Part shown: in pieces, positions 1 through 64,000 of the stretch
How positions within the stretch are numbered: the first letter of the stretch is position 1
Layout: every line of letters starts with the position of its first letter
Assembly: GCA_014904985.1 (NCBI GenBank)
Contig: MU128939.1
Coordinates: 24,913 to 88,912 of the forward strand
Length of the DNA stretch: 64,000 nucleotides
Source: Hydnum rufescens UP504
Taxonomy: Eukaryota > Basidiomycota > Agaricomycetes > Cantharellales > Hydnaceae
Direction of reading: 5' to 3'
The notes under the pieces: model-generated
Database searches by the model: none
What the model saw: only the letters and a program-made list of their open reading frames with translations
Told to the model about the DNA's origin: nothing
Made by a program: the position numbers and the translations under genes

Positions 1-576
1 CTTGAGCACCCACCCGATGTCCATGCATCTTTGAGGGTCCCGGTCGTGTTTCTCAGGGATCGGACTGATATCGATGCAATACCAAGACTTCAATGGCATA
101 GCACCACGTCGTGGTACCATAGTGGTGGGAATGACGGGAGGGGCAGGGGGGGGGGGATCCATGGAGCATGGGGCAGTAGGAAGTTTCCTGGAGGTGGCCT
201 GTTGGGAATAGCTACTGGGTCCAGCAATGTTTGTTGCAGCCCATCCCATAGGCTCTGCATGTTCCGCATATTTACTTGGCCCAGCCTTCCCATCTCTGCC
301 AGCAGAATAAGAGTGGCTCCCAGCATCATGGTGCCATGCATAGCGGGTGTTCCCTTTCCCATCATCGGAAAAGTGTCTGCCCTGCAGAAAGCCCGTTCCC
401 TGATGAACCCATGCGCATGCACAGAATCTAACGACGCACAGAGACTGCTCCCTTTCATGTCCAGACCCCCAACCGAGCTCATGGACGGGCTCACATTCAG
501 ATGACGCCGTAGATCACCACCTTCACGATGACGCCATTCACCTTCACATTCACGGGGACACTGCTCATCTTCCCAT

Positions 577-3322
577 TCATGACGAATGACGTCTGACTTC
601 CAATTCGCGACGACGGCGTTCATCTTCCCGTTCACGATGACGGTGTTCATTTTCCAATTCACGGCGGCGGCGTTCATCATCCTGTTCACGTGGTTGCGGC
701 GTTCTGTCTTCATATGAACGTTCGCCCTCCCGGTCCTGCACCTTTTCGTGCCTGACCTGAGACCCATGTTCATGTTCCCTGGGCCCTTGTTGTGACTTCT
801 GGGGCCTTTGATCCCAAGATGAATGGGCCTCCCTGGGATGGGTGGATTGAGGGTTGAGAGCCAGCCATTCCATTCCCCTCGAGACAGCCAGCACTTCATC
901 ATTGCATTGTCTCTGCGATGGACCAACCGAGTTTCCCACTGCTGGGGTTACAGTCGGTTGGTTAAAATGACGAATGGTGTCCAGTAAATCTCTCTCCTCG
1001 TCCGATCCAGGTCTCAAACTCACAAGATCATCATCATCATCATCGTGATGGCGAGAGGGAGTTGGAGATACGGCGGGGAGCACGGTAGGAGCAGGAGGCA
1101 CAGCGAGGGCAGGAGGCACAGTGAGGGCAGGAGGCACAGGAGGGCAGGAGGCACAGGCGGGCAGGCAGGGGAGCAGGCACAGCGGGAGCAGGAGGCACAG
1201 GACAGGGGGCAGGAGGCACGATGGGGGTAGGACACGCAGGCACAGCGGGGGCAGGCGAGGAAGGGGCAGGAGGTATGACGGGGGCAGGCGAAAGAAACGA
1301 CAGCATCAGAAGGCACGACGGAAACAGGGAGATCGGCAGGGGTAGGGGCAGGAGGCTCAGGAACTGACTGATGGTGAGGATGATGGGGGAAGAAAAGTTG
1401 TTCGAGGTAAGCGAACCTGTTGGCCATATGCCAAGCCTCTTTCGTCGTTGACCAGTCAGTCTCTGAGCACGGTAAGGATCCCAATGCTTATCGAGGTAAA
1501 TCTCGAGATAACTTCGTGGCGGCTTCCCTCTGTGTGATTTGCCGACCCTCTTGCCTGTAGCATTCCTGAGAATCTGCTTGATGGTTTCAATAGCCCTAAA
1601 GTCTCCACTATATGCAGCGGTGACGAGCATTCGGCCTTCTTCTTCCTCTTTTGCCTGTTCCGCCTTCCTGCTATTTTCCCTGGTCCACACGTGCCTGGAA
1701 GTCATCATCCGCTTCAAGCACACCCTGCTGCAACGTATCGTCGACTAAGGACATCGTATCATAATCGTCATCTCCATCTTCACCTTCATCTTCGTCGAAT
1801 CCATCCCAAATCCTCAACTCGACCTCAGGATTGGATGGATTGACCTCTGGGTTGGGGGGGTTGAGAGGTTTAAGGAAGGCAGGAGGCGAGGATCCCGATT
1901 CATGAAGTGCGTTAACCAAATCATCCAGATGGGACCTGGTCATGCGATACTTGAATAACCCAGTAGTTACAGTCTGAACCTTTTTAAGGAATAGACCCTC
2001 CAGAGTTGCATCATCTCCCATAATGTATTGGTTGGGGCTCATGGTATGCCAAGGTGTCGGATGCGTACATGAAGAAGTGGTATTTCCAAATGAAGACGCC
2101 GATGACGCAAATCATGAGGATTCTTCCTTGCTTCTGCGATGCGAGAGGGAGCCAACAAAACATCATTTGGGCTATGTCTGTCACGAAATGTATCCGGCGA
2201 CTCCTCAATTCCTGCACGATCCAAATTGGAATGCCTCGTCATTCAAGCTCCTCACGCCAAACTGTCTCCTTGTCACCAACAGAGTTCCCAAACACAGCAC
2301 CAATAATTCTGTCGTCGACGCAGAAGACGGGGGCGTCGGCCTTGAATGTTTCCACAAGCTTGTCGATGCAACAAAACATCAGGTAGCTGGCATAGCCATT
2401 GAATTCATAGGCAGTGATGATAAGGCCATTGACGTGGAGTACGTCCTTGTTCTTGTGTTGGATATCTTCGAGTTCATCGCATAGTGACTGATGTAGCTGG
2501 CGCGACTGGCGCTTTCGGCCATTGTGACTCGTTCCCCAGCCAATCCCGAGCAACTTCCAGCCACCCCTTGTACAGCACCTCAGACGTTTGGAAGAATTTC
2601 CGGCACTTGTTGTAATAAGGATATGAGAGGCGCCTTACGCCATTGACTCTATCAGTAGACAGAGTCACTGACTGAAGGGGGGATCGGACTTCAAGCGCTT
2701 GATATAGGCATACCAAGGCTGAAATTGGTTAAACTGTATGGGGAACAATAGTGAAGTCTGTGGGGGAAATCAAGGGCAGGGGCCGGCTCAAATGCTTAGG
2801 CGAGTGTCCAGCCACGTTGTAAATGTCATCAGGGCCATGCCAGTGACCTAAGAACTGAAAATTTCGCAATGAGTTGGTGTATACCACCAACCATTCCAGA
2901 ATGTTGTATATATTCACAACATTCGAGGAATCTAGACGATGTGTAAAGCCCTTAGTTCAATTCTTCTCTTCAGCAGAGTAAAGAGACATACCGATCCTCT
3001 CTTGTGCTTTTTGGTTGGCCACTTTCCAGTCACTGGGAGAGGGAAAACCTAGAAGATCTGTCGACATTGGAAGTGGCATCTGGTCATCAGATTCCAGACA
3101 CGCCTTCCTATTGAGAACATCAATCTGCAAACTTGAGGGAATGAGTGCGCCCTCTCCGCTTGTGACAGAGCCAGGCTCCAACTCGCGATTCGGATTTGAA
3201 CTTGATGAAGCAAGATTACCCCCCCCGCTCAAAACAGCAGGGCTGGTACTCATCGCAGACATCTTCCGCAACCCAGATAGAAGAGAGGAGCGCGACACCA
3301 TTTGGTCACAGCCACGATGCAT
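577..3322 (-). CDS. Hypothetical repeat-family gene, copy 1 (broken or multi-exon)
   Basis: I do not recognise this gene. Minus-strand open segments follow one another from 3,322 (Ser/Gly-rich N-terminus with MSTSPAVLSGGG) through 2,917-2,729 (LGHWHGPDDIYNVAGHSP), 2,716-2,474 (KGWLEVARDWLGNESQWP), 2,553-2,239 (VNGLIITAYEFNGYASY), 2,217-2,011, 2,042-1,671 (acidic, Asn-Pro-rich), 1,723-1,040 and 1,137-577 (Pro/Val then Arg/Glu-rich). The order and homology to copies at 4.6-8.9 kb and 10.6-11.4 kb show it is one unit. Homology to the other copies continues to position 1, so the unit probably runs off the left edge. Frame changes between segments could be introns, decay or consensus indels; I could not separate these. 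No catalytic motif was seen. A transposon-borne gene is the likeliest identity because it is repeated, but this is inference. Confidence 0.4.
1075..1300. repeat. Degenerate GGAGGCACAG-type minisatellite
   Basis: Short imperfect units built on GGCAGGAGGCACAG repeat here. On the minus strand they encode Pro-Pro-Ala/Val runs within the hypothetical copy 1 gene. Unit length varies (roughly 12-24 bp), so it is a low-complexity tract and not a clean satellite. Confidence 0.6.
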
Positions 3323-3399
3323 TCTCAGTTCTTTGTGTCACAAGGTCATACAGCACGGCCTTACATCGGAAACCGGCCTGGAATAACATCTTCTCCCCC

Positions 3400-4640
3400 T
3401 ATCCGTAATAAATTCTTTGAATATCTTTCAATTCCTTACCTGCGTTTAGCGTGCACATTTTCCTCACTGTAAAAAACTCCCAAAAAAAACACTCTCTCCA
3501 TAACATGCTAGGTAATGAGTCTGGATTATTTACTGTTAAACACATAAGTTAATACATATATCAGGCGGCTATAATTGGCCAATTGTTCAGCCATACAAGC
3601 TCGCCATCCTACACCTGAGCTGGCTACGTGTGATGGGGTCGCTATAGGTTGCTAGCGATTTCTTCCCCACGTTTGTAGACGTGTACACTCTCCCACTGCT
3701 GCAGTATACATTATGAGCAACCTACGCACGTATCCTCTAAGCAGAGGATTTGGCAGCCATGATAAAGTCAGCAGCACTTGATCTATGCTAACAGATAATA
3801 CACTAATATTATTAAATGTATAATTCTATTTGCCAACCCCACCCCCCCACACTCGAGTGTCTATCTCACCCACTTCTGTCAAAGCGATTACCCCTAGAGC
3901 AGTTGCAGGAGAGACCCGGAATTGAAAAGAACATATACAAATCTGGGCATCGACGGGGTGGTGCTGAGGAATGCAATTCGCCGACACCCCTTACGCGCCG
4001 TGCAGGCGACAATGCCGAAGATGCGACCAGCGCACGTATGAACTTATCCCAAAAATTCAAAATTAAAAAAGATATAACCATCGTAGGCCTTATAAACTGG
4101 ACCCACAAACAAAACTCTCGATTAGCATCAAAATCTGGGCCCTTCTGCCTCCTGCGCTGAACCAGACCAAGGCCCTACTTACCTTGAGATATGCATCCTC
4201 CCGAGCAGGTAGTGATTCAGGAGATTTTTTAATTATTTCCGCAGAGATGCAACATGATATCTTTGTTAATACTTGCAGTTGCAACTCCAGCATCTCAATC
4301 TGTGTCGCACAGACAGCGTTGTCGGTGGCTCCCGAGACACTCCACCACAAAGAAATTCGCGCCCTATAAGCTGGCTCGAAAATGTAAACTCGACAGAGGG
4401 GGTGATAACACCTGGGGGGTGAAGCAAATAGATATACTATCCACACTATTGAAATAATAGAAATTTTCCGGGATCATGGCTAGCAGAGGCAAATTTGACC
4501 CGCATGCCTACTTCCGGGGGGACAGCAGACAGCATACCTCTTCCTCGAACGACTAAGAGAATCGATGTATACCATGCGATGAGATACGGCGTCGAAAAGC
4601 CACCTGACTGAGTTAGGGCGGGCGAGGGGGTAATCTTGGC
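3400..4640. other. No gene seen between the head-to-head gene copies
   Basis: This stretch separates copy 1 (minus, starting near 3,322) from copy 2 (plus, starting near 4,644), so it would hold their divergent 5' regions. Open frames here are short and without recognisable domains. I see only T/A-rich patches and no convincing RNA gene. Confidence 0.4.
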
Positions 4641-7600
4641 CTTCATCAATTCAAATCCGAATCGCGAGTTGGAGCCTGGCTGCTAGATCACTGAATCGTG
4701 TGACAGAGGAGCGCCACGTCATTCCTCCAGTATCCGGCAGATTGGATGTTCTCAATAGGAAGGGCGTGTCTGGAACCGTGATGACCAGTGCCACTTCCAA
4801 TTCGAACACAAGACTCAATCCATAAGGTTTACCCTCTCCCACCCTCCGACTGGAAAGTGTTGCCAATCCAATAAAAGCAACTAAGAGAGACCAGAGATAG
4901 ACCTCACTCTTTACTGTCAACTGACAAGAAGGAGGGAAGACTTCTGATACGACTAAGGGAGACTATATTACCTGCAGCGCACGATTCAAAACCAACTCCC
5001 CCATGCGTCCTGAGGATTCACCTCAGAACCTGTTTGCTAAGAACTCATTGAACAACTATATCATGGAAAGTGGTGTGTTTATTCACACCGACCGCACAAT
5101 ACTGCGAAATATTTCCAGCTCGCGCGGCATCCGCGCCTGAATGACATTTCCAACTAGACGTCAGAGAACATCTCGCCTCCTAGAAGGCAATGTTGACGCG
5201 CGCCTATTAGCATATTCCACTACAGCACAACCTCACATATGTCCTCATGCGCCCTATCAATTACCATTTACCCAAATTTTTCAGCCATAGATGATCACCT
5301 CGCCTCTACTCTCCGCTCTGACAGTACCCCTCCCCACCCCCAGACTCCCCTCCTCCCGGCTCTCTGACAGATCACGTGGCACTCAGATCACATTATGATC
5401 CAGGAGGGACATACATAACTATATGGCTCCCGGGTGGAAAAGGCCGCTCTTCATCATTTCCTGCCTGTATTACCAACAAGTGCCGGAAATTCCTCTATAT
5501 CTCATAACTAGTCCACAGGTCTACTGGTAACTAGTGGGGTTCTGCGCTGAACGAATATGCCCTTGGCCAAGATAATTGCCTCATCCGTATCAAGGCTGGG
5601 CGAATTTAGGACTTCACAATGGCCGACAACATAGCCCTCCCACCAGGCCAAACCAAAGCACGACCACAAATTCCAACAGCTCCCAGTCATCAGTGAAGTC
5701 ACTATGCAGACCGATGAATCAACCTCCAGATGATCACACTAACACAAGAAGCAGGACGTAGCATCCCGGCACAGATATCATTCAAGCCAGGGCCCATTGG
5801 ATCATATACACTTAAGCCTAGACTGAATATCAATAATGGCGTAAAACTGCGCCACGCTGAACTTGATGTTTTGTTGCCATCGCAAGCTTGTGGAACAATT
5901 GCAAGGCCGCCTAGAACACACAAACCCCACGCTCATCTCCTGATCTTAACCTGGCTCGACAACAGAACATATAGATTGGTGCTGCTGGTTTGGAGCTCTG
6001 TTGGTGACGAAGGACACAGGTTTGGCGTGAGGTAGAGCATATGAATGAAAGGCATATACCCAATCTTTTGATTCGGTGGACAGCCGAATTTAATAGAGGA
6101 GCCTGCTCCCGCCCGACCAACGAGGATGCATAAGAAAGATTCGAAAAACACTTATCATCTGACAGACATACCACTGTCAAGCCCCAACCTAGCTGATTAT
6201 AGTTTTATGGCTCCCTCTCCACATTCACAGAAGCACAGGTATAAGAATCCTCACGATATCATCTATCATTCGATCTAAACAGGCAGTACTTCATGTCTCT
6301 GATCGAGTAAAGATTACTCACCCATCTTCGATGTACGGCATCCGACACGGCCATTATATGGCGAATCAACGCCACCTAGCAGCCCCAACCAATACATTAT
6401 GCCAGAAGACGAATGACTGCTCATATCAATCGTGGAGAGCTGGTCACTTTCCTTTCTTCAAAAAAGCTTCAGACATGTCACAATACACTGGAGCTCATCC
6501 TAGTACAAACCCGCTGACCTTCAGAGCCTCGCCATCTCTGGCACTCGCACTCTCTCGCGCTCTACATTCGCTACTGATACCATCTAGCGAAGTCGGGATC
6601 CTCCGCCTCCTGCCTTCCCCTTACACATCCGCATGGCACAAGGCCTATACAGCCAAAACCTCACAACGGTACGGATACTCCATACCCGACCAGCGATCTC
6701 TCAGAGGTGCAATCGCCATGCCAACTCTCTGGAGGTCGAGTTGAGGATGTCATTGGCGCCATGGACATGCATCGACGAAGATTGTCCAAACGGTGAAAGA
6801 TGGGAGTTCATGACGACTTATGACATGCAATTTAGATCCTTAGTCGGACGACTACAGAACCCATTGTTCACAGCAGGGTTGCGCTTGAAAGCGATGATGG
6901 ACTCTCCAGAGCACGCTGTTGGGACAGGAAAAGATAGCAGGAAGGCGGTAACAGGCCAAATAGAGGAAGAAGAAAGGCGAATGTCCGTTCATTGCTGCTG
7001 CGTATAGTGGAGACTTTTAGGGCTATTGAGAACCATTCAAGGCACGATTCTCGAGGAATGTCTACAGGATATATCACCGCGCAAATCACACAGAGGGAAG
7101 CACGCCACTGAAGTTATTCCTCCGAGATTTACCTCCGATAAGCATTGGGATCCTTACGCGTGCTCAGAGACTGACTGGTCAATCAACGAAGTAGGCCTTG
7201 CATATGGCCAACAGGTTTGCTTACCTTGACAACTTTTCTTCCCCCAATCATGCCTCACCATCATCAGTTCCCTGCAAGCCTCCTGCCCCTACCTCGGCCG
7301 ATCTCCCCTGTTTCCATGTCGTGCCTCTGATGCCTGTCGTTCTCTCTCCTCTCTCATCGCGTCTTCATTAACCCTCTCTGCCGACACATCCCTTATATCG
7401 CTCTCGCTGCCACGGCGCTGCTGGTCCTGTTAAGCGTGTCCTACCCCCTCGACTCCAAATCTGTGCCTCTGACCACTGCATGCCTCCTGCCCCCCCGCGT
7501 GTGCCTGTGCCCAACCTGCCCCTTTTCTGTGGCATTGACATATACCTGGCCCTCATCCATCAGACATCGCGCGATTCTCCTGATCGGCTCGCTGTGCCTC

Positions 7601-8860
7601 CTCGCATCACTGACATCCGTGGCTCCCGCGTTACACATCTACCAACACAACATATCTTATACACAGAGCAATCACGATCATGATCGATATGATGGATTCA
7701 AGATCCTCTGTGAGATTTCAACACATTGCGCACTGCGGAACCGAGGAGAGAGATTTACTGGGACACCGTTCGTAAACAGCCCATTTTAACGACCAACCCG
7801 ACATACGTCAAACCCAGGGCAAACAGTATACAGCAACCCAGATAAGGTACGCAGTGGAAACGGTCGTTTACGCCATACGCAGAACCAGATGATGCAATCA
7901 AGCCTAAGGCTGTGCATTGTGCTCGAGGATGCGCAAAACGAAGGAATGGCGTTCGCGCCCTTCTCAACCAACACCCCGGTACAATCCGGGACGCCATCCA
8001 CAGGAAGGGATGAGCAAGGAATGGCAAAGGGCAAAATCGATGATCAATCGCATGGGAACGAAAAGAGTCGCCAGAAGCGCGGATCACACATCCCAAGGGG
8101 CCAGGCCCAGGGCGCAAAATGAACGCGGGTCTGCCAGGTCAGGCCATGAAAAAGGTGCAGGACCGGGAGCGGCGAACATCTCTTCGATACACACACGCAC
8201 ACAAACGCGCTACGGAAACCATGGAGCCAACCAGAGCACATAGACTAGGACCCACGAGAGCAACACCAGGTCGTACTAAGCTTAACCCGGGTGAACATCC
8301 GCGAAAACGAACAGCCATCATTGTGAACGGGAAGATGACGCCGTCCGTGCGGAATTGGAAGTCGGAATGTTGTCGTCATGGAATGGGAAGTAGGCAAGTG
8401 TCGTGACGTGAAGGTGAATGGCGTCCAATGCGTGAAGGTGCTGATCACGCTCTCACTCCGGAGAAACCAGTACTGACACGAATGTCAGACCCCGTCCAGC
8501 TGATCTAGAGCTCACGTTAGGGGGTCTCCTACGAGACACACCGAAACAACGCGGAGCCCGACCCTCTAGCCCAGAGCCCGCTATGACTTCGGACATTTAG
8601 CATTGGTTACTGTGCAGCGGCATGGGATTCGTCCCGGGAAGACAGCAGAGGGCTTGCAGTCCGCAGCGGCGACACTATATTCGACTGATGGGCGAAAGGG
8701 ACAACGAGCTCCCGCTAGTGACATGGCACCATGATGCTTGGGAAGCCACTCTTTATTCTCTGGGCAGAGATGGGACTGGGCACAGTCATAATTATGAACG
8801 CGAAACATGCAGAGCGTATGATGCAAGGCTGCTAACAGAGACATCACGATAGCTCGGAAC
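4640..8860 (+). pseudogene. Hypothetical repeat-family gene, copy 2 (decayed, inverted)
   Basis: This is a plus-strand, badly broken copy of the family at 577-3,322. Matches come in the expected order: the N-terminal Ser/Asn/Gly segment at 4,644-4,925 (RELEPG preserved); the acidic segment near 6,730-6,860; the segment containing a conserved GATTTACCTC tract near 7,074-7,240; the Pro-rich segment from about 7,250; the tract near 8,300-8,410; and the tail near 8,690-8,860. Compared with copy 1 there are many one- or two-base insertions and deletions, and no long frame survives. The spacing between N-terminal and central segments is larger than in copy 1, so extra DNA has probably been inserted around 5-6.6 kb, where I see no other gene. 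Confidence 0.55.
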
Positions 8861-10619
8861 CAAAGCAACACGCAGCGACCAATACTCCAACAGCAGTACC
8901 ACCCTCCAGGACACACTTGCCTACTAGCCGCCATATATTATAGCTTGAGACCATACGGATACCACCACCCCTACGTGCGCCCTCCCACACAGAGAGATAC
9001 AACACACACCCACTACCATTCTGGTACCCCACGACGTAAGGTACATATAGCCACCAATTGTTTAAGAAGCTCTTGTAATGCATCGATATCAGTCCCATCT
9101 CCACAGCTCTCTCGATTCCTGACTGAGAACACACAGTACCAAAAGTGATGGAATAGACCCCTCCAGAGATGGTCATGGACAGACATAGGAAGTGGAGTGC
9201 TCGAAGCCTAGCTTGATACGGGATTCCCGCACAGCTGGTGCGCTAGCTTGTCGATAGAGCAAGGTACAAGCCCGGGAGTCATCAATAAGGGCTGAAAACC
9301 GTACCATATATGTTTTAATGAGTTCTCGAGTATCTTGGCCAGGCGAGATGCTATCTCAAGATCCACGAATCTTCTATGGGGGACCACAGAGAGACCCCAA
9401 GTCCAATGCAATTTGACATCACTGTATGGAGATAGATCAAATGGTCGTGGGAGCACGGGGCCACACATACACAGAATTCGTGGAACCTCATAGGGTCATA
9501 AGTGGGATGTGTTAGACGGATCCCACATTGATTCGAGGCACGAGGCAGATCACCAAGGATTTGGAACAACCCCGACCTGGGCTACGGACGTATGGACAAC
9601 GAAGGCCGAGGGAGCAAGAAAAAAGCTATTCAACAATCCAACAATGCTTCTGACATTACATTATTAATGGCATAAAATCTAGATGCAGTAAAAGGCAAAA
9701 AGGAGGAGGAAAAAAAGAATAAGAGTTTCACAAAGACAGAGGAAGAAAGGCAAAACAGAGAGGCGAGAAGGCGATGATTGAGAAGGTAACGCGACGAAGG
9801 TGATGAGGATCAGAACAAATGGCAAGGGAATGAGGGAAAGAATGATGATAACGACCACTGTGATAGGATTACTTACGCTGGTCGAGGATACGAAGCCGTT
9901 CTAGCAGTCAGGTCTAAACATCAGGTCTCCAAATTGAACTTGGATTCATTCCCAAAAATGTCCTTCTGGCCTCCAAGTTTCTTCAATTGAGCCTTCCTTG
10001 GCACACATCCTGCTGTTTCCACATAGCAATCTCAGCCGAAAATCACAAACCATATGTACCACTGCCATCCACCCCCTAATGCTCCTGGAAGTGCGATGCG
10101 CATACCCCCAACATCCAGTTTATTATGATGACACATCATCATCTCCAATGACGCATCCACAATGTTATTGACCCCAGGAGGAGCTGAGCCAGTAGCACTG
10201 TACGGATACATGAGATGTCGACGATATCCATCTTCTGGCTACAAGTTTGGCTTTATCGACTGGAATAGGGATGCCTTTGATATTGAAATAATTCACGGCA
10301 AGCAAGCTGCCATACGCGAGGGGGGAGGGCTGACAATCCAAGAAGTTCCTTCAATTCGATTTCCTGACCTGCTGTGCGTAAACACTCGATCAAGGTGAGG
10401 TACCACCTCCACGTAGCCCATGAAATTCTGGATGGGCTGCATCCCAGACTCATCGCACTCCACAGATGCAAATCATTGCTCCCGAGTCCCCGAAAGATGG
10501 TGCTTGACAAGCATCTCGCTGGCCAGAGATTTGAACATGAGAAACATAGGTACGGGCACCCTTATGAATGACAGGGCTTGCTCTTGCAAGCACAAGGCAA
10601 TCCCATTGTCGCGAGCCCC
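8861..10619. other. Gene-poor stretch
   Basis: Only short frames without recognisable domains occur. The 9,640-9,860 part is purine-rich (AGGAAGAAAG-like) on the plus strand. No RNA gene, clean tandem repeat or terminal inverted repeat was found by eye. Confidence 0.4.
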
Positions 10620-11385
10620 CGCTTGACACCCCACCCCGATGTCCATGCATCTTTCTGAGGGTCCCGGTCGTGTTTCTCAGGGATGCGACTGATATCGATG
10701 GCAATACCAAGACTCAAATGGCATACACCACGTCGGTACCATCATGGGTGGGAAATGACGGGAGGGGAAGGGGGGGATCCCATGGAGCATGGGGCAGTAG
10801 GAAGTTTCTGGAGGTGGCCTGCTTGGGAATACTACTGGTCGCAGCAAATGTTTGTTGCAGCCCATCCACATAGCTCTGCATGTTCCGCATATTTACTTGG
10901 CCAGCCTTCGCCATCCCTGCCAGCAGAATAAGAGTGGCTCCCAGCATCATGGTGCCATGAAAGCGGTTTCCCTTTCCATCATCGGAAAAGTGTCATGCCC
11001 TTCGGGAACCCGTTCCCGACGACCCATGCCGTGCACAGAATCCTAACGACGGCGCAGAGAGCTCCTTTCTGTCCCAGACCCCAACCGAGGCTCATGGACG
11101 GGCCTCCACTTCGTGATGACACCGAATCCCACCTTGCACGACAGCCATCACCTTCACGTTCACCGGGGACACTGCTCATGCCTTCCCATGTATCGACGAC
11201 AACATACGACTTCCAATTCGCGACGACGGCGTTCATCTTCCCCCGTTCACCAGATGATGGTTTTCTTTTCCATTCACGGTGCGGCGTCTCATCATCCTGG
11301 TTCAATGGTTGCGGCGTTTGTCTCATATGAAATGTTCGCTCTCCGGCTCGCACTTTTCATGGCCCTGACCTGAGACCGCGGTTCA
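10620..11385 (-). pseudogene. Hypothetical repeat-family gene, copy 3 (3' fragment)
   Basis: This is a close match, in the same orientation, to positions 1-780, starting with a shared CCGATGTCCATGCATCTTT and ending near CCTGACCTGAGACC. Differences from copy 1 are mostly single-base indels in runs, which destroy the minus-strand frames. The fragment ends abruptly near 11,385; an N-terminal piece of the same family appears on the opposite strand at 11,881. Confidence 0.6.
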
Positions 11386-11880
11386 TTTTGGATATTAATG
11401 ATGAAACACCTTGCACTGCAGGCCGCGAAGAAGAAAGGTGGCAGATTTTGGCAATGGTGGGATGGGGATTAATAGTTTCACTTGATTATCTTGGTTTTAT
11501 ATACAAGTTTAGCTTCATACAAGTGAGGCACCACAGTGGTATAAACCTCCTGAAAAAAATTCAGGAAAATATATTTCGAAGGTGCCTTTTCATAGTTCGT
11601 CGGGTCCGTGATGTGTGGGGGGTTCAGTTCACAAGTCCCTGTGACCTGTGACCGACCCTATGGTCAGTACAGTATGTGCACATAATCTGGGTATTAATTT
11701 GGAAGATTGCAGAACAATGCTAACAACCAAAACTAGCTACGAGAATATCTAAAAAAGAAGGTTCTATGCATTCTCAAGGCGAGCTCAGAACGGCAAACCA
11801 ATTTCTGTGGGTGCAGCAATCTGGCATCGCGGAAGCAAATCGACCAACTTCAAGTCTCCTCAACCATCTCAACTTATGCA

Positions 11881-12783
11881 ATGGCTACTAACCCTGCCAG
11901 TTCCGGGGGGAGTAGCTTCGCTTCCTCAAGCTCACTAGCAATGTCTGCAATGGCTGCCACCCCTGCTGTTTCGAGTGGGGGGGGTAGTCTTGCTTCATCA
12001 ATTTCAAACCCAATTTGCGAGTTGAAACCTGGCTCTGTCACAAATGGAGAGGGTGCACTCACTTCCTCAAGCTCACAGATCGATGATTTGGACTCTAGCC
12101 CCGCTGTCTACAGATTTCTACTATGCGACCATGTCGAAGTGAGTCTGCAACACAACGGCTCATACATTCTCTGTCATTGCATCAGCTCTGGGCGTACCAT
12201 CCTTCCATTCCTCAAAGCGATCTGCCGCGGTAAAAGATCATGGCAGGTCTGCCATACCGGCATCCGTATCGCCCAGCGAATCGCTGCTATGATGGGATGC
12301 GCAGTTCTTCCCCATCTGCGAAACCTCGTCGAGGTGATCGCACATGACATGTCCTTACGAAGCTATGATGGACCTGGCCATGCGATGGACCACCGTTTGC
12401 ACGTTCTCTGCATTCACTCTGAGGATTCCATCCTTCTGTTCGACAAAGCGGTCTGTCGCAGCAAGAAATCATGGCAGGCCCGCCATACCGGCATCCGTAT
12501 CGCCCAGCGAATCGCCACTATGATGGGATGCGCAGTTCTCCCTCATCTGCGAAACCTCATCGAGGCGATCGCACATGACGTGTCCTTACGAAGCTATGAT
12601 GGACCTGGCCATGCGATGGACCACCGTTCGCACATTCTCTGCATTCACTCTGAGGATTCCATCCTTCTGTTCGTCAAAGTGGTCTGTCGCAGCAAGAAAT
12701 CATGGCAGGCCCGCCATACCGGCATCCGTATCACCCAGCGAATCGCCGCCATGATGGGATGCACAGTTCTCCCTCATCTGTGA
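11881..12783 (+). CDS. Chimeric open frame: family N-terminus fused to tandem repeats
   Basis: A 300-codon frame starts with ATG. Residues ~1-78 are Ser/Ala/Gly-rich (two [14 protein letters not shown] units) and match the N-terminus of the gene family at 2,957-3,322. From about residue 80 it reads through two full 77-residue units and part of a third (units rich in Cys, His, Arg, with [17 protein letters not shown] and LPHLRNL) of the 231-bp tandem array. The 231-bp period is a multiple of three, which is why the frame stays open. It ends at a TGA inside the array, while later units continue in shifted frames. I see no domain I can name. It may be a fortuitous fusion of a gene 5' end with a satellite. 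Confidence 0.35.
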
Positions 12784-13492
12784 AATCTCGTTGAGGTGAT
12801 CACACATGACATGTGCTTACGGGGCTGCAATGGGCCTGGCCATGCGATGGACCACCGCTCGCGCATTCTCTGTCACTGCATCAGCTCTGGAGATTCCATC
12901 CTTCTGTTTGTCAAAGCAGTCTGCTGCAGCAAAAAATCATGGCAGGTCCGCCATACCAGCATCTGTATCGTCCAGCAAATCACCATCATGATGGGATGCA
13001 CAGCTCTCCCTCATCTGCGAAATCTCGTCGAGGCGATCGCACATACATGTGCTTATGGGGCTGCAATGGGTCTGGCCATGCGATGGACCACCGCTCGCGC
13101 ATTCTCTGTCACTGCATCAGCTCTGGGGATTCCATCCTTCTGTTTGTCAAAGCGGTCTGCCGCAGCAAAAAATCATGGCATGCCATACCGGCATCCATAT
13201 CATCCAGCGATTCACCACCATGATGGGATGGGCAGTTCTCCCTCATCTGCGAAACCTCGTCGAGGTGATCGCACATGACATGTCCTTACGGGACTGCAAT
13301 GGGCCTGGCCATGCGATGGACCACCGCTTGCACGTTCTCTGTCACTGTATTAGCTCTGGGGATTCCATCCTTCTGTTCGTCAAAGCGGTCTGCCACAGCA
13401 AAAAATCATGGCATGCCATACCGGCATCCGTATCGTCCAGCGATTCGTCACCACGATGGGATGCACAGTTCTCCCTCATCTATAACTTATTG
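12100..13492 (+). repeat. 231-bp tandem repeat, six units
   Basis: A motif AACCTCGTCGAGG (with small variants) recurs at 12,321, 12,552, 12,783, 13,020 and 13,252, giving spacings of 231, 231, 237 and 232 bp. Each unit also carries CATGCGATGGACCACCG and CATGATGGGATGC. Units are well preserved, with a few indels in the later ones. The array stops near 13,492. Confidence 0.9.
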
Positions 13493-13918
13493 AAGGCTTA
13501 CACTATGTCTTACTACCTTGGTGGAGGCCATGCTATAACTAAGTCCTTTGCTCAAGCTTAGGGGGAAATATTGTAATTGATACTACAAATGGACGGTCAA
13601 AATTAAGTACAGGTTATATATAAAATTGGGAGTGGTTGGTCACCGGCGTGACGTGCGGACATTGCCGAAACTTACTGTTCTTTTTTTGTTCAACGCTTAA
13701 CCGTGCTTCCACTTCTTGTAGGATCCAGGCACGAGCATACACTCCATGCTGACATCCACAAAGCCCTCAAGAAGCTCGCTTCTGGTGACTGGGCGTCCCG
13801 AGCTTGAGCTCCGTGGCGTCTTTCCCAGGTCGTCAAAACTCGTTCGAGATTTAGCCCATCACTGTGGGACGTTTAGTGTGAGCTTGAGCTCCACACTAAC
13901 CTCTCTAGTGCTTCAAAA

Positions 13919-14333
13919 ATGCCTGCCAAGCGAAAAGCACCCCTCAACGAAACATCGCAGGCTTATTTCTACCTCCACAGAATTCCTAACCTCAGTGATA
14001 CCGAAGCTGAGGACTTAGATTATCTGTGGGGCAATGCCACCGCTTCCAAAGATGACGTCGAACAGCTCCTTGTCAATGGTATTGGGAAGCTTCTCATTTG
14101 GTGCAACATCATTGGTTTTCCAGTCAGGTACATCTTTTGAACCCCATTTAAGGATTCTTTTAGCCTCGTGCTTCAGATTAGCGGGGACCCAACAACAGTT
14201 GCGAGGATTGAGAGGGAATTGGTGGGAGATCATGAAGACTGGGACAAAAAGGGTGTGTGCACGACTCTATTGTGTATGAAGTACAAGTATGAATCAGAGT
14301 TGGAGGCTGCTGGTACACCTTGGTCAGTCATCT
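13919..14333 (+). pseudogene. Hypothetical gene truncated by element E1
   Basis: A frame starts at ATG 13,919 (MPAKRKAPLNETSQAY) and is acidic and Asp/Glu-rich (TEAEDLDYLWGNATASKDD). It probably continues through a ~54-nt intron at about 14,124-14,177 (CCA|GTCAGG to CTTCAG|ATT) into ISGDPTTVARIERELVGDH, then KYKYESELEAAGTPW. A competing donor (AG|GTACAT) would break the frame, so the intron is provisional. The last codons and stop lie in the start of E1 (TTGGTCAGTC), so the natural 3' end is missing. I do not recognise the protein. Conserved codon-like structure suggests it was a real single-copy gene before insertion. Confidence 0.4.
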
Positions 14334-14560
14334 AAGCCTACCTAGTTAGGTACCACTTCCGGGCAGATAATGCTACCTAAGTAGGTCCCATCACTATTTC
14401 GGCCGAAATGGCCATTTTATGATTTGCACTTCAATCAACCTTCTGGCCAGAATTGGCCGAAATGGCCGAAAATTGGCCGAAACTGGGACTTAGAGAGTCT
14501 CAGACTTACAGTGGGCCATATGGGCTTATCGGGGATAACATGTACCATTTATAATTATTT
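14318..14560. repeat. E1 left (L-type) terminus
   Basis: It begins with CACCTTGGTCAG, then an imperfect palindrome around the paired TTAGGTACC and TACCTAAGTAGG, then several GGCCGAAATGGCC-like units, then CTTATCGGGGATAACATG and an ATTT-rich tract. The same series opens E2 at 32,208 and is present inverted at 42,300-42,394. Confidence 0.8.
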
Positions 14561-14654
14561 ATTTATTTATTATCACCCTATTATACATATACTGCCCCAG
14601 GAGGGCAGTCTCATGTTATTCTTGTTTATTTATTTATTCAAAAATTCAATTTAA

Positions 14655-14956
14655 AAAACATACCACACCTGGCCTAGTGGGTGTGGTACCATCCGTGGAT
14701 CTCAAAAAAAAAGAAGAAAGTACTTAGTAGCACCACACCCGACCTAGCGGCTGTGTGGTGCCATCTATATAAATCAAAAACAAGTACTTAGTAGCACCAC
14801 ACACCCGCTAGGCGGGTGTGTGGTACCATCTGTAGAAATCAAAAAAAAAGGACTTAGGACCACACCCGCGATAGCGGGTGTGGTGCCGTCCATAGAGATC
14901 AAAAAAAAAAGTACTTAGTAGCACCACACACCCGCCCTAGCGGGTGTGTGGTGCCT
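14655..14956. repeat. Tandem A-hairpin array, five units (~65 bp)
   Basis: Five successive inverted repeats of the ACCACACCCGC / GCGGGTGTGGT type occur at about 14,661-14,687, 14,731-14,761, 14,794-14,823, 14,858-14,884 and 14,925-14,956. They are separated by AAATCAAAAA and GTACTTAGTAG spacers and lack introns and B hairpins, unlike the modules further in. Confidence 0.85.
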
Positions 14957-16968
14957 TCCGTCGCTTCATCGGGTTCGGCCGGTTTTCAAAGGGGGGGGGA
15001 TGTCGCGGGCGGTATCTGTTACATGATAACCTAGAATAAATAAGAGATATGTTAGCTCTGAACCAAAAGTAGCGCAGAAAGAGCTGCTCCTGCTGCTCTT
15101 TCTACGCCACCTGGTAAACGGAAACAAAAAAAAACAGACCTTCTGTACCACACACCCCCGCTGAGGGGGGTGTGTGGTACCGGGCATTGCTGCCTTGGGG
15201 GCTCGGACGGGGGTTCGCCCGGCTCATTGGTGGCCATTTGGGGGGCGGGGCTTGGCGGTTCACCGTTGTGCGTCGTTTGGACAGGTTGCGGCTGCCTGTT
15301 GGGGTGTCGTTGTTTCGGGAGCTTCGGATTCGATCCTAGAATGATAGCGTACATTAGTAAAAAAAAATCGCAGTGACGCAAAAGGAGCAGCTTGCGCTGC
15401 TCCTTTTACGTCACCGTTCGTGTAGAAAATTTAAAAAATACCTATGGTACCACACACCCGCTTTGGCGGGTGTGTGGTACTCGTTTTGGCCCGGTCGCGT
15501 ACCTCCCACCGTCGGTTTTTCGTACAGGGCTCAGGCGGGTTGGGGGGTTTTCGGGCATGTACTCGTTCAGGGGGAGCGAGATCTAGAATAAAACAATTTA
15601 GATTAGTTAAAGTTAAAAGTGACGCAAAAAGAGCAGCGACAGCTGCTCTTTTTTGCGTCGCTATATCTACGGGGAACGGGACTCACTTTAGATGACCACA
15701 CACCCGCCGCAGCGGGTGTGTGGTCTGGCCCGGTTTCACTCCTTGGTTCGCTGGTCGGGTGCGGTGTTGTGTCGTGGTTACCGTTCGCGGGTCTTGATTA
15801 GGAGGTTGGTGGGGGTCCCGGGTTCAGATGAAAACCTAGAACCTAGGATAATAAATAAATAACATGTTAGTAAAAAGGAAAAAAAGAAAAAGCCACGCCA
15901 AAGGAGCAGCGTATGCTGCTCCTTTGGCGCAATCATATTTATGCGTAGGGATTACTTACCTTAAAATTACCACGCGGTGTGTGGTTCGTCGGGTTCCGTG
16001 CTCTTGCGCCGGGCCTTCTCATTCGCGGTTTTGTTTGGTGGGTCGTCGTTGGCGGTTTTCGTTCGGCACTCGTTGTTTTGGCGGGTGGCGTTGTTGGTTT
16101 TCGTTTCGCGGGGCGTTGTCATTTCCACGGGGGGTTCCTTTCGCGGGTCTTCATTTTGCTGGTTGTGGCAAGGCGATAACTTGGAATAATAAATAATATG
16201 TTAGTAAAAAAATTAATTAATACCAGCGTAAAAAGAGCAGCATCTGCTGCTCTTTTTACGCCGTTGTGGGTACACGAGGTCACTTACCTTGTATAGAACC
16301 ACACACCCGCCGTAGCGGATGTGTGGTTCATGCGGGTTCCGTTCGGCGCGTCGTCGTCGTGGGTTTCGGCGGGTTATCGTTTCGGGGGGGGGGCGGTTTC
16401 GTTTTACGGGTCTTCATTTATAGCAATAGCCTAGAATAATAGATGTATTAGTTAGAAAATCAAAACCGGCGCAAAAAGAGCAGCATTCGCTGCTCTTTTT
16501 GCGCCGTTGGGGGTGTACAGCCTTACTTACCATATAGAGCCACACACCCGCTGCAGCGGGTGTGTGGCTCGCATGGCCACTCGGTCAGCGCGTCCCCCAT
16601 CTCTCGCGTTCCCGTCGTATTGTATTGTCGTTTGGCGTGGTTCATTTGGCGTGGTGTCGTTGGGCGTGGTTTCGTTTGGCGCATTTTCAGTTCTCGTGTT
16701 GCCATTTGGGCCTCGTCGTTTCGTGGGGTGTCGTTTAGTGCCTGGGACCAGGCTATGACCTAGAATAATATATAATATAACTACGTCAGTAAAGAAATGG
16801 AAAGCAGCGCAAAAAGAGCAGCGTTCGCTGCTCTTTTCGCGCCGTTGTATCTACTAGCATTAAAAAAACTCACCTTTTGACCACACACCCGCAACGGGGG
16901 GGTGTGTGGTCGTCGCTTGCCTTTCCAGGCGACTCCCTGTTCAGTCTGTCAGTATGCGGTTGACGCAA
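14957..16968 (-). repeat. E1 left arm: seven hairpin-intron modules
   Basis: Read on minus, putative introns lie at 16,760-16,873, 16,431-16,530, 16,180-16,287, 15,843-15,959, 15,583-15,686, 15,336-15,441 and 15,031-15,139 (100-117 nt). Donors are GTGAGT, GTAAGT, GTAAGT, GTAAGT, GTGAGT, GTATTT and GTCTGT; acceptors are CTAG except CAAG in the third; branch-like TTAGTAA (ACTAA on minus) sits ~20-40 nt from the acceptor. Each intron holds one B hairpin, and each exon ends with an A hairpin 5-15 nt before the donor. A hairpins are near 16,880, 16,540, 16,297, 15,970 (shortened), 15,693, 15,449 and 15,149. Exons do not join into one continuous frame. Confidence 0.75.
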
Positions 16969-17055
16969 CTCAACGCCGGCAATTGCCGGAACCCAAAAGC
17001 GCCCAAGTGCTGTCGCTACAAGCACAATACATAGCAATAGCAAGTATATAGGCAT
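16870..17055 (-). CDS. Signal-peptide-like first-exon frame (left arm)
   Basis: A minus-strand ATG at 17,055 inside the palindrome opens MPIYLLLLCIVLVATALG, a convincing hydrophobic leader, followed by a short tail that runs through the first A hairpin (HTPPRCGCVV) to the first donor. If translated, it would be a secreted or membrane peptide split by introns. Against this, the mirror frame in the right arm has a TAG where this arm has a TGG codon, and E2 uses a different frame over the homologous bases. I therefore regard coding as unproven. Confidence 0.25.
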   Translation of the reverse strand: MPIYLLLLCIVLVATALGRFWVPAIAGVELRQPHTDRLNRESPGKASDDHTPPRCGCVVKR

Positions 17056-17305
17056 ATAATAAATTAATATTTAGTAAATATTTGCCCAATAAGACGACAA
17101 AGAGAGCGATAGTAAGTTAGAGCTCAATAAGGCACGATATGCCTTATTGAGCTCTAACTTACTATCGCTCTCTTTGTCGTCTTATTGGGCAAATATTTAC
17201 TAAATATTAATTTATTATATGCCTATATACTTGCTATTGCTATGTATTGTGCTTGTAGCGACAGCACTTGGGCGCTTTTAGGTTCCGGCAATTGCCGGCG
17301 TTGAG
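16969..17305. repeat. E1 central near-perfect palindrome (337 bp)
   Basis: The two halves are inverted copies about a centre at 17,137 with a ~5-nt spacer (CGATA); the only arm difference noticed is one base (TGG versus TAG codon at 17,279-17,281). Each half contains AT-rich, TATA-like sequence (ATTATATGCCTATATA) ahead of an outward ATG (17,055 on minus; 17,219 on plus). A divergent promoter is a reasonable inference. Near identity of the arms suggests recent formation or gene conversion. Confidence 0.9.
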
Positions 17306-17510
17306 TTTGCTCCTCTCTTCACATCTCCGCGACCATAACAGGCAACGGCCTGGAAAGGCAAGCAACCGACCACACACCCGCCGCTGCGGGTGTGTGGTCA
17401 CAAGGTGAGTTTTTTTTATTGGTAGACACAACGGCGCAAAAAGAGCAGCGAAAGCTGCTCTTTTTGCGCTGCTTTGAATTTTTATACTAACACATCTTCT
17501 ATTATTCTAG

Positions 17511-17793
17511 ATTGAAGCCTGGTCCAAGGCACGACGACAACCCGCGAAACGACGAGGGCCCAACCGGCAAGAGCCCAAACGGCAACGCGTCAAACGAGGA
17601 CGCGCCAAACGACAACGCGCCAAACGGCAACGCGCCAAACGGCAACGCGCCAAACGACAACGCGCCAAACGGCAACACGCCAAAAGGCAATGCGCCGAAC
17701 GGCAACACGCCAAACGAGGACGCGACCACACCACACCAAATGAGGGCCGCAGGAACCACACACCCGCCACGGCGGGTGTGTGGTACAGTATAA
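17511..17793 (+). CDS. Asn/Pro-rich exon frame
   Basis: The second exon of the right arm is open from its acceptor to a TAA that ends 1 nt before the next donor. It encodes repeated N-A-P-N-G/D units and closes with TTHPPRRVCG over the A hairpin. Similar exon frames with THPxxRVCG endings and a TAA just before the donor occur in E2 at 41,568-41,726 and 41,828-41,974. Because the stop ends each exon, this is either a family of single-exon peptides or a by-product of the repeated DNA. No conserved domain is seen. Confidence 0.25.
17570..17730. repeat. 15-bp tandem repeat in E1 exon
   Basis: Imperfect copies of CAACGCGCCAAACGG repeat about ten times. A degenerate counterpart is seen in the left arm at 16,620-16,690 and in E2 at 35,260-35,520, so a tandem tract at this exon position is an old feature of the family. 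Confidence 0.75.
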
Positions 17794-18775
17794 GGTGAGT
17801 CCCCCCCCCCTAGTGGATACCCCCGCGCAAGAAGAGCAGCGAAAGCTGCTCTTTTTGCGCGGTCTTTGACTTTTAACTAACATATAACATTATATTGTAG
17901 GTCCTCCCTTCCCACGCGAACGAATGCGGACGCGAAAACCCCAGCAACCCCGCCTGTCGACACCCGAACGATGGGGGGATCCGTGCAAACCGCCCTACAA
18001 ACGAGCCGGAGTACACGGCCCCAGTACCCCGCACCCGCCGCAGCGGGTGCGAGGTACTACAAGGTTTTTTTTGTTTTTTTGTTTTATTTTTCATTCTTGT
18101 GGCGCAAAAAGAGCAGCGTGAGCTGCTCTTTTTGCGCTGCATTGATGTCTAACTAACTTAGTATTGATTTCTTTAGATCCTGGACCAGAACCCGAGCCCA
18201 GCCCATCACGAATCCGTTAACAACACGCCGCGAACGAAAACCGCGAACAACCCCACGAACGGAGCCGTCAACGACGCCCCCTCGAGGGACCACCTAAATG
18301 GAGCCCAGGCCCCCAACAGGGGTGGATGAGCCACACACCCGCTGCGGCGGGTGTGTGGCTATATAAGGTATATTGTTTTTAATAGCTACAACTGCGCAAG
18401 AAGAGCAGCAGGCGCTGCTCTTCTTGCGTGAGTTTTGATTTTTAATTAACATATTTACTATTCTACATCAAGATGTCCCACCCCAACGCGCGAAGATACG
18501 CAGCCACGAGCCCAAACCCGCGGATGCCAGGACCCCAACGAAACCCCGCGCCCGATTACGCGCGAACACGAACAAACGAAGGACAACGAACGAAAACCCG
18601 AGGGAGTGCCCAAATGGAACCGACCCCGACCGGGGCATATGAACCCCACCCGCTGCGGCGGGTGTGGTGGGTATATGCAGGTGCGTGACCGGCAGGAACC
18701 ATGCCCCCCCTGTGGTGGCAGACCCCGGGGGGGGGGATAATATGTATATAGCATAATATGTATATAATTATAGTA

Positions 18776-18812
18776 GTAATAATAATAATAATGATAATAA
18801 TAATAATAAATA
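18776..18812. repeat. TAA microsatellite near E1 right end
   Basis: A run of AATAAT-type trinucleotides follows the last A hairpin. The left arm has an ATTT-rich tract at the equivalent place. Confidence 0.8.
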
Positions 18813-18839
18813 AATATATAATCTAGCACAGCCATGGAT

Positions 18840-19072
18840 TGGCTGAAATGAATCGGAATGACTGTATTTTGGCCGTATTTCGGCCATACTGTCTGGGGAC
18901 CTATTAGGTACCATTTTCTGCCCCGAAAATGGTACCTAATTAGGTCCCCAATTTAACTGACCAGCCTGGTATTTTGGCCGTATTTCGGCCATACTGTCTG
19001 GGGACCTATTAGGTACCATTTTCTGCCCGAAAATGGTACCTAATTAGGTCCCCAATTTAACTGACCAGCCTG
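18840..19072. repeat. E1 right (R-type) terminus, tandemly duplicated
   Basis: Two ~112-bp copies (about 18,847-18,960 and 18,961-19,072) each contain GGCCGTATTTCGGCC, the palindrome pair GGACCTATTAGGTACC / GGTACCTAATTAGGTCC, and end in CTGACCAGCCTG. They differ by a single C in TCTGCCCC. Related in inverted form to the L-type terminus, and to the fragment at 33,729-33,880. Confidence 0.85.
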
Positions 19073-19748
19073 CCGCTATATATCATTCTTCTCATCGCTA
19101 ATCCCTTACTATTTTCATCTAATCATCACCATTGTGTATAGTTTATTTGTAGACAATGTATACACTGTATAGTAAATATTGATATTCGGCTAACTCCGCA
19201 ATGTCACCGACTCCAATCAACACTACTACCATTCAGTCACCAGTACCTGTGTGGTGAAGTATAGCACTGCAACGCTGTTGTAGTGTTTATTTCCCAGCAC
19301 CTCAAAGCTTCCAGTTGGGAGAATCACTGTTCCCAGCACTTTGCCGCCTAGCTGTCCGGTTAAACAAAACACTGTCATGCTGCGATATTGTTTGTTTTCT
19401 GGCACTCTCAAGCTTTCCCTTCGGTTTTCATTGGTTGGGTGGATCACTACGACTTGTCTGTAGTGCCTGCTTGCCAATTCTTCCAAAATCCTCTCGCGCC
19501 ACATTTCTGGTGGAGTTGTGTGCTGTCGCATTGTGACAGTGCCATTTCCCAGTACGCTCAAAGCCTCGCTCTTTGTTCTCTGGGTTAAGCAATGTGTTGT
19601 CATTACTTGACATTTGTTGTTTTCCCGCCATCAAGTTGTCGTTCTCGAGGTCGTTTTAGATTCCTAAAGGGTGAGTGCGTAAAGTACATTGTCTTCTTAT
19701 TTCGTTCTAAACTTCTCATAACTAATTTGTGTCTAGCTTCTTTCTAGA
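19073..19748. other. Stretch between E1 and KDZ gene
   Basis: No recognisable coding region. It would include the 5' flank of the KDZ gene. Repeated TTCCCAGCAC/TTCCCAGTACGCTC-like phrases occur at 19,290-19,560 but do not form a clean array. Confidence 0.4.
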
Positions 19749-22700
19749 ATGATCAGCAATGCTATGAGAAATGCCAGGAAAAGAAGTGCACACAGGCCTG
19801 GCTCCTCAAATGGGGCTTCTGCGGTCGGTCAGGTACGGGTTCGGAACGCCATGTCTGCCACCGATACAGGTCGGCTGCACACATCCCCAGTGGGCACTCA
19901 ACGGTACTCGATCTCCCTCTTTCCCAGATCTCCTTGACTCTCAGAGTCCTGTGCATCAGATTTCGTTACTTCGAGTACCTGGATGTTCAATACAACTCAA
20001 CGGATGTCTTAATTTCGTCGAACATCCAAGTCATTGATGACCAACATTCACGACACGCTCGTCGGAGGCACGTGCAGGCACACCGCTGGAGTACAAGTGT
20101 ATTGCCCGCTCTTATTCGACCATACATGAGATTCCAAAGAGAACGCTCCGGTGCTCACCAAGCTGAAGAGCAAAGTTGGTTCGTCTGCAAGTGTGGCAGC
20201 CAACACCACTCACTTGAGGTGGTCTGTGTGCATATGGAATGTGTTGAGGACATTACGCTGGACATTTGCAAATGCAGACCTGCCCCAGTTCAACTTGTGC
20301 AACGTGGTTTTTTCCCATGTTCTCCGGTTCATCCTACCCTAGCAGTCAGCCTCGATATGCTAGAATTCGTTGCGAGCTCTTCCTCCACATTGCACCCAAT
20401 GAAAGAGGTTGGGCTGCAACGCTAGTCAAGTACCTGAAGGCCCATGGATACTACTTCATGACTGCTGATTTGTTTCACCATTCGCTTTGCCAATGCACAC
20501 TTGCTCATTACCAGCAGCTTGTGAGACTCGTCAATGCAGAGGTTGAAAAATTGGTGGATCGTTCGCGAGCCCATAGTGGTGAAGATTGTGTGGCACCCCA
20601 GTTGGACAGAGACTACCCCAGTCAATGGGCGAGAGTATTCAAATGCGCAGAACACTGCAACCTTCCTGAGCGATCACAACATTCCTAGTACCTATCTGCA
20701 GACATGGTGTCCCTTATGTTTTGGTAGTAATAGCTCAGAGAATGGGGATTTGAAGGTTGATGCCATTGTGTGCCTTGATGCAAACTTCCAATTGAAATGT
20801 CAGCAAGACTTGGACTGACATGCTGGTCATCAGGGCGAGACTGGGACCCAGGATCCCTTTGTTGTGTCACCAAGAACAATTGAGCTATCTGTGGAGAGAT
20901 TTGGAACTGTGGGAGGCCAAAATCCTTGACCTTCGACCCAAGAAGTCCTCAGCCTGAGCTGGGCAGAAGCAAAAAGCCAACAAGACCATGGAAAGTGAGG
21001 TCGCATGCTGTAGAGGATGAAGACAAGGTGGAGGACAATCTTAAAATGCCAAATTCAACATATAGTGCATGTGGTGAGTCCTTTATTGCTGTGGATGGAG
21101 ACCGTGTCAAGGCTTTGACTCAATATTTCAGTGATACTGGTGTTCTTGCCATGCTCTGCTGCCATGATATTCCCCTAGTTATTGCTAGCATGTGGACTGC
21201 CTGGTGAAAAACAGTTCTACACATGCACTCTTCTTGATTTCCTTTTCAAGCATTTGCCTCATTGCTGGAGAATTGGTGTTTTGTATGATATTGGCTGCCA
21301 AATGGACCAGTCATTGAAGAAATGGAATTTCATGCCTGACTGGTCTCCACATCTCGAGTGGGGCATCTCAATTTTCCATGCTTATGGCCACCAGTGGATG
21401 TGCCAACTCTGGTACCATCCAAGAAAGAGCACAATTTGGGGCCTCTCAGATGGAGAAGGGTGTGAACAGTTTTGGAGTGGACTCCGCTGACTTATTCCAT
21501 GCCTTAGGGTAACAGGCTATCATCGACATGCCTTTTCATTCTCAATCTACAAGTGGAATGCATTGATGAAGAGAAGTGGGGGGACTTTGGAAAATGGCTG
21601 CAGGTCTGTGTTGATTGAGCTCAATCTCAGTTGGATGAGGCTAAAGAGAAGCTTGCCAAAAGTACATTTTCAATTGAGTACCTCCTCCACCAATTCAAAG
21701 AGCAATGTGCATATCATAGTAAACCTATCATCTGGCAGTCAAAAACCCAAGGGGCTCATGCAATAGAGCACATCCTGTCCTTGCAGTTGACATTAGAGGC
21801 ACAACAAGAGAACTTACAGGAACTGATTAGTGAAGGCAATGATGTGATCCCTGAAGACTCTGCTGGTGAAGCCATACTTGTTGAGTGGCAGGAAAGAGTT
21901 CATTCAACCAAGCTGGCTATTAGTCGACTTCAGTCCAATATCAAGAAAAGGACAGAAGGGCTGAAATTAGGGGATTGGGTGGTGGCATGGAAGCTAGAGC
22001 AACTGAAGAAGGATAGATGGATCACAATGCAACTTAATCTTCACATTCTTCATGAGCAGCTTGTGCAGAAGTTATGTGTCCACAAATTCAAACTTGCAAC
22101 ACTGGATCATGCCCATTCTACATGGATATTGGACCAGAAGACAAAGGTGCATGTTGAGAAGGTGGTACACCATCACTCACCCAGGATTGATGCAATGATG
22201 AAAAAATACAATGTGAAGATAAAGGAGATGGCAGAATATCATCAGACATCAAGGACAATATCAAAAAGTGCATATATTCCTCCCTTGCTTTTAAAGGAGG
22301 GTTTGTACAAGATGGATGTGGATCAGGATATATGGGAGGATGCATGGGCTGATGTTGGAGACTTTCCTGATGGTGTTCTTCCTCAGTGGTTGGTGGATGC
22401 TTCAGTCAAAAAGGGTATTTTCATGGCACAAGAAGTGGTTAATTGTGAGCAAGAGTTGGAGAGGTGCAAGGTGGAGAGCAGTAACCTTTGAACATGGTTC
22501 TACATGGAATATTGGGCAGTCAAGAGACTAGTCAAAGAAGTGGATGATGAAGTATCATTCTTTGCACTTCACCAACTCCATCAATTGTATGAGTGGCTAG
22601 AACTCTGGAGGGTGAACATGATCCATGTTCCTACTCTGTCTACTGCCCCAAGCTGGGATGAGTTTCTTCCCCCTCTGACACTGGAACATCATGCATCATG

Positions 22701-22851
22701 CATACAAGTCCATGTGCCTAATGTAGATGGTGATGATGATGATGCCATATCTTCAGATGATGATCAAGATGGAGAAGTAGAGGAAGATATAGAGACTGAG
22801 GATCTTGGCTTTATCACATTAATAGACAATGTAATAGGAGACTTTCAGTAA
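19749..22851 (+). pseudogene. KDZ (Kyakuja-Dileera-Zisupton) transposase with CxC1 cluster
   Basis: A CxC1-type cysteine cluster lies at 20,173-20,350 (WFVCKCGS...ICKCRPAPVQLVQRGFFPC), followed by TLAVSLDMLEFV. After a frame change near 20,350 comes the usual APNERGWAATL segment. The transposase core spans ~21,080-21,560: VDGDRVKALTQYFSDTG, GEKQFYTCTLLDFLFKHLP, YDIGCQ, SIFHAYGHQWMCQLWYHPRK and GLSDGEGCEQFWSGLR. A long helical, Lys/Glu-rich C-terminal region follows (21,631-22,491), then an acidic tail (22,504-22,851). KDZ transposases move DNA by cut-and-paste and are abundant in basidiomycetes. Stops and frame changes (for example TGA after FWSGLR at 21,488) show this copy is dead. The 5' end is uncertain. 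Confidence 0.85.
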
Positions 22852-23529
22852 TACTATAGTCTTAACCCATATTTGGTTGATGGACTGAGATTTTGCACAA
22901 GTCCCAATAAATGAGGCACTTGACAATGATTGACATCAAAAGATTGTCAAATTGTAGTTTCCCATTGTCAAGATTCAGTTTTTTGATCATCACTTGACAT
23001 CAACCATGATTTCAGCCATTTAGGCATACCTAAGTCACCAACATGTCCCTCCTTTTAAGGCCCCTCTATATGGCTGACCAGGCTGCCTACTCAACTTCAA
23101 GCCATACTGCAAGCCACACCTTGGGCTGTGGTTTTCTGTTGCCCCTCTCCCTCCCAAATTCAGAGTCTCATCATTTTTTCAAGGCTTTTTCACACACCCT
23201 TGACACCTGTTACAACTTTGAGCTACACAGCAAACCATGCCTCAGTCTCCCTACATTGTTGTCACCTCTCAAAGTTCAGAGTTTTGTCAGTTTCTTGAAG
23301 TGTTTTGAGCAGCCTCATACACCTAACTGAATTTCAAGCTGCACACCAAGCTACACCAGGAGCCATTGCTTTCTGTTGGCTGGAGTTCTCAGCTACTCTT
23401 CAATTCTTGATTTCATTGGTTTTAGATTCTCCTAACTATCATCCTATTGTAAGTTTTGCATATTTCTGTCTATTGCAGTGTTTGAAGAGTTAACTACCCA
23501 ATATATGTAGTCCCTTATCACAATTCAAC
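22852..23529. other. KDZ 3' flank and intergenic stretch
   Basis: No gene is supported. TTGACA- and TTGTCA-containing phrases recur at 22,920-23,010. The sequence GGCTGACCAGGCTGCC near 23,072 resembles the end motif of E1/E2. Confidence 0.35.
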
Positions 23530-26517
23530 ATGGTCTCCACTCATCACACTGAAAAATCATTGCACCCACCTTCATTGCACCTGCCTTCATCATGCCCACC
23601 TTCATCATGCCCACCTTCATCATGCCCACCTTCATCATGCCCACCTTCATCATGCCCACCTTCATCATGCCCACCTTCATCATGCCCACCTTCATCATGC
23701 CCACCTTCATCATGCCCACCTTCATCATGCCCACCTTCATCATGCCCACCTTCATCATGCCCACCTTCATCATGCCCACCTTCATCATGCCCACCTTCAT
23801 CATGCCCACCTTCATCATGCCCACCTTCATCATGCCCACCTTCATCATGCCCACCTTCATCATGCCCACCTTCATCATGCCCACCTTCATCATGCCCACC
23901 TTCATCATGCCCACCTTCATCATGCCCACCTTCATCATGCCTGCCTTCATCTTGTTGGTTCCATATTCCAGAGGTTGTAATTAGCAAGACTCATGCTTTC
24001 ATATCAGATCCCTCCAACTTGGCAAGCCAATCCCACCCCAGTGCCTCATCCTCTCCCTCCAGACACAAATCCAGTACTAAAAAAGCCAAGAGTGCTCCCA
24101 GATCAAAGAAAGCAGCTCCAAGAGCAGCCACCTTGTCTAAGGGCACAAAATTGACCCCCAAATCTGTGCTCCAAGAAAGGCAATTGTTGAAAATGCCATC
24201 TATTGTCTCTGGAGCTGTGGGGATGGTCATCAAACCTCCATCTGTTGAGCTTCCAGCTCCATCTCCTAGCCCATTTTCTCCACCTCTCCCCCTCCCAACA
24301 TCATTGACCATTGAGAATAAGATTTCTGCTTCCACACCCACTCAATCTTCCAAACACCAACTGCTCAACACACCCCCATCAGTTTTGAAATCATCATTGG
24401 TCTCATCCTCATCAAAGAGGACTTGAATGAAAAATTTGGAGGCTGTGTCATTGCATGATCAGCTGATCAATGAGGATGATTCATCTGAGGCAGAGGAAGA
24501 TGATGTCTTTCAGATTTCAGCTCAGGCTGATGATGACTGGGTGGATGTGATACAGGGATCTGATAGAGAGGATACCAATGATGACATTGGAGTATTGTCC
24601 CCAAAGCACTCCAAGGTGTTGGTGCCCAGTGATTCTGTTGATAAGGATCAATCTGGGCTGGGAGGGACAAAATTGCTTGCAAGAGGTCCAGGAGGACAAG
24701 GGGGTTGATTTTCAGAAGCACAATTGCAGGAAGTGGAAAAACATGCTGCAGTGTTCAAGGCTGTGATTACTGGTCTGGCTCAGTCTTGGAGCTGCTATCT
24801 TTTCACACTGTACAGAATTGCTGGAGTTGCTGGGACACTCACCAAGAGGAGAGGGCCAAATGCATGGAATTCATTCCAGCACCAGCAAAAGCTTGCCAAG
24901 AGGAACCCTTCTGGTTTAGGTGAGATAATCTATTTAACTCTTAGGCACTTAATTGTCTGATGACTGGGCTTGAGTAGGAAAGGGAGGCAGGATTGTCACC
25001 AAATTTTAAAGCCAGCATATGAGGAACTCCAAAAGGAATGTGGCAGCCCCAGCCCTGCAGGTTGGCATGATCATTGTGAGACCCTTGTCAAGGATCTACA
25101 AATGGAAAAAGCTTCAATGACCACCACTATTGTGATGACTGGAGGAGATGTTGCTTGGAAGATGGCCCAATCAAAGGCAAATCTTGATTCAGAGGTAATG
25201 TGTCGATCCCATGACCTGCCTTAGTTACACTTGCCTGATTGCTTTGTTGTACTCAGGGAAAGATGCTCTGTCCAATTGGAGTCCATCTTTTGTACATGAT
25301 GGTGTCCGACCTTGCCTTGTCAATGGCAGCCCATAGCCAGAACTTGATCAACTTCAACAGTGAGGAACTTTGTGAGTGGGTCAAACATGAATGGACATCA
25401 ACAAATGTGCCCAAAATGAAGAGGCCACTTGCTTCACTTTACATGCATGTTCTCCAGACAAAAGGGATGGGTGAGGACCTCACTAATTTCCAAAAAGATC
25501 AAGATGAAGCAACTCATGCGAAAGAGACAAAGGATCAATATACATTGTGGAGGGCTGTCTCTACCAGTCTGCTGAAGATGCTTGGTGAGCATATATATTT
25601 GAGTCATTGGGGTATGCTGTTAATTACTCTTGGATCCCTCTTAGGATCACTTCAGTTGAACTACAAGAGCATGCCATGGTCTTCAATTCTGCAAAAGATG
25701 GTGGCAGGGAGAGTATGTTGCATCTGTTGGCCTGGGGTTGATGGTATGCCTCTACTTGGCATGTTCTCTGCCGATGATCTCAAGACACATCACTGGTGAT
25801 TGGTTTATGATGCAATCTGGTCTACAGATCCACTGAAAAAGCTCTGTTTTGAGAGAATTGGCAACTTAGGTATGGATGTCTGGGATCTCACTAGATTTGA
25901 TTACTGAACATGCTTTTTCATAGACTTGGGTGACAATGACATCTTGGTTACAGGTGTAGACAATGGGCCACTGCTAACTGTGCAACAAGCCCAAGATCTC
26001 CAAGTGGGGAAAAGAGAAGGGCAGTGGATAAAGATGATGATTTGGACCAGGCATTGGGATTGCCAGCAGCAGTGATCAAGAAAAAAGCAAGAATTATCCT
26101 GCCTTCTGGTGGTGGGCTAAAGACTGGAAGGGAGAAAGGCAAAGGCAGAGCTCCACCAAAGTTGATGCCATATATTGATGATGACAATGATGTTGACATC
26201 AAGGATTCTGTGCTTATGAATCCTGTTGGTGATTTGGGTGTGGCAAGCTCATCTTTACTGACCATGCCACCCAATGTGGCATTATTCCCTGGGGCACCCC
26301 CATTGTCTGGCCATGTTGGTCCATCCACCTCTGATTGTTCAACTCCAGCCCCCTGGTACCATCAATGCCTGAAAATACCTCTGGCTCCAGTTTGTTTTTT
26401 GAATGGGACCATGATATTTCAATCCAAAATTTGGCTTGGCAACTGATGCAGCCCTCAACTTTACCTTGGGATGATACAAATTTCAGTTTACTTGTTCCCA
26501 AAGATAATTGTTCCTGA
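23530..26517 (+). CDS. Hypothetical multi-intron gene with Cys-Pro-Pro-Ser-Ser repeats
   Basis: The frame opens at ATG 23,530, passes through about 24 PPSSC units, then a Ser/Pro/Lys-rich stretch ([20 protein letters not shown]) to a single TGA at 24,424. The following ATG at 24,427 continues an acidic region ([18 protein letters not shown]). Three good introns follow: 24,920-24,977, 25,195-25,256 and 25,585-25,644 (58-62 nt, GT...AG). They join segments containing [30 protein letters not shown] and [21 protein letters not shown] Lys/Asp-rich C-terminus is at 26,024-26,446. Retained introns and open exons suggest a gene that was recently functional. I do not recognise a domain. Its place between KDZ and DUF6589 remnants makes it a possible transposon accessory gene, by inference. 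Confidence 0.45.
23590..23948 (+). repeat. 15-bp minisatellite (~24 units), coding PPSSC
   Basis: CCACCTTCATCATGC is repeated head to tail about 24 times, nearly without change; only edge units vary (CTGCC, CTTGT). The 15-bp period preserves frame and gives Pro-Pro-Ser-Ser-Cys. All six frames are open through it, so the repeat alone does not prove coding. Confidence 0.95.
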
Positions 26518-26612
26518 TAACTTCATCAAATTTTTGTTCAGTTCATCTGATACCACCACCTTTGTACATAGTCTACATAATTGCATTCATTTTTTAAAAT
26601 TCTATTCTGAAT

Positions 26613-26878
26613 GGACCAGGCTGAAGTCCCCATCAGGGCTCTTGTGATGTAGGCCTGGTTAGGCCCAAAAGGCAGTGGACTTAATGATTATCACTGATAA
26701 ACCTGTGAATACCTGAAGATAGGTGTTAATATGGATAGAAGCTTATATCCAGCAAAACAGTGAAAATCCTAAGGTCTCCCAAAAGACCCCTTGGGGCCCC
26801 ACAGGATTTGACCCTACTTAGGCCCAAATAGTGCCTTGTTTTTGGGCCTAGTTAGGCCCAGTTTTGTAGCTGACCAAG
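26613..26878. mobile_element. Possible ~265-bp MITE with E1/E2-like ends
   Basis: It starts GACCAGGCTGAAGTCCCC and ends in CTGACCAAGGTGG. The end, read inverted, is CACCTTGGTCAG, identical to the E1/E2 L-type start. Internal GGCCTGGTTAGGCCC and GGGCCTAGTTAGGCCC form inverted and palindromic matches. It has no coding capacity. The assignment is tentative. Confidence 0.35.
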
Positions 26879-27445
26879 GTGGTCACATGATTCAAAAAGG
26901 AATTATGTCACTCTAAAGGAGTATTTTTCGAATTTCTCCATCAGTTTTGATTGGATCAACTCTAAACAACCTCTCCCAGAAAGATACAAAGTGTACCTAT
27001 CGAACAGTACCAAACATGTGACTAACGAATCAAAAATGCGGTCCCTGTACAATTATCTTTCCATGATTCATACTCTGAAGGAGTATTTCTCAATTTTCAA
27101 AGCCAATTCTTCTCTGATTCGTTCGCAACCACCACACCCCAAGATCTGTTAAAAATGAGCATTGAATGGTACTAAGGGCAAAACAAATGGATAAGAACTC
27201 CAATTTTCACAAGACAACCCCTTCCTCATGACTCCCCCCTTGCTCCACCAACACAAATGTCAAATTGGTTCCAGCCCTCTTAATTCTGATGCAAAGGGCA
27301 CTCAGGGAGACTTATTCCACCATTCCTTAAGGGAATCTATCCAGTTTTAAGGGAGTAATGCCTTGTGGGTGTTTTTTTCTCTTTTTCTCTTTTTCACTTG
27401 ATTCTTGAATATCTCCACCAGTTTTGAAGCTTTTAGCTTCATTTC
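26879..27445 (-). repeat. Interspersed repeat R4, copy 1
   Basis: It is an inverted match to 38,640-39,240 and more loosely to 46,160-46,870. Shared phrases include ATACTCTGAAGGAGTATTTC, CAAAAGACAACTCC-like and CCTCAGGG-like blocks and the motif CTCCATCAGTTTTGAT. It has no long conserved frame. A decayed non-autonomous transposon body is the best guess. Confidence 0.6.
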
Positions 27446-27719
27446 TTTTTCATTATGCTTTCCTTATCTCCGTGTTTCTTCTGGAATTTTTAATTGTGGT
27501 CTGGAATGTATATAAAGGGGAGGGAGCATGTAAATAGTTGGTTTTTCCCCCTATCACAGTTTGAGGCACTGAAGTATTGCCACTGTCTGGAGGAGATTTC
27601 TCACTTGTCAAGACTGTGTACAGCCACATTAATACTGAATAGTCAAGAGGACAACTTCAGGGTGTGGCCTTGTCATCTTATTTTGTGACACTGATCTATT
27701 CCCTTGAACAACCACTGTT
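27446..27719 (+). other. Short stretch upstream of DUF6589 relic
   Basis: The sequence has a TATA-like TGTATATAAAGGGGAGGG at 27,506-27,524, a plausible promoter for the relic that follows. No other feature was seen. Confidence 0.3.
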
Positions 27720-29024
27720 CATTGGAATTTTCTATTATCCAAAAAGACCTTCATTTTCCTGGACCTGAATATTCGAATTGTCCCTGTGGCTCCCTTCATT
27801 TGTCCTCTCCTCAATGATGTGGACAGTAGTTGGATTGGTGCATAACCAGCCTGCTTACAACAGCAGTGCTGGGACTGTTCCATGTTAACATGAACTGGCT
27901 GCTTATGATGCTGAACATCTATCAAGGCTCAAGCATTGATAATGGTTCACTCAATGATTACATTACCCTTCTCAGTCTCAAATGACTTCATAATGAGAAA
28001 CCAGACCACCATCTCCTCCAGCATCTCATCCTCCATGTGTATGAAGGGCAGATCCTGGCTTGCTGGCTCCAGGTCTCAGGTTTCAGCATGTTTGAAGATT
28101 TTGCAGCAACATCCCCTATGAATGCCCAAATCTTGAAGCTTGCATGCTCTATTCACAACCAGTTTGTGGGCACTGCATCTGCCAATCAGTTTTGCACCAA
28201 TCATGAAGACTTCACTACTCAGGATGATGTCCTTTGTAATGCTGCACTGTTTAATCATGATGCCTCAATTTACCTAGAAATGAAGGAGGCTGGAAGTGTT
28301 GGCAATTGGGGACAAATCAAAATGATACTTCCTAACATTATCTGCATCTTTCAAGGCAGTGGAAGTACTAATTATGCTGTCGAGCTCCTCCATCTTCTTC
28401 AAAATCTGAAATATTCTTGGACTCCTGTGTATGCCAACATGATTCAAAGCAATATCTTAATCAATCTAGCAGGCCATTTGAATTCATACATGCCTGTTGA
28501 TCTCAACCAGGAGCACCACATCAGAGAACTTAAAGCAATCCCTCTTGCTCTCATGAGTGCTCTTTATTCTTATGGTATTCTCATAGTTTTATTATGTGAC
28601 TCATGGCCTCCATGCTGAACCTGAGTTCCTGTATATGATAGGCCCCATTGTCCCACAGCTATGCTCTTTGAATCATGCTTTCAGAGAGGGGCTTAGAGCT
28701 CCTTATCTTGGAACAAGTCACACTACTCCAGACATAACTCTTGATACTCAACAGATAGCTGCTAAGTGTGAAGAGAGGGGCATTTTTGTTCTATGAGGTG
28801 GACATAAAACACAAAATACTGTTCACAACTCTCATTTGAAGGGATTCATTGCATTGTCAACAGGAAGGACCCTCAATGTATTCAAGGACAGATCTAACCA
28901 TGAAGAAGAGGAGGATGAGATATTTATGCATGAAAAGAATAGAGAACAGGATGAAGATAATCAATCAGAGGTAGACAAACTCATTGATGAGATCAAGGCC
29001 CTCAAAAATGAGGTGTCATTTTGA
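27720..29024 (+). pseudogene. DUF6589-type protein relic
   Basis: The best-preserved part, 28,037-28,618, reads MYEGQILACWLQVSG, then NHDASIYLEMKEAGSVGNW, then FQGSGSTNYAVELLHLLQNL, then LAGHLNSYMPVDLNQEHHIR. The Gly-Ser-Gly-x-x-Asn-Tyr-Ala...Glu-Leu-Leu motif and the later Met-Pro-Val-Asp-Leu...Gln-Glu-His are typical of the DUF6589 family, which is found in many copies in basidiomycetes and is probably transposon-borne. Upstream segments (27,720-28,036) are interrupted by stops. Downstream pieces at 28,596-28,796 and 28,836-29,024 (acidic, coiled-coil-like) follow in other frames. Confidence 0.6.
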
Positions 29025-29080
29025 TTAATACAAGAAAGTATGTCCACTCCCTACCCCCAAGATCTTCCCTTAGCCACTGA

Positions 29081-29686
29081 TCATCCTCTGCACAAAACAT
29101 TTTGAGCAGGTGGAACAGTGGATGATGAATGGCTCCCAGTATTGGTGTTCTCTCCAAGGCCACCATCTTGACACATGTGCTTTAAGGGTGATACATTAGG
29201 AGCCAAACCTATCTGTGGCCTCTTTGCACATTCTTTTGCCACATATGCCACAATAGCACTATTTTTAACTGAGAGTACCTTTTGTGCCCATCCTCTATCA
29301 AATGCAGCAATCACCTCTATAATCTTGGGTGCATAGATATTGAACCAATTGTCATGGGCTATTGTTTCAAGGATAAGCTTTCAAGTGATCTGCTCTTTTG
29401 TGAAGGTGGCCAGTCCCTGAATGATAGATATGGACACAAATATGTCAAGTGGAAGTATGGCACCAAGTTCAAGGGCAGTATGAGTTTTGTAGCACCATGC
29501 CTTCAAATCCTGTTCAAGGTCTTTGCATTGAGATACTGGACACATTGGTTGGGAAGGTACTGAGGGTGTGGGCTTCTTCAGTGGATTCCACCAGTGCTGG
29601 TCCACAGTAGTAACCCCAGGTGGACTACAGGCAGGCCCATCACAGCATGTGTGTCCTTTGGCAATAGGGGGTTTCACAACCCTCAA
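29081..29686 (-). pseudogene. Unrecognised protein with one internal TGA
   Basis: Minus strand from 29,686: GHTCCDGPACSPPGVTTVD, QHWWNPLKKP and SQPMCPVSQCKDLEQDL, then a TGA near 29,385, then the same frame continues with TIAHDNWFNIYAPKIIEVI, FDRGWAQKVLS and IVAYVAKECAKRPQIGL to 29,081. A single stop in an otherwise long frame points to recent decay. Four Cys in the first third could bind metal. No family is assigned. Confidence 0.4.
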
Positions 29687-29899
29687 ATTGTACTCAAAAG
29701 GCTCTCAAATAGTGTATCCAAATATGATTTGAGAGTCCCACAAATTATCATTTGAGAGTGATTTGAAAATGGATTTGGAGCTACCCAAGCCCCAAATCCC
29801 TTTTCAAAAATCTCCAAATTTTCCTGCTCAAATCCTCATGTACTTCTCTGCAAGCCCACTATGTCTGTAAGTCAGCAACTGCCACTCTCACTTTGCCAC

Positions 29900-31475
29900 C
29901 ATGATGGGATGAAAAAAACCTGATCCCATTCCTACTGGCCCTGCCATTCTGCCTACTACTACTAAGTCCAAGTCCAGGCACTCTATCATCCCCTCTGCCA
30001 AGGGAACTGCTGCTAGTCCTGCTCCAAAGAGTATTCCATGGGCAAAGAATCCTGAGTGGACTGACATCATCATTAATGCTCTAAAAAATGATGACAAACT
30101 TTGGCATGACCTCTTCAGCTCTACACTTAAGAAGAAGAAGTCTGGTGGTTTTAGGATCTCAGGAGTCCCTAAGAGTGATCACCACCTAGCACTAGCCAAG
30201 CTGATCTTTAAAGATGACAAGGTATTTGGCCTGGAATGGCTTACAAACCTGAATCGCCTGGGCACATCAGTGAATGGTCACATGGATGCATAAGTCACAA
30301 ATAGAAATTTTGATTTTCTGTCTAACATTCATATCTTAGCCTCAGGTGTGACTACCAGAAGTATCAAACTGAGCTCAACAGGACAGGTGGCAGGATTATG
30401 GCAGAACAGCAGGAGGATGACCCTAGTGTGGTTAACTGAATCAGTAAGTGCTAAATACTGTATCCCATGTTGTATTGCCTCCCCTTGAATATAGTCCCAC
30501 CTAGCTGTGATAAATAAGGAATTCCCATGGTACAATGATCTCCATGCAATGTGGAGGGATCACCCAGCATATAATCTGGTGGCAGTCACAAATGTCGAAA
30601 CCAAGAGCAGCACAGAACAAGTTGATGAATTAGCACCAATTCTACAGCATACAGACAGTTGAAAATCCATCTCTCCCACATGTGATGATGATGAAGACAA
30701 CTGCAATGATGACAATGGCCCCACCCTTGAGACCCAGGCTGGTCTTGGGGGTTATCACAATGACAATGATACCAGTTGGGATCAGATGCCAGGTGGCACT
30801 AATATCAAGGTGAGTGACTACCACTATTACACCCAGGTGTAAATATCCATTATACTGGTTGTCCCTCAGGTTGCAAATGAAGACCCATTGACAGCATATA
30901 TACCTTGACCTCTATCTCTGCCTCCTACTGTCCCCATTATTCCTCCACCTCCTATTTCTCCCAACCCCATTACTATCATGAAGAAACATAATATATCTGG
31001 CATCAAAGTGGAAAGCCTCCCATCACCCAAGTGTGCCAAGCATCAGAGTGATATCATTGACCACTGGGATGAGGTATCACACCATGATGAGGTCACAGCA
31101 AAGGTTTGAATTGACACAGTGACTGAAGTAAAATTACCTGAGATCACTGCAAAGGCTAAGGATCATCAGGAGGTTAGGGAGCAGGAGGAGCATTGTGACC
31201 TTCATAAGCTAGAGGTGGAGTGTGAGAAGCTGAAGATGAAGATGCAGTTGGAGATGATGCATATGCAAATGCAGATGTCTAAAGGGGGCCAGCAGATGTT
31301 CAGCCCTGGATCAGGCACTCCACCCTTTGGCCCTGACACCTTTGGTGGTTCTTCTTCCAGTTTTTCATTCCCAGGCTCACCATCCTCCAAGGGTCCTTCA
31401 CTTGACTCACCATATTCTGTTCCAGACACCCTGGACACCATTCCCTCTTTTGAGAATGGATTCAGCAACATGTAG
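29900..31475 (+). pseudogene. PIF/Harbinger accessory Myb/SANT-like protein (degenerate)
   Basis: Segments in order: a Lys/Pro-rich leader, WAKNPEWTDIIINALKNDD (Myb/SANT-like trihelix start), a linker ending near 30,290, FPWYNDLHAMWRDHPAYN near 30,525-30,580, an acidic part at 30,690-30,790, and an open C-terminal coiled coil at 31,119-31,475 (EVECEKLKMKMQLEMMHMQM). This order is typical of the second gene of PIF/Harbinger-like elements in fungi, whose product helps the transposase bind DNA. Stops between segments may be introns or decay. It faces the transposase remnant at 31,693-32,207 tail to tail, as expected for one element. Confidence 0.5.
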
Positions 31476-31692
31476 TAGAGGTTAAATAGAATGATGTGAT
31501 TATGAGTTTAAGTACTGGAAGAGTGATCAGTGAAGCTGGTGGCACTTTGCCACCTCCCCCCCCCACATCCAGAAACCTCTCATTTGACACATATGAGTCA
31601 AATCCATCATTGTCATGTGACCCATGCCATTCTCCCTCAAGTCCTTCTTCCAGTAACTTGTGGTTAAAAGGGTCAGTGCTATCAAGGTGACC

Positions 31693-32207
31693 TTATATCC
31701 CAAGGACAAGGTTGTGGAGGATTAGGCATGAAATCACCCAGTATACTGCCAATTCATGGTCATGGTCATCTTTGATTTGCTGATGGAGGCCTTGGAGAGA
31801 TGAAAAGCACCCTTTTAGAAATCCTATAGTGTGTTCAGCCTTAATATGAACCTTGGGTATTTCTTTCAGTAAACACAAATAGAATTTTCAATAACCACAT
31901 AACACACACATGCCATGTGATAGTTGAATTTTTGGCTTACTGGGATGTTATGTTCAGGCCTATGGTATGGTGTTATACACCAGTTTCAGAGGGAGTATGC
32001 TGAGTGGGCCCATACAAATTCATTAGGTGCAAGCCACACTTCTGGTTTTAAGGCAAGAGATGACTCTTCAAAAACCATTGAGTCATGTGTGCTGCCACAG
32101 TGTCCAGCAACATAGTCCACAATACAGCAGTCTGGGGTATTAACAATCTAAGACACAGATTAGTGAGTCCTATTGCCAGAAACCCAAGGACTCACCATCA
32201 CACTGAG
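31693..32207 (-). pseudogene. PIF/Harbinger DDE transposase, C-terminal part, cut by E2
   Basis: Read on minus from 32,207: a donor-like GTGAGT near 32,194, an acceptor near 32,153, then IVNTPDCCIVDYVAGHCGST and HDSMVFEES (first Asp block), a WAHSAY block where the family normally has Ala-Asp-Ser-Ala-Tyr, FNYHMA, and finally IKAEHTIGFLKGCFSSLQGL with the Glu of the triad. The Asp to His change in the second block and an internal stop would abolish activity. The upstream half is missing because E2 begins at 32,208, about 14 bp from the donor. PIF/Harbinger transposases cut and paste DNA. Confidence 0.75.
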
Positions 32208-32410
32208 CACCTTGGTCAGTCATCTAAGCCTACCTAGTTAGGTACCACTTCCGGGGCAGATAATGGTACCTAAGTAGGTCCCATCACTATTTTGGCCAAA
32301 ATGGCCAAAAACTGGCCAAAAATTGGCCAAAACTGGGACTTAAAGAATCTCAGACTTGCAGCAGGCCATACAGGCTTATCGGGGATAACATGTTCCATTT
32401 AGATTTATTT
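32208..32410. repeat. E2 left L-type terminus
   Basis: CACCTTGGTCAGTCATCTAA opens a segment nearly identical to 14,316-14,545, including TTAGGTACC / GGTACCTAAGTAGG palindrome arms. GGCCGAAA units of E1 appear as GGCCAAAA, the expected CpG decay. Confidence 0.85.
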
Positions 32411-32520
32411 ATTTATTTATTTATTATCACTGCTACCCCCAGTCAGTGGGGGTTAATTCAGCAGTTCTGTTTTATTCGTACTGAGTTGTTTATTTTTTAT
32501 TTATTTATTTATTTAAAAGT

Positions 32521-32752
32521 CACCACACCACACCCACTGGGGTGTGGTACCATCTGTACAAATCCAAGAAAAAAACTATTTACACACCTGCTTAGGCGGG
32601 TGGGTGGTACCATCATAGAAATTTAAAATAAAATTAAAAAAAAAACTATCTAGTGGCACCACACCCACTTAGGTGGGTGTGGTACTGTCCATAGAAACTT
32701 AAAAAAAAAAAAACTGGGTAGTAGCACCACACCGCTTGGGCAGGTGTGGTCA
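32521..32752. repeat. E2 tandem A-hairpin array, four units
   Basis: Imperfect inverted repeats at about 32,521-32,550, 32,581-32,611, 32,657-32,684 and 32,726-32,752 correspond to the A-only array of E1. In the third unit both arms have changed (CCCAC with GTGGG), so pairing is kept. Confidence 0.75.
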
Positions 32753-33728
32753 GGGGTGTGGCTTGGCACTTCACCATTGGGTGCAGGTTGCCATTGGGGT
32801 GGGTCATCATTTTGGGGGCTTTAATTTGGATCCTAGAATCATACTGTATGTTAGTAAAAAAAATTGAAGTGATGCAAAAGGAGCAGCTTGTGCTGCCCCT
32901 TTTGCATCATTGCACGTATAGAAATTTGAAAAAAAAACCCTTGTAGTACCACACACCCACTGAAGTGGGTATGTGGTACTGTTTTGTACCAGCTGGGCGT
33001 CATTTTGGGGGTTCGCGGGCTTCCGTTCTCACAGCTGTCTTTGGCGGGGTCACAGGTCTTTGATTTGGGGGTTAGTGCGGGTCTTAGGCTCAGGTGAAAA
33101 TCTAGGAATAAATAACATGTTAGTAAAGAAAAATAAAAAAAGAAAGCCACACAAAAGGAGCAGCATATGCTGCTCCTCTTGTGCGATCCTACTTATCTTG
33201 AAATTACCACACACCCACCAAAGCAGGTGTGTGGTTCATCTGGGGTCCCTGGGCCTTGCATCGTGTGTCCCCATTTCTGGGTTTTGTTTGGCAGGTCGCA
33301 TTTGCAACTCTCCATTGGCAGGTGCATTGTCATTTCCAAAGGGGGGGGAGGTTTGTTTGGCAGTGGTTCAGGTGAGAACCTAGAACCTAGAATAATGAAT
33401 TTGTTAGTTCAAAATTAAAATGGATGCAAAAAGAGCAGCAAGGCTGCTCTTTTTGTGCCCTTGGGGGTGCATTACTTACCTTGTATAGAACCACACACCC
33501 ACCATCGCGGGTGTGTGGTTCATACTGGTTTTGACATTGTCCTATGTCTTCATTTGGCACATTGTCATTCACGGGCGTGTTATCGTTTGGAGGGGGAGGG
33601 GGGGTCGCACCATGGGTCTTCATTTGTATCTGTGGTGATACCTAGAGTAAAGATTTATTAGTTAAAAAATTAAAAGCGACACAAAAGAGCAGCTTTCACT
33701 GCTCTTTTTGCGTCATTGGGGGTACATA

Positions 33729-33880
33729 CCAGGCTGGTCAGTCACATGGGGGACCTAATTTAGGTACCACTTTCGGGGCAGAAAATGGTACCTAATAGGT
33801 CCCTCAGACCTTATGGCCAAAATCAGGCTATTCCAATTCAGTTTTTGGGCCATCTATCAGCCAATCCATGGCTGTGCCAG
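33729..33880. repeat. Nested R-type terminus fragment inside E2
   Basis: It begins CCAGGCTGGTCAG and matches, inverted, the right end of E1 including the paired TAGGTACC arms and ATCCATGGCTGTGCC (inverse of GGCACAGCCATGGAT-like sequence at 18,828). It interrupts an intron of the left arm, so a second element of the family once inserted or recombined here. Confidence 0.75.
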
Positions 33881-34390
33881 GTCTTCATTTGTGGGGGTTC
33901 ATTCATAGTTATCGTTCGCCATGTCTCATTTGGCTGGTTCTGCTTGGGGGCTCGTGGGGATTCTGGTTCAGGATCTAGAGAAATAAATAATAAAATATTA
34001 GTGCAACAGTAATGCAGCACAAAAAGAGCAGCTTATGCTGCTCTTTTTGCACCACAAGAATAAGAAATAAAAATAAAAATAAAACATACCTGGTAGTACC
34101 CACACCCACTGCAGGGGTGTGGGGTACTGGGGCCATGGACTCCAGGTCGTCCGTATGACTGTTTGTACAGGTCTTCTCTGTGCCCTATCATTTGGGCATC
34201 GATAAGTGGGGTGGTGGGGGGTTTTGCATCAGTATTCTTTTGCAAAGGACTCGAGACCTAGATGATACAATTGTTAAATTAGTTAAAAATTAAACAACAT
34301 GCAAAAGAGCAGCTTTCGCTGCTCTTTTTGCGTGGCTGTAGGTAGTGGGGGGAGAAACTCACCTGATATGGAACCACACACCTGCTGTAG

Positions 34391-35218
34391 AAGATGCTTT
34401 ATCGCTCTGCAGAAATTACTAACACCACCAGATGTTGGTTAAGGTTATAGGGATTGGGAATGAAAAGGTATGGGAGGGGCTCAGGTTAGTCTCAATGGGT
34501 TGATTGGCTTACTAGGTATGGAAATGATATGGATGACTCTGATATGACGTAATGTTTCTGACTCTAGCTGGACTACTTGTATCACGATTGTCGAATTGAA
34601 ACTTAGAAGCTATTTCTGATTTTGAACTTTTATGGGCTTGAACCTATTATCGTATGATTCAGGGCTTAGACGTCTAGCACACCTACACTGAGGGTCCTAC
34701 AACTATCTACAACTTCTTGTTGTTGCTCTGAGTATGCCTTTCAGTTACTTGGCCACTTGAATTTCTCGTCTGTAACTACTTTATTTTGAGGGGAGTCTTA
34801 TTTAAAAGCTACCTAAAACTACAAAATTCGATTCCTTATATGTATTTTTGGATGTCTGTGTACTTTTCTGCACCAAAGTCTGTGTGATGTTTGGAATGGC
34901 GCAGTTGTGGGACGTTTGGATGACTAAATCAGGCTGAGTCATATCTTTTGCTTAGTCATACAAATAGCTTTGTCATACTTTTGAGTCCAGGTTTTTGATT
35001 ACAAATCTTGGTTACATAAGCATATTTTTTTTGACATGTAGAAAACCTTTTATTTTGTTTGTTGAATGGAGTCATTTCAACTGAGTTTCCTTGATATCTT
35101 TGGGCAGTAGCAAGATAAGGTTGTCCTAAACACTCCAACAGATCATTGATTGAGGTCTAAGGTCAGAGCACATCCAAACTCGCGTTTTCAAATACTAGCC
35201 AGTTATTCCTCCCACACC
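34391..35218. mobile_element. 828-bp insertion in an A hairpin, ~7-bp target duplication
   Basis: The A hairpin begins GGAACCACACACCTGCTGTAG and resumes at GCTGTGGCAGGTGTGTG. GCTGTAG (34,384-34,390) and GCTGTGG (35,219-35,225) look like a 7-bp target duplication with one change. The insert carries no recognisable gene; near 34,900 it has CAGTTGTGGGACGTTTG, also found in the foldback at 40,430. No terminal inverted repeat was found. Confidence 0.5.
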
Positions 35219-35259
35219 GCTGTGGCAGGTGTGTGATTCCTGGCATGTCATTTGATGTG

Positions 35260-35525
35260 GTCGCATCCTCATTTGGTGTGGTGCCATATATCGCATCATT
35301 GGCGCATTGCTGTGTCACCTTTCCATGCGTTGTGCTGCCATGTCACATTGCCTACATTGTGGTGCCATGTCACATCCCCATGCATTGCAGTGCCATGTCG
35401 CATCCCCGTGTGTTGTGGTGCCATGTCATGTTGCCATATGTTGCACTGCTGTGCTTACATTGCAGTGCTGTGTCACGTTCCTGTGCATTGTGCTGCCATG
35501 TCATGTTCCCAGGCATCATGTTCCC
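35260..35525. repeat. Degenerate tandem tract in E2 first-module exon
   Basis: Phrases such as GTGCCATGTCACAT recur every ~15-30 bp. This occupies the exon position where E1 has its 15-bp repeat, and looks like a CpG-decayed version of it. Confidence 0.6.
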
Positions 35526-35663
35526 GTTTGGGCTCTCATCATGCATTGGGTGAGGCCTCAATCTAAAATAAATAAAGGTGCATTAGTAAAAAATTCCAAA
35601 GCAGCGCAAAAAGAGCAGCGTTTGCTGCTCTTTTTGCACTGTGGTATCTACTAGACAAAACAC

Positions 35664-35846
35664 TCACCTTGTGACCACACACCCGCAGTGGTGGGTGCAT
35701 GGTTGTGCACTTGCCTTTTCGGGCAGCTGCTTGTTGTGGTTGTGGAGATGGGAAGCAAGATGTAGATTCAATGCCAGCAATTGCCGATACTCAAGAAGTG
35801 CCCAAGCGCTGGCACTGCAAACACAGTACACAATAGTAACAAGCAT
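35664..35846 (-). CDS. First-exon frame of E2 left arm
   Basis: An ATG-started frame (MLVTIVYCVCSASAWALLEY) leaves the central palindrome and runs through the first A hairpin. It is the positional counterpart of the signal-peptide-like frame of E1, and is also hydrophobic at its start, but aligns to it in a different reading frame. Coding is doubtful. Confidence 0.2.
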   Translation of the reverse strand: MLVTIVYCVCSASAWALLEYRQLLALNLHLASHLHNHNKQLPEKASAQPCTHHCGCVVTR

Positions 35847-36401
35847 GTATATTTAAAATAAATACTATATAATAAATATTTGCCCATGAAAACCTGAAGA
35901 AGACAATGATAAGAGCTCAATAAGGCATGAGATGGCTAATTACAGAGTGGATTGGGCCACTTCTACACATCAGAATTGGCCCAAATTTAAATATAGTAAT
36001 GGTATATATACACCCTACATGGGCGATTGATTATCTTGGATGATCCTCACATTTTTCAATTTTTCATGCCTTCAATTCCCTAAATAGGGAATTGAAGGTG
36101 TGAAAAATTGAAAAATGCAAGGATCATCCAAGATAATCAATTGCCCATGTAGGGTGTATATATACCATTACTATATTTAAATTTGGGCCAATTCTGATGT
36201 GTAGAAGTGGCCTAATCCACTCTGCAATTAGCCATCTCATGCCTTATTGAGCTCTTATCATTGTCTTCTTCGGGTTTTCATGGGCAAATATTTATTATAT
36301 AGTATTTATTTTAAATATACATGCTTGTTACTATTGTGTACTGTGTTTGCAGCACCAGTGCTTGGGCACTTCTTGAGTATCGGCAATTGCCGGCATTGAA
36401 T
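35766..36401. repeat. E2 central palindrome (636 bp)
   Basis: Inverted halves meet at 36,083/36,084 (TTCCCTAAATAGGGAA). The outer parts match the E1 core (GAGCTCAATAAGGCA, CAATTGCCG). The inner ~145 bp on each side (from the GAGATGGCTAATTAC region inward) is absent from E1. A few mismatches separate the halves, but the symmetry is long enough to fold completely. Confidence 0.9.
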
Positions 36402-36455
36402 TTCGCAACTACACAGCCACACCCAGCAACAGAAATGTGACCACATGACCATGAC

Positions 36456-36537
<82 letters not shown>

Positions 36538-36782
36538 TGGCAGCAGCAGCAACAGCAACAGTGCACAACCACAACCACGTGACCACACACCCGTGGGTGT
36601 GTGGTCATAAGGTAAGTTTTATCTCAATAGATACAATAGTGCAAAAAGAGTAGTGCAAGCTACTCTTTTTGTGCTGCTGTGAATTTTTATACTAATGGAG
36701 CCCTTATTATTCCAGATCAAAACCAAAACGAACGACAGGCTGCCCAATGAGTGGCCCCAGGAACCACACCTGCTGCGGCAGT
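36402..36782 (+). repeat. E2 right arm, proximal module
   Basis: It holds an A hairpin at 36,582-36,606 (shortened), a donor GTAAGT at 36,612, a B hairpin at about 36,641-36,677 in which the inner stem changed to GAGTAG/CTACTC, a branch-like ACTAAT and a CAG acceptor at 36,715. The next A hairpin begins at 36,762 but is cut after CTGCTGCGGCAG. Confidence 0.7.
36459..36558. repeat. (CAG)n/(CAA) microsatellite
   Basis: About 100 bp of CAG with interspersed CAA lies in the exon before the first right-arm A hairpin. It encodes poly-Gln, Ser or Ala depending on frame. Confidence 0.95.
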
Positions 36783-37929
36783 ATAGAAGAAGGGTTGGGA
36801 GCTCCGATGACTGTCAAATCAAAATCTGGTTGAGCCAGTGTGTAGATGGGAGACTGTATTTCTGTTGTTATTCATTGGGCTGGTTCACTTCAATGGTTGA
36901 TCACACTCTGCAAGATGTGTATGGTGTTCAGTGGAGAATAGGAAGGGATATGGACTAGCTGTAGTCAATGATATATCATTTGGGATGCTTATAGAAAGGC
37001 TTATATGTCTGTGATGCTTGTAGAAAGGCTTATACGTCGTGTGGGATGCTTATAGAAAGGCTTATATGTCTGGGATGCTTGTGGAAAGGCTTATACATTG
37101 TTTGTGTTGTGTTGGTCTGTTTACTGATATTTGTGTATTCTTGTTTATGTTCTCCTGGTCAAAATGCAGATATCTGTGGGTTATAGACTGGTCAGTGCTT
37201 GGTTAGTCTTGTTAGTATGTTTCTTTCTTCTTTCTTCAAAACCTGATACGTATTTCGTTATGCTTACTTTTCCTTGGATGTCCAGCAACTCTAACCTTAG
37301 GTCCTGCAACTATCCTTGGCTTTAGTGATTCGCGTAGAGGGCTACCAGTGGCTTTGTCTCAACAACCTTGAAGATGACTTAGCTCCAGATGGCTTATAGA
37401 TAGACTGTTCTTTAGAGGCAAGCAGAAAAGTTGACAGTGGTTGACAGTGATGATTTCCAGAGAGGAGATGATTGTGTGGGGATACAGGAAATCTACCAGC
37501 TTTTATACCTTTCTGAAGGTGGCTGTGTTTAAGAAATATGACTCCCCCATGGGTGAGTCATATGTGAGTCATAGGTGAGAACAAAAGGAAAATAACAAGA
37601 TGATGTAATAATGTGGTCATAGCTGAGTCATGCATAAGGAGAACAAAAGGAATCATGAGGGATGATGTCATAGTGATGTCATTCATAAAGAGAACAAAAG
37701 GAATCATGTGGAGGGGTGATGTCACCAATTTGCTGAGCATGTGGAATGCTTGGAGCATGTGGTCACTGACCATGTGGAGCATTCTGGAGGCGAAATGAAA
37801 GGATATCTCTGGGTTTTGGAGATTAATTTGAGCATAGTCCAGTGGTTAAGGTGTTTTGTTGTTGGTTGATAATGGGGACAAGTGCATGGGATGGGATTTG
37901 ATGCAGAAACAGCAGTTTGCATCCGTAAT
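36783..37929. other. Inserted block, proximal part, no gene seen
   Basis: This starts where the A hairpin is broken. It includes four imperfect ~30-36 bp units (GATGCTTATAGAAAGGCTTA) at 36,981-37,099 and repeated AGAACAAAAGGAATCATG phrases at 37,635-37,710. No protein family was recognised. Confidence 0.5.
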
Positions 37930-39244
37930 AGACGTTCTTGGTATCATTAGATGCGTATTTTTAACAGCTTTCTGGGCACAGTGGTTCCGAGCAGATCCGG
38001 TGTAAACTGACAGAGAAATTCATTTTTTACTGATGGGTGTTGATTCTGATAGTAATATCGTTCTGTAGAGCTCAGTTTTGATCTATTCTTCACATGCTTA
38101 GTACCATTGGATGCATATTTTTTATATCTTTCTAGGCGCGGTTGTTCCGAAAGGATTGAATGCGAACTGACGGAGAAATTTGTTTTTTACTGGAAATCCC
38201 AGATTTTGGTAGTAAAATTGGCCTGGAGAGTGCAGTTTTGGTCCGCTGTAAGCAGGATGGTTATCAACCAATCCAACTACTGTCCGCGAGGTTGAGCCGG
38301 GGACGAAAGAGGGGATCACAGATCTAATCCGGTTGTTTAGGTTCGAGTGGAGGAAGGTCTTTTGGACAGGGGGAATTGCAGTGAGCCAGCAAAGCCCAAG
38401 CAATTAAGTGAGAATGTGTATTTCAGTCAAATTACCACACCCTAAGAATCCCTTCTTGAGACCTTAGTCAAAGTGTAGTTAGAATTTGCTTTTTGTAGTG
38501 AGAAATCACCCAGGAACCAGCAGCTGTTCAAGGAGCTTCAAACTGGAGGGAGGGGGAGAACTAATGAATTTGTGTGCTAGCTGCACCTAATATACAATCC
38601 AGACTTCGACTCAATAGAAAGTGAAAAAGTCGGACATAAGGGACACACAGAGAAAAAGAAATAAAGTTAAAATCTTCAAAACTGATGGAGATATTCCAAT
38701 TTCAAGATAAAAGGGGAGATTGACACATTACATGCTATTCCTCCTTCAAACCTGGACAAGTTCCCTTAAGGAAAAGTGGAATAGGTTGCCCTGAGGGTCT
38801 TCTCCATTGGACATAAGAGGGCCGGAAGTAATTCACTATTTTGAATGGTGGAGCAAGGGGGAGTCATGGGGAGGGAGTTGTCTTGTGAAAAATGGAGTTT
38901 GCATCTGCTCGTTTTTCCCTTGGTACCATTCAATGCGCATTCTTAACAGCTTTTGGGGCGTGGTACTCACAAATGAATCCAATAAGAATTGGCTTCGAAA
39001 ATCAAGAAATACTCCTTCAGAGTATGGATCATGGCAAGATATTGTTACAGGGACCGCATTTTTGATCCGTTCGTTTTGTGTTTGGTACCGTTCGATAGGT
39101 ACGATTCATATCTTTCTGGGCACAGTCGTTTTGAGTCGATCCAATCAAAAATGACGGAGAAATTCAAAAAATACTCCTTCAGAGTAGTGCAGCCCCTATC
39201 TGGATCATGTGACAGATCCATGAGTCCAGAATTGCAGGCCATCC
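37930..39244 (+). repeat. Interspersed repeat R4, copy 2, with internal ~160-bp modules
   Basis: It matches 26,879-27,445 (inverted) and 46,160-46,870 (direct). Inside it, a module starting GGTACCATT-like and continuing CTTTCTGGGC, GATC, then GACGGAGAAATT and ending AATACTCCTTCAGAGTA recurs at about 37,938, 38,100, 38,920 and 39,085. It appears non-coding. Confidence 0.6.
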
Positions 39245-39764
39245 TGTAAACTGGATATATCAAACATGATATCCTACCAGGTAAATTCATACATCAAGCT
39301 GGTATAATACCACATACCATTGTCATATATCCATACCACAGATGATATATCATAACTAAAGGTGGTAGTGATGCATCATGTATGGTAATGTAATGTATTA
39401 TATAATCAATATTATGTAAGCACCCATAAAAGGCAATACACCATAAGTAGCTCCTTACATAACTTATTTCTATATTTGGACATATTACATAATCACTTCT
39501 ATATTTGGCCATATTACATAAGCATTTTTCCTTATTTGGAGTATTACATAATTATTTCTTTATTTGGACATATTACATAATTATTTCTATATTGGGAGGT
39601 ATTACATAATTATTTCTATATTAGGAAGTATTATGTAATATTTCCATATTTGAAAATATTACATAAGCCTCCATATTTGGACCAATTACATAAGCTACTA
39701 TATATGGCTATATTACCTAAGCTATATTACATAAGCAAAATGCGGATGCATAGGCAATATGCAT

Positions 39765-40348
39765 CAGTGTTGCATCTGACCATTCAGAAAAGTCAGTGAC
39801 CTTGGGTCTGACCGGTCTGACCCGATTATGTAAGGATCAGACCCAGGTCAATGTGGGTCACAAATCATGTGACCCCAGTAGTGGAGTTTCCCTTGATTGC
39901 CTCCTAATTCTGCAAAAACCCTGTGTCCTCAAACACTAACAGTATGTGGCACTGTTTATTCTTATACCAGTTGTTACAGTGTGCTAAAATTTTTGTTCTA
40001 GCAAACTTCCATTGATCAGAAGTGGGTGCTTTGAGAGGTATTTGACTCTCTGAGGAACATTTACTGGTTCCAAGCGGAGCAAAAGACATTCACTGATACC
40101 GAGGTGGTGGACCTCGAAACATGCAAAAATAATCTTAATCTTGATCCTACCCTAGCTGATGTTGCTGGATGGGGTGCCTTTGGGTGGCGGTAGTCTGTAA
40201 TAATTACATAATATTCCGCAGTTATCCCTATTGGATCAAACCACCTTTGACCCCCCACATGCCCAGTCTCTCTTCTGACCCAGGTCAGACCAGGGGTCAG
40301 ACCTTGACTGGATCAGACCCGGGTCTGACCGAGGTCAATGCAACACTG
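39765..40348. mobile_element. hAT-type MITE, 584 bp, with 8-bp TSD
   Basis: The ends are inverted repeats beginning CAGTGTTGCAT(C)TGACC, and both sides carry the 8-bp duplication ATATGCAT (39,757-39,764 and 40,349-40,356). An 8-bp target duplication and a CAGTG-type end are diagnostic of the hAT superfamily. It has no transposase, so it depends on one elsewhere. It lies in only one half of the surrounding palindrome, so it came in after that palindrome formed. Confidence 0.85.
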
Positions 40349-40749
40349 ATATGCATGGGGGGGATTGGTTGAAAGCCTTGAGCCTTATATGTTCCTCAGA
40401 ATGTCTGTGTGCAGTTTGGTCCCAGTTGTGGGACGTTTGAGTATCACTCAATACTCAAACGTCCCACAACTGGGACCAAACTGCACACAGACATTCTGAG
40501 GAACATATAAGGCTCAAGGCTTTCAACCAATCCCCCCCCCATGCATATTGCCTATGCATCTGCATTTTGCTTATGTAATATAGCTTAGGTAATATAGCCA
40601 TATATAGTAGCTTATGTAATTGGTCCAAATATGGAGGCTTATGTAATATTATAGAAATAATTATGTAATACTTCCCAATATAGAAATAATTATGTAATAT
40701 GTCCAAATAAGGAAATATTACATAACTTTTTTTTAAAATTATAATTCAT

Positions 40750-40908
40750 TAAACCCTAACCCTAACCTTACTGGGCATGAGGGTAGATGTTCCCAACCCA
40801 CTCCAGGCAATCCCAACCCTAACCCCCAACCCTAACCACCAAACCCCAACCACCAACCCTAACCACCAACCCTAACCCCCAACCCCAACCACCAACCATC
40901 CCCAACTG
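40750..40908. repeat. Interstitial telomere-like (CCCTAA) tract
   Basis: Perfect CCCTAACCCTAA is followed by degenerate CCCTAACCACCAA-type units. Fungal telomeres are commonly TTAGGG repeats; this interior tract may derive from a repaired break or from a foldback element that carries it. Confidence 0.8.
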
Positions 40909-41096
40909 CCAACATTATTACTATATTTGGCATACCAGGGATGATATATTTACCAGGCTGATACATATCCTCATAACTGGTAATTTGATGATGTATCATG
41001 CCATGGTGGTAAGATATCAGGTTCATACATGAATATTCATGGTAACTTACCATAAAATGATACATGGAGCTTACTGCTACTGGTGGTAATTGAAAG

Positions 41097-42299
41097 GTAA
41101 GTACAACGACGCAAAAGGAGCAGCATACGCTGCTCCTTTTGCCTGGCTTTTCTTTTTTTTTTGGTTTACTAACATCCTATTTATTATTCTAGGTTGTCAC
41201 AACACCCAATCAAGACCCACGACCCTGCCGAACAAAACCCGCGAGAAGGGAAACCCACGAACCCCGTAAATGACGACCAGCCACCGTACCGAGTATGAAC
41301 CATGTGACTGCGGTACAAAACAAGCAAACCCACCGAACAAACAAATGCCTGCCCGACCAAAACCCAACATACGAATGCCCACCCACCAAATGAGCATGGG
41401 CCAAACGGCCACCCACCAAACAAAACCACCCACACCACACCCGCCAAAGTGGGTGTGTGGTAATATATAAGGTAAGTAGTGTATGCAACTGCGCAAAAAG
41501 AGCAGCAAATGCTGCTCTTTTTGCACTGGTTATAGATTTTCACTGACATCTTATCAATTTTTTCTAGGACATTGCCTGAACCAGAAGCCGCCAGATGAAC
41601 ACATGCCAAACAAGCCCCCCCTCCCAAACGACAATCTGCCGAACAAACCCCCACCTGATGAAAACCTGCCAAACGAAGACATGCCAACCACACACCCACT
41701 GTGGCGGGTGTGTGGTGATATATAAGGTAAATAGATCTAGTGTATGCAACAGCACAAAAAGAGCAGCAATTGCTGCTCTTTTTGTGCTGGTTATAAATTT
41801 TAACTAACATTTTATCAATTTTTCTAGGACATCGCCTGAACGAGCCCCCCCTCCCAAACAGCAATCCACCAAATGAACAACTGCTGAACAAAGACCTGCC
41901 CAATCAAAACCCACCGAATGAAGGACCCACACGAACCACACACCCGCTGCGGCGGGTGTGTGGTCCTATATAAGGTAAGTCACCCACAGTAGATACAGCC
42001 ACGCAAAAAGAGCAGCTTAAGCTGCTCTTTTTGCGCTGGTTCAAATTTCTAACTTGTATCTTATTATTTTAGGCCACAATCTGATGAACCAACACCCACA
42101 CGAGCCCAGCCGAAACCCCCTACATGGAAACCTGCTGAATGAACACCTGTCTTACCAAAACCCGCGACTAAAGACCCGCCAAGCAAAGCCCTGAATGAAA
42201 ACATGTGACTGAGGTGAGGCTGAGGGTAGATAGATGTGTATAATACTTGTATAATAATAATATGTATGAGAATCAACAATAATAAGTAAATAATCATAG
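41097..42299 (+). repeat. E2 right arm, distal modules
   Basis: Four putative introns: 41,097-41,192, 41,472-41,567, 41,727-41,827 and 41,975-42,072 (96-101 nt), with donors GTAAGT, GTAAGT, GTAAAT and GTAAGT, branch-like ACTAAC/ACTGAC, and TAG acceptors. A hairpins lie at 41,428-41,461, 41,684-41,713 and 41,935-41,964. B hairpins are near 41,108, 41,493, 41,752 and 42,002. The cleanest example of module grammar in the window. Confidence 0.8.
41568..41726 (+). CDS. Asn/Pro-rich exon frame in E2
   Basis: The exon reads HCLNQKPPDEHMPNKPP and on through Pro/Asn/Glu/Asp-rich sequence to TTHPLWRVCGDI, then TAA, 1 nt before the donor. The following exon (41,828-41,974) repeats this plan (HRLNEPPLPNSNPPNE ... 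TTHPLRRVCGPI, then TAA). The parallel with E1 exon 17,511-17,793 is close. Translation is unproven. Confidence 0.25.
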
Positions 42300-42394
42300 T
42301 TGCCGATAAGCCTGTATGGCCTGTTGACCTGCTTGGGGGCAGCCTACTCCTGTCTAAGTCTTGATTCTTTAAGTCCCAATTTTGGTGAATTTTT
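42300..42394. repeat. E2 right L-type terminus, truncated
   Basis: Inverted match to 32,325-32,400: GCCGATAAGCCTGTATGGCC, then CTTTAAGTCCCA. It stops where E3 begins, and the rest of the terminus is not found beyond E3. Confidence 0.7.
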
Positions 42395-42555
42395 CCAAGT
42401 TCAGAGCCAGGGGCCCCTGGGGCCCCTTGTCTGAGGGTCCGAAATCACCCCCGGAGGCCCCAGGGGCCCCTGCCTAAAAACATCTAGTTAGACTATTTAA
42501 ACGCAAGGCTCATTGTATCTAACTAGATGTACATTTATGGCTGACCGAGTTGGTG
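42395..42555. repeat. E3 left terminal inverted repeat
   Basis: It pairs with 46,983-47,143. Includes CAGGGGCCCCTGGGGCC-type GC-rich palindromes followed by an AT-rich part. Few mismatches separate the two copies. Confidence 0.9.
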
Positions 42556-43049
42556 ACATCCGAGCTCCAAGGACAGATGCCTTCTTTGGAGAGAAGGCCC
42601 TTCATCCCTTTACAAGTCCTACAGAAGTGTATTACCGACTCAGGAAGTTTGAAGGTTGCGCTACTGGCTATATCGGCAGCTCCAACTGGTCCTGTTACCT
42701 TACTCCTGAGACCGAACTGGGGGTAGACACACAATGCTACTGTCTGACAATACAGGCATGATAACTGTACATTTTGTACTACAGGTTTGTGATATCTTCT
42801 GCCTTTAGCTGAAGCTGCCCTTAATAGTTCCATGCTGACTTCAATGACTTTGTTTGTAGCATTCGTGCCCCCATGAGGTTCCAGTAACCCTTTGATCTGG
42901 ATGGAATCAGGTGCTGGTTTGAGTCCTAGCCCAGTATGAATTCCAGCATAGGTTGCAGACTGAGTCTTGGGGTCTTGGGCAACAGTTTTGATAGTCCATT
43001 TGCAGTGCTTGACACTGTCCTTAAACCCATACTCTTGTTTGGACCCCAT
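42519..43049 (-). CDS. E3 hypothetical protein, 3'-most segment
   Basis: A 176-codon minus frame beginning MGSKQEYGFKDSVKHCKW and containing GLLEPHGGTNATNK, VQLSCLYCQTVALC and CRTCKG, with its end inside the left terminal repeat. Several Cys pairs might bind metal. No family was recognised. Confidence 0.35.
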   Translation of the reverse strand: MGSKQEYGFKDSVKHCKWTIKTVAQDPKTQSATYAGIHTGLGLKPAPDSIQIKGLLEPHGGTNATNKVIEVSMELLRAASAKGRRYHKPVVQNVQLSCLYCQTVALCVYPQFGLRSKVTGPVGAADIASSATFKLPESVIHFCRTCKGMKGLLSKEGICPWSSDVTNSVSHKCTSS

Positions 43050-43121
43050 TACATCTCGTATGCTTATTCAAGCAGAGATTTGGAGTCTGTTAGATGGAGA
43101 TACATCCACTTGTGGGACTGG

Positions 43122-43604
43122 TCACACAACGTCACCCCAATTTGGCTGTCGGTAGCGGTCTGGAGGTGGCCTTCTGTCATCCTCAGTCATGACATTGTTC
43201 AACTGATCACAACCCACAGGAAGATCTGAGATACAAACAGGCCAACTAGTCCTGTTCAGTACATCCTCTTGCATTTGCGTAGACTCAGGACCATTGGAGT
43301 ATGGCAGGGATGTTGCCTTGTAATTAAGCAAAGACTCATATGGTACATCCAACATCGCACTCAGGCATAGAACCTGGCTCTGTTTATGACTCTTAGTAAC
43401 TCTGGATGACCTGGGCTTGAAAAGACGTTCATTGCGGCTGATTTTCATAGATTGGGGACATGAGGGCTCTTCTTCAGTTGATCTGTTCCCCTTGTATGTT
43501 TGAGACTCCTTGTTAAGGTCTAGGACCCCTGTCTTGGTGATCTTGATACTCCATGCAGCTGTACAATCTGTGAGTTGGGGACTACACTCCCAGGGCAATT
43601 TCAC
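43122..43604 (-). CDS. E3 hypothetical protein, central segment
   Basis: A 160-codon minus frame (MKLPWECSPQLTDCTAAWSI start; Lys/Arg-rich middle FKPRSSRVTKSHKQ). Ends close to the start of the 42,519-43,049 frame and shares the WxIK(I/T)T..D motif with it, so the two may be duplicated domains of one protein. Confidence 0.35.
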   Translation of the reverse strand: MKLPWECSPQLTDCTAAWSIKITKTGVLDLNKESQTYKGNRSTEEEPSCPQSMKISRNERLFKPRSSRVTKSHKQSQVLCLSAMLDVPYESLLNYKATSLPYSNGPESTQMQEDVLNRTSWPVCISDLPVGCDQLNNVMTEDDRRPPPDRYRQPNWGDVV

Positions 43605-44213
43605 TCATGAAAATGGTGGCATTATGTTGTTGCTCTGGTTTGCTTGTGGAGGATAGTCTTGCAATGAGAGTTCGTGTTTTCTGACAATGATAGTGCTTGT
43701 AATTATATGCAGGATTTTCAGCACCACTCAATGGCTGGAACAATACTTGAAGGCATGAATCTACAGGCTTTGCATTGTGTTTATTGTCCTTAGCCCCAAA
43801 TCCAAGGTTGAATCCCCAATTAAAACTTGTTACGTCCCTCTTCCATTCGGGTTCAATAAAACACCTAACTCAGGTGGGGATTATGGACGACTCCAGTCTA
43901 TCTGCTTGATTATCACAAGCTCCAACCTGTGGTGCTGTGGATACCCAAATGGCCCAGGGTTTAGGGTTCCACTCCACAGGAATGAATCTATTTGCCATTG
44001 TAGGTGCATAATGGCCACACTCTGGGCAGATTCTCAAGTTCATTGTTCATTCGGTCTTATGATGAGGCTCAAGCCCAGTGAGTAAGGTCTTGGTCTTGAC
44101 CCATGTTCTAGTCTTTCACCAATTTCATAGGGAGGTACTGATGGCCTGAACAGCTTTCATTCAAGTCCATCTAGACTTGTTGCATTGTATGGAAGCCCCA
44201 TAGTTTCATTCAA

Positions 44214-45260
44214 TCACGGACCTTCGATTTGGCAAGAAGGAGACTCAGAGATGTTTTGGGTGATAGGCTCAATGCTAGATCCAAGTCCAGATTTCCTTTT
44301 AGATCCAACCTTGCTGGTGTTAGAATAGTCCTGGACTACCAAATTCTGGGTGTTCGTACGACTCAAGATCTGGGACATGCTCCACTGGTGTAGGTCTGGC
44401 TTGCACCAAGGCTCCAGGGCTTCATTCAATTGAAGGGGAGGCTGCATTAATTTGGGTTCAGGGATTAGGGTCCTGGACATCACATTTGATGGTGTATCAC
44501 AATGACACTCATTCTTCCTGGCTATGGCTGGGCTCGATGGGCTGCAGTGTATGGATGATACTATAATCCCAGACAGAGCTTGACATTTGGGCTCATTCAA
44601 GCTGGGAACTAACCTGTCAGAGGTACTTCTCAGGTGTTGTTGAGCTTGAGCAACCATATATTGGAGCGAACTCAAAGATTGGGTTCTGTTGAGGAGGCAG
44701 GCACATTCATAGTTGTTCAGACTGAAGTTGTACAGGGCACATGTCAGTCCCTGAAACAGCATGGTTTCCCATACCACCTCTTGCAGTACATCCCCGCAGT
44801 GTAGTATCACATGCACCAGTGTAGAATCCAGCATGTAGTTCAATGACCCCTTTGGGAAATTGGAGGTAACTTGGTTAAGGAAGTACCTTGAGTCCACATC
44901 CATATTGTAGAGCAGCCAGTCCAGCCATGTGGAGATGATATTTGTGGCTCTACGGAAGTCAAACTTATTGCTTCGATGGAGTGAGGCCCAAATAGCCTTA
45001 TAAGGTGGGGAGGATGGTTTCTGCATTCCCAGATCACAGTTATGGTCGATGGTTCTCGAGGCCTCATTTGACCAGTAGCTGGACATCATAGAGGGAACAG
45101 GACACAAGTCATTATTATAGCCAGGGGGGTGACTCAAGGATTGCATGTCCAGATGTACATTAGATTGTCTAGCCATAGAGGTGTCGGATAGCTGAATATG
45201 AGGTAAAGCTGGGCCACAACACAAATTTAGGGGAGTGACCACCCTTCTTGAGGTATCCAC
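44214..45260 (-). CDS. E3 hypothetical protein, largest frame (348 codons)
   Basis: It starts VDTSRRVVTPL-like, has a Ser/Pro-rich leader, then a probably globular part (IWASLHRSNKFDFRRATNI, STWLDWLLYNMDVDSRYF, LHCGDVLQEVVWETMLFQGL) and a basic Ser-rich tail (SKVGSKRKSGLGSS). The leader repeats VDTSRR(V)xTPL, also present at the end of the upstream frame 45,309-45,764. No known domain was identified, and there is no obvious DDE motif. Confidence 0.4.
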   Translation of the reverse strand: MDTSRRVVTPLNLCCGPALPHIQLSDTSMARQSNVHLDMQSLSHPPGYNNDLCPVPSMMSSYWSNEASRTIDHNCDLGMQKPSSPPYKAIWASLHRSNKFDFRRATNIISTWLDWLLYNMDVDSRYFLNQVTSNFPKGSLNYMLDSTLVHVILHCGDVLQEVVWETMLFQGLTCALYNFSLNNYECACLLNRTQSLSSLQYMVAQAQQHLRSTSDRLVPSLNEPKCQALSGIIVSSIHCSPSSPAIARKNECHCDTPSNVMSRTLIPEPKLMQPPLQLNEALEPWCKPDLHQWSMSQILSRTNTQNLVVQDYSNTSKVGSKRKSGLGSSIEPITQNISESPSCQIEGP

Positions 45261-45308
45261 CCTGTTTGAGAGGGGGCTAAGAGTTCCATCTATGAGTGGC
45301 CTGTGGGC

Positions 45309-45764
45309 TCATTTGGAAACAGGAGTTCCAAGAGACTGATCCTTGAAGGATGGGAGAGCTATGCTTGCATCTGTAAGAATGTCATAAGGTCTAGGATGAG
45401 ACAAGTGTGAGCCCTTGGTGATCCTTATAAGACTAGGGTCACCATATTTTTTAAGGGGAGTGGCCACCCTTCTTGAGGTATCCACCCTGCAAGGCAGGGG
45501 GTTAGGCAGCCAATTCCCGTAAGTAGATGAGGATGTTAGAGGTTGAGCTGTTGAGGATCTAGAGGTGCTCTTGCCAATGTTTGAGTCATGAATATTTGCA
45601 TCTGGGGGTGTGCAGAGGGAGGATGAGGGTGCTGAGTTTGAACCATGGGCAGTCCTGTAGGGACCCATCAATGGAGTTCTTACACACTCCACCAGTGTTA
45701 GTTTGGTCATATCCAAACTAAGGAATTGGGAGGAACCGGAAGGTGGTGGAGGTTCCAGGTCCAA
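45309..45764 (-). CDS. E3 hypothetical protein, 5' segment
   Basis: A 151-codon minus frame starting MDLEPPPPSGSSQFLSLDM, Ser/Thr/Pro-rich and low in charge, ending with SLGTPVSK. Contains RVDTSRRVATPL, duplicated in the next frame downstream. It may be the N-terminal exon of the same gene. Confidence 0.35.
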   Translation of the reverse strand: MDLEPPPPSGSSQFLSLDMTKLTLVECVRTPLMGPYRTAHGSNSAPSSSLCTPPDANIHDSNIGKSTSRSSTAQPLTSSSTYGNWLPNPLPCRVDTSRRVATPLKKYGDPSLIRITKGSHLSHPRPYDILTDASIALPSFKDQSLGTPVSK

Positions 45765-46159
45765 TGAATTAGTCCAGTCTGTGGGACTATGGCCATTTCA
45801 TATAGCCTGACAAGTTAGTAACTCTTGGAGGGAAAGAGTCTCTATGCCCACAAGGGCAAAGTAGGTGGGCTTAGTCATTAAGGCTGGGGTTGCACAGTGT
45901 GTAGTGCATAATCTGTAAGTCTGCGACTCCGTGAGACAGACAGATGATGATGGTAGAAAAGATACATTATCCAGGCATTGCCATGGCTCTTTCCATACAT
46001 GCAGTATGACTAAGACAGGCTATGTAAGAAGAGGGGCAATTCCTGGGACAGCACCAAACTCCTCTATGAGGAGAAGCTTTCCACTGGTTTGGGTTTAGAA
46101 AGTTATAGTAAATCCTTTTTAAAAGTATGAAGTGGCTCTATGGCCTAAGGGACTTATAA

Positions 46160-46870
46160 CACTACTAACAGAGGGGGAGGGGGAAATCAATCAAAATTTG
46201 CATCCCCTGCAGTTAATATACATCCTGTAATAATGCCATGGTAACCGGCAGAAAGGTGGGGATAAGGCGAAAATGATGAAAGAGAGATAAAGTCAAAAGC
46301 TTCAAAACTGAAGGAGATATTCAAGAATTAAGTCAGAATAGGGGAATATGGCTTAACCAAGTTATTCCTCCTGTCCTACTGAACAGAATCCCTTGGGGAA
46401 TGGTGATACTGGTCATCCTAGACATACCCTCCATCAGACATAGAGTGCCAGAATAATAAATGTCCTTAGTAATCAGAAAAGTGGAGATAAAGATGAAGTG
46501 AGACATGAGGAGACTAAATCACAGAAGACTGAGTTCTAATCCGCTAGTTTTACCCTCAGTACCATGCAATGAATATTTTCAGCTTCTTTCCAGGGGTGGT
46601 CGTCACTAATGAATCGGATCAAAACTGATGGAGGAATTTGCAAAATACTGAAGGAAAATATGAAACTTGTAATAAAATTAACTTGGAGGATGCAGTTCAT
46701 GTCCAATAGACATTAATTTGGTATCGTTAGAACGAGCTGAATTGTGGCTTTCTGGGAGCCATTTTTCTGAATCAACCTGATGAAAACTGAGTGAGATATT
46801 CCACTTTTACTCCTTGAGAGTGTTGTAATAGCCCCTATTTAACATGTGACCAGTCTGTGAGTTGGATGCA
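46160..46870 (+). repeat. Interspersed repeat R4, copy 3 (inside E3)
   Basis: Direct match to the 38.5-39.2 kb copy, including CTTCAAAACTGAAGGAGATA, CCTTGGGGAAT, and two of the ~160-bp modules starting near 46,555 and 46,715. Sharing between E3 and non-E3 sites shows R4 is an independent repeat family. Confidence 0.6.
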
Positions 46871-46982
46871 ATCGCTTGGGCAATCTTGTTTACATAATCC
46901 AGACTTGTATATCCCCACCAAGGCAATGAGCAATGCATAATGGATTGAGTACCAAACAAACAGGGCAAGTTGAATTGCCTGA

Positions 46983-47143
46983 GCCCAACCTGGTCAGCCA
47001 CAAATGTACATCTAGTTAGATACAATGAGCCTTGCATTTAAATAGTCTAACTAGATGTTTTTAGGCAGGGGCCCCTGGGGCCTCTGGGGTGGATTTCAGA
47101 TCCTCAGACAAGGGGCCCCAGGGGCCCCTTGTTCTGAACTTGG
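46983..47143. repeat. E3 right terminal inverted repeat
   Basis: Inverse of 42,395-42,555, ending CTGAACTTGG. One notable difference is CCTCCGGGGGTGA versus CCTCTGGGGTGGA, again at a CpG. Confidence 0.9.
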
Positions 47144-47302
47144 TGCATTGTGCTTAAGTTCTCTGAAGGGCAGACCTCACTGTGCTTGGTGTAGCAACCA
47201 TAATTATGCACTGTATTATGTTACTATACAAGCGTAAAAATTACTATTTGATTCTTAAGTTGAATAGAGCATAAAATTGTAAGTGGGGGTATGTGTTGGA
47301 AA

Positions 47303-48060
47303 TCACCAGAAGTTCGATAGATCAAGGGTACCATCAGGATTGAACACAAGATGTGAAAAATCAAACCCATCCAAAGTGACAGGAGGTAGCACGGTGTTGA
47401 AGGATTCCGCATACCAGTTCTGCAGGACAACACCTGGATTAGTGGAGCCTAAAGTTGAGGCTCCAAGGGTCAGATCCATTGCTCCAAAATTCGAATTCAT
47501 GGGTCCAATGGCCAAACTGGGATTGCCATTTGTCACAGTGCCAGGCTCCCAGTTTAGATTGTCTGAGGTCCCAAAGTATGAATGAATGGTATCACCAACA
47601 TTTGGCTCAGTCAGCCCAGAAGAAGGATTTGTCACCAGTTTTGCAGCAGTTTCTGTGCCATTGACCAAGTCCGGGCCAAGATCCTCTGAGTCAGAATTCT
47701 CAATGAAGGCCTTTGATAGGTTATGAGAGGCCTTCAAATTCTTGCCCTTTGAGGAAGCACCTGAACCTGAGGGGCCATGGGGTTTGCATGCAGGCAGTTT
47801 GGATCAAGCCCATGTTGACAACAGCTCCTTGGAGGGTGGTTTTTGGCCCCCCTCAGGTCCAGCACCTGAATTTGCATCTTGGACACAGTACACAATGACT
47901 TGGTTACGGTCAATGATCAATGGGTTGTCATCATCATTGTCGGTGTCATCATCAGACCACTTCTCTAACTTGATTGGGCAACCTTTCCCTTGTGGAATTC
48001 AGAGACTAGGAGGCACCACTGTCCCCCCTCCTGTCAGGGCGACACTGCCATTGAAGCCAC
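47303..48060 (-). CDS. Hypothetical acidic C-terminal protein fragment
   Basis: Minus strand: IPQGKGCPIKLEKWSDDDTD, NPLIIDRNQVIVYCVQD, GAGPEGGQKPP, then (47,737-47,303) MKASHNLSKAFIENSDSEDL through LDGFDFSHLVFNPDGTLDLS. Acidic and Ser/Asn/Gly-rich, resembling a disordered C-terminus. A stop near 47,800 separates the two parts. No family recognised. Confidence 0.35.
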
Positions 48061-48424
48061 AAACAGAAAGAGGAAAGAGATTAATTAACCACATGCTATT
48101 GCAGTGGGAATCCTGAGTATACACCACACAACAAGGGACACACAAGTCTCACACCTATCACAGTGGGAATCCTGAGAGATCAAAACTGGTGATCCCCCAA
48201 CTGTGAAGGGCTATAAATACTATTTCCTGCACACAGCCACCAGCCTTCCAGAGCCTTCTGCCATCTTCCATAACCTTCCAGATCCTCCTAGAATGCCGGC
48301 TCCACAGCCCATCAGTCAGCCTCCACAGCCACCATCACTAAGCCTCACTAAGCTGATGCAGCCATGTTACGAATCCTGTGTGCACCTCCACATGGCTATG
48401 CCCCAACTTCCATATGTATCCCCC

Positions 48425-48878
48425 TTAGCATATGTACTTCCAAGGCAGTGTATGCCTGGGTACTCCAAAGGTGTCCAAAGTGTCAAAGGACCATAATGAT
48501 GTGGATGGAGTATGGATTGGGACAGGTGATGTGGATTCAGGGACTGGGGGTGGAGGAGGAGGAGGGGGAGTCTGGATTGGCAACTCCATGGACTCATGTG
48601 GGGAATGAGGGAATGACAGGTGCTGACAAGGGCGCCAATGCTGCCACTGGTTGACTACCCAGCCCATAGCCTGCTGGCCGAGGCCTGATAGAACAAGGGC
48701 AATAATAATAAGAGAAATGCCAACAATGGCAAGGATGACAATAACCCCCATAGTGAATGGAGGGAGAGAGGAGATAAGAGCATTTGAGGAAGTAGGCACC
48801 ATATGATAGAGTCAATGAAGAATGATACTCTGACGGGTAAGTCCTTAGGTGGAAGCAAATGTCAATTTGATCCTGACA
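48425..48878 (-). repeat. Retrotransposon A LTR (start) with membrane-segment frame
   Basis: On minus, a purine tract (AAAAGGGGGGTAA) is followed by TGTCAGGATC at 48,878, the start of the 3' LTR. The LTR carries a frame (48,802-48,425) that starts MVPTSSNALISSLPPFT, has a ~22-residue hydrophobic segment, then a Pro-rich tail. A matching frame is in copy B at 50,400-50,044. The LTR's far end was not located. Confidence 0.6.
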
Positions 48879-48880
48879 TT

Positions 48881-49281
48881 ACCCCCCTTTTAGGACTCGG
48901 CATCATGACAAGTTTTCCTTGAGTCCAGTCAAATAAAGTATGCTGGGGGACCTCAGTAAAATTTTTGAAGTGGGTGAAAGGTAGGGTGTCCCAGATAGCA
49001 GTTGCAATATGACATGGGGAGTTTGGATGGAGGTGATGGAAGTCATTTAGGAGCCATTTGGAGTTGCCGAGGTTTGATTCTGGTTCCCAACTGTTTTCCT
49101 CTGGGCCATAGCCTTTCCATTTAACGAGGTATTGCAGTTTTGTATGATAGAGACGACTGTCCAAGATTGTCTCAACCTCATATTCGGTGTCACCCTTTGC
49201 TGTAATGATCAGTTTGGGTACTGGGGGGCTGACGTCACTCAGGAATACGATCAGGTATGAATGGGCAGAGTTTGCTGACAT
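48881..49281 (-). pseudogene. Retrotransposon A: pol C-terminus with chromodomain
   Basis: The chromodomain reads EYEVETILDSRLYHTKLQYL, then VKWKGYGPEENSWEPESNL and a helical end. Chromodomains of Ty3/gypsy chromoviruses steer integration to chromatin. It follows the integrase C-terminal segment at 49,235-49,552 with a frame change. Confidence 0.85.
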
Positions 49282-49983
49282 GGAACACTGGGTGGACTTG
49301 TTGGAAGTTCCAGGTGAGTTTTAGCTGATAGGCTGATGGTGAGATAACTTTGTCAATTGGGAAGGGACCAAACCACTTGTCATCAAACTTCTTGGTAGGG
49401 CATGTCATTGTGATATTTTCTGCATCAAGCCAAACTTTATCCCCCTTTTCATAACTGGGTGCAGTTTGGTGATGAGCATCATAGAAGCATGCCATGTCAT
49501 GTGCTGCTTGGCAAAGAGCAGACTTGGCCTCTTCCGTGCTTGCTTCATACACTTCACAAACTCATCAACAGCTTCCAGGCAGGTTTCCCAAGTAGGCTCT
49601 GTGCCCAGGCATGGGTGTTGGCCTGTATCGAGTTCAAAAGGAGAGTGTCAGGTGGCAGAGTGAATGTGATTATTATAGGTGAACTCTGCTAACGCCATCC
49701 AGTCATACCAATCATCCTGCCTCTCATTGACGAAGAGGTGTAGATATGGTTCGATTTCCTGATTGACTCGCTCAGTCTGACCATCAGTTTGAGGATGGTA
49801 TGCCATAGACAGGGAAGTGTGGATGCCAAGGAGACAATTGAGTTCCTTCATAAAGGAGGATGCAAACTGGGGTCCCCGATCAAGGTAAGCCATGATGCTT
49901 CAACATGGCCCAAATAGTCGAGCAAGTCCTACAGAGTCAACCTCATCTGTAGTTGGATTGCATGCATTGTTTTGATAGGCGGT
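49235..49983 (-). pseudogene. Retrotransposon A: integrase, end part, running into the gap
   Basis: 49,893-49,648: [20 protein letters not shown] then [16 protein letters not shown] (second Asp and Glu of the DDE core). 49,552-49,235: MACFYDAHHQTAPSYEKGDK, VWLDAENI and HPVFHVSKLCPF (integrase C-terminal GPY/F-type region). The copy is cut at 49,983 by the run of Ns. Confidence 0.85.
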
Positions 49984-49986
49984 CAC

Positions 49987-50012
49987 ANNNNNNNNNNNNN
50001 NNNNNNNNNNNN
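49987..50012. other. Assembly gap (26 Ns)
   Basis: Unresolved bases lie between two similar retrotransposon copies; a collapsed or mis-joined repeat is possible. The following AAAAAAAAAAGAGGAGG and a TTCAGGTTTTGCCC / GGGCAAAACCTGA inverted repeat (50,046-50,103) do not belong to either copy. Confidence 0.95.
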
Positions 50013-50043
50013 AAAAAAAAAAGAGGAGGAATATTGAGAAGAT

Positions 50044-50476
50044 TCAGGTTTTGGTTAAGTTCAGGTTTTGCCCAAATGGGGCAAAACCTGACCTGAACCT
50101 GACTTTGGCAACCATAATTGGGACAGGTGGTGTGGATTCAGGGACTGGGGGCAGAGGAGGAGGGGGAGTCTGGATTGGCAACTCCATGGACTCATGTGGG
50201 GAGCAAGGGAATGACAGGTGCTGACAAGGGTGCCAATGCTGCCACTGGTTGACTACCCAGCCCATAGCCTGCTGGCCGAGGCCTGATAGAATGAGGGCAA
50301 TAATAATAAGAGAAATGTCAATAATGGCAAGGATGACAATAACCCCCTTAGTGAATGGAGGGAGAGAGGACAGAAGAGCATTTGAAGAAGTAGGTGCCAT
50401 ATGATAGAGTTGATGAAGAATGATACTCTGACGGGTAAGTCCTTAGGTGGAAGCAAATGTCAATATGATCCTGACA
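50044..50476 (-). repeat. Retrotransposon B LTR (partial) with membrane-segment frame
   Basis: TGTCAGGATC begins at 50,476 after a purine tract. Similarity to the LTR of copy A continues to about 50,115 and stops there. The frame 50,400-50,044 starts MAPTSSNALLSSLPPFT and has the same hydrophobic segment as copy A with conservative changes (Val/Ile, Asp for Gly). Confidence 0.6.
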
Positions 50477-50478
50477 TT

Positions 50479-50762
50479 ACCCCCCTTTTAGGACTTGGTG
50501 TCATGATGAGTTTTCCTTGAGTCCAGTCAAATAAAGTATGCTGGGGGACCTCAGTAAAATTTTTGAAGTGGGTGAAAGGTAGGGTATCCCAGATAGCAGT
50601 TGAAATACACCATGGGGAGTTTGGATGGAGGTGATGGAAGTCATCAAGGAGCCATTTAGAGTTGCTGAGGTTTGATTCTGGTTCCCAACTGTTTTCCTCT
50701 GGGCCATAGCCTTTCCATTTAATGAGGTATTGCAGTTTTGTACAATAGAGATGACTGTCCAA
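50479..50762 (-). pseudogene. Retrotransposon B: chromodomain
   Basis: LYCTKLQYLIKWKGYGPEEN then SWEPESNLSNSKWLLDDFHH, closely matching copy A. The preceding part is in another frame (50,878-50,501). Confidence 0.85.
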
Positions 50763-50831
50763 GATTGTCTCAACCGCATATTTGGTGTCACCCTTTGCCG
50801 TAATGATTGGTTTGGGTACTGGGGGCTGGCA

Positions 50832-51772
50832 TCACTCAGGAATATGATCAGGTACAAATGGGCAGAGTTTGCTGACATGGAAAACTGGGTGGACTTGTTG
50901 GAAGTTCCAGGTGAGTTTTAGCCAATAGGCTGATGGTGAGATAACTTTGTCAATCAGGAAGGGACCAAACCACTTGTCATCAAACTTCTTGGTAGGTGCA
51001 CGTTGTTGTGATGTTTTCTGCATCAAGCCAAACTTTATCTCCTTTTTCATAACTGGGTGCAGTTTGTTGATGAGCATCATAGAAGTGTGCCATGTCATGT
51101 GCTGCTTGGTGAAGAGCAGACTTGGCCTCCTCCATGGCTTGCTTCATACACTTCACAAACTCATCAACAGCTTCCAGGCAGGTTTCCCTAGTAGGCTCTG
51201 TGCCCAGGCATGGGTGTTGGCCTGTATTGAGTTCGAAAGGAGAGTGTCAGGTGGCAGAGTGAATGTGATTATTATAGGTGAACTCTGCTAATGCCATCCA
51301 GTCATACCAATCATCCTGCCTCATTGACAAAGAGGCATAGATATTGTTCGATTTCCTGATTGACCTGCTCAGTCTGACCATCAGTTTGAGGATGGTATGC
51401 TGTAGACAGGGAATTGTGAATGCCAAGGAGACAATTGAGTTCCTTCATAAAGGAGGATGCAAACTGGGGTCCCCGATCACTGATAATCTCTTCAGGTAAG
51501 CCATGATGCTTCCAAACATGGTCACAATAGAGTCAAGCAAGTCCTACAGAGTCAACCTCATCTGTAGTTGGGATTGCATGCATTCATTTTGATAGGCAGT
51601 CAACCACTACCCAAATTGCATTATATCCCTGACTGAGTGGGAGGCCTGTGATGAAGTCTGTGGTGATGATTTGCCATCGATGATCTGGAACCCGATTTGA
51701 GTTTCCATAGTGGCATGGTGGGGAATGTTTTAGTGCAATTGCATCTGTCACACCCCCATACATAGTTGGCAA
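50832..51772 (-). pseudogene. Retrotransposon B: integrase core and C-terminal region (decayed)
   Basis: 51,772-51,584 has HYGNSNRVPDHRWQIITTDF, ITGLPLSQGYNAIWVVVDCL (first catalytic Asp). After many frame changes, 51,098-50,832 holds KFDDKWFGPFLIDKV and HPVFHVSKLCPF. Stops and indels make it non-functional. Confidence 0.8.
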
Positions 51773-51776
51773 TATA

Positions 51777-52631
51777 TCATGTGATTCCTGGCCACCAGTA
51801 ATTGTGAGTGACTAGCTCAACTGTCTTCCATTGACCAGGGTGCCCAGCCACAGGAGTGTCATGATGAGCCTTGACAATGTCATGATGCAACTTGGGATTG
51901 CATGGGACATAAACTTTTCCTTGGAGGAGGATAAACCCAACAGATACAACCCAACCATCCTCCTCAGATCCATCCAGATCCTTTATTGCCTTGGCCACTG
52001 ACTCATCTAAATCCTTTGAGTCATGGATCCTCTGCTGGAAATCAGCCCCAAGACCCTGTATGGACAAGCTTTCCATTGCCTTAATCTGGAAGAGCTTGGG
52101 TGGGAGGAGGGTCTGATTTTGGTTATCTCCCTCCCCATGATGATGATCAGCTCGGCAAGATAAGGCATCAGGTTTAGTAGAACTCTTTCCAGGGTGGTGG
52201 GTGATGTGTAAATCAAAACAGGATAAGAACAAGGACCAGTGTGCCTGTTGCCAATTGAGAGATTGGGCTGTCATGAAATAGACAAGATTGCGGTGATCAG
52301 TCAAGATTTCTACTGGATGTGCAGCTCCCTTGAGGAGGTGTTGAAATTCTTGTAAGCCATGGATGATTGCCAATAGCTCTTTGTCATGAATTTCATAATT
52401 GCGCTCCACATCATTGAGACTTTTGGAAATAAATCCCACTGGGTGCCACTTGTCATCATCCCTTAGCTGGGAGAGGACAGCCCCCATAGTGAAGTCAGAA
52501 CTATCTGCTTCCAGATGGTAGGGCTGGTCAGCATCAGGATGCACAAGAATGGGCATTGAGGTGATGGCTGTCTTTAGTTGATCAAAGGCCTTCTGCTGAT
52601 CCTCTGCCCACTTCCATGGTGCATCTTTCAA
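51777..52631 (-). pseudogene. Retrotransposon B: RNase H and integrase zinc-binding domain
   Basis: An open 284-codon stretch: WAEDQQKAFDQLKTAITSMP, YHLEADSSDFTMGAVLSQ, GFISKSLNDVERNYEIHDKE, DHRNLVYFMTAQSLNWQQAH (RNase H-like), then HHDIVKAHHDTPVAGHPG and YWWPGIT (His side of the HHCC domain). This is the best preserved part of copy B. Confidence 0.85.
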
Positions 52632-52639
52632 GTGAGTTG

Positions 52640-53709
52640 GTGAAGGGGATGAGCAATATGTGAGAAATTTTCGATGAAGTGTCAGTAAAAGTTAACAAAG
52701 CCAAGGAATGATTGAACCTCTTTGACTGTTGTAGGAGATGGCCATTCCCAAACTCCAGCAACCTTAACTGGATCCATTCCAACTTGTCCTGGGGATAGGA
52801 TAAGTCTGAGATACTCCACAGTTGCCACTCCAAAGGTGCACTTTTCAGCCTTGAGGAACAGATTATTTTCTTGCAGGATTTGGAGGACCTTTCAGACTAC
52901 CTCATAGTGTTGTGCAAGTGTTTCAGTAAGAACCAGAATATCATCCATGTACATGGCTACCACTCCTTCTGTGACAAGATCTTTGAAGAGGTGATTCATC
53001 ATGGTTTGAAAGGTGGCAGGGCTATTAGTCAGCCCAAAGAACATGACAAGTGGTTCGAAGAGTCCTCAGTTGGTGTGGAATGCTGCCTTCCATTCATCTC
53101 CTTTGTGCATCTGAATATTGTTGTAGCCCCATCGCACATCCAACTTGGTGAAGAACTTGGCCTGAGTGACTTGATTTAAGATGTCTGTCACCAGGGGGAG
53201 AGGATAAGCATTTTTCACCATAGCCGCGTTGAGCTTCTGATAATCCTGGACAAAGCATAGGCCTCCATCCTTCTTCTTAACAAAGAAGACAGGGGCAGCT
53301 ATGGGTGACTTGGATGGGCAGATTCGTCCAGTCTCTAGGTGCTCCTTCAAGAAGGCATCCATCTCTTGCTGCTCATTGGGGGATGATGGGTATAATTTCA
53401 CCCCAGTATGCACAATGTCCTCTTTTAGCTCAATAGCATGGTCCCAGGGACAATGTGGGGGAAGGTGATCAAAGGATTCCTTAGCAAAGACATCATGGAA
53501 GTTGTGGTACTGTTTGGGCACCATTTCTTCAAAGGGCCACTTCTTAAAGGTCTTCTTATGCTGCTCAATGGTGAGGTGGGTGGATATAGATTCGGTTGCA
53601 GAGATATGCTCTTCAGGGTGAAGGAAGACTACAAGATATGATCTTCCCTGTGCACATCTTCCCAGTTATCACCAGGTGGGCTCTTGCCCATTTTCTTTGA
53701 TAGAACACC
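52640..53709 (-). pseudogene. Retrotransposon B: reverse transcriptase, split by element C
   Basis: 53,524-53,066: YHNFHDVFAKESFDHLPPH, GRICPSKSPIAAPVFFVKKK, DGGLCFVQDYQKLNAA and KLDVRWGYNNIQMHKGDEWK. Then, in other frames, the YMDD active-site motif (YMDDILVL near 52,940) and a thumb-like region down to 52,640. Its protease and gag lie beyond element C at 60,004-61,162. Confidence 0.85.
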
Positions 53710-54290
53710 TGTCAGGGTCTTCCCCTTACTCCGGTCAACTCTGGATCACTCCGGTCCTTGTCCACCCACCTCCAGTCTGGTTCTCCACTTATTTCCTTTG
53801 CCCAAGTCCAGTTTGCTTCCGGCTTGATCCCAGTTTGACTCCAGTCCAACCCTATCTTGGTTTCATTTCCTTTTCATTTCCCTTTCATTTCCCATTGCTT
53901 CCGGTTTGCCCCTGGCCGAGTTCCTGTTCCTGTTCCTGTCCCCCTTGTAACCACCCCCAGTTTAGCGATCACTCCCCTGTAGTATAGTCATCACATATAA
54001 GTAGTCCGAGAGTGAAGTCCAGAGACCCCAGCTTTGGTCTCTCAGGATTTCCGCTGTTACTCCGGACTACAGGTCTGAGTACTTTCCAGTTGACTCCGTG
54101 AGCTTAAGGACCGCTGTGCTCATTTCCACCTAGTCCCCTCCGGCTGCTGGACTGCCTCTCTGTCCCCTCCTATCCTTGTTATCTCATTCTTGCCTGGATT
54201 CTCCCAGACTTAGCCAGACTTACACTGGACTTGCCGGAATTATCTGTGTTTATATTTGTTTGGTGCTCTCATTGCAGCATGGCCCTGACA
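53710..54290 (+). repeat. Retrotransposon C 5' LTR (581 bp)
   Basis: It starts TGTCAGGG and ends CCCTGACA. Contains TATAA at 53,996-54,000 and the likely transcript start near 54,030. The gag ATG (54,279) lies within its last 12 bases. Confidence 0.9.
53996..54000 (+). promoter_or_regulatory. LTR TATA box
   Basis: CACATATAAGTAG sits ~30 bp upstream of AGCTTTGGTCT (54,030-54,040), the segment complementary to the primer-binding site. The spacing fits a transcription start at about 54,030. Confidence 0.6.
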
Positions 54291-55277
54291 GAAGACCAAA
54301 GCTCTCTCACAAGCCCACCATCTGGATTGCTTAGTATCACTGATTTCCCTCCTACTCCTCATTCCGAAATGTCCGATGGTGCTCCAGTAGCCATTACTGC
54401 TGACCACCTCCAACACCTCCTCACCCAACTCCAACAACAAAATGCTGCCCTCTGTGAGGAGCTGGACAACATGCAGAACCAAGGGACACACGTCACTGGC
54501 TATGTGTTGGCTGCAGTCCAGCAGACACTCCAGCAGCACCCTCCGCCTACCCAGTCTGCTCATGAGGCCAAGGGGGCTGACCCCGAACCATTCTCTGGCA
54601 ATTGGAAGAAAATGGAGAGTTTCCTATGCTCCATCCAGCTGAACATTGCCCTCCAACCTAGAGTCTATCCAACAGAGTTGCACAAAATCCTGTACACACT
54701 CTCCTGGATGAAGGATGGAACTGCCAGAGCATGGGCGGAAAGTCTCTCCACCTCCTTCCTAGATCCAGAAACCCACAATCCATATGAGACCTTTGAAGGG
54801 TTCCTAGTTGCCTTTGAAAGTGCTTTCGGAGAACCAGACTGGGAGTTCACTGCACAATCCCAACTCCAGAATCTGAAACAAGGGAAGATGTCTGTGGAGG
54901 AATACACCGCGCACTTTGACGCCTTGGCAGGATGGACTGGATTTGGAGAGGAAGCATTGATTGATGCATATCAGCGGGGCCTCAATGAAAGACTGTTGGA
55001 AAAAATGCACCTCAGTGATCTGCCAGAGACACTCGGAGGATGGCAGGACACAGCATGGCGCCTGGATAACCTATATCTCCGGTTCCGACAAGCCACGTCT
55101 GGTGCAACCCCATATGCTCTGAGAAACCTCCCCAACATCCATGGAGAAACCCCGGACAGCAGCACCCATCACTCCCAGACCAACCACACTCCCTCCTGCA
55201 CCAACACCCTTGTCAACTTCATTCACTCCCATGGATGTAGACTCGACTCGGAAACAAGAGGCATGACAGTGTTATAA
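54279..55277 (+). CDS. Retrotransposon C gag
   Basis: From ATG 54,279 (MALTEDQSSLTSPPSGL) it has a Gln-rich coiled segment (TADHLQHLLTQLQQQNAAL), then the retrotransposon gag fold (FSGNWKKMESFLCSIQLNI, FEGFLVAFESAFGEPDWEF, AQSQLQNLKQGKMSVEEYTA, GFGEEALIDAYQRGLNERLL). The CCHC knuckle CYNCQELGHISRDCP starts at 55,271, but in another frame, so this copy has a frame change just before it and the long frame ends at 55,277. Gag forms the particle around the RNA. Confidence 0.85.
   Translation: MALTEDQSSLTSPPSGLLSITDFPPTPHSEMSDGAPVAITADHLQHLLTQLQQQNAALCEELDNMQNQGTHVTGYVLAAVQQTLQQHPPPTQSAHEAKGADPEPFSGNWKKMESFLCSIQLNIALQPRVYPTELHKILYTLSWMKDGTARAWAESLSTSFLDPETHNPYETFEGFLVAFESAFGEPDWEFTAQSQLQNLKQGKMSVEEYTAHFDALAGWTGFGEEALIDAYQRGLNERLLEKMHLSDLPETLGGWQDTAWRLDNLYLRFRQATSGATPYALRNLPNIHGETPDSSTHHSQTNHTPSCTNTLVNFIHSHGCRLDSETRGMTVL
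54293..54303 (+). other. Primer-binding site of the self-priming type
   Basis: AGACCAAAGCT starts 2 nt after the LTR. It is the exact complement of AGCTTTGGTCT at 54,030-54,040 in the LTR, 11 of 11 bases. In Tf1 of fission yeast the first 11 nt of the mRNA fold back on such a site to prime reverse transcription. It also lies inside the gag coding sequence. Confidence 0.7.
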
Positions 55278-55382
55278 CTGTCAAGAGTTGGGACACATCT
55301 CTCGTGACTGTCCCCATCTGCAGAAGCCACAACAACTCATCCGCGCCACAGAAGACATTGGAGCAATCATCTGCAAGGAGTT

Positions 55383-55892
55383 ATGGAAACTATTCCCAGC
55401 TCCGAAGAATGCCTCAGAAGCCCAGGGATCACCTCTGCAGGATTTTCCCAATGGTCAGCAGTGAAGGATGCGTCCTGCCTGACCAAAAGATTCTCCTCTC
55501 TCAAAAACTGTACATACAGAGTTGGAAATGACATGTTTTTCTCCAACGATGAGAGTGACGAATCTGAAAGCATATCAACTGAGGTTGACCCTGTCCATAA
55601 CCCTCCCCCTTCTATACGCCTCCTTTCTGAAGACCCCAGACAAGCCAGAGAGATCAAGGTGAAAATCCAATCACTGCAGACTGGAGCAATCTGTGCTGGA
55701 AAGGCCCTACTGGACTCCGGAGCCACCAGAATGTTCATGGACCCAACCTTTGCAAAGGAAAATGGTCTAGACATACAACCCCTTGCATGCCCAATCCCTG
55801 TCTACAATGTCGATGGAACACTGAATGAAATGGGGTCTGTCCATGAAGAGGTTGGGTCATCCTCTGAATCAATGATCACTCCAAGCGGGTAG
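55383..55892 (+). pseudogene. Retrotransposon C aspartic protease region
   Basis: It holds the active-site ALLDSGATRMFMDPTFAKEN (Asp-Ser-Gly intact), with PIPVYNVDGTLNEMGSVHEE downstream, then a TAG at 55,890. The remainder of the protease (VIGLGKTKLIIGHTWLHHHN) continues at 55,892-56,218 in another frame. Confidence 0.8.
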
Positions 55893-56279
55893 TGTTCTCT
55901 GTGATCGGACTGGGGAAAACCAAGCTGATCATAGGGCACACATGGCTTCACCATCACAACCTGGAGATTGACTGGACAACTGGGGAAGTCACACTGACCC
56001 GGTGTCCATCTGACTGTTGTGTAGTGATCCAGAAGATGTGGAATGCAGAGCATTGGCAAGGGAGAACCCCAGGAAAGACATTGGAAGAACCCCAGACACC
56101 TCCCACTCCTATGGAGGATGATGCCAATGACATTAATGAGTCCCTGACACTGGAAAAAGGAGATGCCATCTTTTCAGCTTACTTCCCCAGTGACACTGAG
56201 CACTCTGAGATTGTCTGAGCAATGAGCACCCCTTCTCAGAGACTGGTGGAGGCTGTGAAAAGCCAAAGCAAATGAGCCA

Positions 56280-57166
56280 GTGAAGATGTTCGAGGAGCTT
56301 GTCCCAGAAGAATTCCGTGACTTCCAAGATGTGTTTTCCAAGGACTCCTTTGATCAGCTCCCTGGCTGGAAACCATGGGATCACCACATCGAGTTTAATG
56401 AGGGAGCCCAGCTACCTCCCCCAGCCAAACTCTTCCCACTCTCCCCAGCAGAGCAAAAGGAACTCGATGACTTCCTGAAGGAAAACCTGGCCTCCGGTCG
56501 GATCTGCCCTTCCAAATCCCCTATGGCTGCCCCAGTGTTCTTCATGAAGAAAAAAGATGGAGGTTTCAGCTAGTCCAGGACTACTGGAAACTCAATGACA
56601 TCACGGTCAAGAATGCATACCCCTTACCTCTGATCTCTGATGTCATTGACGACTCCGAGGAGCCAAAGTGTTTGGGAAACTGGACTTGCGGTGGGGCTTC
56701 CAGAATATCCGGATGGCAGATGGAGAAGAATGGAAAGCAGCTTTCCAGACTAACCGAGGACTGTTTGAACCCTTGGTCATGTTCTTTGGACTTTGCAACT
56801 CTCCAGGCACCTTCCAGAACATGATCAATGATGTCCTCTGGGAATGGATTGACAATGGAGTGTGCATCATGTATCTGGATGACATCCTAAGCTTTGCCAA
56901 GACCCGGGAGGAGTACATCCATGTGCATCTGAGGGATCCTGCAGACACTCCGGGAGAACAACCTCTTCTTGAAACCTGAAAAGTGTGAGTTCTTCTGGGA
57001 CTGGATTGAGTATCTAGGGATGGTGTTCACCCCAGATCATGTGGAGATGGACCCTATCAAGGTTGCAGGTGTAATGGAGTGGCCAGAACCCAAGAACCTG
57101 AAGGAGACACAGTCATTCCTTGGATTCATCAACTTCTACTGCCTGGTTCATCCAGGATTTTGCTAA
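56280..57166 (+). pseudogene. Retrotransposon C reverse transcriptase
   Basis: 56,280-56,573: EFRDFQDVFSKDSFDQLPGW then GRICPSKSPMAAPVFFMKKK, stop at 56,571. 56,668-56,979: KLDLRWGFQNIRMADGEEWK, FGLCNSPGTFQNMINDVLWE and the active-site CIMYLDDILSFA (LDD in place of the usual xDD variants such as MDD). 56,969-57,166: KPEKCEFFWDWIEYLGMV, then NLKETQSFLGFINFY. Three frames are needed, so the copy is broken. Confidence 0.85.
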
Positions 57167-57705
57167 GGTTGCCAGACCTTTGAATGATCTCACCCGGAAG
57201 GACACTCCCTTCCAATGGGCCGATGCCGAACGTAATGCCTTTGTCAAACTGAAATCCCTTGTCACCTCCGCACCGATCCTAGTCTTTCCCTCCGAAGTCT
57301 GGACACTTCCGAGTGGAAGCCGATGCCTCCGGATATGCAACCGGAGCAGTACTCTCACAGCTCCAAGAGGATGGAAAGTGGCACCCAGTAGGTTTCCTAT
57401 CGAAAAGTCTGTCAGAGGCTGAGAGGAATTATGACATCTATGACAAGGAGCTCATGGCCATTATCCGAGCTCTGGAGGCATGGAGACATTACCTAGAGGG
57501 CTCTCCACATCCGATTGAGATCTTGACAGACCACCAGAACCTTCAGTACTTCCGGACTGCACAGAAGCTGAATCAGAGACAAGCCTGCTGGAATATTTTC
57601 CTTTCCCGGTTCAACTTCACCCTCCAGCACCGCTCCGGATCACAGTCCGGGAAACTGGATGCTCTTTCACAGTGCACCAGACCATCCGCAAGGAGACTCC
57701 AATAA
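57167..57705 (+). pseudogene. Retrotransposon C RNase H
   Basis: EADASGYATGAVLSQLQEDG, FLSKSLSEAERNYDIYDKEL, LTDHQNLQYFRTAQKLNQRQ, with the acidic residues expected for Ty3-type RNase H (Asp in EADASG, Glu in YDKEL, Asp in LTDHQN). A frame change near 57,310 separates it from the RT thumb. Confidence 0.85.
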
Positions 57706-59101
57706 CTCCAATGTAGTCCTACTGAAGCCGACTGCTTTCCAGTCCCATGCCCTAGACACCACAGAGGTTGTCGCAGTAGAAGGACCATGTGAGCTTGATG
57801 CTCAGATCAAAAGGCATGAGATTGATGACAAAGTAGTCCAGATCATCAAGGAGTTAAATGGAGATGGCCCAAAGGCTCACCTGAAAGATTGGGAACTCCA
57901 AGGGTCTCTGGTCCTTTTCCGTGGACGTGTCTATGTTCCACTGGACTCCAAACTCCGTCATGACCTAGTCCGTGAATACCACAACACCCCAACCACAGGC
58001 CACCCCAGACGATGGAAGACATACGAACTTGTGTCTTGCCACTACTGGTGGCCAGGGATGTCACGGTATGTCGCAACCTATGTCTCCACCTGTGACACCT
58101 GCAATCGGACCAAAACCTTCCTGTCCAAACCATCCGGAACTCTCCACCCTAATCCGGTTCCAGACCGCCAATGGCAAGTCATATCAGTGGACATGATCAC
58201 GGAGCTCCCAGAGTCACATGGATTTGACAGTGTGATCATCATCATCGACCGACTCTCCAAACGGATTCATGTGATGCCCACAATGACCACAGTGGACTCC
58301 GCCGGAGTCGCCTGCCTTTTCTGAGACAATGTCTGGAGGCACCATGGCCTTCCAGAGACCATCATCAGCAATCGGGGCACCACATTCACCTCGAAGTTCA
58401 TGAAGGAACTCAATTCACTCCTTGGAGTTAAAACCAACTTCTCCACAGCATTCCACCCCCAGACAGATGGACAGATGGAGCAAGTCAATCAGGAGATCAA
58501 GCAGTACCTCTGGATCTTTGTCAACCACAGACAAAATGATTGGGCAGACTGGCTCCCTATGGCAGAGTTTGCATACAATAACCAGATTCACTCCTCCACC
58601 CAGGAAACCCCATTCCGCCTTGACTCTGGCCAAGATCCTCACCTCGGTACTGAACCAATCCGCCCTGGAGTTGTCGAAGCAGCCATGGACTTTGTCACAT
58701 GGATGCAGAAAACCTCTGAGGAAGCCCAGTCCACTCTCCACCAAGCAGCCGAGGACATGGCTCGTCACTATGATGCACACCAGACAGAAGCCCCAGAGTA
58801 TGCAGTTGGAGACTCAGTATGGCTGGATGCTCACAACATTTCCATTGACCGCCCAGCCCGGAAACTCTCGGACAAGTGGTTAGGCCCGTACAAAGTGGAC
58901 AAGGTGATCTCCCGCTCTGCTATCCGGCTCAAACTTCCCCCCTCCATGCGAGTCCACCCGGTGTTCCATGTCTCGAAACTCCGCCCTTTTCGGCCTGACC
59001 CAATTATGGATTGTGTTGCACATCCTCCGCCTCCTCCTATCCTCCATGGTGGTGAGGAGGAGTATGAGGTGGAACAGATTGAAAACTCCCGCTATTTCTG
59101 A
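57659..59101 (+). pseudogene. Retrotransposon C integrase, catalytic Asp replaced
   Basis: The zinc domain is present (REYHNTPTTGHPRRWKTYEL, CDTCNRTKTF). The core has VISVDMITELPESHGF with the first Asp, a TGA at 58,322 (FLF then stop), then ETIISNRGTTFTSKFMKEL, where the family has Ser-Asp-Arg-Gly: Asp is Asn. The Glu block HPQTDGQMEQVNQEIKQYL is intact. The C-terminal region KLSDKWLGPYKVDKV and HPVFHVSKLRPFRPD follows. The stop and the Asp to Asn change would each prevent integration. Confidence 0.9.
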
Positions 59102-59329
59102 GGCCGACTCCAGTACTTGGTGAAATGGAAAGGCTACCCACCCTCAGAGAACCAATGGCTTCCAGAGACCAATCTAGGTAATGCCCCGGAAGTCATCATG
59201 GAGTTCCACCTTGCTCATCCGGAAGCTCCATGGTGGATCAGCACCATTGACTTCTCCTCCATTGGGTTCCAGATATGTCCACTCCTAACCAAACCCCCTG
59301 CAGACCTCCCGGACTGGTCAACCCATTGA
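59035..59329 (+). pseudogene. Retrotransposon C chromodomain
   Basis: EEEYEVEQIENSRYF, TGA at 59,099, then GRLQYLVKWKGYPPSENQWL and PETNLGNAPEVIMEFHLAHP. A TGA in place of an expected Arg codon is consistent with a CGA to TGA change. Confidence 0.85.
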
Positions 59330-59365
59330 TCCCTGCTCCTCCGGCCAATCGAGACGATCAGCCCT

Positions 59366-59378
59366 AAGAGGGGGGTGA
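59366..59378 (+). other. Polypurine tract of retrotransposon C
   Basis: AAGAGGGGGGTGA lies directly before the 3' LTR; such tracts prime plus-strand DNA synthesis. Confidence 0.75.
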
Positions 59379-60003
59379 TGTCAGGGTTTGTCCCTCACTC
59401 CGGTCCTTGTCCACCCACCTCCAGGCCAGTTCTCTGCTTAGTTCCTTCGCCCAAGTCCACTTTGCTTCTGGCTTGATTCCAGTTTGACTCTGATCCAACC
59501 CTATCTGGTTTCATTTCCCTTTCATTTCCCATTGCTTCCGGTTTGCCCCCTGGCCGAGTTCCTGTTCCTGTTCCTGTTCCCGTCCCCTTGTAACCACCCA
59601 CAGTTTAGCGATCACTCCCCCGTAGTATAGTCATCATGTATAAGTAGTCTGAGAACGAAGTCCAGAGACCCCAGCTTTGGTCTCTCAGGATTTCCACCCT
59701 TACTCTGGACTACAGGTCAGCCTTCATGTATTCCATATTCATATTACATAATCTGAGGATTTCCACTGTTACTCCAGACTACAGCTCCGAGTATTATCCA
59801 GTCGACTCCACGAGCTTAAGGACTGCTGTGCTCATTTCCGCCTAGTCCCTTCTGGGCTGCTGGACTGCTCCTCCGACATCCCTAACCTCCTTATCTCATT
59901 CTTGCCCAGATTCTTGCGGACTTAGCCGGACTTACACCGGACTTAGCCAGAATTATTTGTGTTTACATTTGTTTGGTGCCCTTGTCACAGCGTGGCCCTG
60001 ACA
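59379..60003 (+). repeat. Retrotransposon C 3' LTR (625 bp)
   Basis: Same ends and same TATA/start region as the 5' LTR, but 44 bp longer overall. At about 59,690-59,790 the phrase ending ACTCYGGACTACAG is duplicated with an AT-rich filler (TATTCCATATTCATATTACA) between copies. Numerous other substitutions show the element is not recent. Confidence 0.9.
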
Positions 60004-60422
60004 GAATGGTCACCAAAGCGCATCAGGAGATCGACTTCTTCTCGAACTGAGCCAGTGTCATTGAGGGTGCCATCAATGTTGTAAAGCGGAATCGGCCATG
60101 GGAGTTGCCGAGTAGTAAGATTTTTGGCCTTGACAAACTCCTGATCGATGAACATCCCTGTCACTCCAGAATCAAGCAGGGCATCAACTGCCATAGGCTG
60201 GCCACTGTCTAGGGTCTGTAAATGGACCTTCAGCTCAGTAGCTTGGCGAAGGTGTGTGGAATAGATATAGAGTGGTGGGCTTGTGGATAATGACATGTCT
60301 TCTCTTTCATGTAGGCCATCAATGTCAATGTGATCAAACATATCCATTGTGGGTCCTACTGTACAAGTTGAAAGAAGAGAGAATTGGTTTGTCAAACAGG
60401 GTGTGTCCTTCACTGTCGACAT
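60004..60422 (-). pseudogene. Retrotransposon B: protease region
   Basis: On minus from 60,422: MSTVKDTPCLTNQFSLLSTC, then DALLDSGVTGMFIDQEFVKA (Asp-Ser-Gly intact) and WPIPLYNIDGTLNDTGSVRE, ending at the C insertion. The matching RT half resumes at 53,709. Confidence 0.85.
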
Positions 60423-60424
60423 CT

Positions 60425-61162
60425 TTAAAAATCCTTTGCCACACCCTCATTTCCATCCTCAGCAGATTTGGGTGCCAGAGTAGCACAAACTTTCTCTACC
60501 ACTTCCTCCATCTGCTCAGATGACAGAGCACCTCGGACTGAACAAGAGTGTGGGGGCTCAGGGCAGTCTCTGGCAATGTGCCCAGGTTTGTTACAATTCC
60601 AGCACAGACCAGCAACTCTGCAAGGATTATTCTGATGACGATTGGAGTCTATGTCCATAGGTTCATAGGTGGAGGAGGAGGGCGCAGCAGCAGCAGCAGG
60701 ATGGAAAGAGGTTGGAAGAGTTTGAGTAGTGGTGGGAGGACGGAAAGGTTGAATTGTTCCTGGATGATTGTCCTGGCGAGGGTTGGTGGGAGAGAAGGAG
60801 TGCTGTTCATTAAAGTGATGCCACAACTTATCAATGCAAGTGGCTTTGTCCTTCCATTCTTGAAGGGACATAGGGAGGGTGTTGAGGTGTATCTTCTCGA
60901 CCAAGCTACGGAGCAGCCCATGCTCATAAGCATCCATTAAGGCTCCATCATTAAAGCCTGTCTTGCCAGATATGGCCTCAAAGGCTGTCATATACTCCTC
61001 AGCTGTCATCCCTCGAGTCATCTTCAAGGTACAAAGTCGCTGACAGGCATGAGCCTCTCGGTCCACATCACTGAAGGCTGCCTCAAAGCGGGTGCAAAAG
61101 GTTTCCCAATCAGGGAAGGGAGAATCACCATCAACAACACTGGCCGTAAGATTTCTCCACAA
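60425..61162 (-). pseudogene. Retrotransposon B: gag, 5'-truncated
   Basis: On minus: PFPDWETFCTRFEAAFSDVD, LCTLKMTRGMTAEEYMTAFE, GFNDGALMDAYEHGLLRSLV, then CWNCNKPGHIARDCP (intact CCHC knuckle). It is open for 245 codons, but the upstream part of gag, the primer site and the 5' LTR are missing beyond 61,162. Confidence 0.85.
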
Positions 61163-62214
61163 AGTTCATGTAAAAATTCATGCTATGGCCATGAGCTTCA
61201 TGGGATAGCATTATCCACAAAGACCCACAAGTGCTGCTATGAGTCTATTTGTCAGCCAAGGAATGGGGGAGCAACTGGAGTGGGATCAAATAGCAATTAT
61301 GAGCGGAGGCAGATGGATATATATGGGTAGGGGGTATTGGGTTGGTCCCAGGGGATCCTAAATGGGTCAGTGGGCTATCCGGGGTTATCAGGCCTATCAG
61401 GGTCCTCACTGCACATTCAAATACCACGGGTATTTGGGTGGGGATATCGGGTTAGGCCCCAGCAGGCAGGGGGGGACCCTGAATGGCTCCACTATCCAGC
61501 ATTGACATCACCCATTCAAATGGCGGGATTTTCCTAATTTGGAATCTGGATTCACCCAGTGCTAGGCCATTTACTTTGGGCACTTCAACCACTGCTCCCC
61601 TTGGCCATTGCCATAAATCCTATTCTATTGACTGCTATACAAGGGGAAGCCTACATGGTTAATTCTATAAGGGCGATAGTAAAGGAATACAAGGGCAATG
61701 AGATTTCTGTGGTTGCATGCAGGCTTCTTGGGCTCGTCAAGGCCTCAGCACTACATGAGCAATGAGCGTGATAAATTGGCTCACAGGGGTTAGGAGAGCA
61801 TAAACACAGAATCAGAGGCTGATAGGGGCAATGGAATTTCTGGGGCTGCGTTCAGGCTCGGCGCCATGAGCAACGTGGTTTTTTGGTTGAATTGGCCGTG
61901 AATGCAAGCGGTAGGATGTAGGGGAATATGAGGTCAATAGGGTGATGAGATCTTGTCAAGGGCAGTGTGTAGGTGAAGAATATGAGGTTGATAAGGGAAC
62001 TGGGGTTTCCATGGCTGCGTGCGGGTACAGCAAGGACTTGGGTTCAGCAGGAACTTGGTTATGTGAGGGGGAGAGCTGTTGGTAGGTAAGGAATATGAGG
62101 CTGATGAGGGAGCTGTGGTTGCATGGTGCAGGCTGCTACGGTTTCTAAGTTAAATAGATCGTGAGCGTTAAGAGAATACTACGAGAATAATGAGAGTGAA
62201 TATTACAGATGTGA
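61163..62214. other. Gene-free stretch
   Basis: No domain was recognised. Loose repeats of phrases such as GAATATGAGG(C/T)(T)GATGAGGG and GGGG...GGG-rich direct repeats (61,330-61,500: TATTGGGTTGG / TATCGGGTTAGG) suggest degenerate tandem DNA leading into the minisatellite at 62.2 kb. Confidence 0.4.
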
Positions 62215-62815
62215 TATCATAGCCAAGCCCTGCGATCACAGTCGCTGACTAGGCCTCAAGAACAGCCCCTCGCGATAAGAGTTGTCGACTAGGCTTTGAG
62301 AACGGGGCCTTGCAATCAGAATTGCTGGCTAGGCTTCGAGAATGGGGCCTCACAACCACGGTTGCTGACTAGGCTTCGAGAATGGGGCCTTGCAATCAGA
62401 GTTGCTGGCTAGGCTCCGAGAATGGGGCCTCACAATCAGAGTTGCTGACTGGGCTTCGAGAATGGGGCCTTGTGACCATGGTTGCTGACTAGGCTTCGAG
62501 AACGGGGCCTCACGACCACAGTTGCTGACTAGGCTTCGAGAATGGGGCCTTGCAATCAAAGTTGCTGGCTAGGCTTCGAGAATGGGGCCTTGTGATTTGG
62601 TTGCTGACTAGGCTTTGAGAACAGGGTATTGGGAGCCTCACAATCAGGTTGCTGACTCAACTTTGAGAATGGGGCCTTGAGTCGCTGACTCGGATTTGAG
62701 AACAGGGCCTTGCAATGATAGTTGCTGACTAGGCTCTGAGAACAGGGCCTCGTGATGATAGTTGCTGACTAGGCTTCGAGAACGGGGTGTCACAATCACA
62801 GTTGCACTTCAAGAG
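62215..62815. repeat. 40-bp minisatellite (~15 units)
   Basis: The unit GAGAATGGGGCCTCACAACC followed by ACGGTTGCTGACTAGGCTTC repeats with length 40 bp, some units shortened near 62,590-62,690. Typical variants are CTCACAATCAGAG, CTTGTGACCATGG and CTTGCAATCAGAG. Confidence 0.9.
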
Positions 62816-62920
62816 AGAACGGCATTGAACGTTCCTCATGTGACATGTCAGACTCAACACCACGTATTAGCACCTGAGAAAGAGAGTAAGTCCGAAACTA
62901 TATACACATAGAAACTATCT

Positions 62921-63349
62921 ATGGCACATAGGATTACTCGTCAGGGTCTAGCCCATCATCACTCAGCAATTTATCCTCATCATTCTCAATCACACCCGAT
63001 GAGAGTGATTTGTTCTTGCACTTTTCTTCCAGCTCATGCAAGACCTGGTCCTGAGGACTCGATAAGACATTGTTCCAGAGTGACTGGAAGTGTTTTCAAC
63101 GGGATTGCTGTAGAGATGCCTGACGGAGAGTGTACACCTTGTTCCCCTCCAGTTGAGGTAGGGACAGGCTGGTTTGCGAGTGACTCAGGTCTATCCACCA
63201 TGCCTCACGATGTTCGCAGAATGCTAGTACTCAATGCATCTCCTCACGAAGAAGGAGGACTTCCTCCCACCAGCGTTCTTTCCTTGTGCGCAATTTCATC
63301 CATTCAACCTGCAGAGCTAAGAGGAATAATTAGTTGGGCAATGGATTAA
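62921..63349 (+). CDS. Uncertain 142-codon frame
   Basis: MAHRITRQGLAHHHSAIYPH at the start; Pro/Ser/Cys/His-rich (CTPCSPPVEVG, ASPHEEGGLPPTSV). It ends at 63,349, right where the antisense KDZ-type frame ends (63,350). No domain and no conservation seen in the window. Confidence 0.2.
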   Translation: MAHRITRQGLAHHHSAIYPHHSQSHPMRVICSCTFLPAHARPGPEDSIRHCSRVTGSVFNGIAVEMPDGECTPCSPPVEVGTGWFASDSGLSTMPHDVRRMLVLNASPHEEGGLPPTSVLSLCAISSIQPAELRGIISWAMD

Positions 63350-64000
63350 TCAGGTTGCACCAAATACACCACCTTCATGGGTCTCATTATCGCCATTCCC
63401 TGCAGCAGACATCCAGATCCACGATAGTGCCCGTGATCCCTCGCCAAGGTTCTGGGTATGGCTGTCTTGCTTGTCCTCGGAAATTTCGGGGTCAGATAGC
63501 ATACAAACGTCCCAATCCCTGAGTTCCTTCAGTTGAGGGTCGATACCGTCCAATCCCACGAGTGATATCAGAGTTTGACGAGACACTGTATACTTTGTGG
63601 CAATGCTCGCAGTCTTGCGTTTAGCAGACTTGATGAGGGCCATCGCGCGAGTATGCATGTGTTGGCCTCGAACCATCTGCTTGTAATTCGTGAGGTGGGC
63701 CCGAATACACAACGAACTGCACAAGCTTGACAAAGCATCAAAGGCTTGGCCAACACACAACTTGACCTCAATATCCATGATCGTATTTTGCATGCAATAT
63801 TCTGCAGGGATCTGAGATGGAAGGAAGAGCTTAATGGTTTTGGGGTGGGAAGGCTTCTCGCATTCATCCTCGGAGGTAAGAAAATGGCATGCCTCAGGCA
63901 TGTAGATCCTTTGGATATTGCAGAATGTCTTGATGTGCTTGACCAATGATAATCACCATGATTCAATACTCGTCAGCAACGATATTGTCTCCATCATACA
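63350..64000 (-). pseudogene. KDZ-type transposase, C-terminal part (runs off the window)
   Basis: On minus: LFLPSQIPAEYCMQN, TIMDIEVKLCVGQAFDALSS, CIRAHLTNYKQMVRGQHMHT, RAMALIKSAKRKTASIATKY, LKELRDWDVCMLSDPEIS, and GSRALSWIWMSAAGNGDNET. The Leu-Pro-Ser...Ile(Glu)-Val-Lys-Leu-x-x-Gly-Gln-Ala-x-Asp-Ala-Leu block and the late Leu-Ser-Trp-Ile-Trp are typical of the C-terminal part of KDZ transposases in mushrooms. The catalytic core would lie to the right of the window. Open for 198 codons, so it is less decayed than the KDZ copy at 19.7-22.9 kb. Confidence 0.6.

What the first reader, a model, noticed from the sequence alone, without database searches (positions are those of the whole stretch)
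14318..19072. A palindromic element built from repeated 'hairpin + intron' modules
E1 has two divergent arms leaving a 337-bp palindrome. Each arm is a chain of modules with fixed order: A hairpin, GTAAGT-like donor, B hairpin, ACTAAC-like branch site, TAG acceptor. Eleven modules occur here. Foldback elements have modular inverted arms, but I know of none whose modules are intron-like and carry two dedicated hairpins. It could be a new class of mobile element or a structured, spliced RNA system carried by one.
Basis: partly seen in the sequence, partly recalled or inferred. Interest (0 to 1): 0.92.

Follow-up and report, generated by a model that had tools for sequence, protein, structure and literature searches.

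The report
Fungal transposon built from intron-hairpin modules
A hedgehog mushroom genome carries hundreds of copies of a mobile DNA element with an end shared with a known fungal transposon class, but filled with chains of non-coding intron-like units, each with two hairpins, running outward from a central palindrome; it looks like a transposon that makes spliced, structured RNA, although no RNA data were available to prove it.

Summary
E1 (window 14316-18969, plus a ~105-bp end duplication to 19072) has a 341-bp palindrome and eleven outward-facing modules: A hairpin, donor, B hairpin, branch site, acceptor. It is a high-copy family, apparently in Hydnum rufescens UP504: 345 left-end motifs, 321 right-end motifs, 3766 exact B-hairpin cores. 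It is a TIR transposon with 7-8 bp target duplications: 10 of 15 sampled end pairs plus 3 of 3 long loci, against 2 of 210 mismatched pairings. Its right terminus is that of KDZ (Kyakuja-Dileera-Zisupton) transposons: 10 of 10 KDZ copies examined carry the motif, inward, 1.5-2.3 kb past the transposase domain, 4 with E1's subterminal hairpin. E1 is best read as a non-autonomous KDZ element. Its interior looks non-coding but keeps splice-site conservation, covarying stems and sense-strand tetraloops (GNRA 38 against 3, UNCG 25 against 4). GTAAGT lies upstream of B 1156 times, downstream twice. Divergent transcription and splicing are inferred, not observed. Class known; interior not found described.

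The parts
14316..14430 (+). Left terminus: CACCTTGGTCAGTCA plus subterminal hairpin ACCTAGTTAGGTACCA..TACCTAAGTAGGTCCC
   Evidence: Shared border of copies; 345 genomic places of TTGGTCAGTCATCTAAGCC with <=1 mismatch, 0 in control
14662..14952 (-). Five A hairpins without B hairpins, spaced 63-70 bp, far end of the left arm (strand inferred from the arm)
   Evidence: Direct repeat family D3
15004..16949 (-). Left arm: seven modules, B hairpins starting near 15079, 15383, 15629, 15902, 16233, 16476, 16814
16967..17307 (.). Central palindrome, arms 99% complementary; several relatives have a longer one; candidate divergent promoter (inferred)
   Evidence: longer versions in L010, L011, L012, L014, L017
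17331..18511 (+). Right arm: four modules, B hairpins starting near 17441, 17832, 18109, 18401
17405..17510 (+). Best intron-like unit of the right arm: GTGAGT .. B hairpin .. ACTAAC .. TAG
18644..18686 (+). Last A hairpin plus donor-like GGTGCGT without a following B hairpin
18864..18968 (+). Right terminus: hairpin GGGGACCTATTAGGTACCA..TGGTACCTAATTAGGTCCCC, then AACTGACCAGCCTG
   Evidence: Shared border of copies; GACTGACCAGCCTG at 321 places, control 1; KDZ copies carry this end
18969..19072 (+). Tandem duplicate of the right terminus
   Evidence: Families D10, D11

Best explanation
E1 is one copy of a high-copy non-autonomous KDZ-type TIR transposon of (by inference) Hydnum rufescens. Shown here: its right end is shared with KDZ transposase-bearing copies, the family makes 7-8 bp target duplications, and the interior is an apparently non-coding array of modules, each with U2-type donor, branch site and acceptor, one hairpin (A) just before the donor and one (B) between donor and branch. 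Inferred: KDZ transposase moves it in trans; the central palindrome acts as a divergent promoter giving two outward, multiply spliced, structured non-coding RNAs; B shortens a ~108-nt intron to an effective ~70 nt and A keeps the donor region ordered, so the transcripts splice efficiently. The most likely benefit (inference) is to the element: abundant splicing would make its transcripts look host-like, or keep its chromatin open for transposition.
For: Copy number. TSDs: 10 of 15 sampled end pairs and 3 of 3 long loci, against 2 of 210 mismatched pairings. KDZ ends: 10 of 10 KDZ copies examined (my choice from the listing) carry CAG[GC]CTGGTCA.. pointing inward, 1.5-2.3 kb past the domain on its 3' side; the same 15-mer with <=2 mismatches occurs twice in 1.10 Mb of 139 viral and prokaryotic control loci; 4 of 10 have E1's subterminal hairpin (R end against L072 84.5%, E 2e-15). 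Published KDZ elements make 8-bp (4-8 bp) TSDs: Zisupton (PMC12730594, passages); KDZ1-3 of Cryptococcus (PMC12810828, passages). Splice signals: AG|GTRAGT, ACTRAC and YTAG are among the conservation peaks. Orientation: 1156 against 2. Composition: exon flanks A+C 66%, intron parts T 47%. Stems: two-sided changes 120 against 38.7 shuffled for B (114 distinct rows), 62 against 35.2 for A (101 rows). Tetraloops: GNRA in B 38 sense, 3 antisense; UNCG in A 25 and 4, of 176; weighted by 58 clusters, 11.0 against 0.5 and 8.7 against 1.3. Non-coding: internal exon lengths mod 0/1/2 are 49/47/51 in 40 chains, mean longest ORF 130 aa against 117 shuffled; no protein scored E <= 0.001 against one spliced translation.
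Against: No RNA data, so transcription and splicing are inferred. The 5' end of a KDZ element was not found in the two extended loci, so only the right end is matched to KDZ. The two extended KDZ loci have no modules. E1 has no TSD, 5 of 15 sampled pairs have none, and 0 of 5 left-left or right-right pairs do. Wobble pairs favour the sense strand for B (GU 188, AC 69) but not for A (70, 99). In the first 100 donor-anchored B hairpins genome-wide GNRA is 8 against 0, all one loop (GAAA), and AGNN loops are commoner (24 against 9). By my reading, 7 of 40 spliced chains have a sense ORF at least 2 s.d. above their shuffles, and exon lengths mod 0/1/2 were 26/31/16. Other conserved columns besides splice sites exist. 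Modules are related, so counts are not independent; hairpins without a 4-nt-loop register were dropped from the stem counts.
Confidence: 0.72

Rival explanations
1. Passive cargo: a non-autonomous KDZ element that once captured a spliced transcription unit; the modules multiplied by tandem duplication and the hairpins stay perfect through template-switch correction of quasi-palindromes, without any RNA function now.
For: Modules are repeated units; E1's palindrome arms are 99% complementary; some pairs decay symmetrically, GU about equal to AC, in both stems (B pairs 14-15, A pairs 2-3); several modules have degenerate sites.
Against: Strand-specific tetraloops and conservation at splice sites are not expected from correction of palindromes alone.
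Confidence: 0.25
2. Decayed protein-coding gene array: exons of a repetitive protein with introns.
For: Some exons hold open 5-aa repeats (GNAPN-like), and by my reading 7 of 40 spliced chains have a sense ORF at least 2 s.d. above shuffles.
Against: Exon lengths mod 0/1/2 are 49/47/51, mean ORF 130 aa against 117 shuffled, antisense ORF longer than sense in 33 of 40 chains (counted from its output); no protein hit for one spliced translation.
Confidence: 0.05
3. DNA-level structure: hairpins and palindrome act as cruciforms or protein sites for transposition or chromatin, and splice signals are incidental.
For: Terminal and central palindromes; many modules repeat every 250-300 bp.
Against: Donor orientation 1156 to 2 relative to B, branch and acceptor conservation, sense-biased tetraloops.
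Confidence: 0.08

Closest known systems
KDZ (Kyakuja-Dileera-Zisupton) DNA transposons of fungi
   Same: Right terminus motif in 10 of 10 copies examined and, in 4 of 10, the subterminal hairpin; 7-8 bp TSDs against 8 bp (4-8 bp) published
   Different: No transposase found; interior is an intron-hairpin array; left terminus not yet matched to a KDZ copy
Foldback (FB) elements
   Same: Inverted arms made of repeated units; palindromic
   Different: Arms diverge from an internal palindrome, the termini are distinct short inverted repeats, units carry intron signals (FB features recalled, not from a call)
Introners / introner-like elements
   Same: Mobile DNA with splice signals; many introner families have TIRs or TSDs (PMC9860276, passages)
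   Different: Here many introns per element in tandem, in a non-coding interior; splice sites are not at the element ends; the one apparently isolated B site checked was again an array

Membership tests
KDZ transposon (non-autonomous member) | Terminal sequence shared with transposase-bearing KDZ copies of the same genome | tested here: met
   Right end only: 10 of 10 KDZ copies examined, 4 with the same subterminal hairpin. Left end not matched
KDZ transposon (non-autonomous member) | 8-bp (4-8 bp) target site duplication | tested here: met
   7-8 bp at 10 of 15 sampled pairs and 3 of 3 long loci; 2 of 210 mismatched pairings; none at E1 itself
KDZ transposon (autonomous) | Encodes a KDZ transposase | tested here: not met
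   No KDZ match listed inside E1; no convincing coding signal in the arms
KDZ transposon (non-autonomous member) | Mobilised in trans by KDZ transposase | not testable with these tools
   Needs a transposition assay
Foldback element | Long inverted repeats reaching the element ends (recalled definition) | tested here: not met
   Termini are distinct short inverted repeats with a left and a right type; modules lie inside
Introner | Single copy inserts into a gene and is spliced out as one intron | tested here: inconclusive
   Introns lie in tandem inside the element; only one lone-looking B site inspected, it was an array
MITE | Short (under about 800 bp, recalled) non-coding TIR element | tested here: not met
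   Element about 4.7 kb

The most novel reading that the evidence does not exclude
A DNA transposon family that carries its own spliced, structured non-coding RNA system: two divergent transcripts from one palindromic promoter, each a chain of standardised intron modules with a hairpin in the intron (often GNRA- or AGNN-capped) and a hairpin at the exon end (often UNCG-capped), kept by selection because splicing or the hairpins help the element persist (for example by passing as a host intron-bearing gene to escape silencing).
Probability: 0.42. Interest if true: 0.87.

Novelty: new variant of a known kind. Interest (0 to 1): 0.66.

Why it matters
If the modules are spliced, this genome holds thousands of similar introns, with built-in replicates of donor, branch and hairpin variants, on a non-coding mobile element. 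That would make two questions testable: whether introns protect transposons from RNA-based silencing, and how hairpins next to splice sites tune splicing. It would also show a non-autonomous DNA transposon that keeps RNA-level features, not only its ends.

Tried and rejected
Protein coding: thought unlikely; 7 of 40 chains with long sense ORFs are the evidence against that view, and on recounting them I raised this rival from 0.03 to 0.05. Known RNA family: none at gathering score in the window. hAT origin: 90 Dimer_Tnp_hAT matches were listed, but their ends were not examined, so hAT is set aside on the KDZ evidence and not excluded. KDZ gene inside the element: by eye, no listed KDZ match lay between the ends of the roughly 34 left-right pairs I picked from the truncated listings. 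Two-left-ended or two-right-ended variants: five candidates, none with a TSD. Copies elsewhere: the B core was found as one site per stretch in 20 viral stretches and as one or two sites per stretch in the 80 listed of 119 prokaryote stretches (scan stopped at its limit); no other fungal genomes were reachable. Concerted evolution of the whole palindrome: arms 83-99% identical in 15 palindromes against a between-copy median of 83%, so this is not shown. Isolated intron in a host gene: the single site tried (C2:7609) was an array. Literature: no description found in searches (open-licence papers only); listings read for all, passages for PMC12730594, PMC9860276 and PMC12810828 only.
Full report
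What is there. E1 occupies window 14316-18969; its last ~105 bp are duplicated in tandem to 19072. In the middle lies a palindrome (16967-17307, arms 99% complementary). Seven modules run leftward on the minus strand and four rightward on the plus strand. Read in sense, each has a CACACCCGC..GCGGGTGTG-like hairpin (A), a donor (10-14 nt after the A core where GTRAGT is found), a GAGCAGC..GCTGCTC hairpin (B), a branch-site motif and an acceptor. Some sites are degenerate; they are listed in the observation check.

Where it is. The window is C31:24913-88912 of a 63.2-Mb genome. A protein search with the neighbouring KDZ reading frame returned 17 proteins; those with an organism name are all Hydnum rufescens UP504, and one lies on a contig of 177,994 bases, the exact length of our contig C133. 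I know the lengths of only part of the contigs, so this is one exact match, not a full check. I take the source to be H. rufescens UP504.

A multicopy family. The E1 query gave 516 matches in the genome, the best near-full-length relative at 90% identity on C7. The left-end motif (<=1 mismatch) occurs 345 times (0 in the reversed control), the right-end motif 321 times (control 1), the exact B core at 3766 sites (control 0). Annotated relatives keep the same plan: left end, zone with A hairpins, minus-strand modules, centre, plus-strand modules, right end (L049, L051 clearly, L050 with a long run of N). Several relatives have a longer central palindrome; E1 lacks about 280 bp that they have there.

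It transposes as a TIR element. I sampled 15 left-right pairs from the listings; 10 have 7-8 bp target duplications with at most one mismatch, and so do 3 of 3 long loci (L049-L051). Pairing flanks of different copies gives 2 of 210. Five left-left or right-right pairs gave none, and E1 itself has none.

Which transposon. The genome has 154 scored KDZ transposase matches, a lower bound. I looked at the 3' side of ten KDZ genes of my choice from that listing: two 9.9-kb loci first, then eight 1.2-kb stretches at the distance the first two suggested. All ten have CAG[GC]CTGGTCA pointing inward, 1.53-2.32 kb past the domain. Four of them (L072, L073, L213, L216) have E1's subterminal hairpin as well. 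The 15-mer with up to 2 mismatches occurs twice in 1.10 Mb of 139 viral and prokaryotic control loci; in the window it occurs four times, at E1's two right ends, at the second element and at the end of the KDZ remnant. E1's right end matches L072 at 84.5% over about 70 bp, E 2e-15. Published KDZ elements make 8-bp duplications, with 4-8 bp in two families (PMC12730594 and PMC12810828, passages). The 5' end of a KDZ copy was not found in 14.9 kb around one gene or 9.9 kb around another, so the left end is unmatched. Within that limit, E1 is best filed as a non-autonomous KDZ element.

The interior looks non-coding. In 40 spliced arm chains, internal exon lengths modulo 0/1/2 are 49/47/51 and the longest sense ORFs average 130 aa against 117 in shuffles; counted from the output, the antisense ORF is longer in 33 of 40, but 7 of 40 sense ORFs lie at least 2 s.d. 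above their shuffles, some of them through short tandem repeats. An earlier, cruder count of 73 exons gave 26/31/16. A 242-residue spliced translation found no protein at E <= 0.001 among 697 candidates.

The intron signals are maintained. In 176 oriented modules, weighted column conservation has peaks at AG|GTRAGT, ACTRAC and YTAG; the other high columns are hairpin arms and their flanks and some T-rich positions, and most columns beyond the acceptor are below 0.7 bits. GTRAGT is between A and B in 107 of 176 (shuffled 4.5, reverse complement 0); YTAAC..YAG follows B in 115 (24.9; 4). Introns recognised by motif have a median of 108 nt (145 introns). The 100 nt before A are A+C-rich (66%), the 60 nt after B T-rich (47%). 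Genome-wide the donor GTAAGT is 5' of B 1156 times and 3' twice.

The hairpins look like RNA hairpins of the sense strand. B loops are GNRA 38 times in sense and 3 in antisense; A loops are UNCG 25 and 4 times, of 176. With 58 sequence clusters weighted equally the figures are 11.0 against 0.5 and 8.7 against 1.3. In the first 100 donor-anchored B hairpins genome-wide, GNRA is 8 against 0, all GAAA, but AGNN loops are commoner (24 against 9), so GNRA is one preference among others. Stems change on both sides more often than in shuffles (B 120 against 38.7, 114 distinct rows; A 62 against 35.2, 101 rows; none of 300 shuffles reaches either) and far exceed slid registers in percentage paired; hairpins without a 4-nt-loop register were left out. 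Sense-strand GU exceeds AC for B (188, 69) but not for A (70, 99), and some pairs decay symmetrically. These counts come from related sequences and are not independent events.

How it most likely works. Shown: right terminus, duplications, copy number, module grammar, splice-site conservation, no convincing coding signal. Inferred: KDZ transposase acts in trans; the palindrome is a divergent promoter; both arms are transcribed outward and spliced many times; B loops out about 36-40 nt so that a 108-nt intron behaves like one of about 70 nt. Why a transposon should benefit is open. A plausible reason is to resemble intron-bearing host genes: human HUSH silencing recognises long transcripts without introns (abstract of PMC7618375 in the listing). 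No such system is shown in this fungus.

Against this. Without RNA evidence the arrays could be passive cargo kept tidy by palindrome-correcting mutation. Strand-specific loops and conserved splice sites argue against that, but do not settle it.

Novelty. The mobile class is known; the interior is not described in the papers I could search, which hold only open-licence articles. I rate it a new variant of a known kind, with a more novel reading (a transposon-borne spliced RNA system) at 0.42.

Noticed in passing
window 32208-42100: A second, disrupted element of the same family: left end at 32208, B hairpins from 32879 to 36646, a palindrome at 40357-40538, plus-strand modules to 42049, and a right end of another copy on the minus strand at 33730.
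   Followed up: partly
window 19748-23085: Remnant of a KDZ transposon (CxC1/CxC2 domains at 19748-20425) just downstream of E1, with a KDZ-type end at 23071-23085 whose terminal 15 bases equal those of L217, L218 and L220.
   Followed up: partly
window 27986-28618: Reading frame with DUF6589 (E 4e-48).
   Followed up: no
window 23486-23980: Minisatellite-like tandem repeat open in several frames.
   Followed up: no
window 11737-13561: Repeated protein-like unit in overlapping frames.
   Followed up: no
window 51777-61165: Retrotransposon-like reading frames on both strands (gag/Ty3 capsid at 54108-55277, Tf2-1-like SH3 at 58325-59101).
   Followed up: no
window 14662-14952: Five A hairpins followed (in minus-strand sense) by T tracts, without B hairpins; could mark a transcript end (inference).
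   Followed up: no
C26:372810/377345, C56:63660/67261, C27:53265/54273, C5:231319/236209, C34:354081/357594: Facing pairs of two left or two right ends 1-5 kb apart; none has a target duplication.
   Followed up: yes
L050, about 1.1-7.0 kb: Long run of N between the two ends of a paired element: an assembly gap or a withheld stretch.
   Followed up: no
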